A DNA stretch of 45,275 nt from Bacteroidota bacterium. GTDB lineage: Bacteria > Bacteroidota > Bacteroidia > Chitinophagales > Saprospiraceae. Location: contig DROJ01000403.1 in NCBI GenBank assembly GCA_011321935.1, positions 1-45,275 of the forward strand, given 5' to 3'. Positions 1-45,275 of the stretch are shown in pieces (within the stretch, counting starts at the first letter, position 1; each line of letters begins with the position of its first letter). The position numbers and the translations under genes are program-made. Below the pieces are notes generated by a model. That model searched no databases, was not told where the DNA came from, and saw only the letters and a list, made by a program, of their open reading frames with translations.

Positions 1-48
1 ATAACGGGTTAAATTTTTCAAGTATTGATTATCAATGGTTTAGGCTCC

Positions 49-81
49 ACGTTTACTAAACTTTTAAAGTTTAGTAAACGT
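49..81. repeat. 33-nt perfect palindrome with single-nucleotide centre
   Basis: ACGTTTACTAAACTTT-T-AAAGTTTAGTAAACGT, nested within ATAACGGGT (1-9) ... ACCCGTTAT (111-119). Confidence 0.9.
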
Positions 82-187
82 AACTGCCTGAAAATCAGTA
101 GTTTTTTTTTACCCGTTATCCGCATTAGTGGTTAGTGGACTAATCACTAATCACTACTTTACTGATCACTGATCACTGATTGTTTTA

Positions 188-2548
188 TCACCGTTTCAAG
201 ACGTAGGCATGTACCTGCTCATCAGCTAATTTTTTGACCATGTTAAAGGCGTCCTTTTTCTGATCGAAAGTTTGCACATAAACGGCATAAAGGCGGTTTC
301 TTTCCTGTCTTACGATATTGGCTTCAAGATGCCCTTTTTCCATTAAAAGCGAAGCCCTTCTTAATGCGTTATCATGATTTGAAAAGGTGCCCGCAATTAC
401 TGCATACCTGCCCTCTTTGTAATACTCGTCTTTTAAAACATCGTTCCCTGAAGTTGAGGAGCTATTTATATTTGCGGTTGATGATTCAGTAGCCGCTACA
501 TCCCGTCCACCTTTGCCACTGTCTTTAGCGTCGTCCAAAGAAACCGCTTCGGCAAAATAGTCGCCTTCCGCCCCCTGCCCTGCAATGGGCGTAATCCCTT
601 CAGGAGAGGTGCCCAGCTCCAATATTTTTATTTCCGTCCTTCTGTTGTACTGATGCTCCTCTTCCGTACACCTGACCCCATCGGCACAACGGTTGCGGAG
701 GTGGCTTTCGCCATAGCCCACTGGCTCAAGGCGGTTGCCCGCTACTCCCCTCGAAACGAGGTAATCGAATACACTTTTAGAACGGCGCTGCGACAAATCC
801 TGGTTATAAGCTCTCCCGCCCCGTGAATCAGTGTGCGAGGCCAGTTCCAGTTTCATCCCAGTAAATTGGCCGAGCAGGCCGACCACCTCATTTAAATCTT
901 GGTAGGCATCTGGCCGCAATGTTGCATCATCGAAATTAAAATAAATATTTGGCAGGCGGATAGTCATTCCTGCATATACCGGCGAACCTCCGAGGTACAA
1001 TGGCAGGTCAATTTTGCTGTTTGCCTCGCTGCAAGAAATCCCTTTTGTGTTAACGATACTGGGGGCAGAAGTCAGCCCGTCTTTTTCCGCATAAACAGAA
1101 TAGTTGTGCTTGCAATCAATGCAGTATTCGTAAAAGCCCGTCGCATCAGCATATACGGTAATGGCCTCTTTGCTGTCAACGTCTATGATCTTGACCGTAG
1201 CTCCCGAAACAGGGCCGCCCAAACCTTCGCGCAGCACTTTGCCCGTCAATGAAATACAGTCCACGGCCCTTTCCAAAGTAATGCCCAAATCATTCAGGTC
1301 GGTATCGGGAGTGATGACCACATACTGTGGCACGTAACCCTTCTTGGCCACTTTCACTACATAATTCCCCCTTCTCAAAGTAATGTCGGCCTTGCCATCG
1401 TCTCCCGTTTCAGCTACTTCGCCCAGGCCATTTGAATTAATGTCAAGTACAAAATTGTCTGGCCCGTCACCAGGCCTCAAGCCCACTATTTGATCGTCGG
1501 AAGCAGATAGCGATACATCTTTAAAATTGATGGCACTGACGGCAGCACCAGATAGAGGGCTGCCATTTTTATCATAAACAACAAGGCCGTCGAGCGACCT
1601 GCCCGTGCCCGCAATAGGCGCAGTATCCTCTCCCTCAATATAAAAACTGTATATATCGTCATCGCCAAAACCACCCTTGCGGTCGGAGGAGAAATAGCCG
1701 TTTTTATTGTCTCGGTCAACGATAAAGCCAAAATCATCGGACGGAGAATTAAAAGGCGTGCCCATATTTACAGGCATCCGCCACTCTTCGGTCTGTTTGT
1801 TTTGAGTGGAATAAAACAAATCCAAATTGCCCAGGCCGCCCTGTCCGTCCGAAGAAAAATAGAGGGTGCCGTCGGCAGCTATAAATGGGAACACCTCATT
1901 GCCCGGCGTATTTACTTTGTCCCCCAAATTTATCATTTGGCTCCACTTCCCGTCAACCCTGCGCACGGCGTACAAATCCATGCCGCCATATCCACCGGGG
2001 ATATCGGAAGAAATAAAAAGCACATCTTCGTCAGGCGTGATCGTCGGATGGCAATAATTATAATTGACATTGTTGAATGACAATTTCTGCACATTCTCCC
2101 ATCTCTCGCCATTTTTGGCAGCGGCATAAACCTGTAGCTTCTTGAAGCCGTCAGGCGCTTGTTCCTGACTTTCATTTCTGGTAAAGAAAATGGTATTGGC
2201 CGTCCGGTCAAAAGTGACCGGCCCTTCGTGCAGCCTGAAGATCAGTTCATCGGCAAGGGGTTCAGGCTCACGCAGAAAACCTTCTTCGTTCCTGCGTGCC
2301 CGGTAAATGGACATAATGTTTTTGCCACCGATGTTTTTGTCTTTTACACTGTAAATAAGACTTTCGTAACGAGTAGAAATAAAGACGATGCCGTCTTTGT
2401 AAAAAACCGGGCTGAATTCGAGCAGGTCTGAATTGATACCCCTTTCGTTGCTAACGATTACCCGTTCCTCTGAAAGAGGAACCTGGGCAACGACCCCAGT
2501 TGCGAACGCATAAAATGCGCAGATCAAAATTGTGAAAATGTTTTTCAT
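188..2548 (-). CDS. OmpA-family outer membrane protein with PD40/WD40-like repeats, carboxypeptidase-regulatory-like domains and a C-terminal SPOR-like domain
   Basis: ORF 188..2581; likely start is the internal Met (MKNIFTILICAFYAFATGVVAQ signal peptide) at 2548. PD40-like motifs (FISSDIPGGYGGMDLYAVRR, YFSSDGQGGLGNLDLFY), OmpA motif (LELASHTDSRGGRAYNQDLSQRRSKSVFDYLVSRGV), C-terminal SPOR-like YAVIAGTFSNHDNALRRASLL...VYVQTFDQKKDAFNMVKKL. Confidence 0.9.
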   Translation of the reverse strand: MKNIFTILICAFYAFATGVVAQVPLSEERVIVSNERGINSDLLEFSPVFYKDGIVFISTRYESLIYSVKDKNIGGKNIMSIYRARRNEEGFLREPEPLADELIFRLHEGPVTFDRTANTIFFTRNESQEQAPDGFKKLQVYAAAKNGERWENVQKLSFNNVNYNYCHPTITPDEDVLFISSDIPGGYGGMDLYAVRRVDGKWSQMINLGDKVNTPGNEVFPFIAADGTLYFSSDGQGGLGNLDLFYSTQNKQTEEWRMPVNMGTPFNSPSDDFGFIVDRDNKNGYFSSDRKGGFGDDDIYSFYIEGEDTAPIAGTGRSLDGLVVYDKNGSPLSGAAVSAINFKDVSLSASDDQIVGLRPGDGPDNFVLDINSNGLGEVAETGDDGKADITLRRGNYVVKVAKKGYVPQYVVITPDTDLNDLGITLERAVDCISLTGKVLREGLGGPVSGATVKIIDVDSKEAITVYADATGFYEYCIDCKHNYSVYAEKDGLTSAPSIVNTKGISCSEANSKIDLPLYLGGSPVYAGMTIRLPNIYFNFDDATLRPDAYQDLNEVVGLLGQFTGMKLELASHTDSRGGRAYNQDLSQRRSKSVFDYLVSRGVAGNRLEPVGYGESHLRNRCADGVRCTEEEHQYNRRTEIKILELGTSPEGITPIAGQGAEGDYFAEAVSLDDAKDSGKGGRDVAATESSTANINSSSTSGNDVLKDEYYKEGRYAVIAGTFSNHDNALRRASLLMEKGHLEANIVRQERNRLYAVYVQTFDQKKDAFNMVKKLADEQVHAYVLKR

Positions 2549-2629
2549 AAGTTGTTCAAGTGTGTTTCTGTTTAATGACACCCATATTCAATTGGGGGGG
2601 ATCATGAAAACAGGCACCAAACTTCTGAA

Positions 2630-3583
2630 TTATTTTTTCTTAAAATACCGGGGATTTTCAAGGTTTCCTTTTTCATCCCTCAGGTCGTAGCGAGCTACCA
2701 GCTCAATGGATCCCGAAGAGTAGTCTTTTATGTCAGAAAGGGTGAAGTCATATGAAAGCCCTGCACCTATTTTTTGGTTGAATTGATAAAACAGCAGCAA
2801 ATCCATGCTATCTCCAGTATTGTTCCCACCGGCCCTATAAGTCAGGCCGCCCGTCAGCATTTTTTTCCACCGCACCATAACATTGACATCCACATCCAAA
2901 GGCGCCTGGTCAACCCATTTTATCAGCATGTTCGGCATTACTTCAATGTCATCGGTTGCGGGAATTACTGCCCCCAACACAAAGTACCTGTGCGGGAATG
3001 CTTTGGCCGGCGTGTTCGACAAATCATTAAAACTAAGATTGTTGGGATAAAGTTGAGGTGAAGAGGCCCCGAAGTAAAAAAGGTCTTTGTAGCTCAGATG
3101 AAAACCGACACCGACATTTGCGGAATAGTTGTCATCATAGCTGCCATTATTTGCGGAGGGATCGTTTCGGGTAACCGTTATTATGCTTGGGTCTGAAAAA
3201 CGGACTCCAAGATACTCCAAACTTGCCTGAATTCCTAATCTCAGGTCTATTTCTTGGGTGATCCTTAAATTATAAGAATAGGCCGCCGAACCCAACCAGT
3301 TGTTTGAAACCCCGATCCCCCTCCGGAAAATCGTGCCACCTAAACCTGCCCGTTGTTTCATGATGGGTGTTTGAAAACTAATGAGCTGCGAATTGGGCGC
3401 ACCTTCGAAGCCCAGCCATTGACTACGGTGCAAGGCAGTGAAAGAGGGTGTGTTCCGGCTGCCGACATAGGCTGGGTTGTACAATTGCTGGTTGTAAACA
3501 AAATTGGTGAATTGGGATTCCTGTTGCCCAAAGGCAGTCAACGAAAACAAGAGTACTATTGCTATTGTCAATATTTTTTTCAT
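2630..3583 (-). CDS. PorP/SprF family type IX secretion system membrane protein
   Basis: Signal peptide MKKILTIAIVLLFSLTAFGQ, then QQESQFTNFVYNQQLYNPAYVGSRNTPSFTALHRSQWLGFEGAP...; directly downstream of a giant type B CTD adhesin. Confidence 0.92.
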   Translation of the reverse strand: MKKILTIAIVLLFSLTAFGQQESQFTNFVYNQQLYNPAYVGSRNTPSFTALHRSQWLGFEGAPNSQLISFQTPIMKQRAGLGGTIFRRGIGVSNNWLGSAAYSYNLRITQEIDLRLGIQASLEYLGVRFSDPSIITVTRNDPSANNGSYDDNYSANVGVGFHLSYKDLFYFGASSPQLYPNNLSFNDLSNTPAKAFPHRYFVLGAVIPATDDIEVMPNMLIKWVDQAPLDVDVNVMVRWKKMLTGGLTYRAGGNNTGDSMDLLLFYQFNQKIGAGLSYDFTLSDIKDYSSGSIELVARYDLRDEKGNLENPRYFKKK

Positions 3584-3658
3584 GTCTTTTTCGGTTTTGG
3601 GCCCATGGTCCATCGTTTTTAGCCTGTACTAAAAACCATGAACCATGTACCACATTTT

Positions 3659-6600
3659 TTAGCGATAAATCATTACAAAACCTTTCTCTGCTTCCTGTTT
3701 AGTATCACATTGGAAAATGTAGAAATAGGTACCATCGGGCAAATCCCTGCCATTGTAAGTACCCTTCCAAGAATTGTCATACGGGGCAGCTTCAAAGACT
3801 TTGTCCCCCCATTCATTAAAGATAATCAACTGATTGTCTGGGCACTGCCCAACTTCAAGGCAAGAAACCACGAACTGGTCATTGATACCATCCTCGTTCG
3901 GGGTAATCAAAGTTGTTGCAATGCACTGGTCCCCAGGAAACCTCACCTGTATAGAGACCAAAGCGACATCGCAAGCATTTGGACAATCTTTGTAACATAT
4001 CTGGTAGGCCATCACATCGTTTTCCCTGAAATCCCTGTTCGGGGTATAGGTAAATACCCCGTCGCCATTATAAGAGACACTACCATTGCTTGGTTTCTGT
4101 ATTACTGTAATGTCGTAATCATCATTTTCCAACACATCGTTCACTACCACATTAAAACTCTGCGGCGTATTGACGATACCCACCACTACTTCGTCGTTTG
4201 CGATGGGCGATTCAATGATGTTCACATCAACGGCATCGCTCGAAGTACATCCATTCAGGTTGGCCGTTACCATGTAACTGCCTTCCAATATGGCCGGCAC
4301 AACGGGGCAGCGGTCATTGGAAAAAATATTGCCGGAAGGGTCTTTCCATTCGTAACCCGCCCCGGTCATTGCAGGTTCTGCACAAAGGGAAAGGTCGTCG
4401 TCTTCGCAAGCAGGGCCATTTTGGACTGCTGTAATGTCAGACAAAGCATCCGTCACTTCCAATTGTATGGTGCCAATGCTGATACATTGTTCCAACGCTC
4501 CCGTAATTGAAACAGAATACAGTCCGGAACAGGCGGCGTTGATATTGTCTATGGTCAGCGTTTCGCCAGTTTGTGTACCGCATGGGCCACTCCATATATA
4601 GGTGTTTCCCGCCGCATTGGTGGAAAGCACAACAGCGCTCGTCCCATCAACACATTCCACGCTCCCTGCCACATTTATATCTACCGACAAAGGCTCTTCC
4701 ACGGTAATGGCGACTTCGCCAATATCAGAAACACATCCATCTATTTCTACTTGGATGCCATACGTCGCATCGGCATCGGGCTGGATAGAACCTGGGAAAG
4801 TACAGGGTACTTGCTGGCCATTTTTATAACAAATAGTCGTAGCCCCTTGTGGTATGCTACTGAACAAAGTTGTAGAGCCGCCCATGCAAACAACAGTGTC
4901 CGTTGCTTGAAGTACGGGCGTTTCGGGTTTGTCCGTGAAATCAAAAGTGACCGTTTCGCTCACTGAACAGCCAATGGGCGAACTTGCGGTTACCGTATAT
5001 TCACCAGAACAAGCAGAAGAAACATTCGACAGCGTAAAAACAGAATCCATTTGGCTGGCCGTACACCCGCCACTGATTTCCCAAGTCGCAGCACCGCCAG
5101 TCAATGCAGTGATCACCATGTCGGTAGAACCATCTACACACATGACCGCACCATCAGTCGTCAATGACAGCGAAGGTGTCTCCTCTACCACAACGATCCA
5201 CTCTGCCGTATCAGAAACGCAGACACCCTGTGTCACAAAATACTGGTAAGTATAAGTCCCCGGCACTGTCGGATTGGCAATGTTGTCGTGGTTGTTGACA
5301 TTGTTGATGCCAGCAGATGCCGCATCCGGCATGGCCGTCCAATGATAAGTAATGTCTGGCCCAGAAAATTCTTCTCCATCGAACATTATCTGTTCGCCTA
5401 CGCAGGCCTCGGTGGTATTGGCCGTAAGGTCTGGCTTTGGCGGCTCGTCATTTATGATGACATTCTTAGAAGCGACACCTGTGCAACCGTTTGAAGTAGT
5501 GCATGTAACGGTATATACCCCCGAATGGCTTGAGTTGGCATTGATGATGGTCAATGTTTCGCCGAAGGCAAATGTACCGTCGGGGAATTCCCAAACACAT
5601 TGCGTGACATCTGTATTTGCGGTGTCCACCGCTTCCAAAATAAGCGAGACATTGCCATTGGTACAGATCAGGTCGTTGTGGTTGATGACTATCTGCGGCT
5701 TCGGGAACAACTGCACCCCAACACTCGCAGTCATCGTACAATTGAATGGATAATTGATTTCAACGCTATAAGTGCCTGCGCCGTCCATTGGTATTCCGCT
5801 CAAAGTAAATGTAGCGTCCGTCGAAATAGTATCGCCTGCGGGGTCTGTCCAGATATAGCTTGCCCCGAGAACGTCATCCGTAAAGAAAGTGACATCATCG
5901 CCTTCGCATGGATTTGCCGGAAAAGCACTCGCCGTTGCATTTGGCAGGGCCTCTATTTCAATAATGAAAGAACAGGTTGCCTGATTGTTGCTCGGATCAG
6001 AAACAAGGTAGGTCAGGGTGTGCAGGCCGGCCCCAAAGGTGCTGCCGGAAACAAGCCCCCCCGTCTGCTGGACAGAAGCAATTCCACAATTATCAGTTGC
6101 CGAAATCCCGTTAAAGCTCAAGGCCACACTATCGCAGGCAACAGACTGAAGGCCCCCAATAAACCCAGACGGATCATCAATAAGCCCTCCATCCATGACG
6201 ATGTTTATATTGCTTGGGCAATCCACCTCTGGCAGCTCCTTGTCTTCTATTGTAATATTAAAATCAGCAGTTTGCGAATTATTGTTCTCATCCACTACCG
6301 TACAAGTGACGGTGTGCATGCCCGTACCAAAAAAGTCGCCTGATTCGGCATCGCAGTACGAAGTATCAACGCCGCAGTTATCACCGAAAGTGATAGCCCC
6401 CCAAGTCACTACCGCTCCACATTCACCAGGGTCGGTATCCATCACTATATTCTGCGGCAAATTGGAAATAGTCGGGAACTCTACGTCCTCCACGGTCACT
6501 GTAAAAGAACAGACCGTTACATTTCCTGCGGCATCTGTTGCCACCGCTTGCACCTGTGTATCTCCGAGAGGAAATGTACTTCCTGATTGGGGCAATGTTA

Positions 6601-9600
6601 TGAAGCTCACCACACCACAATTGTCCATTGGGCTGATAAAAGGCCAAGTCACCGCTGCCGAACAAAGCCCGGGGTCGTTGCCCACGGTCATATTGCCGGG
6701 GCAGGGGGCAAGCGTAGGTGGCTCGTTATCCGTCACCTTTACAGAAAATATACATTCAGTAATATTTCCCGTAAAATCCGAAGCCGTATAAGTAATGAAC
6801 TCTGTGCCAACGGGGATAAAATCACCCGGTTCATAAGGCGTCGCTTCAATGAACAATACGCCACAATTATCTTCTGCGGTTGGAGGAGTCCAATCAACTA
6901 CCGCACCGCAAAGCCCCGGATCGTTATTGACCACAATTTCTGCAGGGCAAGGGGCAATGTCCGGTGGCTGCGTATCCCTTACAAACAATTCGTAAGTGCA
7001 AGTAGCCGTATTGTTCGATTGGTCAGTTGCTGTCGCAACAATGATATTCGAGCCTAGCGGCAAAAGATCACCAATTGTAAAACTATAGGACAGCACAACG
7101 CCGGGGCAGTTATCGGTCGCATTTACCAACAGGTCGCCATTAAAAATAGCCCCGCAAGAATCAAGGGTATTGCCGATGGTATCTGGCATCATGGGGCAGT
7201 CGGTGATGACGGGGTCTTGCGTATCGGCCACCGTTACGGTAAATTCACAAGTATCCGCCAGCCCGCCAACATCGGTGGCTATGCTCACCACCGTCGTCAT
7301 CCCGACGGGGAAAAAAGTACCCGATGGCGGAGTGCTGACTATCACAACAGAATCGCAATTATCTGTTGCCGTCACATCAAACGTGACCAACGCATTGCAG
7401 CTATCGGGAGTAGCATCTACGGAAATAGGTGTCGGACAGGTGATGGCCGGAGGAAAGGTATCGGCCATTGTCACTAAGAAAAAACAAGTATCGGAAACGT
7501 TGCCGACCGAGTCCAAAGCTATGATAGCGACTGTTGTATCTGCCATAATTACAGTGCCGTTGGGCGGCACTTGCGTTACTTTCAAAGAATCAGGATGGGT
7601 ACAGTTATCTGTGAACGAAACCAAGCCCCGATAGTCGGGAAGCGTTGCCTGGCAATCCATGTCCGCATACAATATGGTGCCCGACGATGGGCAGGAAGTC
7701 AGCATCGGAGGAATGGTATCCAAAACAGTAACATTGGTAACACAGGAGGCACCATTACTGGCATCGGTCGCAGTGAGTGTAACCATATTGACGCCGATAT
7801 CGGAACAATCAAATGAACTATTATCAATGGCTAGGGTAAACATGCAATTGTCCGTCGAGCCGTTGTCCACATATGAAAGGTCAATCGTTGCCGAACCAGT
7901 GCCGTCCAGATATACAATGGTGTCCGCAAAGCAATTTGCAACGGGCACCTGCATATCGGCTACCACTACATCAAAAGCACAGGTCACGGTGTCGTCGCTT
8001 ATGCTGACCGCTGTATATGTCACTGTCGTTGTACCTACATTAAATACCTGATCGTCGGGCAAAGTGTCCGTGCCGCTGCCCATCGTCGGGGCGGACATAG
8101 AGTAGAACAGTTCCTGTAAATCAGCAATTGGCGCAATGACCGGGCCGTCGGTATTGACCTCGGCATTGCAGGAGTCGGGGTCTGTGGAGACGTTATAGTC
8201 CATCGGGCAGATTATGGTAAGCACATTGTCTTCCGTAATCACTACTTCAAATGAACAACTATCAATATTGCCAGCGGCATCTTCTACGTAATATGTTACC
8301 GTTGAAGTGTCAACAGGGAAACTTGTACCGCTTGCATCTCCTCCGTCACCTTCCATGGTCAACGCACCAGTAATATGGTAGTAGGTGGTATCAATCCCAC
8401 AATTGTCATTTGAAGAGACGAGGGCAATATTGGCAATCATGGTGTCCATTGTTCCTGCAGGTACAAGGATACTGACATTTGCAGGACAAGATAGGGTTGG
8501 CAAAATGTTGTCTTCAACTGTTACCGTCGCAGTGCAATCATCAGTATTAGTGCCGGGATCGGTCGCTGTCAAAGTCACCGTGTTCGCTCCCAAATTGGTG
8601 CAGTCGAAACTACCGTTGTCGATTGACAAAGAGACAGAGCAGTTGTCGGAGCTTCCGTTGTCAACATCTCCCGCTACTATGCTCGCTTGGCCGCTGGCGC
8701 TCAATTGGACAGTGATGTCCTGACACATGGCCACTGGCGGAATATTGTCTTCTACCGTTACCGTTGACGTGCAATCGTCTGTGGCCATGACCGGGTCGGT
8801 CACTGTCAAGGCCACCGTGTTCGCTCCCAAATTGGTGCAGTCGAAACTGCCGTTGTCGATGCTCAAAGTGACCGAGCAGTTGTCGGAACTCCCGTTGTCA
8901 ATATCTCCCGCCACTATGCTCGCTTGGCCGCTGGCGCTCAATTGGATCGTTATGTCCTGACACATGGCCACTGGCGGAATATTGTCTTCTACCGTTACCG
9001 TGGCGGTGCAGTCAACAGTGTTCATGCCCGGGTCGGTCGCTGTCAAAGTCACCGTGTTCGCTCCCAAATTGGTGCAGTCGAAACTGCCGTTGTCGATGCT
9101 CAAAGTGACCGAGCAGTTGTCGGAACTCCCGTTGTCAACATCGGCGGCTACTATGCTTGCTTGGCCGCTCGCACTCAATTGGACAGTGATGTCCTGGCAC
9201 ATGGCCACTGGATTTGTCACATCATCAATAACAACATCTTGCGTCTGCATAGAAACATTGCCGTTTCCATCATCAAAATTCCAAGTGATGGTATGAGTGC
9301 CTTGCGTACTATAAGTTAATGGATCAGTTGTCGTGCCCATTATCACACCTTCGCAATTATCCGTAGCAGTCGGTACAGATGTAACTGTTGCAACGCATTC
9401 GCCAGTCACATCCGGCAAAGTGGCCACGTCAGGGACAGGTGCAGTTACATCATCAACAACTACGTTTTGCGTTTGTGTGACGGTGTTTCCATTGCCATCA
9501 TCATAAGTCCAAGTCACAACGTGTGTACCTTGGGTATTATAAGCCAGCGGGTCAGGAGTTGTACCTGTCAATGTCCCTTCGCAATTATCGGTTGCCGTTG

Positions 9601-11329
9601 GATTGACAGTGATCGTGGCTGAGCACTCGCCCGTTACATCTGGCAAGTTCATAACATCGGGGACAGGAGCAGTTACATCATCAACAATCACATTTTGAGT
9701 TTGCGTGACCGAATTTCCATTACCATCATCGTAAGTCCAAGTGATAATAAAAGTACCTTGTGTATTATAATTTAAAGGATCTGCGGTCGTACCGTTGATT
9801 GGTCCTTTGCAGTTATCAGTTGCAGTAGGTACACCTGTTACCATTACCGAGCATTCTACAATGATGTCAGGTAAATTGGCAACATCGGGAACAGGGTCCG
9901 TAACATCATCTATAACAACTGTTTGGGTTTGGGTCGAAATATTTCCATTGCCATCATCATATGACCAAGTAATGATATGAGTGCCCTGTGTGGTATAAGT
10001 AAGCGGGTCGCCTGTCGTACCCATGATAGCACCTTCGCAAAAGTCCGTTGCGGTAGGTACGGCCGTTACCGTTGCCGAACATTCTTCCATTATTGTTGGC
10101 AAAGTAGCAACATCGGGGACAGGTGCATCTTCATCCAAACCTAAGATTTGACCCGGCTGGAACAATTGGGCAAGAGGGTTTCCCATTGCATCGAACACGC
10201 CCGTGGGAAACCCTGAAAAACCTGTGAAATCAATTTCATATTGAGTAGAACCCGTTGCGGGCGAGTTGAGGTCAAAGTCAATGGTAATCAGCTTGGTAGA
10301 ATCAGGCAAGGGCACTGCCGTCACATTAAACCAATTGAGCCGCAACTCTCCATTTGGGGCATCCGCTTGATTGATATTGGCCGCCGTCACAAGGTTGTTG
10401 ATGGTCAAATTATTAAACGTCACCTCCGAGGTATTCCACCCAATCGGGAATTGGAAAGACGCCACATCGTTAAAATTAATGACCCCTAAACTGATGCTCG
10501 CAGTCATATCTCCGCAATTCAAAGTATCTATGGTGAGGTAAAAACGCGGGTCGGTCGGATTGAACATTTCAATTTCCACATTTACCTCAAATTGGCAGGG
10601 GCTGCTGTTCCCGGCATCATCGGTTACAGTATAAGTTACAGTGGTCATGCCTGGCTTAAATGAAATGCCACTTGAAGAACTACTGGCATTGTTCAAGCCA
10701 TTGCCCGTTGTTGCTCCCGTCAGTGCAAAAGCAACTTCATCAACCGCACAATTGTCTCCAAAAGCAAGCAGGCCAATATTGTTTATCATGGTATCAATAG
10801 TTCCGAAGGGTACCGTAATCATCACATCCGCGGGGCAGGTAAGCGTTGGCGGAGTATTGTCAACAATGGTGACACTGCCTTGGTCAATGGTGAAATTGTT
10901 GATCGGATTGCCCGCTCCATCTCCTATGGTCAAGGTCGATTGGTCAATTTCCACAAGACTGCTTGTACCGTAAGTACCTGTGACCTGAAATTCAATACTG
11001 AACATGACCGTACCGGGCAATGTCTCATCTCCGAATGGCGCAGATTGATCAAACCACGAAAAAGTAAATTGCCCAGGAACAGTTGAGTTGGGAGCAAAAA
11101 GCGGCGGAAGGTTGTTGCTGCTAATGTTTACAAATGTAAGAACGGCAGGGTCCCAAGTAGCGGTATAGCCCAAAAGCCCTATTCCGTTCAGATCATTTAT
11201 GCTGAAATCAACAGTGACCGTATTGACATCACATATTTCAACATCTTCGACACTTAGGTTCACTTGTGAGACTGCCCTGTGCAGTCCAATTGTTAATACG
11301 GTAATCAGGATAAGAAGAAGTTTTTTCAT
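3659..11329 (-). CDS. Giant HYR-domain surface protein (2556 aa) with gliding-motility-associated (T9SS type B) C-terminal domain
   Basis: Signal peptide MKKLLLILITVLTIGLHRAVSQ; many HYR-type units (DNCxxxxx...PVGTTTVTYTATDAAGN...C.F.VTV.D); C-terminus TLITPNEDGINDQFVVSCLE...LIIFNEWGDKVFEA..YDNSWKGTYNGRDLPDGTYFYIF typical of CHU_C/type B CTD. Confidence 0.95.
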   Translation of the reverse strand: MKKLLLILITVLTIGLHRAVSQVNLSVEDVEICDVNTVTVDFSINDLNGIGLLGYTATWDPAVLTFVNISSNNLPPLFAPNSTVPGQFTFSWFDQSAPFGDETLPGTVMFSIEFQVTGTYGTSSLVEIDQSTLTIGDGAGNPINNFTIDQGSVTIVDNTPPTLTCPADVMITVPFGTIDTMINNIGLLAFGDNCAVDEVAFALTGATTGNGLNNASSSSSGISFKPGMTTVTYTVTDDAGNSSPCQFEVNVEIEMFNPTDPRFYLTIDTLNCGDMTASISLGVINFNDVASFQFPIGWNTSEVTFNNLTINNLVTAANINQADAPNGELRLNWFNVTAVPLPDSTKLITIDFDLNSPATGSTQYEIDFTGFSGFPTGVFDAMGNPLAQLFQPGQILGLDEDAPVPDVATLPTIMEECSATVTAVPTATDFCEGAIMGTTGDPLTYTTQGTHIITWSYDDGNGNISTQTQTVVIDDVTDPVPDVANLPDIIVECSVMVTGVPTATDNCKGPINGTTADPLNYNTQGTFIITWTYDDGNGNSVTQTQNVIVDDVTAPVPDVMNLPDVTGECSATITVNPTATDNCEGTLTGTTPDPLAYNTQGTHVVTWTYDDGNGNTVTQTQNVVVDDVTAPVPDVATLPDVTGECVATVTSVPTATDNCEGVIMGTTTDPLTYSTQGTHTITWNFDDGNGNVSMQTQDVVIDDVTNPVAMCQDITVQLSASGQASIVAADVDNGSSDNCSVTLSIDNGSFDCTNLGANTVTLTATDPGMNTVDCTATVTVEDNIPPVAMCQDITIQLSASGQASIVAGDIDNGSSDNCSVTLSIDNGSFDCTNLGANTVALTVTDPVMATDDCTSTVTVEDNIPPVAMCQDITVQLSASGQASIVAGDVDNGSSDNCSVSLSIDNGSFDCTNLGANTVTLTATDPGTNTDDCTATVTVEDNILPTLSCPANVSILVPAGTMDTMIANIALVSSNDNCGIDTTYYHITGALTMEGDGGDASGTSFPVDTSTVTYYVEDAAGNIDSCSFEVVITEDNVLTIICPMDYNVSTDPDSCNAEVNTDGPVIAPIADLQELFYSMSAPTMGSGTDTLPDDQVFNVGTTTVTYTAVSISDDTVTCAFDVVVADMQVPVANCFADTIVYLDGTGSATIDLSYVDNGSTDNCMFTLAIDNSSFDCSDIGVNMVTLTATDASNGASCVTNVTVLDTIPPMLTSCPSSGTILYADMDCQATLPDYRGLVSFTDNCTHPDSLKVTQVPPNGTVIMADTTVAIIALDSVGNVSDTCFFLVTMADTFPPAITCPTPISVDATPDSCNALVTFDVTATDNCDSVVIVSTPPSGTFFPVGMTTVVSIATDVGGLADTCEFTVTVADTQDPVITDCPMMPDTIGNTLDSCGAIFNGDLLVNATDNCPGVVLSYSFTIGDLLPLGSNIIVATATDQSNNTATCTYELFVRDTQPPDIAPCPAEIVVNNDPGLCGAVVDWTPPTAEDNCGVLFIEATPYEPGDFIPVGTEFITYTASDFTGNITECIFSVKVTDNEPPTLAPCPGNMTVGNDPGLCSAAVTWPFISPMDNCGVVSFITLPQSGSTFPLGDTQVQAVATDAAGNVTVCSFTVTVEDVEFPTISNLPQNIVMDTDPGECGAVVTWGAITFGDNCGVDTSYCDAESGDFFGTGMHTVTCTVVDENNNSQTADFNITIEDKELPEVDCPSNINIVMDGGLIDDPSGFIGGLQSVACDSVALSFNGISATDNCGIASVQQTGGLVSGSTFGAGLHTLTYLVSDPSNNQATCSFIIEIEALPNATASAFPANPCEGDDVTFFTDDVLGASYIWTDPAGDTISTDATFTLSGIPMDGAGTYSVEINYPFNCTMTASVGVQLFPKPQIVINHNDLICTNGNVSLILEAVDTANTDVTQCVWEFPDGTFAFGETLTIINANSSHSGVYTVTCTTSNGCTGVASKNVIINDEPPKPDLTANTTEACVGEQIMFDGEEFSGPDITYHWTAMPDAASAGINNVNNHDNIANPTVPGTYTYQYFVTQGVCVSDTAEWIVVVEETPSLSLTTDGAVMCVDGSTDMVITALTGGAATWEISGGCTASQMDSVFTLSNVSSACSGEYTVTASSPIGCSVSETVTFDFTDKPETPVLQATDTVVCMGGSTTLFSSIPQGATTICYKNGQQVPCTFPGSIQPDADATYGIQVEIDGCVSDIGEVAITVEEPLSVDINVAGSVECVDGTSAVVLSTNAAGNTYIWSGPCGTQTGETLTIDNINAACSGLYSVSITGALEQCISIGTIQLEVTDALSDITAVQNGPACEDDDLSLCAEPAMTGAGYEWKDPSGNIFSNDRCPVVPAILEGSYMVTANLNGCTSSDAVDVNIIESPIANDEVVVGIVNTPQSFNVVVNDVLENDDYDITVIQKPSNGSVSYNGDGVFTYTPNRDFRENDVMAYQICYKDCPNACDVALVSIQVRFPGDQCIATTLITPNEDGINDQFVVSCLEVGQCPDNQLIIFNEWGDKVFEAAPYDNSWKGTYNGRDLPDGTYFYIFQCDTKQEAEKGFVMIYR
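8483..9206 (-). repeat. About 3 tandem near-identical 237-bp (79-aa) repeat units inside the giant HYR gene
   Basis: Start of unit 'ACATGGCCACTGGCGGAATATTGTCTTCTACCGTTACCG' recurs with 237-bp spacing (8727, 8964); protein unit PPVAMCQDITVQLSASGQASIVAGDVDNGSSDNCSVTLSIDNGSFDCTNLGANTVTLTATDP. Confidence 0.9.
9206..10133 (-). repeat. Four diverged tandem repeats of about 76 aa inside the giant HYR gene
   Basis: Protein unit DDVTAPVPDVATLPDVTGECVATVTSVPTATDNCEGVIMGTTTDPLTYSTQGTHTITWNFDDGNGN..TQTQ occurs four times. Confidence 0.88.
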
Positions 11330-11598
11330 GAAAACTTAATTTTTCAAAGGACGGGCAGCCAATGACCGAACCCTTCCAATAATCGATTTCTGAGTGAATT
11401 GACAGACCAGTATATGCCTTGTTTTTTTGGACAATATGGGAAGTTATGGGAAAAGAATTTGGCAAGCGAAGTGACAACAAATTACAAATTATTTTAATTC
11501 GTAGCCGCTAAGATAAGCCACTATTTGGTAAATTTCATATTGTACTCCTCCTATTAACTATTTTGGGCATGTCAATGGGATTTCAAACTTGGTAAAGG

Positions 11599-11625
11599 GG
11601 TCGCCCCGTAGATATAGGGGCGACC
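11599..11625. terminator. GC-rich hairpin in the intergenic region between the two giant HYR genes
   Basis: GGTCGCCCC-GTAGATATA-GGGGCGACC, 9-bp perfect arms. Confidence 0.5.
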
Positions 11626-11664
11626 TCCACCACAGTGGGTATGCTAAAGTGTTCAACATAAAAA

Positions 11665-11712
11665 TTGCCTAAAGGCAATGCTCCATTTTAAATAGAGCAT
11701 CGCCTCCGGCAA
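11665..11712. repeat. Nested intergenic inverted repeat
   Basis: TTGCCTAAAGGCAATGCTCCATTTTAAATAGAGCATCGCCTCCGGCAA: outer TTGCC/GGCAA, inner ATGCTC/GAGCAT, plus the local palindrome TTGCCTAAAGGCAA. Confidence 0.6.
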
Positions 11713-11730
11713 TACCAGGTTCTGCTGGTT

Positions 11731-14700
11731 TTAATCCATCAATATCATTTTCTTGACCGCTGAGTCGGTCGGTGTATCAAGACGGTAAATCAGCACGCCT
11801 TTGGCCGATAGCTCCTCTTTTCCAACAAATACTTGGTTGTAGCCAGCAGGGTAATTGCCTTCGATCACTGTCAGCACTCTGCCTGCTGCATCCATGATAG
11901 TCAATGTCGCAGCAGAACTTTCCGGCAAGGTGAAACCGATTGCTGTCCTTTGGGCAAATGGGTTTGGTGTGTTTTGGTGCAAGGCAAAACCAGGTTTTAC
12001 TTGCTCGCCCGTGGCCGTTGTCGTTTCAAACATAATACCGATACTGCGCCTGCCATCTTCGCCAAAAGCAATGGCGGGGATGAGGTCAGAGTTGATCCAG
12101 ATCAGGTCGCTGATCGTTGCCGCATCGTCCAGAGCCTTGAAAGTCAAGGTCATTATCTGTTCTCCATCTTCCAAAGTAGCTGCCTCGACATCAAACCACG
12201 TGGCAGGTATCATTCCGTTGGACGCATTTGCCGTATTGAAATTGGCATCCGTGAAATTTGGCAGGTTGCCAGCAGCAATGCTCACAAATTCCAGTTCGTG
12301 GTTATCAAAAACAATCGTTTTCTGGAAAGAAGAAATTTCATTGAAATCATTGGCCATAAGTGCTACCGAGAACACTTCGCCGGCCGAAACAGAACGGTCT
12401 TCTGCCACCATGTAGAGGGCGTTCCGATCTTCTGCGGCATTGGGTGCAAAAGCAACAGTCGGGTCAGCATCACAAGTAACGTCCCCGATCTTGATTCCAT
12501 AAAAATCGCCCATCAAATGGTCGGCGACTACATTGACATAGCTGATCTCCTCGTCAGGTGCAGGGAAAGCGGTGTTCACGGGCACAAAGGCCGGCACTTC
12601 GCCTGGAGGAATAAAACGCCAAGAGTTCAGGGTGGTAATGCCCGTCGGGTCATAGCTATTCAATATCAATGTATTCAGGCGGAACACATCAAACAGGTCT
12701 ATCAAATTATCGCCGTTTATATCGCCCGCTATCATCTTCGGCCCAGAGCCATTAAGCGAAGATGGCAAGTTGACCGAATACAACAACAACTGCTGCACAT
12801 CATTTGAAAAGACACCGTTGGCCCAATTGCTGTTCTTGATAGGAGTGATGGTAGAACTAGCCCCTTCTGGTACATTAAAGCTATAAGAGCCCGCTGCACC
12901 AAGTATGTTGCCTCCTGTACTTCCCGACAAGGTCACATCAACAAAATTCACGGGGTCAACACCACATCCGGGCATTTCCATGAAATTACCTGCCAGTTCA
13001 TGTGTAATGGCAGTGTTCAAAATGGCAACCGTTCCGGCCAAGCCGAGGGAAGGTGCAGGTGCACCATTTACACCCACTGCGTCATTTGCAATAACGACTG
13101 GCGTTGACTGACCTGCCGAACCGACCAACATCACCTTGATATCGAACAATTTCGTCCCCGGCGCAAGCGAAACATTGGCGGAGCCTACCCAAGAGATTTC
13201 GCCGGTCGCTTGATTGATGGTTGGCGTACCGGGAATGGCATTGGCAAGTATATCGGGGTGCACGTTCACTATTGAAGAAGCAGCAAAGGTCGCTACCGCT
13301 AAATCAGTGATGTCAATGTCCAAAGTGAACAAGCTCACATCGTCGAACATATCCACGGTCACTGGCACTTCGATCATTTGCCCCGGCGCGCCCGACATAT
13401 CGTTTATGTCGAAAATGACGCCGCCCATGACCGTCACCGTAGAGGTACAACTGTTGGTGTTGCCCGCTGCGTCGGTAGCTGTCATAGTAACAATCACCTG
13501 CCCGATGTCGGCAGTGGTAAAGGCCGTCTGCGAAAGGCTAAGGGTCATGCCCGGACAGTTATCAGAGCTTCCATTGTCAACTCCCGCTGCGGTCAATGTT
13601 CCGTTTCCATTATTGTCCAGTTGGACGGTAACGGCAGGGTTGCAATTGGCGGATGGGTTTTGAGAATCAATGACTTCCATGGTCAAGGTATGCATGGTTA
13701 TGTTGCCGCACTCATCTTCTGCCGTCCATTCAATCACATAAGTACCCGGGGCATAAAAACCCGAGGCATCGGCCAAACCATCTCCCGTTCCGAAGTTTGC
13801 AAGAGCATCATTGGTAATGGTATAAAGGCTACAATCATCTGAGATGAAAGAAGACAGGTCGAGGTCAACAAATGGCGTGCAGATGCCACCTTGCGCCAAT
13901 ACACTTTTGGTGGTCGGATAGTTAAATACCGGGCCGTTTTCATCACTCGTCGTAATGATCTGTGCTTGTGTAAGTGCTTCATTTCCACAATCGTCTTTCA
14001 AGTCCCAAAGGCGGGCCATGCAGAATTCGCGGGGGCAATCTATTGCCGGTACCGGACAGATCAGTTTGTCAACATATACAAAGTTGGTGATGGTGGTGAC
14101 ACCTGGGCCAAATTTCCCATCAGATGATTGCTGGGAGAAACCAAACACATCTCCTCCCATCACCGGAATGACGGCTCTTCCACTTTGGGTCAAGCCTCCA
14201 ATATCATTCGTCAATTTTTCAAAAGAGGCACTTGTTCCTATATAATACCCGAATGGGTCAAATTCAGGGTCATCAATCGTCGTATAAGACCAATCAAAAA
14301 TCACCCAGCCCATTTCTGGAATGCCCGTTTCAAAATTCGATTCCCCTCCGCTTCCATTATCTGGACCAGTCAAAGAAATTGAGGTTGGGGCAGTAACAGT
14401 TAAACTTCCATCATGACCGGGCAGTTCTTCATATTCCCAAACACCATGAACGCCATTTGAACCAAATGTGCCAGACGAACCAACAGAAAAATCATAAGTC
14501 ACCGAAGTAGGTGCCAACGAAAGATAGGCCGTATTGCTTTGGAAACCTTTGAATGCTTGGTAATCCTTATAAGTCGCATCTGGCAAATCGCAGTTGTCCA
14601 GTTCATCGGTCACATCACCTGTGAGTGCTGCCAATTGGCCTGGGTCAGAAGGAGTGACATAGCAGATGTCCAAGCCCCAAGAGATGAGGTTGCCACCGTC

Positions 14701-17700
14701 AATACTAAAATTATCTGCTATAATCAATAGCCATGTACCATCCATTTGCTCTCCGATAAAATCGGATAAATTGCCAGAAGGTTGATAAACACCATTATCT
14801 GTTGGTGGACATGGGAAGGAGCCATAAGCATTGGGAGATTCATCATCAAAATTAATTTCGATATTATCCGTAACGCCACAACTATTGACATATAGATCCA
14901 CGCTGGTCCCAGTAGGGCTTTCAAGCCTGATAGATAAATCACCAACCCAAGTATGCTCAATCTCAAGATTAGACACGTTCACATCCATGATTTTTCCAAG
15001 GCCAGCGATCACTATTTCGGAAGTATCAAGATCATGGGCACTAAAAAGAATTCCTTTCGGCACATCGGTACTTACCCATGAATCGCAAAGGTGGTTCACT
15101 ACATCCGCAGAGCCATCTGCACATGCCACGTCTGCATCGGCAGGAGCAGTGAAAGAAGGCACCGTTGTATCTTCTACATAAATCCTTTGAGTACAAGAGG
15201 TCATCGTTCCTTCGCCATCTTCTACCGTCCATGTGCGGTCAACATAATAGACATAACCAGCTGTGCCACAGTTAGCAGCGGTAACCCTTGCCGCATCAGA
15301 AAAAGACCTAGTGACTTCGCAGTTGTCATACATGGTACCAGCCAAAGTCAAAGGTATTATCTGGACTTCCACCACATCCCCCGTCCTGGAAGGCATCAGG
15401 TTTTCAAGATTCGGATCCGGATTGGTACATTCTACTGTTATGTCAGAAGGACATAAAATCTGCGGCGCCTCATTGTCCTGAACTGTAATCATAGAGGTAC
15501 AGATGGCTGAATTGACAGTGGGGTCGTTAAGACAGGTTTCCGTTACCCGAATATAAACCATGTTCGCTCCAAGTTCTGTGCAATCAAAAGTTATATCGCT
15601 GGAGTAAGTAATTCCGTCTTTTGATATTTCCCTGCCGAGGTTAAACCCACAACAGGCATCAAAACTGGACAAAGAAAACTGCAATGGGAAGATGGTCACC
15701 ATGCCGTCAGATTGCAGGGCAACAGCGGCGTCCGTACAAGATGCCACAGGCGGCACATTGTCTATAACAGTAACATCGGAAGTACAAGTGGAAGTATTCG
15801 TTCCGTCATCCAATGTCAAAGTAACTGTAACCGGTGGATTTCCAGGAAGGTTAGTAATATCACCACAATCAAAAGCAGTCATATCAAGCGACATGGTGAA
15901 AGAGCAGTTGTCGGTACTGCCATTGTTTATATCGGCAGGGGCAAGGGTGAAATTCCCGCTGGCATCCAGATAGGCATCAAAAGTTGGATGGCAGATTGCA
16001 GTGGGAGGAGTTGCATCATTTACAGTAACCGATGCCATGGCAGGAACGAGCGACTGGTTTCCATATTCATCTTTCACATGAAGCCAGACGGTATTAGCCC
16101 CCTGGTCATTGCAATCAAATGTGACCGACGGTCCAAATGTGCCCGGCTGAAGACCGGGGGTATTGGGGTCATCTTTAGCAATCAAATACATATCAATTGC
16201 ACAATCATCAGAACTTGGCGTTACCGTATCATCAATATCGGCACCGGTAACGGTCACTGATCCGGGATTGGCTGCACTTAAATTACGGGCGATGTCTTCT
16301 GCCCTAGCTATCGGCCGAGTAACATCCCTGACGGTAACGGTAGCAGAGCAGAAATTTTCATTTCCTTCATCATCCACTATGCGCAGTTCCACATCATTAT
16401 CATTTATATCAGCACATCCAAACATTACCGTTTCGCCAAATGTCCCTCCCGGCAATTTCCTGATTTCAAAATTTGCATCCACTAATGGAATAGTGCAATT
16501 GTCGGTGCTCCCATCATCAATATCTGTATCGTCCACTGTCACCGAAGGGGTCATTCCCGTAACCAAATCAACGGTAATATCTTTACATACAGCATCTGGT
16601 GGAAGATTGTCCTCAATGGTCAGCATACAAGTAACAACAGGTGATATATTAGCAGGGGAGGCCACATCTACAACCCTGAAATCAACAGGAAATGGACTTG
16701 CCATAATATCCGCACAACCAAACGGCACGGCTTCTTCCCATAGATTCAAGTCCATATCAAAATCAAGTGGGTCTTCTATTTCAAACCTCAATATGCCACA
16801 ATTATCAGTACTTCCATCGTCAAAGCTGGAAGCACTTACGGTTACATTTCCATTTGCATCCAAAGAGGCTGTAATATTTTTACACACCGCCATAGGGTTT
16901 TGGTTGTCTTCCACGGTGATGGTAAATGTCTGGGTAACAGTATTTCCAGCCTCATCTTCGGCAGAAAATGTCACCACACTCGCGCCCGCATTGAAATCAA
17001 GATTGACAATAGAAACTCCCGGACCGGAAGCTGTTGTAGCTCCCGTTACAGTATATTCCATAGTAATAACTCCAACCGGGTTGCATGAGGTAGAATTGTC
17101 TGTAACCGGCCCGGCATTAAAAGAAAGGGTTTGGATGCAGCCCGCAGGTGAAAAAGTCTGGGACGAAAAAGTGTTAGTGAACATCGGGGCTTCATCATCT
17201 ACCACCGTCACGTCAAAAGAGCAGGTAGCTGTATTCGTTCCGTCACTTGCGGTATAGGTCACGGTAGTCGTACCTTTATCAAAGACGTCGCCTGGATTAT
17301 GGGTAGAAGTAAAAGATGAAATTCCACAGTTGTCCCCAGCAGCAGGCGCTGTCCAGTTAACAGTGGTACTACAATTTCCCGCCCCATCATCGCTGGTCTC
17401 TGCCGTAATATCTGCAGGACAACCAGTAATAACAGGGTCTTGGTCATCTGAGATCGTAACCACCGTAGAAACATTGACAGTATTCGTACCATCAGTAACA
17501 GTGAAATTAACGGTAGTCACTCCCACGTTATAAATCCCGCCCGCATTACCTGTCCCCGACCCCGAGGTAGCACCTACACGTACCCAACTGATCGAAATGT
17601 TCCCATTACAATTGTCAGTAACAGTAGGAAGCAATGGATCAACCAAGATAGAACAAGCCCCTGGATCTGCGGCCATGTTCACCGCTGCCGGAGCAACCAC

Positions 17701-18195
17701 AACAGGTGGCACAAGGTCAACAATGGTGACAACAAAGGGAAGAGGAGCGCTTTGCACCCCAGCCCCAACATCATCCAAAGTAACAAAGACAACAACAACG
17801 GTACCTATATCCGAGCAATTAAAGGTCGGTCCAGGCAAGGCCGTTTGATAAGGAGTCACTGGTGGATTCGCACCGTCTTCCCAAATAGAAAGCGTACCTC
17901 CGCCTGAAGGAAGGCACTGTGGGAAAGAACTTGACACAAATGGCTCCAAAAAAGTACTGTTCAAAATAGCAGTACCAGAGTTGTCCAATGAAAGGCTCAC
18001 AGCCCCCGTAATTCCTGGCGCATAGCCAATATTACATTGTGCAAGTAGGGAATCAGAAGTAAAGCAACAAAGAAACATCGTTGCCATCAAACCGGTCATC
18101 AAAACCTTCGGCATCCGGGGCCGTAGGTTCGTGACCTGTTCATAGAATTGGAGTAAGCGGTTCGTAATGCCCGCTTGAGTGTTGAACTTTAGCAT
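11731..18195 (-). CDS. Giant multidomain HYR surface protein (2154 aa) with proprotein-convertase P-domain, cohesin-like and dockerin-like segments and T9SS type A sorting domain
   Basis: HYR units throughout; P-domain-like IEHTWVGDLSIRLESPTGTSVDLY...MDGTWLLIIADNFSIDGGNLISWGLDICY; cohesin-like FDINDMSGAPGQMIEVPVTVDMFDDVSLFTLDIDI; dockerin-like GDINGDNLIDLFDVFRLNTLIL; C-terminus HQNTPNPFAQRTAIGFTLPESSAATLTIMDAAGRVL...VLIYRLDT. Confidence 0.93.
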   Translation of the reverse strand: MLKFNTQAGITNRLLQFYEQVTNLRPRMPKVLMTGLMATMFLCCFTSDSLLAQCNIGYAPGITGAVSLSLDNSGTAILNSTFLEPFVSSSFPQCLPSGGGTLSIWEDGANPPVTPYQTALPGPTFNCSDIGTVVVVFVTLDDVGAGVQSAPLPFVVTIVDLVPPVVVAPAAVNMAADPGACSILVDPLLPTVTDNCNGNISISWVRVGATSGSGTGNAGGIYNVGVTTVNFTVTDGTNTVNVSTVVTISDDQDPVITGCPADITAETSDDGAGNCSTTVNWTAPAAGDNCGISSFTSTHNPGDVFDKGTTTVTYTASDGTNTATCSFDVTVVDDEAPMFTNTFSSQTFSPAGCIQTLSFNAGPVTDNSTSCNPVGVITMEYTVTGATTASGPGVSIVNLDFNAGASVVTFSAEDEAGNTVTQTFTITVEDNQNPMAVCKNITASLDANGNVTVSASSFDDGSTDNCGILRFEIEDPLDFDMDLNLWEEAVPFGCADIMASPFPVDFRVVDVASPANISPVVTCMLTIEDNLPPDAVCKDITVDLVTGMTPSVTVDDTDIDDGSTDNCTIPLVDANFEIRKLPGGTFGETVMFGCADINDNDVELRIVDDEGNENFCSATVTVRDVTRPIARAEDIARNLSAANPGSVTVTGADIDDTVTPSSDDCAIDMYLIAKDDPNTPGLQPGTFGPSVTFDCNDQGANTVWLHVKDEYGNQSLVPAMASVTVNDATPPTAICHPTFDAYLDASGNFTLAPADINNGSTDNCSFTMSLDMTAFDCGDITNLPGNPPVTVTLTLDDGTNTSTCTSDVTVIDNVPPVASCTDAAVALQSDGMVTIFPLQFSLSSFDACCGFNLGREISKDGITYSSDITFDCTELGANMVYIRVTETCLNDPTVNSAICTSMITVQDNEAPQILCPSDITVECTNPDPNLENLMPSRTGDVVEVQIIPLTLAGTMYDNCEVTRSFSDAARVTAANCGTAGYVYYVDRTWTVEDGEGTMTSCTQRIYVEDTTVPSFTAPADADVACADGSADVVNHLCDSWVSTDVPKGILFSAHDLDTSEIVIAGLGKIMDVNVSNLEIEHTWVGDLSIRLESPTGTSVDLYVNSCGVTDNIEINFDDESPNAYGSFPCPPTDNGVYQPSGNLSDFIGEQMDGTWLLIIADNFSIDGGNLISWGLDICYVTPSDPGQLAALTGDVTDELDNCDLPDATYKDYQAFKGFQSNTAYLSLAPTSVTYDFSVGSSGTFGSNGVHGVWEYEELPGHDGSLTVTAPTSISLTGPDNGSGGESNFETGIPEMGWVIFDWSYTTIDDPEFDPFGYYIGTSASFEKLTNDIGGLTQSGRAVIPVMGGDVFGFSQQSSDGKFGPGVTTITNFVYVDKLICPVPAIDCPREFCMARLWDLKDDCGNEALTQAQIITTSDENGPVFNYPTTKSVLAQGGICTPFVDLDLSSFISDDCSLYTITNDALANFGTGDGLADASGFYAPGTYVIEWTAEDECGNITMHTLTMEVIDSQNPSANCNPAVTVQLDNNGNGTLTAAGVDNGSSDNCPGMTLSLSQTAFTTADIGQVIVTMTATDAAGNTNSCTSTVTVMGGVIFDINDMSGAPGQMIEVPVTVDMFDDVSLFTLDIDITDLAVATFAASSIVNVHPDILANAIPGTPTINQATGEISWVGSANVSLAPGTKLFDIKVMLVGSAGQSTPVVIANDAVGVNGAPAPSLGLAGTVAILNTAITHELAGNFMEMPGCGVDPVNFVDVTLSGSTGGNILGAAGSYSFNVPEGASSTITPIKNSNWANGVFSNDVQQLLLYSVNLPSSLNGSGPKMIAGDINGDNLIDLFDVFRLNTLILNSYDPTGITTLNSWRFIPPGEVPAFVPVNTAFPAPDEEISYVNVVADHLMGDFYGIKIGDVTCDADPTVAFAPNAAEDRNALYMVAEDRSVSAGEVFSVALMANDFNEISSFQKTIVFDNHELEFVSIAAGNLPNFTDANFNTANASNGMIPATWFDVEAATLEDGEQIMTLTFKALDDAATISDLIWINSDLIPAIAFGEDGRRSIGIMFETTTATGEQVKPGFALHQNTPNPFAQRTAIGFTLPESSAATLTIMDAAGRVLTVIEGNYPAGYNQVFVGKEELSAKGVLIYRLDTPTDSAVKKMILMD

Positions 18196-18899
18196 AGTTA
18201 GTAGGCTTGGTTTAGTGAAAAAATTGTTTTCAGCTATTGGTAGTCAGTGGTCAGCATTTGGCATTTAAAAAGCGCCAAGTGCTAACGGCCGGCCAGCAAG
18301 CAGCTTATACATGAGTACCCATATGAGCGGGCCGTTGCCCGTTCATCAAATAAATGTCTTTTTGTTCAGAAGGCGCAAGCAAGTACAGGCGCTCTTTCTG
18401 GTTCCGGTGAGATGTTTTTTGTTTTTGCTTATCGTTTTTTATAGGCAAAGACGGAATTACAGAAAGGACAAAGTCCTAATTACTTGTTCACGGGATAATA
18501 GTTGTGCGGGAGACCACTAAATGTACTGGTAAGTATGATCGGAATCGGTTTCAGGTAACGTTGTGAGTCCATGTTCAAACGGGATTGTAACGGGTCGGAT
18601 AGCAAATGAGATGGGGCCATCCTGAATCGGTTTATATGTTCATGTATATTTCCTGTTTATGGCAGGAAATTATTTAACGCAAAAGTAGTGGGCTTCACTG
18701 GGGCAAACATCCCTACATTTAGGTATTCTAAAGGATTTTAATAAAAATATAACATTATAATAAATCCGTTATAAGTCGCTGACAAACAACCTGTTGGGTA
18801 TTTTATAGAAACAATTTCAAATTAGTTAAATTTTTATGTGCTGTAAATAGCGAACAATTTGCCCATTTCTCACAAGGAAAATAGAAGGTGCAGAGTGGA

Positions 18900-19026
18900 G
18901 GTCTTTTTCAACTGATATGTTTTTAGCGCAAGGGACGCAAGGGGACGCAACGATCAGTTGGTTTTTCAGCGCGTTCCCTTGCGCCCCTTGCGGCCTTGCG
19001 TTGAAAACATATCGGTTGAAAAAGAC
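18900..19026. repeat. Imperfect long inverted repeat (about 50-bp arms)
   Basis: Left arm GGTCTTTTTCAACTGATATGTTTTTAGCGCAAGGGACGCAAGGGGACGCAA; right arm TTCCCTTGCGCCCCTTGCGGCCTTGCGTTGAAAACATATCGGTTGAAAAAGACC. Confidence 0.85.
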
Positions 19027-19041
19027 CACCACCGTATATCC

Positions 19042-19120
19042 ATTAGTCCTACTTTGGCACTTTATATTTTCACTAACCCCGAGTACCCGGGGTTAGTGAA
19101 AAATTCCAAAGTAGAATTAG
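19042..19120. repeat. Intergenic inverted repeat with a perfect 15-bp core stem and extended imperfect arms
   Basis: TTTTCACTAACCCCG (19067-19081) / CGGGGTTAGTGAAAA (19088-19102), flanked by ATTAGTCCTACTTTGG / CCAAAGTAGAATTAG. Confidence 0.8.
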
Positions 19121-19141
19121 GGCATATGGAAAATTGCAACT

Positions 19142-19170
19142 ATTTACCAGCCTCGCTGGGGCTGGTAAAT
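19142..19170. terminator. Hairpin just 3' of the 412-aa hypothetical gene
   Basis: ATTTACCAGCC-TCGCTGG-GGCTGGTAAAT, 11-bp perfect arms. Confidence 0.5.
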
Positions 19171-19183
19171 GGTTACGGAAAAC

Positions 19184-20422
19184 CTAAAAAAACGTACCCG
19201 GCAATATACTTTTCAAATAAGCAATAATCTCGCGGCTCCGTACATCCGGCTTTCCTTTAATGTTCAAATAATAGCTGATAAGCGTAGAAAACTGATTGTT
19301 GAACTCCTGTTGCAGTTCATTAAAATCTTTTAAAGAAAAATGGATATTGATGCCCGGCACCAATATTTGAAAAAGGCCGTTTTGCTCATCATAATTAACG
19401 GTGAAGTCAATTTGCTTTTGCAGTTGAACTGTTTTTTCTTCGTGGACCAAATAGCTGATGTGGCCGTCCAGGGCATCTAATTTTTGGGTAAATAAATTAT
19501 TTTCTGCAAAGTCGCTCACCTTTAATTTAATTGCCGACTTGTTCATATCGACGGGAATGATCGTGCGGTAAAAACCAATGCTCCGTTGCGGCTTATTGGC
19601 AGATATGTTTTTTGGCAAAATAATATCAACGATTTGATTGGAAATCCTTTTTATTGTTTTTTTTGTTTTAAAATTTTTATCGGTTATAGCGATGGTAAAA
19701 TCACTGTTGTTATTGATAGAAGATATATACGGCTCGAATATTTTTCTCCGCTCCCCCTCATTGTATTTTTCCAAAATCCTTTCCACCTCGTTCCTCGAGC
19801 CAAAATCTGTTTTGATAATATCGGCAAAAAACAATTTGATGACCTGCTCCCGCCATTTTTGTATTTCTTTGTGTTCTATCTCCGTGCGCCCCATCATGCT
19901 GTCGGCAGATATGCCAAAGCTGAAAGTCTTGCTGTCCAATGCAACCACCCGCAGCCGGGTCAGTTCCACCAATTTATTTTGCAGCTTTTTAATGCGGCTT
20001 TTATCGGCATTGAACAAATGGTAAAATTTATTTTGAAATTCTATTTTAATATAATTGGTATATGCAGCGGTGAGGTTTTTCAGGAAATTCCAGACATCGT
20101 TTATTTCCAGTGTTTTTTGGTACATTACATTTTCCGAGCTTATATTAAAATAGATGGCGTCCTTTTTCAATATTTCAAGATAATCGGTAATGCCCAAAGC
20201 GATGCTCTCGACATTTACTTCATATATATCCGAAATAACGGCTGCCGTATCCTGCAAAGACCTGCCGAAGTCGTCCGCTTTTTTTCTTCTCGGAACGGGC
20301 AATAAAAACGGATCGGAAAAACCCAGTTTTGCGGGCGCTTCATAAAACAGGTATTTCTCCCCTATCCTGTTGAGTTTCCATTTTTTGTTTTCCAGATAAC
20401 CGGTGATAGTTTCGAGTTTCAT
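19184..20422 (-). CDS. Hypothetical protein, 412 aa
   Basis: Long ORF; start codon abuts the stop of the upstream 169-aa ORF. No family recognised. Confidence 0.8.
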   Translation of the reverse strand: MKLETITGYLENKKWKLNRIGEKYLFYEAPAKLGFSDPFLLPVPRRKKADDFGRSLQDTAAVISDIYEVNVESIALGITDYLEILKKDAIYFNISSENVMYQKTLEINDVWNFLKNLTAAYTNYIKIEFQNKFYHLFNADKSRIKKLQNKLVELTRLRVVALDSKTFSFGISADSMMGRTEIEHKEIQKWREQVIKLFFADIIKTDFGSRNEVERILEKYNEGERRKIFEPYISSINNNSDFTIAITDKNFKTKKTIKRISNQIVDIILPKNISANKPQRSIGFYRTIIPVDMNKSAIKLKVSDFAENNLFTQKLDALDGHISYLVHEEKTVQLQKQIDFTVNYDEQNGLFQILVPGINIHFSLKDFNELQQEFNNQFSTLISYYLNIKGKPDVRSREIIAYLKSILPGTFF

Positions 20423-20932
20423 TTAGTTGTATATATTTTCAAGGATGTTTTTAAATGCAGTCTGATCGAGCAATTGGGTTTTGGGGATTTCAATATTTCG
20501 GCTTTTGTTTTGCCCGGTTATTTTTGCACCTTTTTCATGCATATACCAATAGCAGGAACAATTTATTTTTAATGCCGCTCCTGTCAGCTCAATATATCCG
20601 TTTTTATTTTCTGGCCATATACAAACAAAAAGGACCAATGGCCGTTGGTGGTTTGCCCGTTCAACCAATTCGGTGTAAATGTCATTGCCGATGCTGCATT
20701 TTACAGAAGCCTTATTGTTTTTTATTTGCTTTTCGGACAGCGCCAAAATGCGGCCTTTTATTTCTTTGTTGGTAAACAAAAAGGCCTGCCTGCCTTTGGG
20801 GAGTTTCCTTTCCGCCAATTCTTTGATATGCACAGCATTATCGCTAGTCGCCATTGTTTTGTAGCCCAAGCTGTTGGCAAGTATCTCGACGTATTTTTTG
20901 GAAAGCAGGGCATTGATCTGTTCGGCTGTCAT
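20423..20932 (-). CDS. Hypothetical protein, 169 aa
   Basis: ORF MTAEQINALLSKKYVEILANSLGYKTMATSDNAVHIKELAERKLPKGRQAFLF...; directly coupled to the 412-aa ORF. No family recognised. Confidence 0.75.
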   Translation of the reverse strand: MTAEQINALLSKKYVEILANSLGYKTMATSDNAVHIKELAERKLPKGRQAFLFTNKEIKGRILALSEKQIKNNKASVKCSIGNDIYTELVERANHQRPLVLFVCIWPENKNGYIELTGAALKINCSCYWYMHEKGAKITGQNKSRNIEIPKTQLLDQTAFKNILENIYN

Positions 20933-21122
20933 TTATGGGTTTGTTTTGATGTTGATCGTTGAAAGGGCGGTAAAACGGGGGCGCAAAGAACTGCAAAAAA
21001 TGCGAGAAACATAAGCCCGGAGCAGTTGATTTTTTGTTAAAAACACCACAGGGGGAGAGGGGCTAAAAAGTTGGCCCTGTTATTCCCTGAAAAACCCTAC
21101 CTTGCCCAAAATAGAGAAGAAC

Positions 21123-21572
21123 ATGGATATCAAAAACCAACTTTACCAAGCCTGTTTGCAAAATATAGAAAGGCGCATTTCCAACGCACAAGAATCCCTC
21201 GATGCCGCCATTGCCGCAGGCAACGAAGAAACCAAAAGCAGTGCGGGCGACAAGCACGAGACCGCCCGTACCATGATGCAGATAGAACAGGACAAGGCAA
21301 GGGCACAATTGATAAAAGCAATGCAGCTAAAAAACAAATTGGCACAAATAAAAACAAACCATAAATATGACAGAGCAACAGGGGGCGCTTTGGCAATTAC
21401 CGGTTCGGGCAAGTTTTTTATAAGCATTGGAATCGGAAAAATAAATTTAGGAGGAGAGACCTATTATGCCGTCTCGCCCGAAGCCCCCATTGCCCTGGCT
21501 ATGATGAATAAAAAGGAACAAGAAATTGTCTGTTTTCAAAACAAAGAGTTTGTTATCCAAAAAATATTTTAA
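21123..21572 (+). CDS. GreA/GreB-like small protein (the Bacteroidota family often annotated '3-oxoacyl-ACP synthase')
   Basis: MDIKNQLYQACLQNIERRISNAQESLDAAIAAGNEETKSSAGDKHETARTMMQIEQDKARAQL: GreA-like coiled coil, then a compact beta domain (GGALAITGSGKFFISIGIGKINLGGETYYAVSPEAPIALAMMNK). Confidence 0.65.
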   Translation: MDIKNQLYQACLQNIERRISNAQESLDAAIAAGNEETKSSAGDKHETARTMMQIEQDKARAQLIKAMQLKNKLAQIKTNHKYDRATGGALAITGSGKFFISIGIGKINLGGETYYAVSPEAPIALAMMNKKEQEIVCFQNKEFVIQKIF

Positions 21573-21623
21573 TTAGCGCAGATACTTTTTATATATTGCC
21601 AGCAAAAGAAAACTTTCCCGGAA

Positions 21624-21663
21624 AATGCTTCCAGCCCGCCTTTATCGCCGGGCTGGAAGCATT
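21624..21663. terminator. Strong hairpin downstream of the GreA-like gene
   Basis: AATGCTTCCAGCCCG / CGGGCTGGAAGCATT, 15-bp perfect arms followed by CATTTTA. Confidence 0.7.
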
Positions 21664-21692
21664 CATTTTAGGCAAGCAAAAAATATTGTGAA

Positions 21693-23420
21693 ATGAGCAA
21701 CATCAACATTGATTGGAAAAAAGAAAACACCTACGATGCCATCGTTATCGGCAGCGGCATCAGCGGAGGCTGGGCGGCCAAAGAACTGGCAGAAAAAGGG
21801 CTGAAAACGCTTGTCCTCGAACGGGGGCGGAATGTCCGCCACATCAGGGACTACCCCACCATGAACATGAACCCCTGGGACTTTAAATACCGCAACAGGA
21901 TGCCGCCCGAAGAAATCGAAAAACATTACCAAAAACAGAACAGGACAGGATATACGGTAAGGCCAGAGCATGTGCATTGGTTCGTCAAAGACGACGAGCA
22001 CCCCTACTCGGAAGTAAAACGCTTCGACTGGATAAGGGGCTACCACGTCGGTGGGCGCTCGATCACCTGGGGCCGCCAAAGCTACCGCTGGAGCGACCTC
22101 GATTTTGAGGCAAACGCCAGGGACGGCATCGGGGTGGACTGGCCCATCCGCTACAAGGACATCGCCCCCTGGTACGATTATGTGGAGGAATGGATCGGCG
22201 TCAGCGGCCAGAAAATGGGGCTGCCCCAATTGCCCGATGGGGTATTCCAGCCGCCCATGGAAATGAACTGCGTGGAACGGGATGCCAAAGCAAAAATCGA
22301 ATCTGCATTTTCCGAAAGGAAGATGACCATTGGCCGGACGGCCCATATCACCAAGCCGACCGATGCACAAAAAAAGCTCGGACGGGGCAGGTGCAACTTC
22401 CGCAACCTCTGCATGAGGGGCTGCCCCTATGGCGGCTATTTCAGCAGCAACGGGTCCACTTTGATCGCTGCCGAACAGACGGGCAACATGACCTTGCGCC
22501 CTTATTCCATCGTCCACTCGCTTGTTTATGACCAAGCAAAAAGCAAAATAACGGGCGTAAAAGTACTGGACGCAGAGACCAAGGAAGAACTCGAATTTTA
22601 TGCAAAGGTCATCTTCGTAAATGCCTCGGCCCTCAATTCTGCTTGGCTCTTGATGAACAGTACCAGCGACCGCTTCCCCAACGGCATCGGCAACGAAAGC
22701 GACCAACTGGGCCGCAACGTGATGGACCACCATTTCCAAACAGGCGCACATGGAAACGTGGACGGCTATACCGACCGCTACTATTCCGGCAGGCGCGCCA
22801 ACGGCATCTACATCCCCCGCTTCCGCAACCTCGACCGCAAGACCAAACAAAAAGACTTCCTCCGCGGCTATGGCTATCAGGGCGGGGCAAGCCGAAGCGG
22901 CTGGGGCCGGCTGATAGCCGAAATGGGCTTTGGCACCAAGATGAAAGAAGAACTCCATGAGCCCGGGCGCTGGCGCATGGGAATCAACGGCTTTGGGGAA
23001 ATGTTGCCCCACCCCGACAACCGCATTAGCCTGAACAAAGACGTGCTCGACAAATTCGGCATGCCGACCCTGACCATGGACGTGGAGATCAGGGAAAACG
23101 AACTCAACATGCGCAAGGACATGCAGGCCGCTGCCGCAGAAATGCTCGAAGCCGCAGGCCTGAAAGATGTCAGGACGTACAATGGAAACTATGCGCCCGG
23201 CCTCGGCATCCACGAAATGGGCACTGCCCGAATGGGCCGCGACCCAAAAACCTCCGTCCTCAACCGATGGAACCAGGTTCACGAAGCCAAAAACGTCTTC
23301 CTCACCGACGGGGCCTGCATGGCCTCCTCTAGCTGCGTCAACCCGTCGTTGACCTACATGGCCTTGACGGCACGGGCTGCCGATCATGCCGTGAGCGAAC
23401 TGAAAAAAGGAAACCTTTAA
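21693..23420 (+). CDS. GMC-family FAD-dependent oxidoreductase
   Basis: N-terminal YDAIVIGSGISGGWAAKELAEKGLKTLVLERGR Rossmann FAD motif; C-terminal GIHEMGTARMGRDPKTSVLNRWNQVHEAKNVFLTDGACMASSSCVNPSLTYMALTARAADHA typical of GMC_oxred_C. Confidence 0.92.
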   Translation: MSNINIDWKKENTYDAIVIGSGISGGWAAKELAEKGLKTLVLERGRNVRHIRDYPTMNMNPWDFKYRNRMPPEEIEKHYQKQNRTGYTVRPEHVHWFVKDDEHPYSEVKRFDWIRGYHVGGRSITWGRQSYRWSDLDFEANARDGIGVDWPIRYKDIAPWYDYVEEWIGVSGQKMGLPQLPDGVFQPPMEMNCVERDAKAKIESAFSERKMTIGRTAHITKPTDAQKKLGRGRCNFRNLCMRGCPYGGYFSSNGSTLIAAEQTGNMTLRPYSIVHSLVYDQAKSKITGVKVLDAETKEELEFYAKVIFVNASALNSAWLLMNSTSDRFPNGIGNESDQLGRNVMDHHFQTGAHGNVDGYTDRYYSGRRANGIYIPRFRNLDRKTKQKDFLRGYGYQGGASRSGWGRLIAEMGFGTKMKEELHEPGRWRMGINGFGEMLPHPDNRISLNKDVLDKFGMPTLTMDVEIRENELNMRKDMQAAAAEMLEAAGLKDVRTYNGNYAPGLGIHEMGTARMGRDPKTSVLNRWNQVHEAKNVFLTDGACMASSSCVNPSLTYMALTARAADHAVSELKKGNL

Positions 23421-23430
23421 TGCCAATGAT

Positions 23431-23473
23431 GGCCATTGGCTGCGGGCTATTTGCCTGCCAACAGCCAATGGCC
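23431..23473. repeat. Inverted repeat between the GMC oxidoreductase and its partner gene
   Basis: GGCCATTGGCTG / CAGCCAATGGCC (12-bp perfect arms), followed by another GGCCAATAGCC partial copy. Confidence 0.7.
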
Positions 23474-23495
23474 TCTGGCCAATAGCCATAAAAAA

Positions 23496-24059
23496 ATGAA
23501 CAGAAGAGACGCCATAAAAAGAACGACCCTCCTCCTCGGGGGCACCTTGTCCGCCAGTGCCATTTTGGGCGTGATGAGCGGCTGCCAACCTGAGCCCGTA
23601 CTCAATTGGACGCCCACTTTTTTTACCACCGAAGAAGGGAACATCGTCGAGCAAATGGCCGAGCGCATCCTTCCCCGCACCGATACGCCGGGCGCCACCG
23701 ACGCCGGGGTGCATACCTTTATAGACGCCATGATGTCGGGCTATTATGAAGAAAAAGACAAGCTAGCTTTCAGGGAAGCACTCGCAAAAGTAGATGCCGA
23801 TGCAAAGGCTGAGCACGGGAAGGCCTTCACTAAACTGACCGCTGCGCAACAGGACGGTCTGCTGAAAAAATATGACACCGAGGCCTATGGAGCAACCGCT
23901 GGCGATGACCACTTTTTTAAAACGATGAAGGAACTGACCATCCTGGGCTTCTGCACTTCAGAGGTGGGAGCGACCGAATTTTTGAAATACGACCCCGTGC
24001 CCGGAGACTATAAAGGCTGCATCCCTTATTCAGAAGTGGGGAGCGCTTGGGCAACTTAG
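23496..24059 (+). CDS. Gluconate 2-dehydrogenase subunit 3 family protein (Tat/lipoprotein-like signal)
   Basis: MNRRDAIKRTTLLLGGTLSASAILGVMSGCQPEP (RR motif plus lipobox-like VMSGC), then FFTTEEGNIVEQMAERILPRTDTPGATDAGVHTFIDAMMSGYY; partner of GMC oxidoreductases. Confidence 0.85.
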   Translation: MNRRDAIKRTTLLLGGTLSASAILGVMSGCQPEPVLNWTPTFFTTEEGNIVEQMAERILPRTDTPGATDAGVHTFIDAMMSGYYEEKDKLAFREALAKVDADAKAEHGKAFTKLTAAQQDGLLKKYDTEAYGATAGDDHFFKTMKELTILGFCTSEVGATEFLKYDPVPGDYKGCIPYSEVGSAWAT

Positions 24060-24170
24060 GAACGGTGAGTACTGATAATCAGTGGGCAGTGGCCATCACG
24101 TGCTTTTTACCACTACCAATCAATCTAACGCAACTGCCAATCCGAAGGGCCGGGGCAAGTATAAATTGAA

Positions 24171-24200
24171 ATGCCGGATGTTTAGAAAAGCATCCGGCAT
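24171..24200. terminator. Convergent-gene terminator hairpin
   Basis: ATGCCGGATG-TTTAGAAAAG-CATCCGGCAT between converging genes. Confidence 0.65.
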
Positions 24201-25268
24201 CTATAGCTTCGCTAAAAACCCGCTCACCGCTTTTTCTAATTTTCCCGCATCAAAAAACCGCGCCGACAAACCGCCTTTTTCCAGCGCACCGGCCATTCCT
24301 TTTTCCAAATTTATTTCTTCTTGCGCTTGCACGCAAAACAGGCCATTTGCCGAAAGGCGGCTGCCGAGGTATTCTTGTTCCGTTTGTCCGGGAGTGGGGA
24401 CGAGCAGTGCCGGCCTGCCCAGTTTTGCGAGGTCCATTATAGAGCTATATCCCGGCCTGCCAATAAAAAGGCCGCTGGCGAGGATGTTTTTATTCAATGC
24501 TTCAGAGGCAAGGTGCGAAACCACTTCAATATTTTTTCCAATAAAAAAATGTTCGTTTTTTTCTGTTTTTCCCTGCACGACCAAAAAGCGGCGAGTTGAT
24601 TTTTTTGCTTGCTCGATAATGCGCCGTTCCAATTTTGTGCGCTGCGGTTCAGGGCCGGAAAGCACGGCAATGGCGCCGTATTTTTTTTTTGTTTCATAAA
24701 AATCAAAGCGGGAGAGTGCGCCGATATATTGGATGTTTTTAATGGGCGTTCCATGAGAGAGCCGGCCCGATAAGTTTGGTTCATTGGCCACGTCGGGCAC
24801 CCAGCATTCATTGTGTTTTTTGATAAAATAATAATTTATTTGCCGGGCGGCCCATTGCAAAAAGGGAAAAGGAAGGATTAAATTTATTTGGTGGCCAATA
24901 AAAACGGTAACTGTTTTTTTATTGAAACAGCCCAGCCGGTTGTCGGAAACAATACCGTCGAGGCTATATTTTTTTATGTATTTTTTTATTGTTTTTTTTT
25001 CTGAAAAAACGGCCCGGATGAGTTTTGGCATTTCCCTGCCCATATTTAGAACAATATTTTTTGAGCGGTATTTTATATTATATGCAGGCAAGGGCAGTGC
25101 AGGCAGGCCGGGAAATTCTTTTTTCAATAGTTCCAGCGCACGGCCATCAGAAGCAAGGAAAACCTCAGCACCCTGCCGCTGCAGTTCTTTGATGACAGGT
25201 ATGCAGCGGGTGGCATGACCAAGCCCCCAATTGAGGGGCGCAACGAGGATTTTTTTCTTTTGCCGCAA
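24201..25268 (-). CDS. Glycosyltransferase, MurG/family 28-like
   Basis: ILVAPLNWGLGHATRCIPVIKELQRQGAEVFLASDGRALELLKKEFP N-terminus; C-terminal IGRPGYSSIMDLAKLGRPALLVPTPGQTEQEYLGSRL. Apparent TTG start. Confidence 0.85.
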   Translation of the reverse strand: MRQKKKILVAPLNWGLGHATRCIPVIKELQRQGAEVFLASDGRALELLKKEFPGLPALPLPAYNIKYRSKNIVLNMGREMPKLIRAVFSEKKTIKKYIKKYSLDGIVSDNRLGCFNKKTVTVFIGHQINLILPFPFLQWAARQINYYFIKKHNECWVPDVANEPNLSGRLSHGTPIKNIQYIGALSRFDFYETKKKYGAIAVLSGPEPQRTKLERRIIEQAKKSTRRFLVVQGKTEKNEHFFIGKNIEVVSHLASEALNKNILASGLFIGRPGYSSIMDLAKLGRPALLVPTPGQTEQEYLGSRLSANGLFCVQAQEEINLEKGMAGALEKGGLSARFFDAGKLEKAVSGFLAKL

Positions 25269-25300
25269 GTATTTTTATAAGTTTGTATTTATCAGCATAA

Positions 25301-25390
25301 GCCCGCACATGAATTTTCCCGCAAAGCAAACCTTCATGTAGCTTTGCGTGACCTTGCGAAACCTTTGCGGGAAAACTCATATGTATGGGC
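25301..25390. repeat. Imperfect inverted repeat upstream of a 31-aa lipoprotein-like ORF
   Basis: GCCCGCACATGAATTTTCCCGCAAAG ... CTTTGCGGGAAAACTCATATGTATGGGC. Confidence 0.65.
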
Positions 25391-25426
25391 TGAACAGTTG
25401 CCTTTATATTTGTAAAACCTATCCAC

Positions 25427-25522
25427 ATGAAAAATGCCCGCCTCTTCCGCATTGCCCTGTTTTTATTAACGATAGCCATTTGCCTGACTGCCTGCCGTGC
25501 CACCGATTGCGGGTGTCCGTAG
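25427..25522 (+). CDS. 31-aa putative small lipoprotein MKNARLFRIALFLLTIAICLTACRATDCGCP
   Basis: Short ORF absent from the supplied track; hydrophobic signal with lipobox-like LTAC; preceded by TTTATATTTGTAAA (Bacteroidota -7-like TAnnTTTG). Confidence 0.55.
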   Translation: MKNARLFRIALFLLTIAICLTACRATDCGCP

Positions 25523-25523
25523 T

Positions 25524-25579
25524 TCAGTCGGCAGTCTTCAGTCGGCAGTCTTCAGTCGGCAGTCTTCAGTCGGCAGTCG
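25524..25579. repeat. About 4 copies of a 14-bp direct tandem repeat
   Basis: TCAGTCGGCAGTCT x3 followed by TCAGTCGGCAGTC. Confidence 0.95.
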
Positions 25580-25603
25580 GATAATAGTGGTCAATCAAAC
25601 AAC

Positions 25604-25635
25604 AAATGGGTTTGCAAATTAATGCAAACCCATTT
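25604..25635. terminator. Terminator-like hairpin downstream of the Rne/Rng gene
   Basis: AAATGGGTTTGCA-AATTAA-TGCAAACCCATTT, 13-bp perfect arms. Confidence 0.65.
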
Positions 25636-25664
25636 GAAATATAAAACCACCCGACAAGCAGCAA

Positions 25665-27218
25665 TCAACCATTCAACCTGATCTCATCGTCGCTTCCGTC
25701 GAAGAATTTATATTGCCCGATCTGGAAATTGCTTTCGGGGCGGATGCGGATCCATTTGTAATATTGTTTATACCATTTCATTTGTCTGCTGGGAAAGCCT
25801 TTTTTCAAAAAAGCCTCGACAAAAGGGTGGACTTTCAAAACCAGTTTTGACTTGGCGCCAGATTGGATGATGAACTTCAAATCCCTTTCGATAGCATCTG
25901 TTACCAGTATGGTCGGGTTGACTTTGCCCGAACCTTTGCAGGCCGGGCAGACTTCGGAGGTGTTGATTATTATCTCTGGCCGTACCCGTTGGCGGGTGAT
26001 CTGCATAAGCCCGAACTTGCTCAGCGGCAAGATGGTATGCTGTGCCCGGTCTTTTTTCATGGCTGCGCGCATGGCATGGAAGAGCATTTTTTTATGCTCG
26101 TTGTTGCGCATATCTATGAAATCAATAATGATAAGGCCGCCAATGTCGCGGAGGCGCATCTGCCGGGCGATTTCTTCTGCCGATTCCATGTTCACGTTCA
26201 GCACGGCCTGTTCCTGGTTTTTACTCGACATTTTGTGGCCACTGTTCACGTCCACCACGTGCATGGCCTCGGTAGATTCGATGACAATATAGGCGCCACT
26301 GCTCATCGTTGCCGTTTTGCCGAACGAAGATTTGATCTGTCGGGAGATGCCGTAGGCATCGAAAATGGGGCGGCCCTTGCTATAATACGAAACGATGCCC
26401 ACCTTGTCGGGGGCGATGCTGCCAAGAAATTGGCGGATGTTGGAATAGAGCTGCTTGTCGTTCACAACGATCTTGCTGAACGAGTCGCTGAGGATGTCGC
26501 GGAGTATGCTGCTGGTTTTGTCGAGTTCGCTCAACAGCTTGGTGGGAGGGCGGGAGCCTTTTAATTGATGGAAAATATCTTCCCATTTGCCCAGCATCAG
26601 GGCAAGCTCTTCATGGAGGTCTTGCACTTTTTTGCCTTCGGCAGCCGTCCGCACAATGACGCCAAAATTTTTGGGCTTGATGCTTTCGATCAAGGATTTC
26701 AGGCGCTTGCGCTCTTCGGCGTTGCTTATTTTTTTAGAAACAGCAACCATGTCGTTGAATGGCGTAAGCACCAAGTACCTGCCCGGAATAGTCACTTCGC
26801 AACTCAGGCGAGGGCCTTTGGTAGAGATCGGCTCTTTTAAAACCTGCACCAAGATAGCCTGCCGACGGGTCAGTACCTGGTCTATTTTACCTGTTTTGAT
26901 GATCTCCGGTTCGATCTTGAATTTTTCAAGGTTAGGAGAATTCAGGCTGCCGTTGACGGTACTGTTGGTGAACTTGATGAGGGAGCGGAGCTTGGGCCCC
27001 AGGTCGGTATAATGGAGGAAGGCTTCTTTTTTGTGGCCGATGTCCACAAAAGCAGCGTTGAGGCCGGGCATCAATTTGACTACCCTGCCGAGGAAAATGT
27101 CCCCCACCAAGAAATTATTGTTTGTCTTCTGGTTGTGCAATTCCACCAGTTTGCCCTTTTCCAATAGGGCAATTTCTACCTCTGTTGGGGCAGAATTGAT
27201 AATTAATTCTTTATCCAC
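25665..27218 (-). CDS. rng: Rne/Rng family ribonuclease (RNase G-like)
   Basis: MDKELIINSAPTEVEIALLEKGKLVELHNQKTNNNFLVGDIFLGRVVKLMPGLNAAFVDIGHKKEAFLHYTDLG S1 domain; GGLIIIDFIDMRNNEHKKML; zinc-link motif SEVCPACKGSGKV. Confidence 0.95.
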   Translation of the reverse strand: MDKELIINSAPTEVEIALLEKGKLVELHNQKTNNNFLVGDIFLGRVVKLMPGLNAAFVDIGHKKEAFLHYTDLGPKLRSLIKFTNSTVNGSLNSPNLEKFKIEPEIIKTGKIDQVLTRRQAILVQVLKEPISTKGPRLSCEVTIPGRYLVLTPFNDMVAVSKKISNAEERKRLKSLIESIKPKNFGVIVRTAAEGKKVQDLHEELALMLGKWEDIFHQLKGSRPPTKLLSELDKTSSILRDILSDSFSKIVVNDKQLYSNIRQFLGSIAPDKVGIVSYYSKGRPIFDAYGISRQIKSSFGKTATMSSGAYIVIESTEAMHVVDVNSGHKMSSKNQEQAVLNVNMESAEEIARQMRLRDIGGLIIIDFIDMRNNEHKKMLFHAMRAAMKKDRAQHTILPLSKFGLMQITRQRVRPEIIINTSEVCPACKGSGKVNPTILVTDAIERDLKFIIQSGAKSKLVLKVHPFVEAFLKKGFPSRQMKWYKQYYKWIRIRPESNFQIGQYKFFDGSDDEIRLNG

Positions 27219-27675
27219 GATGTTGTGTATTTATAGACACAAGATGGCAGCTTGCAAGGAAGGGAGTTCGTAATAAATAGCCTGCCCATTGCAAAATGCC
27301 AGCACCGGAAAGGTCAAATCAGGAAGGTCATTATTGAAAAGAGGAAAGTACAGAGCAGAGTATATATATCGAGTTGAGAATTGTTGACCGGTGTCTATAT
27401 GCTTGAACAAGCGGCTTTTTATAGTTTATCCTTTCGGAGTTGTTTCAACCGGATCAATAAAACGCTAAGTCTGTCGGGGCAAGTAGGTAGTTTTTTATGA
27501 TTCAAGCATTTTTATTTTTGAATCAAAAAGGGGCTTGTTCCAGGTTTTTAGTGAAATCCAAAAGGCATGCTTTACCGAGGATTTATCTTTAGTGAATGTT
27601 GTAACTCTGTAAAATCTTGACTGCAATAAATGACTGTTCTTTTGATTTTTTCAATCCAGAAATTAAATCATAAGA

Positions 27676-27713
27676 AGCTATTGGCAACCAATGTAAACGG
27701 TGGCTGCCAATAG
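27676..27713. terminator. Hairpin downstream of the 31-aa basic protein gene
   Basis: GCTATTGGCA...TGCCAATAGC, 10-bp perfect arms. Confidence 0.55.
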
Positions 27714-27728
27714 CATATTCCAAAAAAC

Positions 27729-27824
27729 CTAGCGGTTTTTCTTCTTATGACGATTTTTCCTGAGTCTCTTTTTGCGTTTGTGAGTAGCGATCTTATGACG
27801 CTTACGCTTTTTTCCACAAGGCAT
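27729..27824 (-). CDS. AURKAIP1/COX24 (mS38-like) small basic protein, 31 aa: MPCGKKRKRHKIATHKRKKRLRKNRHKKKNR
   Basis: Translated by hand from the minus strand; below the length cutoff of the ORF track. Composition and the GKKRKRHKxATHKRKKRLRKNRHKKK motif match the small Bacteroidota AURKAIP1/COX24-domain family. Confidence 0.85.
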   Translation of the reverse strand: MPCGKKRKRHKIATHKRKKRLRKNRHKKKNR

Positions 27825-28001
27825 ATCTTCACTCCTTTTTTGACAGATCCCAGCAAGCAGTTCCCAAAAACCTAACTTGCTGTAAAAATGACTGCCGGGT
27901 TAAGAAATATGGTTCAAAATAAAAGCAACAGAAAATTCGACATTGCTGTTGAACTTTCCTTTATAACCTTATTGACGGATGGCCTGCTAAAAAAACGCCA
28001 G

Positions 28002-28793
28002 TCAATCAATAGTCAGTTTTTTGCATTTGTCCAAGTACTTCGCTGCATTTGCTTGGTCGCCTATTTGTTGGTAGGCTTCGCCCAAAAGGCAGTTAGAGGT
28101 TGGGTTTTCCGGTTCAAGGCTCACGGCTTTTCCGAGCCGTTTTATCGCCTTTTCAAATTGGCCGGTCTGTATGCCCAACCTTCCGAGCTGGTTCAGGACA
28201 GGGACATAGTCCGGGTTCTGTTTGTTCAAGTCAACCAGCATCAATATCCCTTTCATGGGGTTGCCTGCCGGAGGGTTTTCGGTATGGACAATAGCGAGGT
28301 TCATCTTGTGCTGCAGGTTGGAAGGGTTCAGTGAAGTTGCATTTTCCAATGCCTTGATGGCATGCCCGGTGCAATAATCCTTCACCTTTTTTTCCTTTTC
28401 CCGCTGCACACAGATCGAAAAAGTAGTGCCTGCGATAGACCATGCTTCTTCGGTAGCGTCTATTTCCGCAACCTGCTCGGCATAGTAGCCTGCGATGGCA
28501 GGTTTTTCAAATTTGTACCAAGTGCTGGAGAGTTCCTTAAAAGCATTGGCCTTGCCAGTTTCGTCTTCGGCACTGTTGAGTGCTGTTTCAAGTGCCAATA
28601 TGGTTGCCCCGTCTTGTGGTGACAGGCCAGGCTTGGCCTCCATCAACAGAGAGCCTATATCGGTACTGACTGCCGCTAAAGTCCTTTGCTTTTCAATGAT
28701 CTTGTGTTTATCAGGCTTGGTGTCGCATCCGAAATAAAGTGCGGTGAACAGTGCTGCTGCTGTCAAAATAACCGCCCACTGTGTTTTGTTCAT
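28002..28793 (-). CDS. Tetratricopeptide repeat lipoprotein-like protein
   Basis: MNKTQWAVILTAAALFTALYFGCDTK signal/lipobox; TPR-like LNQLGRLGIQTGQFEKAIKRLGKAVSLEPENPTSNCLLGEAYQQIGDQANAAKYLDKCK. Confidence 0.85.
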   Translation of the reverse strand: MNKTQWAVILTAAALFTALYFGCDTKPDKHKIIEKQRTLAAVSTDIGSLLMEAKPGLSPQDGATILALETALNSAEDETGKANAFKELSSTWYKFEKPAIAGYYAEQVAEIDATEEAWSIAGTTFSICVQREKEKKVKDYCTGHAIKALENATSLNPSNLQHKMNLAIVHTENPPAGNPMKGILMLVDLNKQNPDYVPVLNQLGRLGIQTGQFEKAIKRLGKAVSLEPENPTSNCLLGEAYQQIGDQANAAKYLDKCKKLTID

Positions 28794-28848
28794 GCACTTT
28801 GGTTTTTGAAAAAATGACTACTACACATGTTTCAAGCAAGTAATAACA

Positions 28849-29160
28849 CTAGCCATTGCCTTTGTCGTCGGGCAAGCTGTTCACATTTTTTTTGACCTGC
28901 TCCATGAATACTTTAGCAGGTTTAAAGGCTGGAATGTAATGCTCGGGTATTTCAATGGAAATATTCCGCTGGATATGGCGGCCTACTTTCTTTTTCCGCT
29001 TTTTCACAATGAAGCTCCCAAAGCCCCTGATATAGACATTCTCGCCTGTGGCAAGTGAACCCTTGACCGACGTGAAGAACTCTTCGAGGGTAACCAGCAC
29101 GTCCACTTTGGGGACGCCGGTTTTATCTGAAATGGCTGTTACTAGGTCAGCTTTTCTCAT
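28849..29160 (-). CDS. HU/IHF family DNA-binding protein
   Basis: MRKADLVTAISDKTGVPKVDVLVTLEEFFTSVKGSLATGENVYIRGFGSFIVKKRKKKVGRHIQRNISIEIPEHYIPAFKPAKVF. Confidence 0.93.
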   Translation of the reverse strand: MRKADLVTAISDKTGVPKVDVLVTLEEFFTSVKGSLATGENVYIRGFGSFIVKKRKKKVGRHIQRNISIEIPEHYIPAFKPAKVFMEQVKKNVNSLPDDKGNG

Positions 29161-29516
29161 CTTATATAACTGGTTTAGAATGAGTTATGAAATCAAGACC
29201 CATATATTTAAAATGGAGCGCAAATTTCGGAAAAAAAACCTTCTGCGGAAATAAATCACCATTTAATTTCAAAATATTTCTCATTAAGTATCAATGGGTT
29301 ATGAAAGGCCGGGGTATCCTTCATCACTTTTGGGCATTGGCTGTTGGCCGGGCCGGGCATCTCTGCAAAATTGCCAGGGCGCTTGCTTTTCGTTGCCGAA
29401 GGCCAATGGGCAATAATTCGGGATAAAGTATATTTTAATAATGTGTTGCCTATATTTGCCGACCTTATCGGGCAAGGCTGCCGGAGGGCAAATCATTTCT
29501 CGGAAAATTTCCATTT

Positions 29517-30392
29517 ATGCTATTATCAATGACAGGTTACGGGCGTGCAACAAAGGCGTTCGGTTCAAAAACAATCACTGTTGAACTCCGCTCGCTGAAC
29601 AGCAAGTTCACAGATATACGAATGAAAGTGCCGTCCAATTTCAGGGAGAAAGAACACATGTTGCGGCGCTTTATCATCGGTAAGATCGAGCGGGGAAAAG
29701 CAGACCTCCTGATTGAGGTAAAGTCGCACGATGGCGAAGAGGGCTTTGGCCTGAATGTTCCTTTGTTCAAAAAGTACCACCGGGAACTGACTGCCATTGC
29801 CGATGAGCTTGGAGGCACAAAAGATGGTATCATCGCCGCTATTTTGAGGATACCCAATGTGGTGGTTTCGGAAGAAGATGATATTGACGAGGAAGAATGG
29901 AAGCAAATTGAAAGCACCATCAACGAGGCCATTTCCAATTTTATGGATTTCAGGAAAGCGGAAGGCGCAGCAATGGAAAAAGACCTGCGCCTGCGGGTGT
30001 CCAATATCAGCCAGATGCTGCAAGAAATCGATCCTTTTGAAAAAGGAAGAGTGACCCGGCTGCGCAACAGGCTGAAGCAAAACCTGGAAGAGTTCATGGG
30101 CAAAGAGAATGTTGACGAAAACCGTTTTGAGCAAGAGGTCTTGTTCTATCTGGAAAAAATTGACATTACCGAAGAGAAGGTCAGGCTGGCGCAGCATTGC
30201 AGTTTTTTCCTCGAACAGCTCGATGCCAAAAAAACGAGCAAAGGCCGCAAGCTGAGTTTCATCGGCCAGGAGATGGGCCGCGAAATCAATACCCTCGGCG
30301 CCAAAGCCTACTCTGCCGACATACAGCGCATCGTTGTGCAGATGAAGGATGACCTTGAAAAAATAAAAGAGCAGATCGCAAATTCTGTCTGA
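29517..30392 (+). CDS. YicC/YloC family endoribonuclease
   Basis: MLLSMTGYGRATKAFGSKTITVELRSLNSKFTDIRMKVPSNFREKE...; C-terminus GRKLSFIGQEMGREINTLGAKAYSADIQRIVVQMKDDLEKIKEQIANS. Confidence 0.95.
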   Translation: MLLSMTGYGRATKAFGSKTITVELRSLNSKFTDIRMKVPSNFREKEHMLRRFIIGKIERGKADLLIEVKSHDGEEGFGLNVPLFKKYHRELTAIADELGGTKDGIIAAILRIPNVVVSEEDDIDEEEWKQIESTINEAISNFMDFRKAEGAAMEKDLRLRVSNISQMLQEIDPFEKGRVTRLRNRLKQNLEEFMGKENVDENRFEQEVLFYLEKIDITEEKVRLAQHCSFFLEQLDAKKTSKGRKLSFIGQEMGREINTLGAKAYSADIQRIVVQMKDDLEKIKEQIANSV

Positions 30393-30396
30393 TCCG

Positions 30397-30984
30397 ATGA
30401 GCAAGATGATAATTGTCACAGCGCCGTCCGGTGCAGGGAAAACGACCATCGTGCGCCACCTTTTGGAGACCTACGATAACTTGGAATTTTCCGTATCGGT
30501 TACTACCCGCCCACAGCGGGCCAACGAAAAAGAGGGGGAAGACTATTATTTCAAAACGGTCGAGGAGTTTAAAAAACTGATCGAAGAAGGGGCTTTTTTG
30601 GAGTGGCAGGAGGTTTATGAAAACCAATTTTACGGAACGCTGAAAAGCGAAGCCGAGCGTTTGTGGGCAGATGGCAAGCATGTTATTTTTGATATTGATG
30701 TGCAGGGGGCCGTCAATTTGAAAAAGGTTTACCCAGAAAGGACGCTCACTATTTTTGTAAAACCACCGAGGCTCGAAACACTTTTGGAGCGCCTGCGTGC
30801 CCGCCGGTCAGAAAGTGAAGAAAGCCTCCAAAAACGCATCAACAAGGCAACCGTTGAATTGACTTTTGAAAAAAAATTCGACATCGTGCTGGTCAACGAC
30901 GACCTGGAAACGGCACTGATGGAGGCCGAATGGATTGTTGAAAGGTATGTTTTTGACAAAAAGGAAATGAAAATTTTGAATTAA
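30397..30984 (+). CDS. gmk: Guanylate kinase
   Basis: IIVTAPSGAGKTTIVRHLLETYDNLEFSVSVTTRPQRANEKEGEDYYF P-loop and GMP-binding motifs. Confidence 0.97.
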   Translation: MSKMIIVTAPSGAGKTTIVRHLLETYDNLEFSVSVTTRPQRANEKEGEDYYFKTVEEFKKLIEEGAFLEWQEVYENQFYGTLKSEAERLWADGKHVIFDIDVQGAVNLKKVYPERTLTIFVKPPRLETLLERLRARRSESEESLQKRINKATVELTFEKKFDIVLVNDDLETALMEAEWIVERYVFDKKEMKILN

Positions 30985-30993
30985 CTTTTTAGT

Positions 30994-31150
30994 AACTACT
31001 CAGGATACGTGTGTGTCGGTAGCACAGTGTTCACGCTGTCCCGGTAAACGACGTTTACGTCGTTTTCTCTAGCCTATGCCCAGACGTAAACGTCTGTGAC
31101 CGGGACAGCGTGAACGCTGTGCTACCAATACCCAAAAGACCTGAGTAGTT
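30994..31150. repeat. 157-bp nested inverted-repeat element
   Basis: Outer AACTACTCAGG/CCTGAGTAGTT; main 28-bp arms GGTAGCACAGTGTTCACGCTGTCCCGGT / ACCGGGACAGCGTGAACGCTGTGCTACC (1 mismatch); inner AAACGACGTTTACGTCGTTT and AGACGTAAACGTCT palindromes. Confidence 0.93.
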
Positions 31151-31172
31151 CACTTTTTATTTGTACCATCGC

Positions 31173-31559
31173 ATGGAAACGCTAATAACTCAAGGCATCA
31201 GAATATCGGTAGAACCGCGCTACCTTCCAAAAGAGTCGAAACCCTCGCAGCACAGCTATGTCTATGCTTACCACATAACCATTGACAATTTGGGGCCGGA
31301 TACAGTGCAACTGCTCCGGCGGCATTGGTACATCCAAGAGTCAAATGGGATACTGCGGGAAGTCGAAGGCCCGGGCGTGGTCGGAAGGCAGCCTGTCCTG
31401 GAACCCCGGCAGCGCCACCAATATACTTCTTGGTGCCCACTGATGACCGACATGGGCAAAATGTACGGTACTTTTAAAATGCAAAATTTGAGGACAAAAG
31501 CATTTTTTGAAGTCGTGGTGCCCGAGTTTAAAATGGTTGCCCCTTTTAAGTTGAACTGA
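31173..31559 (+). CDS. apaG: ApaG family protein (Co2+/Mg2+ efflux-associated)
   Basis: ISVEPRYLPKESKPSQHSYVYAYHITIDNLGPDTVQLLRRHWYIQESNGILREVEGPGVVGRQPVLEPRQRHQYTSWCPLMTDMGKMYGTFKM. Confidence 0.95.
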   Translation: METLITQGIRISVEPRYLPKESKPSQHSYVYAYHITIDNLGPDTVQLLRRHWYIQESNGILREVEGPGVVGRQPVLEPRQRHQYTSWCPLMTDMGKMYGTFKMQNLRTKAFFEVVVPEFKMVAPFKLN

Positions 31560-31597
31560 ACGCAGCCTGCCAACCTGCCGGCAAGCAAGGCAGGCTC

Positions 31598-31640
31598 AAA
31601 AAAAGAGGCGTACACTGACCAGTGTACGCCTCTTTTTTTA
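31598..31640. terminator. Bidirectional intrinsic terminator between convergent apaG and OmpA-family genes
   Basis: AAAAAAAGAGGCGTACACT-GACC-AGTGTACGCCTCTTTTTTT, A- and T-tracts on both sides. Confidence 0.9.
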
Positions 31641-31662
31641 AAAAAAAACTTGCCGCCCAAAA

Positions 31663-34260
31663 TCATTCCACCACTTTAAAAACAAACCTCACCCGCTCAA
31701 AAATAGGGGCATCTATTTCCGGGTCAATATTTTTCAAATAAACGTCCACGTCGCTGGAGTCTTGGTCATCCGTTGCTTTGCCGCTGTCAAACTTGACTTT
31801 GATCCAGCCCCTCCCCCCCGGCTTCACTACGCTGGGCGCATACTCCCTTTCGGTGCATTCGCAAACCTGCACGAGGTCTATCTCCAAATCCACATCGCCC
31901 ACATTAGTATAATGGAAGGTGTGTTCCCTGACCTCCCCTTTTTTTATCTCGCCCATATCAAATACCCGCTCGTCGAACTGCATGATGGGCAGCCCCGTCA
32001 AGTCCTTTTTGCCGTACAAAGAGGAGAGTTTGTCAATTTTGACCGGGTCGCCCTGCATTTTGATGTTGGGTACTTGCTGGATGCTATCGCCTCCGCCCCG
32101 TCGGCCTTTGGACTTTTTCTTGTTTTGTTTTTTCGGCGTTGGCTTTTGTTCGCTGCCGTCCACTTTGCGGTTGCCGATCTGGATCAGTTTTTCCTCCTCA
32201 ATGACGATGCTCCTCGGGCCGGAAATGATTTTGAATTCAGTGCGGCGGTTCACTTGATGGGCATCCTCAAACTGCTTTTCGTCTGCTTTCAGGGGGTTGA
32301 TATATTCTTCGGTCAGCACCTGCCCCACGGGAAGGAAGGGGAACTTGGCATGTATCTTTTCATTCACTGTTTGCGGTTGCGACTCCCCATAGCCTTTGGC
32401 CTGGATGCGTGCCCGTGGGATGCCCTTTCTCATCAGCCAACGGCGGGCCGATTCGGCACGGCGCTGCGAGAGGTTTCTATTGAAATCATCGCCCCCGCGG
32501 GCATCGGTGTGAGAAGACAGCTCGATCACCATTTCTGGGTACTTGGTCATCAGGCCATAAATAAACTCTAGGTCTGATTCCGCTTCTGGTTTGATTTTGT
32601 CATCGTTGAAATCGTAAAGGATGTTTTCCAGAACGAAGGGTTCTTCCCTTCTCAGCACCTCCACGATTTTGCCCGGTTTCAGGTCCAGCTTTTCGTTGTA
32701 GGTTTTAGAATCAAAAAGGCTGACCGTATTAAAGGTAGCGGTATCGGCTTCGTAATTGTCGGCACTGCCGACGATCATATATGCCTTGTCGAGTTCGAGC
32801 GGAAATTCAAAATTGTTGCCGCTGCCGTTGGTTTTCGAACCGACCAATTTGCTGTCCTTATCGCTGATTTCAAAAATTTCAAGGGTAACATTGTTCAATG
32901 GTTCTTGGGTGTCCGAGTCATAGGTCAGGGCGACCAGGTCGGCAACGATTTTTTTGAGGCTCACATTATAGATGTCGTTGCAGCAGGTGCGGCCATGCAA
33001 CGAACGGGCGCCTTCGGCAATGCGGTTGGAGGCAAGTGCGCCGTGGTAGCCCTCTTTGTCGAGCATAAAATAAAGGTCGTCAACGCTGGAGTTGAATGGC
33101 CTGCCCATGTTCTGCGGCTTGCTCCAGCGAGTCCCGTTCCAGTCGCTGCGGAACACATCGAAGCCACCGATGCCCGGGTGCGCATCGGAACTGAAATACA
33201 AAACACCATCCCTATAAAATGGCGTGTCTTCGTTGCCCACCGTATTGAGCTGTGGCCCCAGGTTGACGGGGTCGCCGTATTGCCCGTTGCCTTTGTACGT
33301 GGCGTAATAAAGGTCGTAGCCGCCTTCCCCCCCGTCCATATCGGAGGCAAAAAACAGCACTTCTTTTCCGAACAGCTCGCCCACGCAAGGCGATTTGGCG
33401 ATGAAATCCCCGTTCACGTTGGCCAGTTCATTCGGTGGCGACCATGTGCCTCCTGAACGTTCGCTCATGTAAATCTTGCTCTCGGTAAGTACTGAACCAG
33501 TCGTCATCGAACGGTTGAAGAACATCCGCTTTTCGTCGGGCGACAAGCGCACATTTGTATTATAAAAACCGGGGCGGTTAATCTCTTCGCCCAGTGCCTC
33601 GCCTTCTGACCAGCCTTTATCGGAACGGGTGGACTTGAAAATTTTTGCATAAGATTCTTGGTCCCCTTCCTCTAGTTCTATCACATCGTCGGAGTTCAGG
33701 CTGGAGTAGTACATTTCCTGGTTGTCGTTGGTGAGGTAGGGCGAATATTCCGAAATCTTGGTGTTGATCTTTTTGCCGGCGTGGGTCAGTGTTACCTGTT
33801 CGTCTTCTTTGGCTACCCTCGCATATTCGCAGCCCACCTTTTCGAGTTCGGCCAGTTCCTTTTTGACCGGGTCTTTTGTTTTGGCAATAAACCGGTCGAA
33901 CTCAACGATGGCCTCGTCGTACTTCCCGTTCATTTTCAAAGAGCGGGCATATTCGAATCGCTTCTCTTCGGGCGGGGTCTTGTTGCGCTTGTTCTTTTTC
34001 AGTGCCCGGCCATACCAGCGTTCAGACTTGCGGTAATCGCGGAGCATGTAGCTCAGGTCGGCCATGATGACATAAAGGCTCCGGTCTTTCGACTCATCGT
34101 ATGCCTTTTCGTACCATTCGAGGGCGCGGTAATAATCTTGTTTTTCCATCTGGTTTTCGGCTTCCTCGATCATCATGGCGTAAGTGGCCCGGTTGAGCGG
34201 TTGGGCGAAAGAAGTGAGGCCGCCGAGCAGGAACAGTAGGATGGCTATATAACTTTTCAT
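31663..34260 (-). CDS. OmpA-family protein with TPR, PD40 repeats and C-terminal DUF1573-like domain
   Basis: Start at internal MKSYIAILLFLLGGLTSFAQ (34260). OmpA motif VIELSSHTDARGGDDFNRNLSQRRAESARRWLMRKGIP; C-terminal DMGEIKKGEVREHTFHYTNVGDVDLEIDLVQVCECTEREYAPSVVKPGGRGWIKVKFDS. Confidence 0.9.
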   Translation of the reverse strand: MKSYIAILLFLLGGLTSFAQPLNRATYAMMIEEAENQMEKQDYYRALEWYEKAYDESKDRSLYVIMADLSYMLRDYRKSERWYGRALKKNKRNKTPPEEKRFEYARSLKMNGKYDEAIVEFDRFIAKTKDPVKKELAELEKVGCEYARVAKEDEQVTLTHAGKKINTKISEYSPYLTNDNQEMYYSSLNSDDVIELEEGDQESYAKIFKSTRSDKGWSEGEALGEEINRPGFYNTNVRLSPDEKRMFFNRSMTTGSVLTESKIYMSERSGGTWSPPNELANVNGDFIAKSPCVGELFGKEVLFFASDMDGGEGGYDLYYATYKGNGQYGDPVNLGPQLNTVGNEDTPFYRDGVLYFSSDAHPGIGGFDVFRSDWNGTRWSKPQNMGRPFNSSVDDLYFMLDKEGYHGALASNRIAEGARSLHGRTCCNDIYNVSLKKIVADLVALTYDSDTQEPLNNVTLEIFEISDKDSKLVGSKTNGSGNNFEFPLELDKAYMIVGSADNYEADTATFNTVSLFDSKTYNEKLDLKPGKIVEVLRREEPFVLENILYDFNDDKIKPEAESDLEFIYGLMTKYPEMVIELSSHTDARGGDDFNRNLSQRRAESARRWLMRKGIPRARIQAKGYGESQPQTVNEKIHAKFPFLPVGQVLTEEYINPLKADEKQFEDAHQVNRRTEFKIISGPRSIVIEEEKLIQIGNRKVDGSEQKPTPKKQNKKKSKGRRGGGDSIQQVPNIKMQGDPVKIDKLSSLYGKKDLTGLPIMQFDERVFDMGEIKKGEVREHTFHYTNVGDVDLEIDLVQVCECTEREYAPSVVKPGGRGWIKVKFDSGKATDDQDSSDVDVYLKNIDPEIDAPIFERVRFVFKVVE

Positions 34261-34280
34261 GATTTTTTTTATGGTGATGG

Positions 34281-34315
34281 AACTTGGGAGGCAACTTAAA
34301 GTTGCCTCCCAAGTT
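34281..34315. repeat. 35-nt perfect palindrome with single-nucleotide centre, just 5' of the OmpA-family start
   Basis: AACTTGGGAGGCAACTT-A-AAGTTGCCTCCCAAGTT, 17-bp perfect arms. Confidence 0.9.
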
Positions 34316-34406
34316 AGCGTTGCATCAATTTTTTTTGTGAAAATCAATGAGTTAAAAAACGCATTTTCAGATAATTGAATTGCTTCAAAAATACAGAACG
34401 TCTGTT

Positions 34407-35498
34407 TTACAAATATGGGCAAAGGATCGCAGGTTTCACGTCGGGCTTCTTGAATATTTTGCCGATATAATAAACGGACAACTCGAAGCCGCCCTGATAG
34501 CTGTTCACATTGTTCAGGTCGGAGAGGGTGAGGTCATAGGCAATGGCCGCTTTCAGGTCGCCATAATCAATTCCAAAAAGCACCTGCCCTGCATCGCTGC
34601 TCCGGTAGCCGAGGCCCATGCTCAGGCGGATGTTCTTTTCGGGTTTTAGCATATAACCTGCCCAGCCATGTACTTGGAACTGGCTGGAAGGGCCGATATT
34701 GGTAAAGTACAGTTCAGGTGTGACCGACCATTTGTCGTTGATTTTGTTGGAGAGTTGGGCATGGGCGATGAAGCGGGTTTTGAGGCCTTCGTTTGAGCTT
34801 CCGAAGTTATAGTCCCTGCCTGGGCTGGTGATGTGGCGGACGGAAAAGCCAATGTTGAAGTCGGTCTTTTTGTTCACTTTCGATTTCAGCATGATGCCAG
34901 CGTTGATGTCGGTATAATCGGTTGTTTTTTCATTGTTGTTCCCGCCACCACCACCGCCACCGCCACCGCCGCCACCGCTGCCGAAGAGGTTGTCTATCCC
35001 AGAATTTTGGGAAATTTCGCTGCAAGGGACAATGTCATTGTCCATGATTGTTTCTCCATCGCAGAAATCTGAAAAATCAAAAGACCGGGCAATCCGTCCA
35101 TATTGCGCTCCGATGGAAAGTATGTTTTTACTTTTTTTGTCCATTGAATAATGGAAAGCGGCGGAAAGCTGCAGGCCGGTGCTTTTCAATTTTCCATCGC
35201 CTGCAACGTCTTGGAATATCAATGCGCCGCCGCCCAGCCAGTTCCTTTTCCCGATCATGATAATGGGCACGTCCACAAAAATAGCGGGCGTGGAATAGGC
35301 CGAACTGCCGATGGCCGCCCTCGCCTGGTCGCGGTAAATGCCGCCGATGCGGTAAGTTCCTTCAAATGCTCCAGAGAAAGCAGGGTTCATGTGGAGCGGG
35401 TTCATGTAAAAGAGCGAGTTGTGCAGGTCTTGGGCCTGGAGGCCCATGCCGCCTGCCAATACTGCCACAACAAATAAAAGTGTCTTTGTCAATTTCAT
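34407..35498 (-). CDS. PorP/SprF family type IX secretion system membrane protein, with internal poly-Gly tract
   Basis: QDLHNSLFYMNPLHMNPAFSGAFEGTYRIGGIYRDQARAAIGSSAYSTPAIFVDVPI...; contains FGSGGGGGGGGGGGGNNN. Confidence 0.92.
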   Translation of the reverse strand: MKLTKTLLFVVAVLAGGMGLQAQDLHNSLFYMNPLHMNPAFSGAFEGTYRIGGIYRDQARAAIGSSAYSTPAIFVDVPIIMIGKRNWLGGGALIFQDVAGDGKLKSTGLQLSAAFHYSMDKKSKNILSIGAQYGRIARSFDFSDFCDGETIMDNDIVPCSEISQNSGIDNLFGSGGGGGGGGGGGGNNNEKTTDYTDINAGIMLKSKVNKKTDFNIGFSVRHITSPGRDYNFGSSNEGLKTRFIAHAQLSNKINDKWSVTPELYFTNIGPSSQFQVHGWAGYMLKPEKNIRLSMGLGYRSSDAGQVLFGIDYGDLKAAIAYDLTLSDLNNVNSYQGGFELSVYYIGKIFKKPDVKPAILCPYL

Positions 35499-35648
35499 AT
35501 TAAAGTTTTTGAAACTGTTTAGGGTCAGAATTTATGAGACCGAAAATTAGGATAATTTGAGAAATCTTGTTGAAAAGAACATGCAAGTTAGGTTTAATTT
35601 GTTTTGTGCCAAACTTCCCTTCGGGGCGTTTTGCACAGGAAGTGACAA

Positions 35649-36635
35649 TTATGGCAATTGCCCCTTTGCCCTGCGCACTATTGCCTCCACGTCTTGCTCC
35701 TCCATGCACCTGAAATGGCCTTTCGGGCATCCGGCAAAACCTATTTTCGAGCAGGGGCGGCAAGAAAGCCCCTGCACTTCAAAAGTTGTGTTTTTATCAG
35801 GCTGCCTGCCATAATAAGGTGTCATACCAAAAGCAGGGACGGTACTCCCCCAAACAGACAATATTTCTTTCTGGAAAGCTGCCGCAATGTGCATCATGCC
35901 CGTGTCGTGGGCAATGACCCTTTGGGCGAGTTCGATGACTTTTGCCGATTCGTGCAAGGTCAGTTTTCCGCAACAATTGGTCACATGTTTACCTGATTTT
36001 TGGGCAATTGTTTCGCCCTCGGCAGCTTCGTTTTTGCCGCCCAGCAGTAGGATGGGCTGTTTTATCCTTTTGCAGATTTCGATTGTTTTTTCCCTGGGCA
36101 GCCGCTTTGTGCGGTGGGCTGCGCCAATGGCGAAGGCTAAAAAAGGTATTGTCCAAAGGACTCCTTTCGGAGGGGTATTGGGCATTAAACCTTTCGGAAA
36201 AAAATAATCCAAGCCCAATCCATCGTCTTTTACTCCGAGCGGGGCCACCGACGCAAAATAGCGGTCAACCACATGCAGCTCCGGCAGTTTGTTTATTTTA
36301 AAATTCACGAGCAGCCATTTCTCGAAATTGAGTTTTTTAAAAGAAAAAACCTGCGCGCGCAGCGCTGTGCGGACTTGCCTGCTCCGCAAATTTTTGTGCA
36401 GGTCAATAATAAGGTCGTAGCCTTCTTTTTTGAGGCCGGGCAGCACCTCCGCTGTCTTTTTTTCGATGGTAAATATTTTATCCAAATAGGGGTTGGCCTC
36501 CAGTAAAGGCAGGTAGGCTTGCTTGGTCAGGAAGTGCAGCTCCGCCCCCGTTTGCTGCTTGAGGCAGCGGATGACCGGCGTGGTCAAAACAATGTCGCCG
36601 ATGGAGGAAAAGCGGATGAGGAGGACTTTTTTCAT
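35649..36635 (-). CDS. Glycosyltransferase family 9 (heptosyltransferase-like)
   Basis: MKKVLLIRFSSIGDIVLTTPVIRCLKQQTGAELHFLTK; C-terminal IAHDTGMMHIAAAFQKEILSVWGSTVPAFGMTPYY. Confidence 0.93.
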   Translation of the reverse strand: MKKVLLIRFSSIGDIVLTTPVIRCLKQQTGAELHFLTKQAYLPLLEANPYLDKIFTIEKKTAEVLPGLKKEGYDLIIDLHKNLRSRQVRTALRAQVFSFKKLNFEKWLLVNFKINKLPELHVVDRYFASVAPLGVKDDGLGLDYFFPKGLMPNTPPKGVLWTIPFLAFAIGAAHRTKRLPREKTIEICKRIKQPILLLGGKNEAAEGETIAQKSGKHVTNCCGKLTLHESAKVIELAQRVIAHDTGMMHIAAAFQKEILSVWGSTVPAFGMTPYYGRQPDKNTTFEVQGLSCRPCSKIGFAGCPKGHFRCMEEQDVEAIVRRAKGQLP

Positions 36636-36658
36636 TCCGGGTTTATTGGCAGCAAATA

Positions 36659-36729
36659 GTATCATTTCAATAGGGGGAGGGAAATAAAAATTTCCAATTT
36701 TTATTTCCCCCGCCTCATTAAAATGATAC
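36659..36729. repeat. Intergenic inverted repeat (about 34-bp arms)
   Basis: GTATCATTTCAATAGGGGGAGGGAAATAAAAATT-TCC-AATTTTTATTTCCCCCGCCTCATTAAAATGATAC. Confidence 0.85.
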
Positions 36730-36761
36730 CACAAATATAAGGGTCGAAAAGAAGTGGCAAG

Positions 36762-37538
36762 TTACGGGTTCGTAACCGCAAGGTCGGAAGTAGGTGCCGG
36801 CGGCGGGTCGAGCAAGGGCCCCGGGCGGACAAGGGTGTAGGCCTCCATATCTTCTTTGCTCCCCCGGAAAACATTGAAATCAACCAGACCTTTGATGCCC
36901 TCCAGTTTTCCGCGGTTGCCATATTGCCAAAATTGCCAATCCTCTCCGTTGCGCAGCCTCGGCTTGCGCCAAGAGGTATATCGGGCCACCCAAAGCGGAT
37001 AGCCGTTAATGTGTTCCGCTAAATATTGGTTGAAAAACTTTTGGTTGGAATAAATGATCGGCCTGACCTTGAAATGGTTTTCGACTATTTGCAGCCATGC
37101 CTTTACGTTGTCCACCAATGTTTCCGGGGCAACGCCGTCCATCACTTCCACGTCGAGGACGGGGGCAAAATCGCCATTTTCCAGCTCCGCTGTTTCAATG
37201 AAATTTTTTGCCTGCTTGGCAGCAGAAACGGTAGGCCGGAAAAAATGGTAAGCACCCCGTTTGATGCCCACGGCTTTCATTTCCGACCAGTTTTCGCAGA
37301 AAAAAGAGTCTTTGTAGCTCTCTCCTTCCGTCGCTTTTATGAATGCAAACTGGATGCCCTGGGCCACTACTTTTTCCCAGTCAATTTCTTTTTGGTGGTG
37401 CGAAATATCTATCCCGTGCACATCATAGCCCTGCTTGCGCACCGTCTGTTCGTTGCAGGCAACAAACAAAACCGAGCAAAGCAAAATCCCGTACAAAGGC
37501 GGGAAGACAAAGCCCAACGATGTGAGGTAAATCTTCAT
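36762..37538 (-). CDS. Glycoside hydrolase family 25 (lysozyme), lipoprotein-like signal
   Basis: YDVHGIDISHHQKEIDWEKVVAQGIQFAFIKATEGESYKDSFF...GIKRGAYHFFRP...PVLDVEVMDG...YPLWVARYTS...WQFWQYGNRGKLEGIKGLVDFNVFRG. Confidence 0.94.
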   Translation of the reverse strand: MKIYLTSLGFVFPPLYGILLCSVLFVACNEQTVRKQGYDVHGIDISHHQKEIDWEKVVAQGIQFAFIKATEGESYKDSFFCENWSEMKAVGIKRGAYHFFRPTVSAAKQAKNFIETAELENGDFAPVLDVEVMDGVAPETLVDNVKAWLQIVENHFKVRPIIYSNQKFFNQYLAEHINGYPLWVARYTSWRKPRLRNGEDWQFWQYGNRGKLEGIKGLVDFNVFRGSKEDMEAYTLVRPGPLLDPPPAPTSDLAVTNP

Positions 37539-37702
37539 GAAGGTTCAGTTAGTTCTGTGCCAAAGGGAAACGGAGGAATATAGTTTTATGATGCGCAAGT
37601 ACGCCAAAAAAAACATTTTGTCCAAGACGGGAAGCAGGTATTATATTTTTCCTGACAGCCTTAATTGCAAAAATGTCATCGGAGGTGCTTTTTGGGTTTA
37701 CT

Positions 37703-37754
37703 GCCAAAACGAAAGCCCCCAGGGTTTTCAAATCCCGGGGGCTTTTGTTTTGGC
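37703..37754. terminator. Strong intrinsic terminator hairpin (3' of the SRPBCC gene)
   Basis: GCCAAAACGAAAGCCCCCAGGG...TCCCGGGGGCTTTTGTTTTGGC. Confidence 0.8.
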
Positions 37755-37769
37755 GGGCCGCTCAGAAAA

Positions 37770-38813
37770 TCACTGATCCTCGGCAATAGGGCTATCGTAA
37801 AAATAATAAACCTTGGTGAGCCACCGGGCAGTGTCGGGCTCGGTAGATGGGTCGCTTGCATATGCCTCTATGACGGGGGTTTTAAAGGTGATGCCTTTGT
37901 CTTTTCCGTACTCCTCCATCGCGAGGTGGGCCTCTCCCGAACCTTCATATGGGCCGTAATAATCTATGAACAAGCCTTTGCTGGCAGGCACCTCGACCAG
38001 TTTGATGTTGCCTTTGGCAGCCGAGGCGCCCTTGTCGCCCACGGGGATGGCTGCGGCCATATCGGTCATTCCCTTTTCTTCGTCCCACTCATAAAAAACG
38101 CCACAGGGGAAACCTGCCATTTCGATGCCTTTGGCAGCCATAGCCCCCATGATGGCTCCAAAATTGGTTTCGTAAAATTGCTGGATACCGGCTATTTTTA
38201 TTTTATCCCTGATCATGAGGTAAGAGGCGCCAGGGTATTCCATGTTCTTTACCCGATAGCCCCGGTACATGCCCTGATTGGCCTCTTCGCACATTTTTTT
38301 CAGGTTGGCAAGGCCAGGGGTGAACATGCTGTCCATGTCCTTTTTTGTTTTGCCGCCAGTAAAAACAGCAATGGCGTTGAAGGGGTATGGAACGTCCCAG
38401 GCATAGCCCCAAGTGGTCTTGGTAGTGCCGTTCGGCCCATCTTCCAACTTGAAAAAACTGTCGCCGCCGTACCCATCGGCAAACTCGACTTTCCCTTTCT
38501 GCGATGTATATGGCGTGGCCTCCGTAATGGTCATTTTCCCGCCTTTGTCGTCTTTGGCAGTCCAGGTGTAAGAAGCGCCGACCCCTTTTGTTTTATCGCC
38601 GAAAGTCAAGGCAATGGTGGAATCCAAACCTTTCCAAGGGCCCCATTCTTCCCACGTCCGCAGGTCGTTTATTTTTTCAAAAATGATTTTCTTGGGGGCA
38701 TCTATACTAGTAGTGCCGGTGTATTCAAAATGGGTAGGTTGGATTGCTCCGCCGATGAGGAAAAAGGCTATGACGAGCAACAATAACAAGCCGAGTATTT
38801 TAAGGACTTTCAT
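37770..38813 (-). CDS. SRPBCC (polyketide cyclase-like) protein with GyrI-like effector-binding domain
   Basis: HFEYTGTTSIDAPKKIIFEKINDLRTWEEWGPWKGLDSTIALTFG SRPBCC N-terminus; C-terminal GVFYEWDEEKGMTDMAAAIPVG...VEVPASKGLFIDYYGPYEGSGEAHLAMEEY GyrI-like. Confidence 0.85.
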   Translation of the reverse strand: MKVLKILGLLLLLVIAFFLIGGAIQPTHFEYTGTTSIDAPKKIIFEKINDLRTWEEWGPWKGLDSTIALTFGDKTKGVGASYTWTAKDDKGGKMTITEATPYTSQKGKVEFADGYGGDSFFKLEDGPNGTTKTTWGYAWDVPYPFNAIAVFTGGKTKKDMDSMFTPGLANLKKMCEEANQGMYRGYRVKNMEYPGASYLMIRDKIKIAGIQQFYETNFGAIMGAMAAKGIEMAGFPCGVFYEWDEEKGMTDMAAAIPVGDKGASAAKGNIKLVEVPASKGLFIDYYGPYEGSGEAHLAMEEYGKDKGITFKTPVIEAYASDPSTEPDTARWLTKVYYFYDSPIAEDQ

Positions 38814-38986
38814 GATAATAAATTTAATTGATGAATTTTTTTGTTTCAAACACAAACATAAAGGTATATATTAATGAAACAAAAAATGGCATAAACAAAG
38901 GTTTTTTTGAAAAAAAATTGGCTCCACCAAAGGTCAGGGCAATCGTTTTCGGGGGCAAACTTAGCAAGAAGCAATAAAGGTATTTT

Positions 38987-39025
38987 CGGTGGCGGTCTTT
39001 TTTTAACCGATACGTTTTCAACGCA
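38987..39025. repeat. Second copy of the dispersed motif also present at 18996-19034
   Basis: CGGTGGCGGTCTTTTTTTAACCGATACGTTTTCAACGCAG versus reverse complement of 18996-19034: CGGTGGTGGTCTTTTTCAACCGATATGTTTTCAACGCAA. Confidence 0.8.
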
Positions 39026-39240
39026 GGGCATTTGATGCACCGCCCCTTCTTTTTTTTCATAAAATTTTTGGCAGCGAATCAGATGTAAAGCTTTTTTTTC
39101 GAGAGCCTCACGGCACTCGCTAAGATATGCCGACCCCGCAGGAAAACACGAACGCCGACAGAGGGGCCACCAGTTATTAGCCCAAAAACAAACCATGCCC
39201 TCTTACGTCGGCGATGAAGGGAAAGTTGCCCGAAAGTTCT

Positions 39241-40284
39241 TTATGCCTCAAAACCACAAGCCTGCCGGAAAGTAAAATGTGCCAATGCTGCCGGAACGGC
39301 TTTCCATTTTTCCAACAGGTCCCAGCCCGGTTGCTGGCTGACTTTGAGGTATTCGTTGCCGGGGTTTTTGGAAATATTGATGGCCGCAGAGGTGAGGGAA
39401 ATGAGCAGGCGGGCAGCGATGAGGTGGTAAAGCAGTTCCAGTTCTTGCTCCTCCAGCGGGAAAATTTCGTGCGTGCCGGCCACTATCTGCGCAGCGGCGG
39501 TCAGCGGGTCGTTTTTGCGCTGAACGGCATAGGCGATGGCGATGGCCAGTTCGTTGACAGTGGCAGAATGAACAATGTCGCCGAAGTCAATGATGCCCGA
39601 AACGGCGGGGTTTTCGGGGTCGGCATTTACCAAAACATTAAAATCGTTGGCGTCGTTGTGCAGCACCGAATGGCGCAGGGCAGGCAGTTTTGGCAGCGCA
39701 TTTTTTATGGACAATCCGTAAAAATGCTCCGCCAGCGCCCGCTTCTCTTTGTTTTTTATAAAATGAAAAAACCGCTCCGTCCATGCCGCCTGTGCTGTGT
39801 CCCATTCAAAATAACGGTGGGCGGCGGGGTGGTCGAAACCCCGCAGGCCATTGCAAAGATGGCCGATGCTTTGTCCGAGGTTTTTCAATAACCGGGGGCT
39901 GTGCGGGTTTACGTTTACGAGCATCCTGCCTTCTACCCAAGTCAGCAGCCTCAGCAGCCGTTGCCCGTTTTTTTTGCTTTTGAGGAGGGTGGTGTTTTCT
40001 CCGTTTTTGTTTTTGATGATGCGCGGGAAGGTCAGTTGGGGGAGGTGCTTTTCGAGGTGGAGCAGCATTTCGTTCTGGGCTTCGAGCTGTTCCTTTTCCT
40101 CGCCGGGCTTGTATATTTTGAGGACGTATTTTTTGCCGCTTTTTGTTTTCAATAAAAAATTGAGGTCGGCGTAGCTGGGCAGGGGACTGGCAGTGGCATG
40201 GATGCCGAAATATTCGAGGGCAAGTTTTTCTGCTTCTTTTTTGGAAAATGGCGGCATGTTATAAAGGTTGTTTTTTACAGCCAA
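39241..40284 (-). CDS. APH-family phosphotransferase (hydroxylysine/ethanolamine-kinase-like)
   Basis: VLKIYKPGEEKEQLEAQNEMLLHLEKHLPQLTFPRII; catalytic HSVLHNDANDFNVLV and GIIDFGDIVHSATVNELAIAIAY. Confidence 0.85.
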   Translation of the reverse strand: MAVKNNLYNMPPFSKKEAEKLALEYFGIHATASPLPSYADLNFLLKTKSGKKYVLKIYKPGEEKEQLEAQNEMLLHLEKHLPQLTFPRIIKNKNGENTTLLKSKKNGQRLLRLLTWVEGRMLVNVNPHSPRLLKNLGQSIGHLCNGLRGFDHPAAHRYFEWDTAQAAWTERFFHFIKNKEKRALAEHFYGLSIKNALPKLPALRHSVLHNDANDFNVLVNADPENPAVSGIIDFGDIVHSATVNELAIAIAYAVQRKNDPLTAAAQIVAGTHEIFPLEEQELELLYHLIAARLLISLTSAAINISKNPGNEYLKVSQQPGWDLLEKWKAVPAALAHFTFRQACGFEA

Positions 40285-41267
40285 TTATTCTTTTTGTACC
40301 ATTCCAATGTTTCTTCCAGCCCTTTTTCCAGATCATATTCTGGCTCAAAATTCAAATCTTTTTTTAATGCCGAAATATCGCATTTCCAGTTCATGCTTTC
40401 CAGAATACTGACTTTTTCCAGGTTCAGGGCTGGATATTTTCCCGTCACTTTCGCGGGCTGCTCCAATAACCACGCAATGCTCCTGACCAGCCCCACGGGC
40501 ACATGAAAGCGCAGGGTTTTTTTATTTAAAATACGTTTGGCATATTTCCCCAAATCCCACTGCGTATAATATTTTCCGTCGGAAACAAAATAGGCTTTTT
40601 GCATGTGCGGAGAAACAGTGGCATCAATAATAACCCTCGCCAAATCTTTTACATAAATAAAAGCGAGGTGCTGGTCGCGGCTGCCGATATAGCCTTCTAT
40701 ATTTTTATTGATTAATTTAAAAAAGGTGAGTATTTCTTTTTCGCGCGGCCCATACACTCCTCCCGGACGGATGACGACATACGGGAAATCATTTAGCTGT
40801 GCTAAATATTCTTCTGTTTTTAATTTAGATTTTCCATAGGTATTGATGGGCTTGCGTATATGTCCCTCTTTTAAAAAATCGGAAAGGTCGTCGCTGCTTG
40901 CCGGGCCATAAGAAGCGAGGCTGCTGATATAAGTAAATTTATTCGGAATATATTTGGAAGCATATATAGCTTCGATAAAATTTTTTGAAAATTCATAATT
41001 GACCCGGTAATAGTCTTCCAGTTTTGGCACAGATACAACGCCCGCATTGTGGACTATATAATCGAATTTATTGGCTTTTAATTTTTTTGCCAATTCGTTT
41101 TTATTTGAAAAATCCATTTCCAAAAAACGGATGCGCCCATCTTTTAAATATTGCCTGCTGCTCGTTTTTCTTATGCCCGCATATACTTCCATATCCCGCC
41201 CCAAAGCCTCCTCGACCAAATGGCTGCCCACAAAACCCGATGCACCAGTAATCAATATTTTTTTCAT
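40275..41267 (-). CDS. NAD-dependent epimerase/dehydratase (extended SDR); candidate ceramide reductase (CerR-like) by context
   Basis: MKKILITGASGFVGSHLVEEALGRDMEVYAGIRKTSS, YISSLASYGPAS, INTYGKSKLKTEEYL, VIRPGGVYGPREKEILTFF. The functional call rests on neighbours only. Confidence 0.88.
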   Translation of the reverse strand: MKKILITGASGFVGSHLVEEALGRDMEVYAGIRKTSSRQYLKDGRIRFLEMDFSNKNELAKKLKANKFDYIVHNAGVVSVPKLEDYYRVNYEFSKNFIEAIYASKYIPNKFTYISSLASYGPASSDDLSDFLKEGHIRKPINTYGKSKLKTEEYLAQLNDFPYVVIRPGGVYGPREKEILTFFKLINKNIEGYIGSRDQHLAFIYVKDLARVIIDATVSPHMQKAYFVSDGKYYTQWDLGKYAKRILNKKTLRFHVPVGLVRSIAWLLEQPAKVTGKYPALNLEKVSILESMNWKCDISALKKDLNFEPEYDLEKGLEETLEWYKKNNWL

Positions 41268-41277
41268 AAAAATAATT

Positions 41278-41375
41278 AAATGGTTAAATGGTTGAATGGT
41301 TGAATGGTTTTTCCCGCAAGGCAAGTACACGTCATGTGGGAAAAACCATTCAACCATTTAACCATTCAACCATTT
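41278..41375. repeat. Inverted repeat with 38-bp arms built from ATGGTTGA/ATGGTTAA 8-mers, overlapping the GNAT-like stop codon
   Basis: AAATGGTTAAATGGTTGAATGGTTGAATGGTTTTTCCC / GGGAAAAACCATTCAACCATTTAACCATTCAACCATTT (36/38 paired). Confidence 0.93.
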
Positions 41376-42496
41376 ATTCTCTTCTCATAAATGCGGTACC
41401 GTTTATATGCTACCATATTGGCCCTTTCCACTCCTTTTTTCATCATCTCGTTATTGTCCAATATCCAAGAGGCTTCGGCTTCATTGTAGCCTTTTTCCAT
41501 TCCCCTCGAAATAATGCGGGAAATAAAAATAGCCTCGATGCCCATTTTACGATAGCCTTCCAAAACGCCGAGCAGTATGACCCGCAAACGTTTTATTTTC
41601 TTTTTTTGAAATAATAATTTGAATATACCGGTAGGCAATAAGCGGCCGCGTTTTATATTTTTTGCAATTACATTAATGTCTGGAACGGCCAATGCAAATG
41701 CAACGGCTTTTCCCTCGTGTTCGGCAATCAGGCCAAAGTCGGGGTCTATGACCATTTTCAGCCCCTCGGCCAAATGGTCGAACTCGGCATCGGTGGGCGG
41801 CACGAAGCCCCAGTTTTTGTCCCAGGCACCTTTATATATTTCGCGGATAGTGGCGGCCTCTTTTTTGAAATTTTTCATGACCACGTTGCGGATAGTGACG
41901 CCCCTTTTTTTCAAACGCTCGCCCAGCATATTGGCAAGGCGGACCGATTTCATGCTGATGGTGTCCTCGGTGGCGAGGTAGGCCAGCATGTCCATTTGTT
42001 TGGCGAAGCCGTACCTTTCGAGGAAGGTGGCATAATAGGGTTTATTATAGGTGGTCATAATTACGGGCGGCCGGTCGAAGCCTTCCACTAATAGCCCGGC
42101 GGTGTCATTTGTGGAAAAATTGGTGGGCCCCAATATGGCATCCAGTTTTTCATTTTTAATCCAAGCGGTGGCTTTGTCCAAAAGTGCTTTGGCCACTCCG
42201 TAATTTTCGATTACATCAAAAAGGCCAAAAAAACCGACATTGGCACCGGCGAATTTATTGTATTCATTATTGCGGATAGCGGCGATGCGGCCCACTATTT
42301 TTCCATTATTATAAGCGAGGTACAGTTGCACTTTTGAATGTTGGAAAAAAGGGTTTTTCTTTTCGCTCAACAATTCTTTTTGACCGATATATATTTCGGG
42401 AACATAATTAGGGTCGTCTTTATATAAGTCGTGCGGAAAATCAATAAACCGCTTTTTGTCGCGCTTGGATTTTACTTCGGTGATGGTGGTGTCCAT
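41366..42496 (-). CDS. GNAT-like acyltransferase-fold protein; candidate bacterial ceramide synthase (bCerS-like) by context
   Basis: KKRFIDFPHDLYKDDPNYVPEIYIGQKELL...VGRIAAIRNNEYNKFAGANVGFFGLFDVIENYGVAKALLDKATAWIKNEKLDAILGPTNFSTNDTAGLLVEGFDRPPVIMTTYNKPYY; adjacent to SPT and an SDR. Confidence 0.8.
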   Translation of the reverse strand: MDTTITEVKSKRDKKRFIDFPHDLYKDDPNYVPEIYIGQKELLSEKKNPFFQHSKVQLYLAYNNGKIVGRIAAIRNNEYNKFAGANVGFFGLFDVIENYGVAKALLDKATAWIKNEKLDAILGPTNFSTNDTAGLLVEGFDRPPVIMTTYNKPYYATFLERYGFAKQMDMLAYLATEDTISMKSVRLANMLGERLKKRGVTIRNVVMKNFKKEAATIREIYKGAWDKNWGFVPPTDAEFDHLAEGLKMVIDPDFGLIAEHEGKAVAFALAVPDINVIAKNIKRGRLLPTGIFKLLFQKKKIKRLRVILLGVLEGYRKMGIEAIFISRIISRGMEKGYNEAEASWILDNNEMMKKGVERANMVAYKRYRIYEKRING

Positions 42497-42576
42497 ATTG
42501 GTTGTTTTAGATGACGGGCGTCCGGCACCTGAAATTTAAATCAAAATATAGGAGCGGGTTTTTATTTGTTGCTACC

Positions 42577-42793
42577 CAATGCTCCTCACAATCCTGAAGG
42601 GATTGAATTTGAATAGCCCCGGATGAAATCCGGGGTAAACAATCAAGGATGGTGGCAACCCCGAAGGGGTTGAATATTTGTCTCCAGAATTTACATTCAA
42701 CCCCTTTGGGGTTGCCACTTGCTTTTACCGTCTCCCCCGGATTTCATCCGGGGTTATTCAAATTCAATCCCTCCGGGATTGTGAGGAGTATTG
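42577..42793. repeat. 217-bp nested inverted-repeat element with about 100-bp arms, each arm containing three short palindromes
   Basis: CAATGCTCCTCACAATCCTGAAGGGATTGAATTTGAATAGCCCCGGATGAAATCCGGGG...GTGGCAACCCCGAAGGGGTTGAAT, with the reverse complement on the right; 55/59 and 23/24 matches in the two blocks. Confidence 0.95.
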
Positions 42794-42807
42794 AACAATA
42801 ACCTTTA

Positions 42808-42854
42808 TTTTCAAAAATTTGGAGGTCACAATTTGTGACCTCCAATTTTGAAAA
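42808..42854. repeat. Inverted repeat in the SPT/GNAT intergenic region
   Basis: TTTTCAAAAATTTGGAGGTCACAA-T-TTGTGACCTCCAATTTTGAAAA. Confidence 0.85.
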
Positions 42855-42951
42855 CTCTTTTTCGGCTACCTCAACAATATTATTTGAGGCGCAAATTTGG
42901 AGGACGCAATCTGCGGCCTCCAAACTATCCTAAATTAATCATTAATCATTT

Positions 42952-44163
42952 TCAAACCTCCTGCCCCACCAATATATCCAATTTCCTCGCCACCATCGCT
43001 ATCTTGTCAACGGCCTCCTCGATCTGCTCAAAAGTATGTGTTGCCATCAAAGAAAAGCGGATCAACGTATCCTCCGGCGCGACTGCAGGTGTGATGACGG
43101 GATTGACAAAAACCCCTGCTTCTTGCAGCATATGGGTGAGCATAAAAGTTTTGTTGATGTCCCTCACATAGATCGGGATGATGGGCGTTTCGGAAGGGCC
43201 GGTATCGAAGCCGAGTTCATCGAGCATGCCTTTGGCGTGGCGGGTGTTGGCCCATACTTTTTCGATGCGTTCGGGCTCCGATTGGATGAGTTCCAGTGCG
43301 GCAATGACCGCCGCCGCATTGGCCGGGGCGATGCTTGCGCTGAAGATGAGTGAGCGGGCGTGGTGCTTGAGCCAATTGGCAATTTCATGGCTCGTGGCAA
43401 TGAAGCCGCCGATGGTCGCCAATGATTTGGAGAAGGTGCCCATGACGAGGTCCACCTCGTCGGTGAGGCCAAAATGGTCGCAGGTGCCCCTGCCGAGATT
43501 GCCCAAAACGCCGAGGCCGTGGGCGTCGTCCACCATGATATTGGCCTTGTACTTTCTGGCCAGTTCAACAATTTCGGGCAATTTGCAAATGTCGCCTTCC
43601 ATGCTGAACACGCCGTCCATGACGATGAGGGCCATGTCGTTGGGGCCTCTTTTTTGACCAACCATGCGCAGTGTTTTTTCCAACGATTCCATGTCGTTGT
43701 GGCGGTACTTGCGGGTGGTGGCAAAGGAAAGTCGGGTGCCGTCAATGATGGAGGCGTGGTCGAGTTCATCAATGATGATGAAGTCCTTGCGGCCCAGCAG
43801 CGAGGACAGCACGCCGAGGTTGACCTGCATGCCCGTACTGAAAACGATGGCCTCCTCTTTGCCGACGAATTCGGCGAGGGCATGTTCCAGTTTGACGTGG
43901 AGATCGAGCGAGCCGTTGAGGAAACGGGAACCGGCACAGCCGGAGCCGTATTTGTCAATGGCGCGCTTGGCGGCCTCTTTGAGTTTAGGGTGGTTGGTCA
44001 GCCCGAGGTAAGAGTTCGAGCCGAACATGAGCACTCTCTTTCCGTTCATCGTGACGACGGTGTCCTGGTCGCTTTCGATGGCCCGGAAATAGGGATAGAC
44101 CCCAGCGGCTTTCACCTTTTGTGGTTCGGTGTACCGCGCCATTTTTTGTTGGAGCAAGTTCAT
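42952..44163 (-). CDS. spt: Alpha-oxoamine synthase family PLP enzyme, probable serine palmitoyltransferase (SPT)
   Basis: VLMFGSNSYLGLTNHPKLKEAAKRAIDKYGSGCAGSRFLNGSLDLHVKLEHALAEFVGKEEAIVFSTGMQVNLGVLSSLL...DELDHASIIDGTRLS...VDDAHGLGVLGNLGRGTCDHFGL...MGTFSKSLATIGGFI; closer in style to SPT/KBL than to BioF. Confidence 0.85.
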   Translation of the reverse strand: MNLLQQKMARYTEPQKVKAAGVYPYFRAIESDQDTVVTMNGKRVLMFGSNSYLGLTNHPKLKEAAKRAIDKYGSGCAGSRFLNGSLDLHVKLEHALAEFVGKEEAIVFSTGMQVNLGVLSSLLGRKDFIIIDELDHASIIDGTRLSFATTRKYRHNDMESLEKTLRMVGQKRGPNDMALIVMDGVFSMEGDICKLPEIVELARKYKANIMVDDAHGLGVLGNLGRGTCDHFGLTDEVDLVMGTFSKSLATIGGFIATSHEIANWLKHHARSLIFSASIAPANAAAVIAALELIQSEPERIEKVWANTRHAKGMLDELGFDTGPSETPIIPIYVRDINKTFMLTHMLQEAGVFVNPVITPAVAPEDTLIRFSLMATHTFEQIEEAVDKIAMVARKLDILVGQEV

Positions 44164-44350
44164 CTGTTTTTCTGTTTTATTTCTTTAGCGGTTGCGAATG
44201 TGAATTATCTGTGTTTTTTAGGGCTTTGCCCTAAGTTGGCAAATGCCGCCCTTTCAGGGCTTTTTTAAATGCCTTTTTAATTAAAAAAATATTAATTCGG
44301 CATATTGCTTTCTTCGTAATGTTCTTCTAAAATTGATTTGTAATTTTAGA

Positions 44351-44755
44351 TTAAACAGCCCAGTTATCAATCTCCAATTCACTGATTGGGCTGAAATGTT
44401 TAGTATTGTTGGTTATCAATATGAGGTCGTTTTCGATTGCCGTGCCTGCGATTAAAATATCGGTGTGACCGATAGTTACCCCTGATTTTCTCAGGTCAGA
44501 ATATATCCTTGCAGAAATATCCGCTCCTTTATGTGTCAATGGCAATACATTGTGGACTTCAACAAAAGTTTGAAGTTTGTCCAGCATGTTTTTCGAGTCC
44601 TTATAAATGAGGCCATTTTTGAGTTCGTAAAATGTTACGGCACTCAAATAGATCGATCCACCGTTTAAGATATGATTGTTTATTTTTTCAACCACTTTTT
44701 TTTCACTCCTAAAAAAGTAGGAAATTATATCCGTATCCACGATGACATTTTTCAT
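44351..44755 (-). CDS. VapC-like PIN-domain toxin
   Basis: MKNVIVDTDIISYFFRSEKKVVEKI...ISAVTFYELKNGL-like segment...GVTIGHTDILIAGTAIENDLILITNNTKHFSPISELEIDNW. Confidence 0.9.
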   Translation of the reverse strand: MKNVIVDTDIISYFFRSEKKVVEKINNHILNGGSIYLSAVTFYELKNGLIYKDSKNMLDKLQTFVEVHNVLPLTHKGADISARIYSDLRKSGVTIGHTDILIAGTAIENDLILITNNTKHFSPISELEIDNWAV

Positions 44756-45015
44756 AACTCCACATTGCGGTTAAAAAGGTTGCTTCTTATTTCCTTAAAA
44801 TAGTTCTGCAATTCTTCAAATTCCTTATCGCTCATATCCGACCAAGCCCCTGCCAAGGACATGGTTATCCTTGCCCGCTCCTTGGCATCTAATTTTTTGT
44901 ATTTTTCTTTTGATTTTAAATGCGTTAAATACTCATCCACTTGTGGAAGGTATTCAACAGGTATTGTACTTAATTTTTGAAGTACCGATTGATATATTTC
45001 ACTGCTGCTTCCCAT
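44752..45015 (-). CDS. Putative antitoxin partner of the VapC-like toxin (87 aa)
   Basis: Overlaps the toxin start by 4 bp, same strand; MGSSSEIYQSVLQKLSTIPVEYLPQVDEYLTHLKSKEKYKKLDAKERARITMSLAGAWSDMSDKEFEELQNYFKEIRS. Confidence 0.75.
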   Translation of the reverse strand: MGSSSEIYQSVLQKLSTIPVEYLPQVDEYLTHLKSKEKYKKLDAKERARITMSLAGAWSDMSDKEFEELQNYFKEIRSNLFNRNVEL

Positions 45016-45106
45016 GTTTCATTATTTTAATTAAAAAGGTTCTTCTCCCTTTTTAGTGGGTAAATTTTAAAAACAGGCTTATAATGTATCATTTTAAATA
45101 TCCGGA

Positions 45107-45275
45107 GTAAATGCACAAAATGCTCACTCGGCTCCGCTGTTTTTTTGTCATCCGCTTTAGCGGAACTGCGATGTCTGGTGTGTGCGGTGTTCATGGCTTC
45201 CCTCATCACGTTGCAGTTCCGCTAAAGCGGATGACAAAAAAACAGCGGAGCCGAGTGAGCATTTTGTGCATTTAC
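45107..45275. repeat. 169-bp inverted repeat with perfect 63-bp arms and 43-nt spacer, right arm ending at the window edge
   Basis: GTAAATGCACAAAATGCTCACTCGGCTCCGCTGTTTTTTTGTCATCCGCTTTAGCGGAACTGC and its exact reverse complement at 45213-45275. Confidence 0.97.

Follow-up and report, generated by a model that had tools for sequence, protein, structure and literature searches.

Three neighbouring genes for a probable bacterial ceramide pathway in a member of the Saprospiraceae

We analysed a 45,275-nucleotide stretch of DNA from a Saprospiraceae bacterium (contig DROJ01000403.1, assembly GCA_011321935.1), referred to as the window in its whole length. Three genes in this window very probably encode the core pathway of bacterial ceramide synthesis, i.e., a serine palmitoyltransferase (SPT), a tandem-GNAT protein of the ceramide synthase type (bCerS), and an epimerase-type SDR of the ceramide reductase type (CerR; Table 1). 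The assignment draws on homology, synteny, and conserved residues, from which the enzymatic activities, the order of steps, and the end product are predicted. SPT would form 3-ketosphinganine from serine, bCerS would N-acylate 3-ketosphinganine or sphinganine, and the CerR-type SDR would use NAD(P)H to reduce the 3-keto group, yielding dihydroceramide.

Table 1. Features of the ceramide gene region, with positions in the window.
Feature	Position	Strand	Basis
Serine palmitoyltransferase (Spt) by sequence, 403 aa	42952..44163	-	NF047600, PDB matches, active-site alignment
Putative bCerS-family ceramide synthase of the tandem-GNAT N-acyltransferase type, 376 aa	41366..42496	-	Caulobacter identity, tree, alignment, AlphaFold/Foldseek
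Putative CerR-like SDR, epimerase-type reductase, 330 aa	40275..41267	-	Caulobacter best matches, tree
APH-family kinase without a fusion partner, 338 aa with the ATG start	39241..40257	-	Pfam APH (99 bits), PRK06148 N-terminal part
Imperfect palindrome with arms of 99 nt in the SPT–CerS gap	42577..42793	.	Similar copies precede MIPS in the window's genome
Inverted repeat (42 nt) built of GGTTGAAT units in the CerS–SDR gap	41277..41376	.	Repeat search
Terminator-like hairpin downstream of SPT	42819..42845	-	Consensus scan, weak
VapBC-like pair upstream of SPT	44351..45015	-	PIN/VapC models, ORFs
VapC	44351..44755	-	PIN/VapC models
Putative antitoxin	44752..45015	-	ORF

The three core genes and their locus

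The original prediction of four same-strand genes in the order SPT, GNAT, SDR, and APH-family kinase was borne out, with all four ORFs found in place on the minus strand. Pfam assigned Aminotran_1_2 to SPT (186 bits), Acetyltransf_1 to the GNAT (36 bits, first half of the protein only), and Epimerase to the SDR (116 bits). The SDR ORF is readable from 41357; its Rossmann start MKKILITGASGFVG begins at 41267, which agrees with the start chosen previously. The genes are loosely packed: 455 bp separate SPT from GNAT and 98 bp GNAT from SDR, and these two regions contain the 99-nt and the 42-nt inverted repeat, respectively; several close relatives show 4-bp overlaps. As the terminator consensus scan returned 14 sites compared to 9.5 in shuffles, the hairpin call is weak. 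Because repeats and hairpin stand between the genes, SPT, CerS, and SDR may no longer form a single transcript in the window. At the place of the VapBC-like pair, a congener (G343) carries a gene for an AUR1-like PAP2 protein (comparison of L264 and L307).

The synthase is, by its sequence, a serine palmitoyltransferase. It scored 671.7 bits with the equivalog model NF047600 (CFB type SPT; cut-off 640), and remained below each cut-off of the KBL, BioF, and ALAS models. A PDB search gave 502 bits for SPT (8guh/3a2b), followed by BioF/KBL with 316 bits, and 245 bits for cysteate acyltransferase (CFAT). The tree placed the synthase with SPT and not with KBL/BioF, and the active-site residues, comprising the PLP lysine K246, H136, N50, and R369, are all kept. 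A grouping with KBL/BioF, named beforehand as counter-evidence, is thus excluded by models, PDB scores, and tree. The window SPT has Ala276 at the position of Lys281 in CFAT/SulA; lysine at SulA position 281 is a residue of the sulfonolipid enzyme that is alanine in SPT (PMC9304779). Together with the PDB scores and the tree, this residue rules out a cysteate acyltransferase.

For the GNAT, the comparison with Caulobacter was informative. The Caulobacter cluster Spt-bCerS-CerR (spt, CCNA_01212, CCNA_01222; locus numbers from PMC10865984, PMC10331486, and PMC11324152) comprises the same three protein families, and the window Spt is 38–39% identical to its Caulobacter counterpart. Caulobacter bCerS was assigned by the gene's place in the published cluster order, since the neighbourhood of the GNAT gene (AMP-binding, CerR-like SDR, Spt, DAGK-like CpgB, metallophosphatase, LptF/LptG, GNAT) fits that order. 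The window GNAT aligns end to end with this protein at 35–37% identity (36–37% over residues 2–374, 37% over residues 5–374). In the tree, Caulobacter GNATs lie amid the SPT-operon clades (SH-aLRT 98) and not in clade B, a distant paralog described below; W225, N228, R305, E341, and W344 are common to the SPT-linked clade and Caulobacter, and absent from clade B. The AlphaFold model reached a pLDDT of 93.5 with tandem-GNAT proteins as Foldseek matches, while a PDB sequence search with the GNAT gave nothing useful. The full-length alignment and the bCerS-type residues support the proposal that the window GNAT is a bCerS-type ceramide synthase, with a predicted N-acylation activity. In Caulobacter, bcerS lies 6–11 kb from spt, behind cpg and lptFG genes, whereas the three window genes stand in direct series; furthermore, neither the cpg and lptFG genes nor the AMP-binding acyl-ACP-synthetase-type gene beside the Caulobacter cluster have counterparts next to the window genes.

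The SDR contains the cofactor site TGASGFVG and the motif Y144-x3-K148. In all four Caulobacter genomes compared, it matched best the SDR encoded immediately upstream of spt, at 24–26% identity. A quick tree placed it in a clade of 48 rows with SPT-linked SDRs and Caulobacter CerR-position genes (SH-aLRT 97), separate from other epimerases of its own genome. These placements agree with the proposed ceramide reductase and support a CerR-like SDR with a presumed reductase activity. As identity to Caulobacter CerR is 22–26% and the connecting branch is long (2.05), this call leans on synteny and the quick tree. Caulobacter CerR was reported as periplasmic (PMC11087976); the N-terminus of the window SDR opens directly with the Rossmann strand. 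The GNAT has no NCBIfam match, and the SDR is recognised solely by generic epimerase models.

Synteny among relatives and a GNAT paralog

SPT, CerS, and CerR genes stand side by side in many relatives and make up a single operon in most near ones, often together with inositol-lipid genes, and most SPT loci that we fetched have a GNAT and/or SDR gene adjoining SPT. With this neighbourhood recurring across dozens of genomes, the clustering is not due to chance. Counted by hand over 158 genomes of the phylum, SPT and a clade-A GNAT were both present in 115 and both absent in 38, SPT alone and GNAT alone occurred in two genomes each, and one was unclear. Within the window's own class, four genomes had both, 34 had neither, and one (G033) had SPT with a clade-B GNAT. 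Sphingolipid genes of sphingolipid-producing Bacteroidota were reported as not close together (PMC11334938); our data show that this is not true of the phylum as a whole. CerS and CerR of Bacteroides (BF9343_4218 and BF9343_4240) and SPT BT_0870 belong to the same phylum and have the same proposed activities (PMC10865984). The published separation of such genes in sphingolipid-producing Bacteroidota contrasts with their adjacency in the window and many relatives.

Three relatives, one of them in the window's own genus, carry the clade-B GNAT in the ceramide-synthase slot of their SPT operons. Clade-B GNATs were also found in genomes without SPT, and in two genomes such a gene adjoins CFAT, which makes it a candidate sulfonolipid N-acyltransferase. 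This assignment stays a lead, as only two of the clade-B loci looked at have CFAT nearby, both in one family. In the AU test, a single swap for the three swapped operons gave a p-value of 0.197, and one clade of all SPT-operon GNATs was rejected with a p-value of 0.020, which is optimistic as the grouping was chosen after the tree. It is conceivable, though we lean against it, that two tandem-GNAT N-acyltransferases of ancient divergence can each occupy the slot, and that clade B is the missing sulfonolipid N-acyltransferase, able to take over ceramide synthesis.

The APH kinase and alternative readings of the cluster

The original prediction had included the APH kinase in the cluster, with an ORF overlapping the SDR by 10 bp. 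Such an overlap exists only with a TTG start at 40284, which is unlikely, and it does not support coupling of the two genes. An ATG at 40257 leaves a gap of 17 nt and fits the homologous APH domains, which align from query residue 2–8 in the best matches; the overlap is therefore rejected. Membership in the cluster did not hold either, as no APH gene was present in any of the 64 other SPT loci examined. The N-terminal part of PRK06148 matches the kinase with 341.8 bits, a PDB sequence search gave no matches, and nearly all relatives are N-terminal domains of frames of 720–1130 aa (APH-aminotransferase fusions). Judged by sequence, the protein corresponds to the kinase domain of these fusions, occurring here on its own. 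CpgB, a DAGK-like ceramide kinase (PMC10331486), was considered as a counterpart and ruled out: the gene at the CpgB position in Caulobacter encodes DAGK_cat, whereas the window kinase belongs to APH and lacks a DAGK catalytic domain with GGDG motif.

The kinase could still act as a genuine fourth step, e.g., by phosphorylating a long-chain base, ceramide, or headgroup ethanolamine. Its position on the same strand just downstream of the SDR and its intact HNDANDFN and IDFG motifs would fit, and phosphorylation of ceramide or dihydrosphingosine is known from other bacteria (PMC10331486). Given its absence from the other SPT loci, the opposite-strand gene at its place in congener G343, the DAGK-like nature of the known ceramide kinase, and relatives that are fusion domains unlinked to SPT, we regard such a step as improbable; the APH gene is a lineage-specific neighbour, possibly co-transcribed, outside the conserved sphingolipid set. 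A further alternative concerns the core pathway, in which the order of N-acylation and reduction is debated (PMC11087976). As in eukaryotes, the SDR might first reduce 3-ketosphinganine to sphinganine, which the GNAT would then acylate, and 3-ketosphinganine reductase activity was reported for BT_0972 of Bacteroides thetaiotaomicron (PMC9278070). On the other hand, in Caulobacter, loss of cerR leads to accumulation of oxidised ceramide and CerR is reported as periplasmic (PMC11087976), and the window SDR belongs to the CerR-position clade, so that we consider reduction before acylation unlikely.

There is very little chance that the cluster makes a capnine-type sulfonolipid instead, with the synthase as cysteate acyltransferase and the GNAT as its N-acyltransferase. 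The sulfonolipid pathway (cysteate synthase, CFAT/SulA/CapB, ketocapnine reductase) follows parallel chemistry, and the genome does contain a CFAT-like gene (L007 on C228; 66% identical to CFAT) and a clade-B GNAT (L305 on C481). Nevertheless, the window synthase is an SPT and unlike CFAT by both overall sequence and diagnostic residue, and the window GNAT lies in the bCerS clade and not in clade B. Practically no weight remains for a KBL/BioF enzyme, an acetyltransferase, and a sugar epimerase as chance neighbours: the generic domain annotation of GNAT and SDR would allow it, but the equivalog-level SPT match, recurring synteny, trees, and co-occurrence contradict it.

Predicted product and significance

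For the ceramide core pathway, inositol-lipid genes point to a likely end product. On other contigs, the window's genome contains MIPS-PgpA-GtrA, an AUR1-like PAP2 gene, and a fatty acid hydroxylase gene, and phosphoinositol dihydroceramide would thus be the probable product. The inositol-lipid cluster BT_1522–BT_1526 of B. thetaiotaomicron, with functions described in PMC9246714, encodes an AUR1-like PAP2 protein, a CDP-alcohol transferase, a PgpA-like protein, and MIPS. It lies apart from spt (PMC9246714); near relatives of the window have the same gene set joined to SPT-CerS-CerR, and most of the set is present in the window's genome. The end of the window contig fits in orientation to the contig with the PAP2 and fatty acid hydroxylase genes, but as the two ends share no sequence, we do not claim a physical link.

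The SPT-CerS-CerR block adds an example to a known pathway, and its arrangement is commonly shared by relatives. Ceramide synthase and reductase are unnamed in annotation libraries, and because they carry no specific names, the ability of environmental Bacteroidota to make sphingolipids is easily overlooked. The compact block, often accompanied by inositol-lipid genes, offers a synteny rule for naming CerS and CerR. Furthermore, since a paralog linked to sulfonolipid genes can replace the synthase, the identity of the sulfonolipid N-acyltransferase becomes directly testable with few genes.

Identity of the three core enzymes

The cluster is real and was correctly read by the original prediction, and it adds another example of an established pathway. 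All four genes lie on the minus strand in the order serine palmitoyltransferase (SPT), GNAT, SDR, and APH kinase. A 10-bp overlap between SDR and APH exists if translation of APH starts at the TTG at 40284; the ATG at 40257 is likelier, because it coincides with the start of homologous kinase domains, and leaves a gap of 17 nt instead.

By sequence, the oxoamine synthase is an SPT rather than a KBL or BioF: it scored 671.7 bits against NCBIfam NF047600 (serine palmitoyltransferase, CFB type; curated cut-off 640), and the KBL, BioF, and ALAS models stayed below their own cut-offs. PDB matches ranked SPT (502 bits) ahead of BioF/KBL-type enzymes (316 bits) and cysteate acyltransferase (CFAT, 245 bits), and a fast tree placed the enzyme among SPT-operon enzymes and separated it from the remaining oxoamine synthases in its own genome and in Caulobacter. 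It retains the PLP lysine, stacking histidine, asparagine, and arginine. CFATs are told apart by Lys281 of SulA (PMC9304779); the window enzyme carries Ala276 at the matching position, which, together with the lower CFAT score, speaks against an assignment to that family.

As predicted, annotation leaves the GNAT generically labelled, with a GNAT domain in the first half only and no NCBIfam name. Among four Caulobacter genomes reached via a marker protein, three contain one gene matching it end to end (36–37% identity, E 1e-61 to 1e-66); in the fourth, a fragmented MAG, the contig carrying spt stops 0.6 kb past that gene. Ahead of the matching gene come Spt, a gene that no Pfam model matches, a DAGK-type kinase, a metallophosphatase, a DUF2141 gene, and LptF/LptG, in agreement with the order published for the cpg genes (CCNA_01217-01219) and bCerS (CCNA_01212; PMC10331486, PMC10865984). 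A tree of 76 GNATs placed the Caulobacter proteins among SPT-operon proteins (SH-aLRT 98) and separated off a distant tandem-GNAT paralog clade, clade B (support 100, branch 1.05). Five residues (W225, N228, R305, E341, and W344) are common to the bCerS-type GNATs including the window protein (clade A) and Caulobacter, and are missing from clade B. Full-length homology at the bCerS position, the tree, and these residues argue for a bCerS-like ceramide synthase (CerS). The confident AlphaFold model (pLDDT 93.5) retrieved tandem-GNAT enzymes in Foldseek, including MAB_4324 and mycothiol synthase, at 8–14% identity, suggesting a two-domain acyltransferase without close solved relative.

The SDR is epimerase-type (TGASGFVG, Y144/K148), and in all four Caulobacter genomes its best match is the SDR gene immediately preceding spt (24–26% identity). 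In a tree that took in the other epimerases of its own genome and other Caulobacter SDRs, SPT-linked SDRs and Caulobacter CerR-position genes formed one clade (SH-aLRT 97), except for the SDR of locus L267, which is probably not CerR. These results point to a CerR-like reductase, the weakest of the three identifications because the branch to Caulobacter is long. In the proposed pathway, Spt would produce 3-ketosphinganine, the tandem GNAT would attach the N-acyl chain, and the SDR would reduce the keto group. The literature disputes the order of these last two steps (PMC11087976, PMC9278070), and the window sequences do not decide it.

Features of the window and of related loci
Feature	Location	Strand	Remark
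SPT	44163..42952	minus
GNAT (CerS)	42496..41366	minus
SDR (CerR-like)	41267..40275	minus
APH kinase	40257..39241	minus
VapBC-like toxin-antitoxin pair	44351..45015		directly upstream of SPT
Contig-end inverted repeat	45107..45275		68-nt, 97% complementary; related copy in L314, same genome
Dispersed palindromic repeat	42577..42793		between SPT and CerS; about 190–220 bp
Repeat copies	L303:5935-6121, L321:2802-2995		same genome
Large genes	3659..11329, 11731..18195	minus	2556 aa, 2154 aa
Clade-B GNATs in SPT operons	L171:8371-9489, L264:10203-11327, L266:5300-6418
Clade-B GNAT with CFAT	L296:6199-9804, L297:3950-7014
CFAT-like gene, own genome	L007:1375-2628		contig C228
Clade-B GNAT, own genome	L305:10308-11453		contig C481
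DAGK/YegS-type lipid kinase, own genome	L303:8723-9616

Gene neighbourhood and inositol-lipid genes

At 64 other SPT loci, the GNAT usually adjoins SPT, and the SDR adjoins either. Members of the window's family and near kin have, as a rule, SPT-CerS-CerR in that order on a single strand, several of them with 4-bp overlaps. A Black Sea sphingolipid paper (PMC11334938) states that sphingolipid-producing Bacteroidota do not carry the three core genes close together, which fails for the loci seen here. By hand count (E-value cut-offs near 1e-119 for SPT and near 1e-70 for the GNAT), 115 of 158 genomes of the phylum contained both SPT and a clade-A GNAT, 38 neither, two SPT alone, and two the GNAT alone, with one unclear. 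The informative part is the window's own class, most of whose genomes lack SPT (both, 4; neither, 34; SPT with a clade-B GNAT, 1), because the remaining phylum is nearly all positive.

Many of these blocks run on into myo-inositol-phosphate synthase (MIPS), PgpA, GtrA, and DUF5686; in front of others lie a CDP-alcohol transferase, a fatty acid hydroxylase, and an AUR1-like PAP2 gene. These inositol-lipid genes overlap the B. thetaiotaomicron set shown to make phosphoinositol dihydroceramide (PMC9246714). The window's own genome encodes MIPS-PgpA-GtrA and a DAGK/YegS-type lipid kinase on contig C404, and PAP2 and a fatty acid hydroxylase at the end of contig C319. Judged by the genes present, inositol phosphate would be the likeliest headgroup.

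The window is one contig of a 6.74 Mb assembly in 633 contigs. The VapBC-like pair sits where the congener G343 has an AUR1-like PAP2 gene, and beyond the pair the contig ends in the inverted repeat. Copies of the palindromic repeat (75–80% alike) lie just upstream of MIPS, and this repeat may have helped split an ancestral operon. Elsewhere in the window, the two large genes, with a PorP/SprF-type gene nearby, look like they encode surface or secreted proteins that are rich in repeats and have C-terminal ends resembling sorting signals.

The APH kinase

The original prediction listed the APH kinase alongside the sphingolipid core genes; it is outside the conserved set, being present at 0 of the 64 other SPT loci. 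It scores 341.8 bits against the N-terminal part of PRK06148, and its homologues elsewhere are nearly all the start of 720–1130 aa frames; only two stand-alone homologues were seen (genomes G030 and G199), without SPT nearby. In G343, the only congener sampled, an opposite-strand gene follows the SDR. The APH gene may be co-transcribed with the cluster; nothing in the sequence, homologue, and locus comparisons indicated that sphingolipids are its substrates. Kinship with the ceramide kinase CpgB was rejected, as CpgB is DAGK-like. The DAGK/YegS-type kinase after MIPS-PgpA-GtrA is a better lipid-kinase candidate.

Clade-B GNATs and sulfonolipid genes

In three SPT operons, a clade-B GNAT fills the synthase slot (L171 in G033, L264 in G343, and L266 in G396). 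These GNATs share only 30–32% identity with the window GNAT, whereas the SPTs share 59–75% and the SDRs 46–60%. No clade-A GNAT was found in the single-contig genome G033, so the clade-B protein is its only candidate ceramide synthase of the GNAT family. One clade of all SPT-operon GNATs was rejected (AU p 0.020, for a grouping picked after the tree was seen); a common origin of the three swaps was not (p 0.197).

Outside these operons, clade B occurs mostly in genomes without SPT. At L296, the clade-B gene and a CFAT (706 bits to PDB 28eh) are arranged tail to tail, and the CFAT is followed by a PALP-family gene, a candidate cysteate synthase; at L297, a CFAT is one gene away. Work published in 2024 identified the third of four enzymes to sulfobacin B and described the pathway enzymes as largely unknown (PMC11211663), and no paper found names a sulfonolipid N-acyltransferase. 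Because of this and the proximity to CFAT at these two related loci, clade B is a candidate for the missing N-acyltransferase, and L296 and L297 possibly represent a sulfonolipid locus that includes it. The window's own genome encodes a CFAT-like protein and, on a different contig, a clade-B GNAT, so its organism may produce sulfonolipids in addition to sphingolipids.
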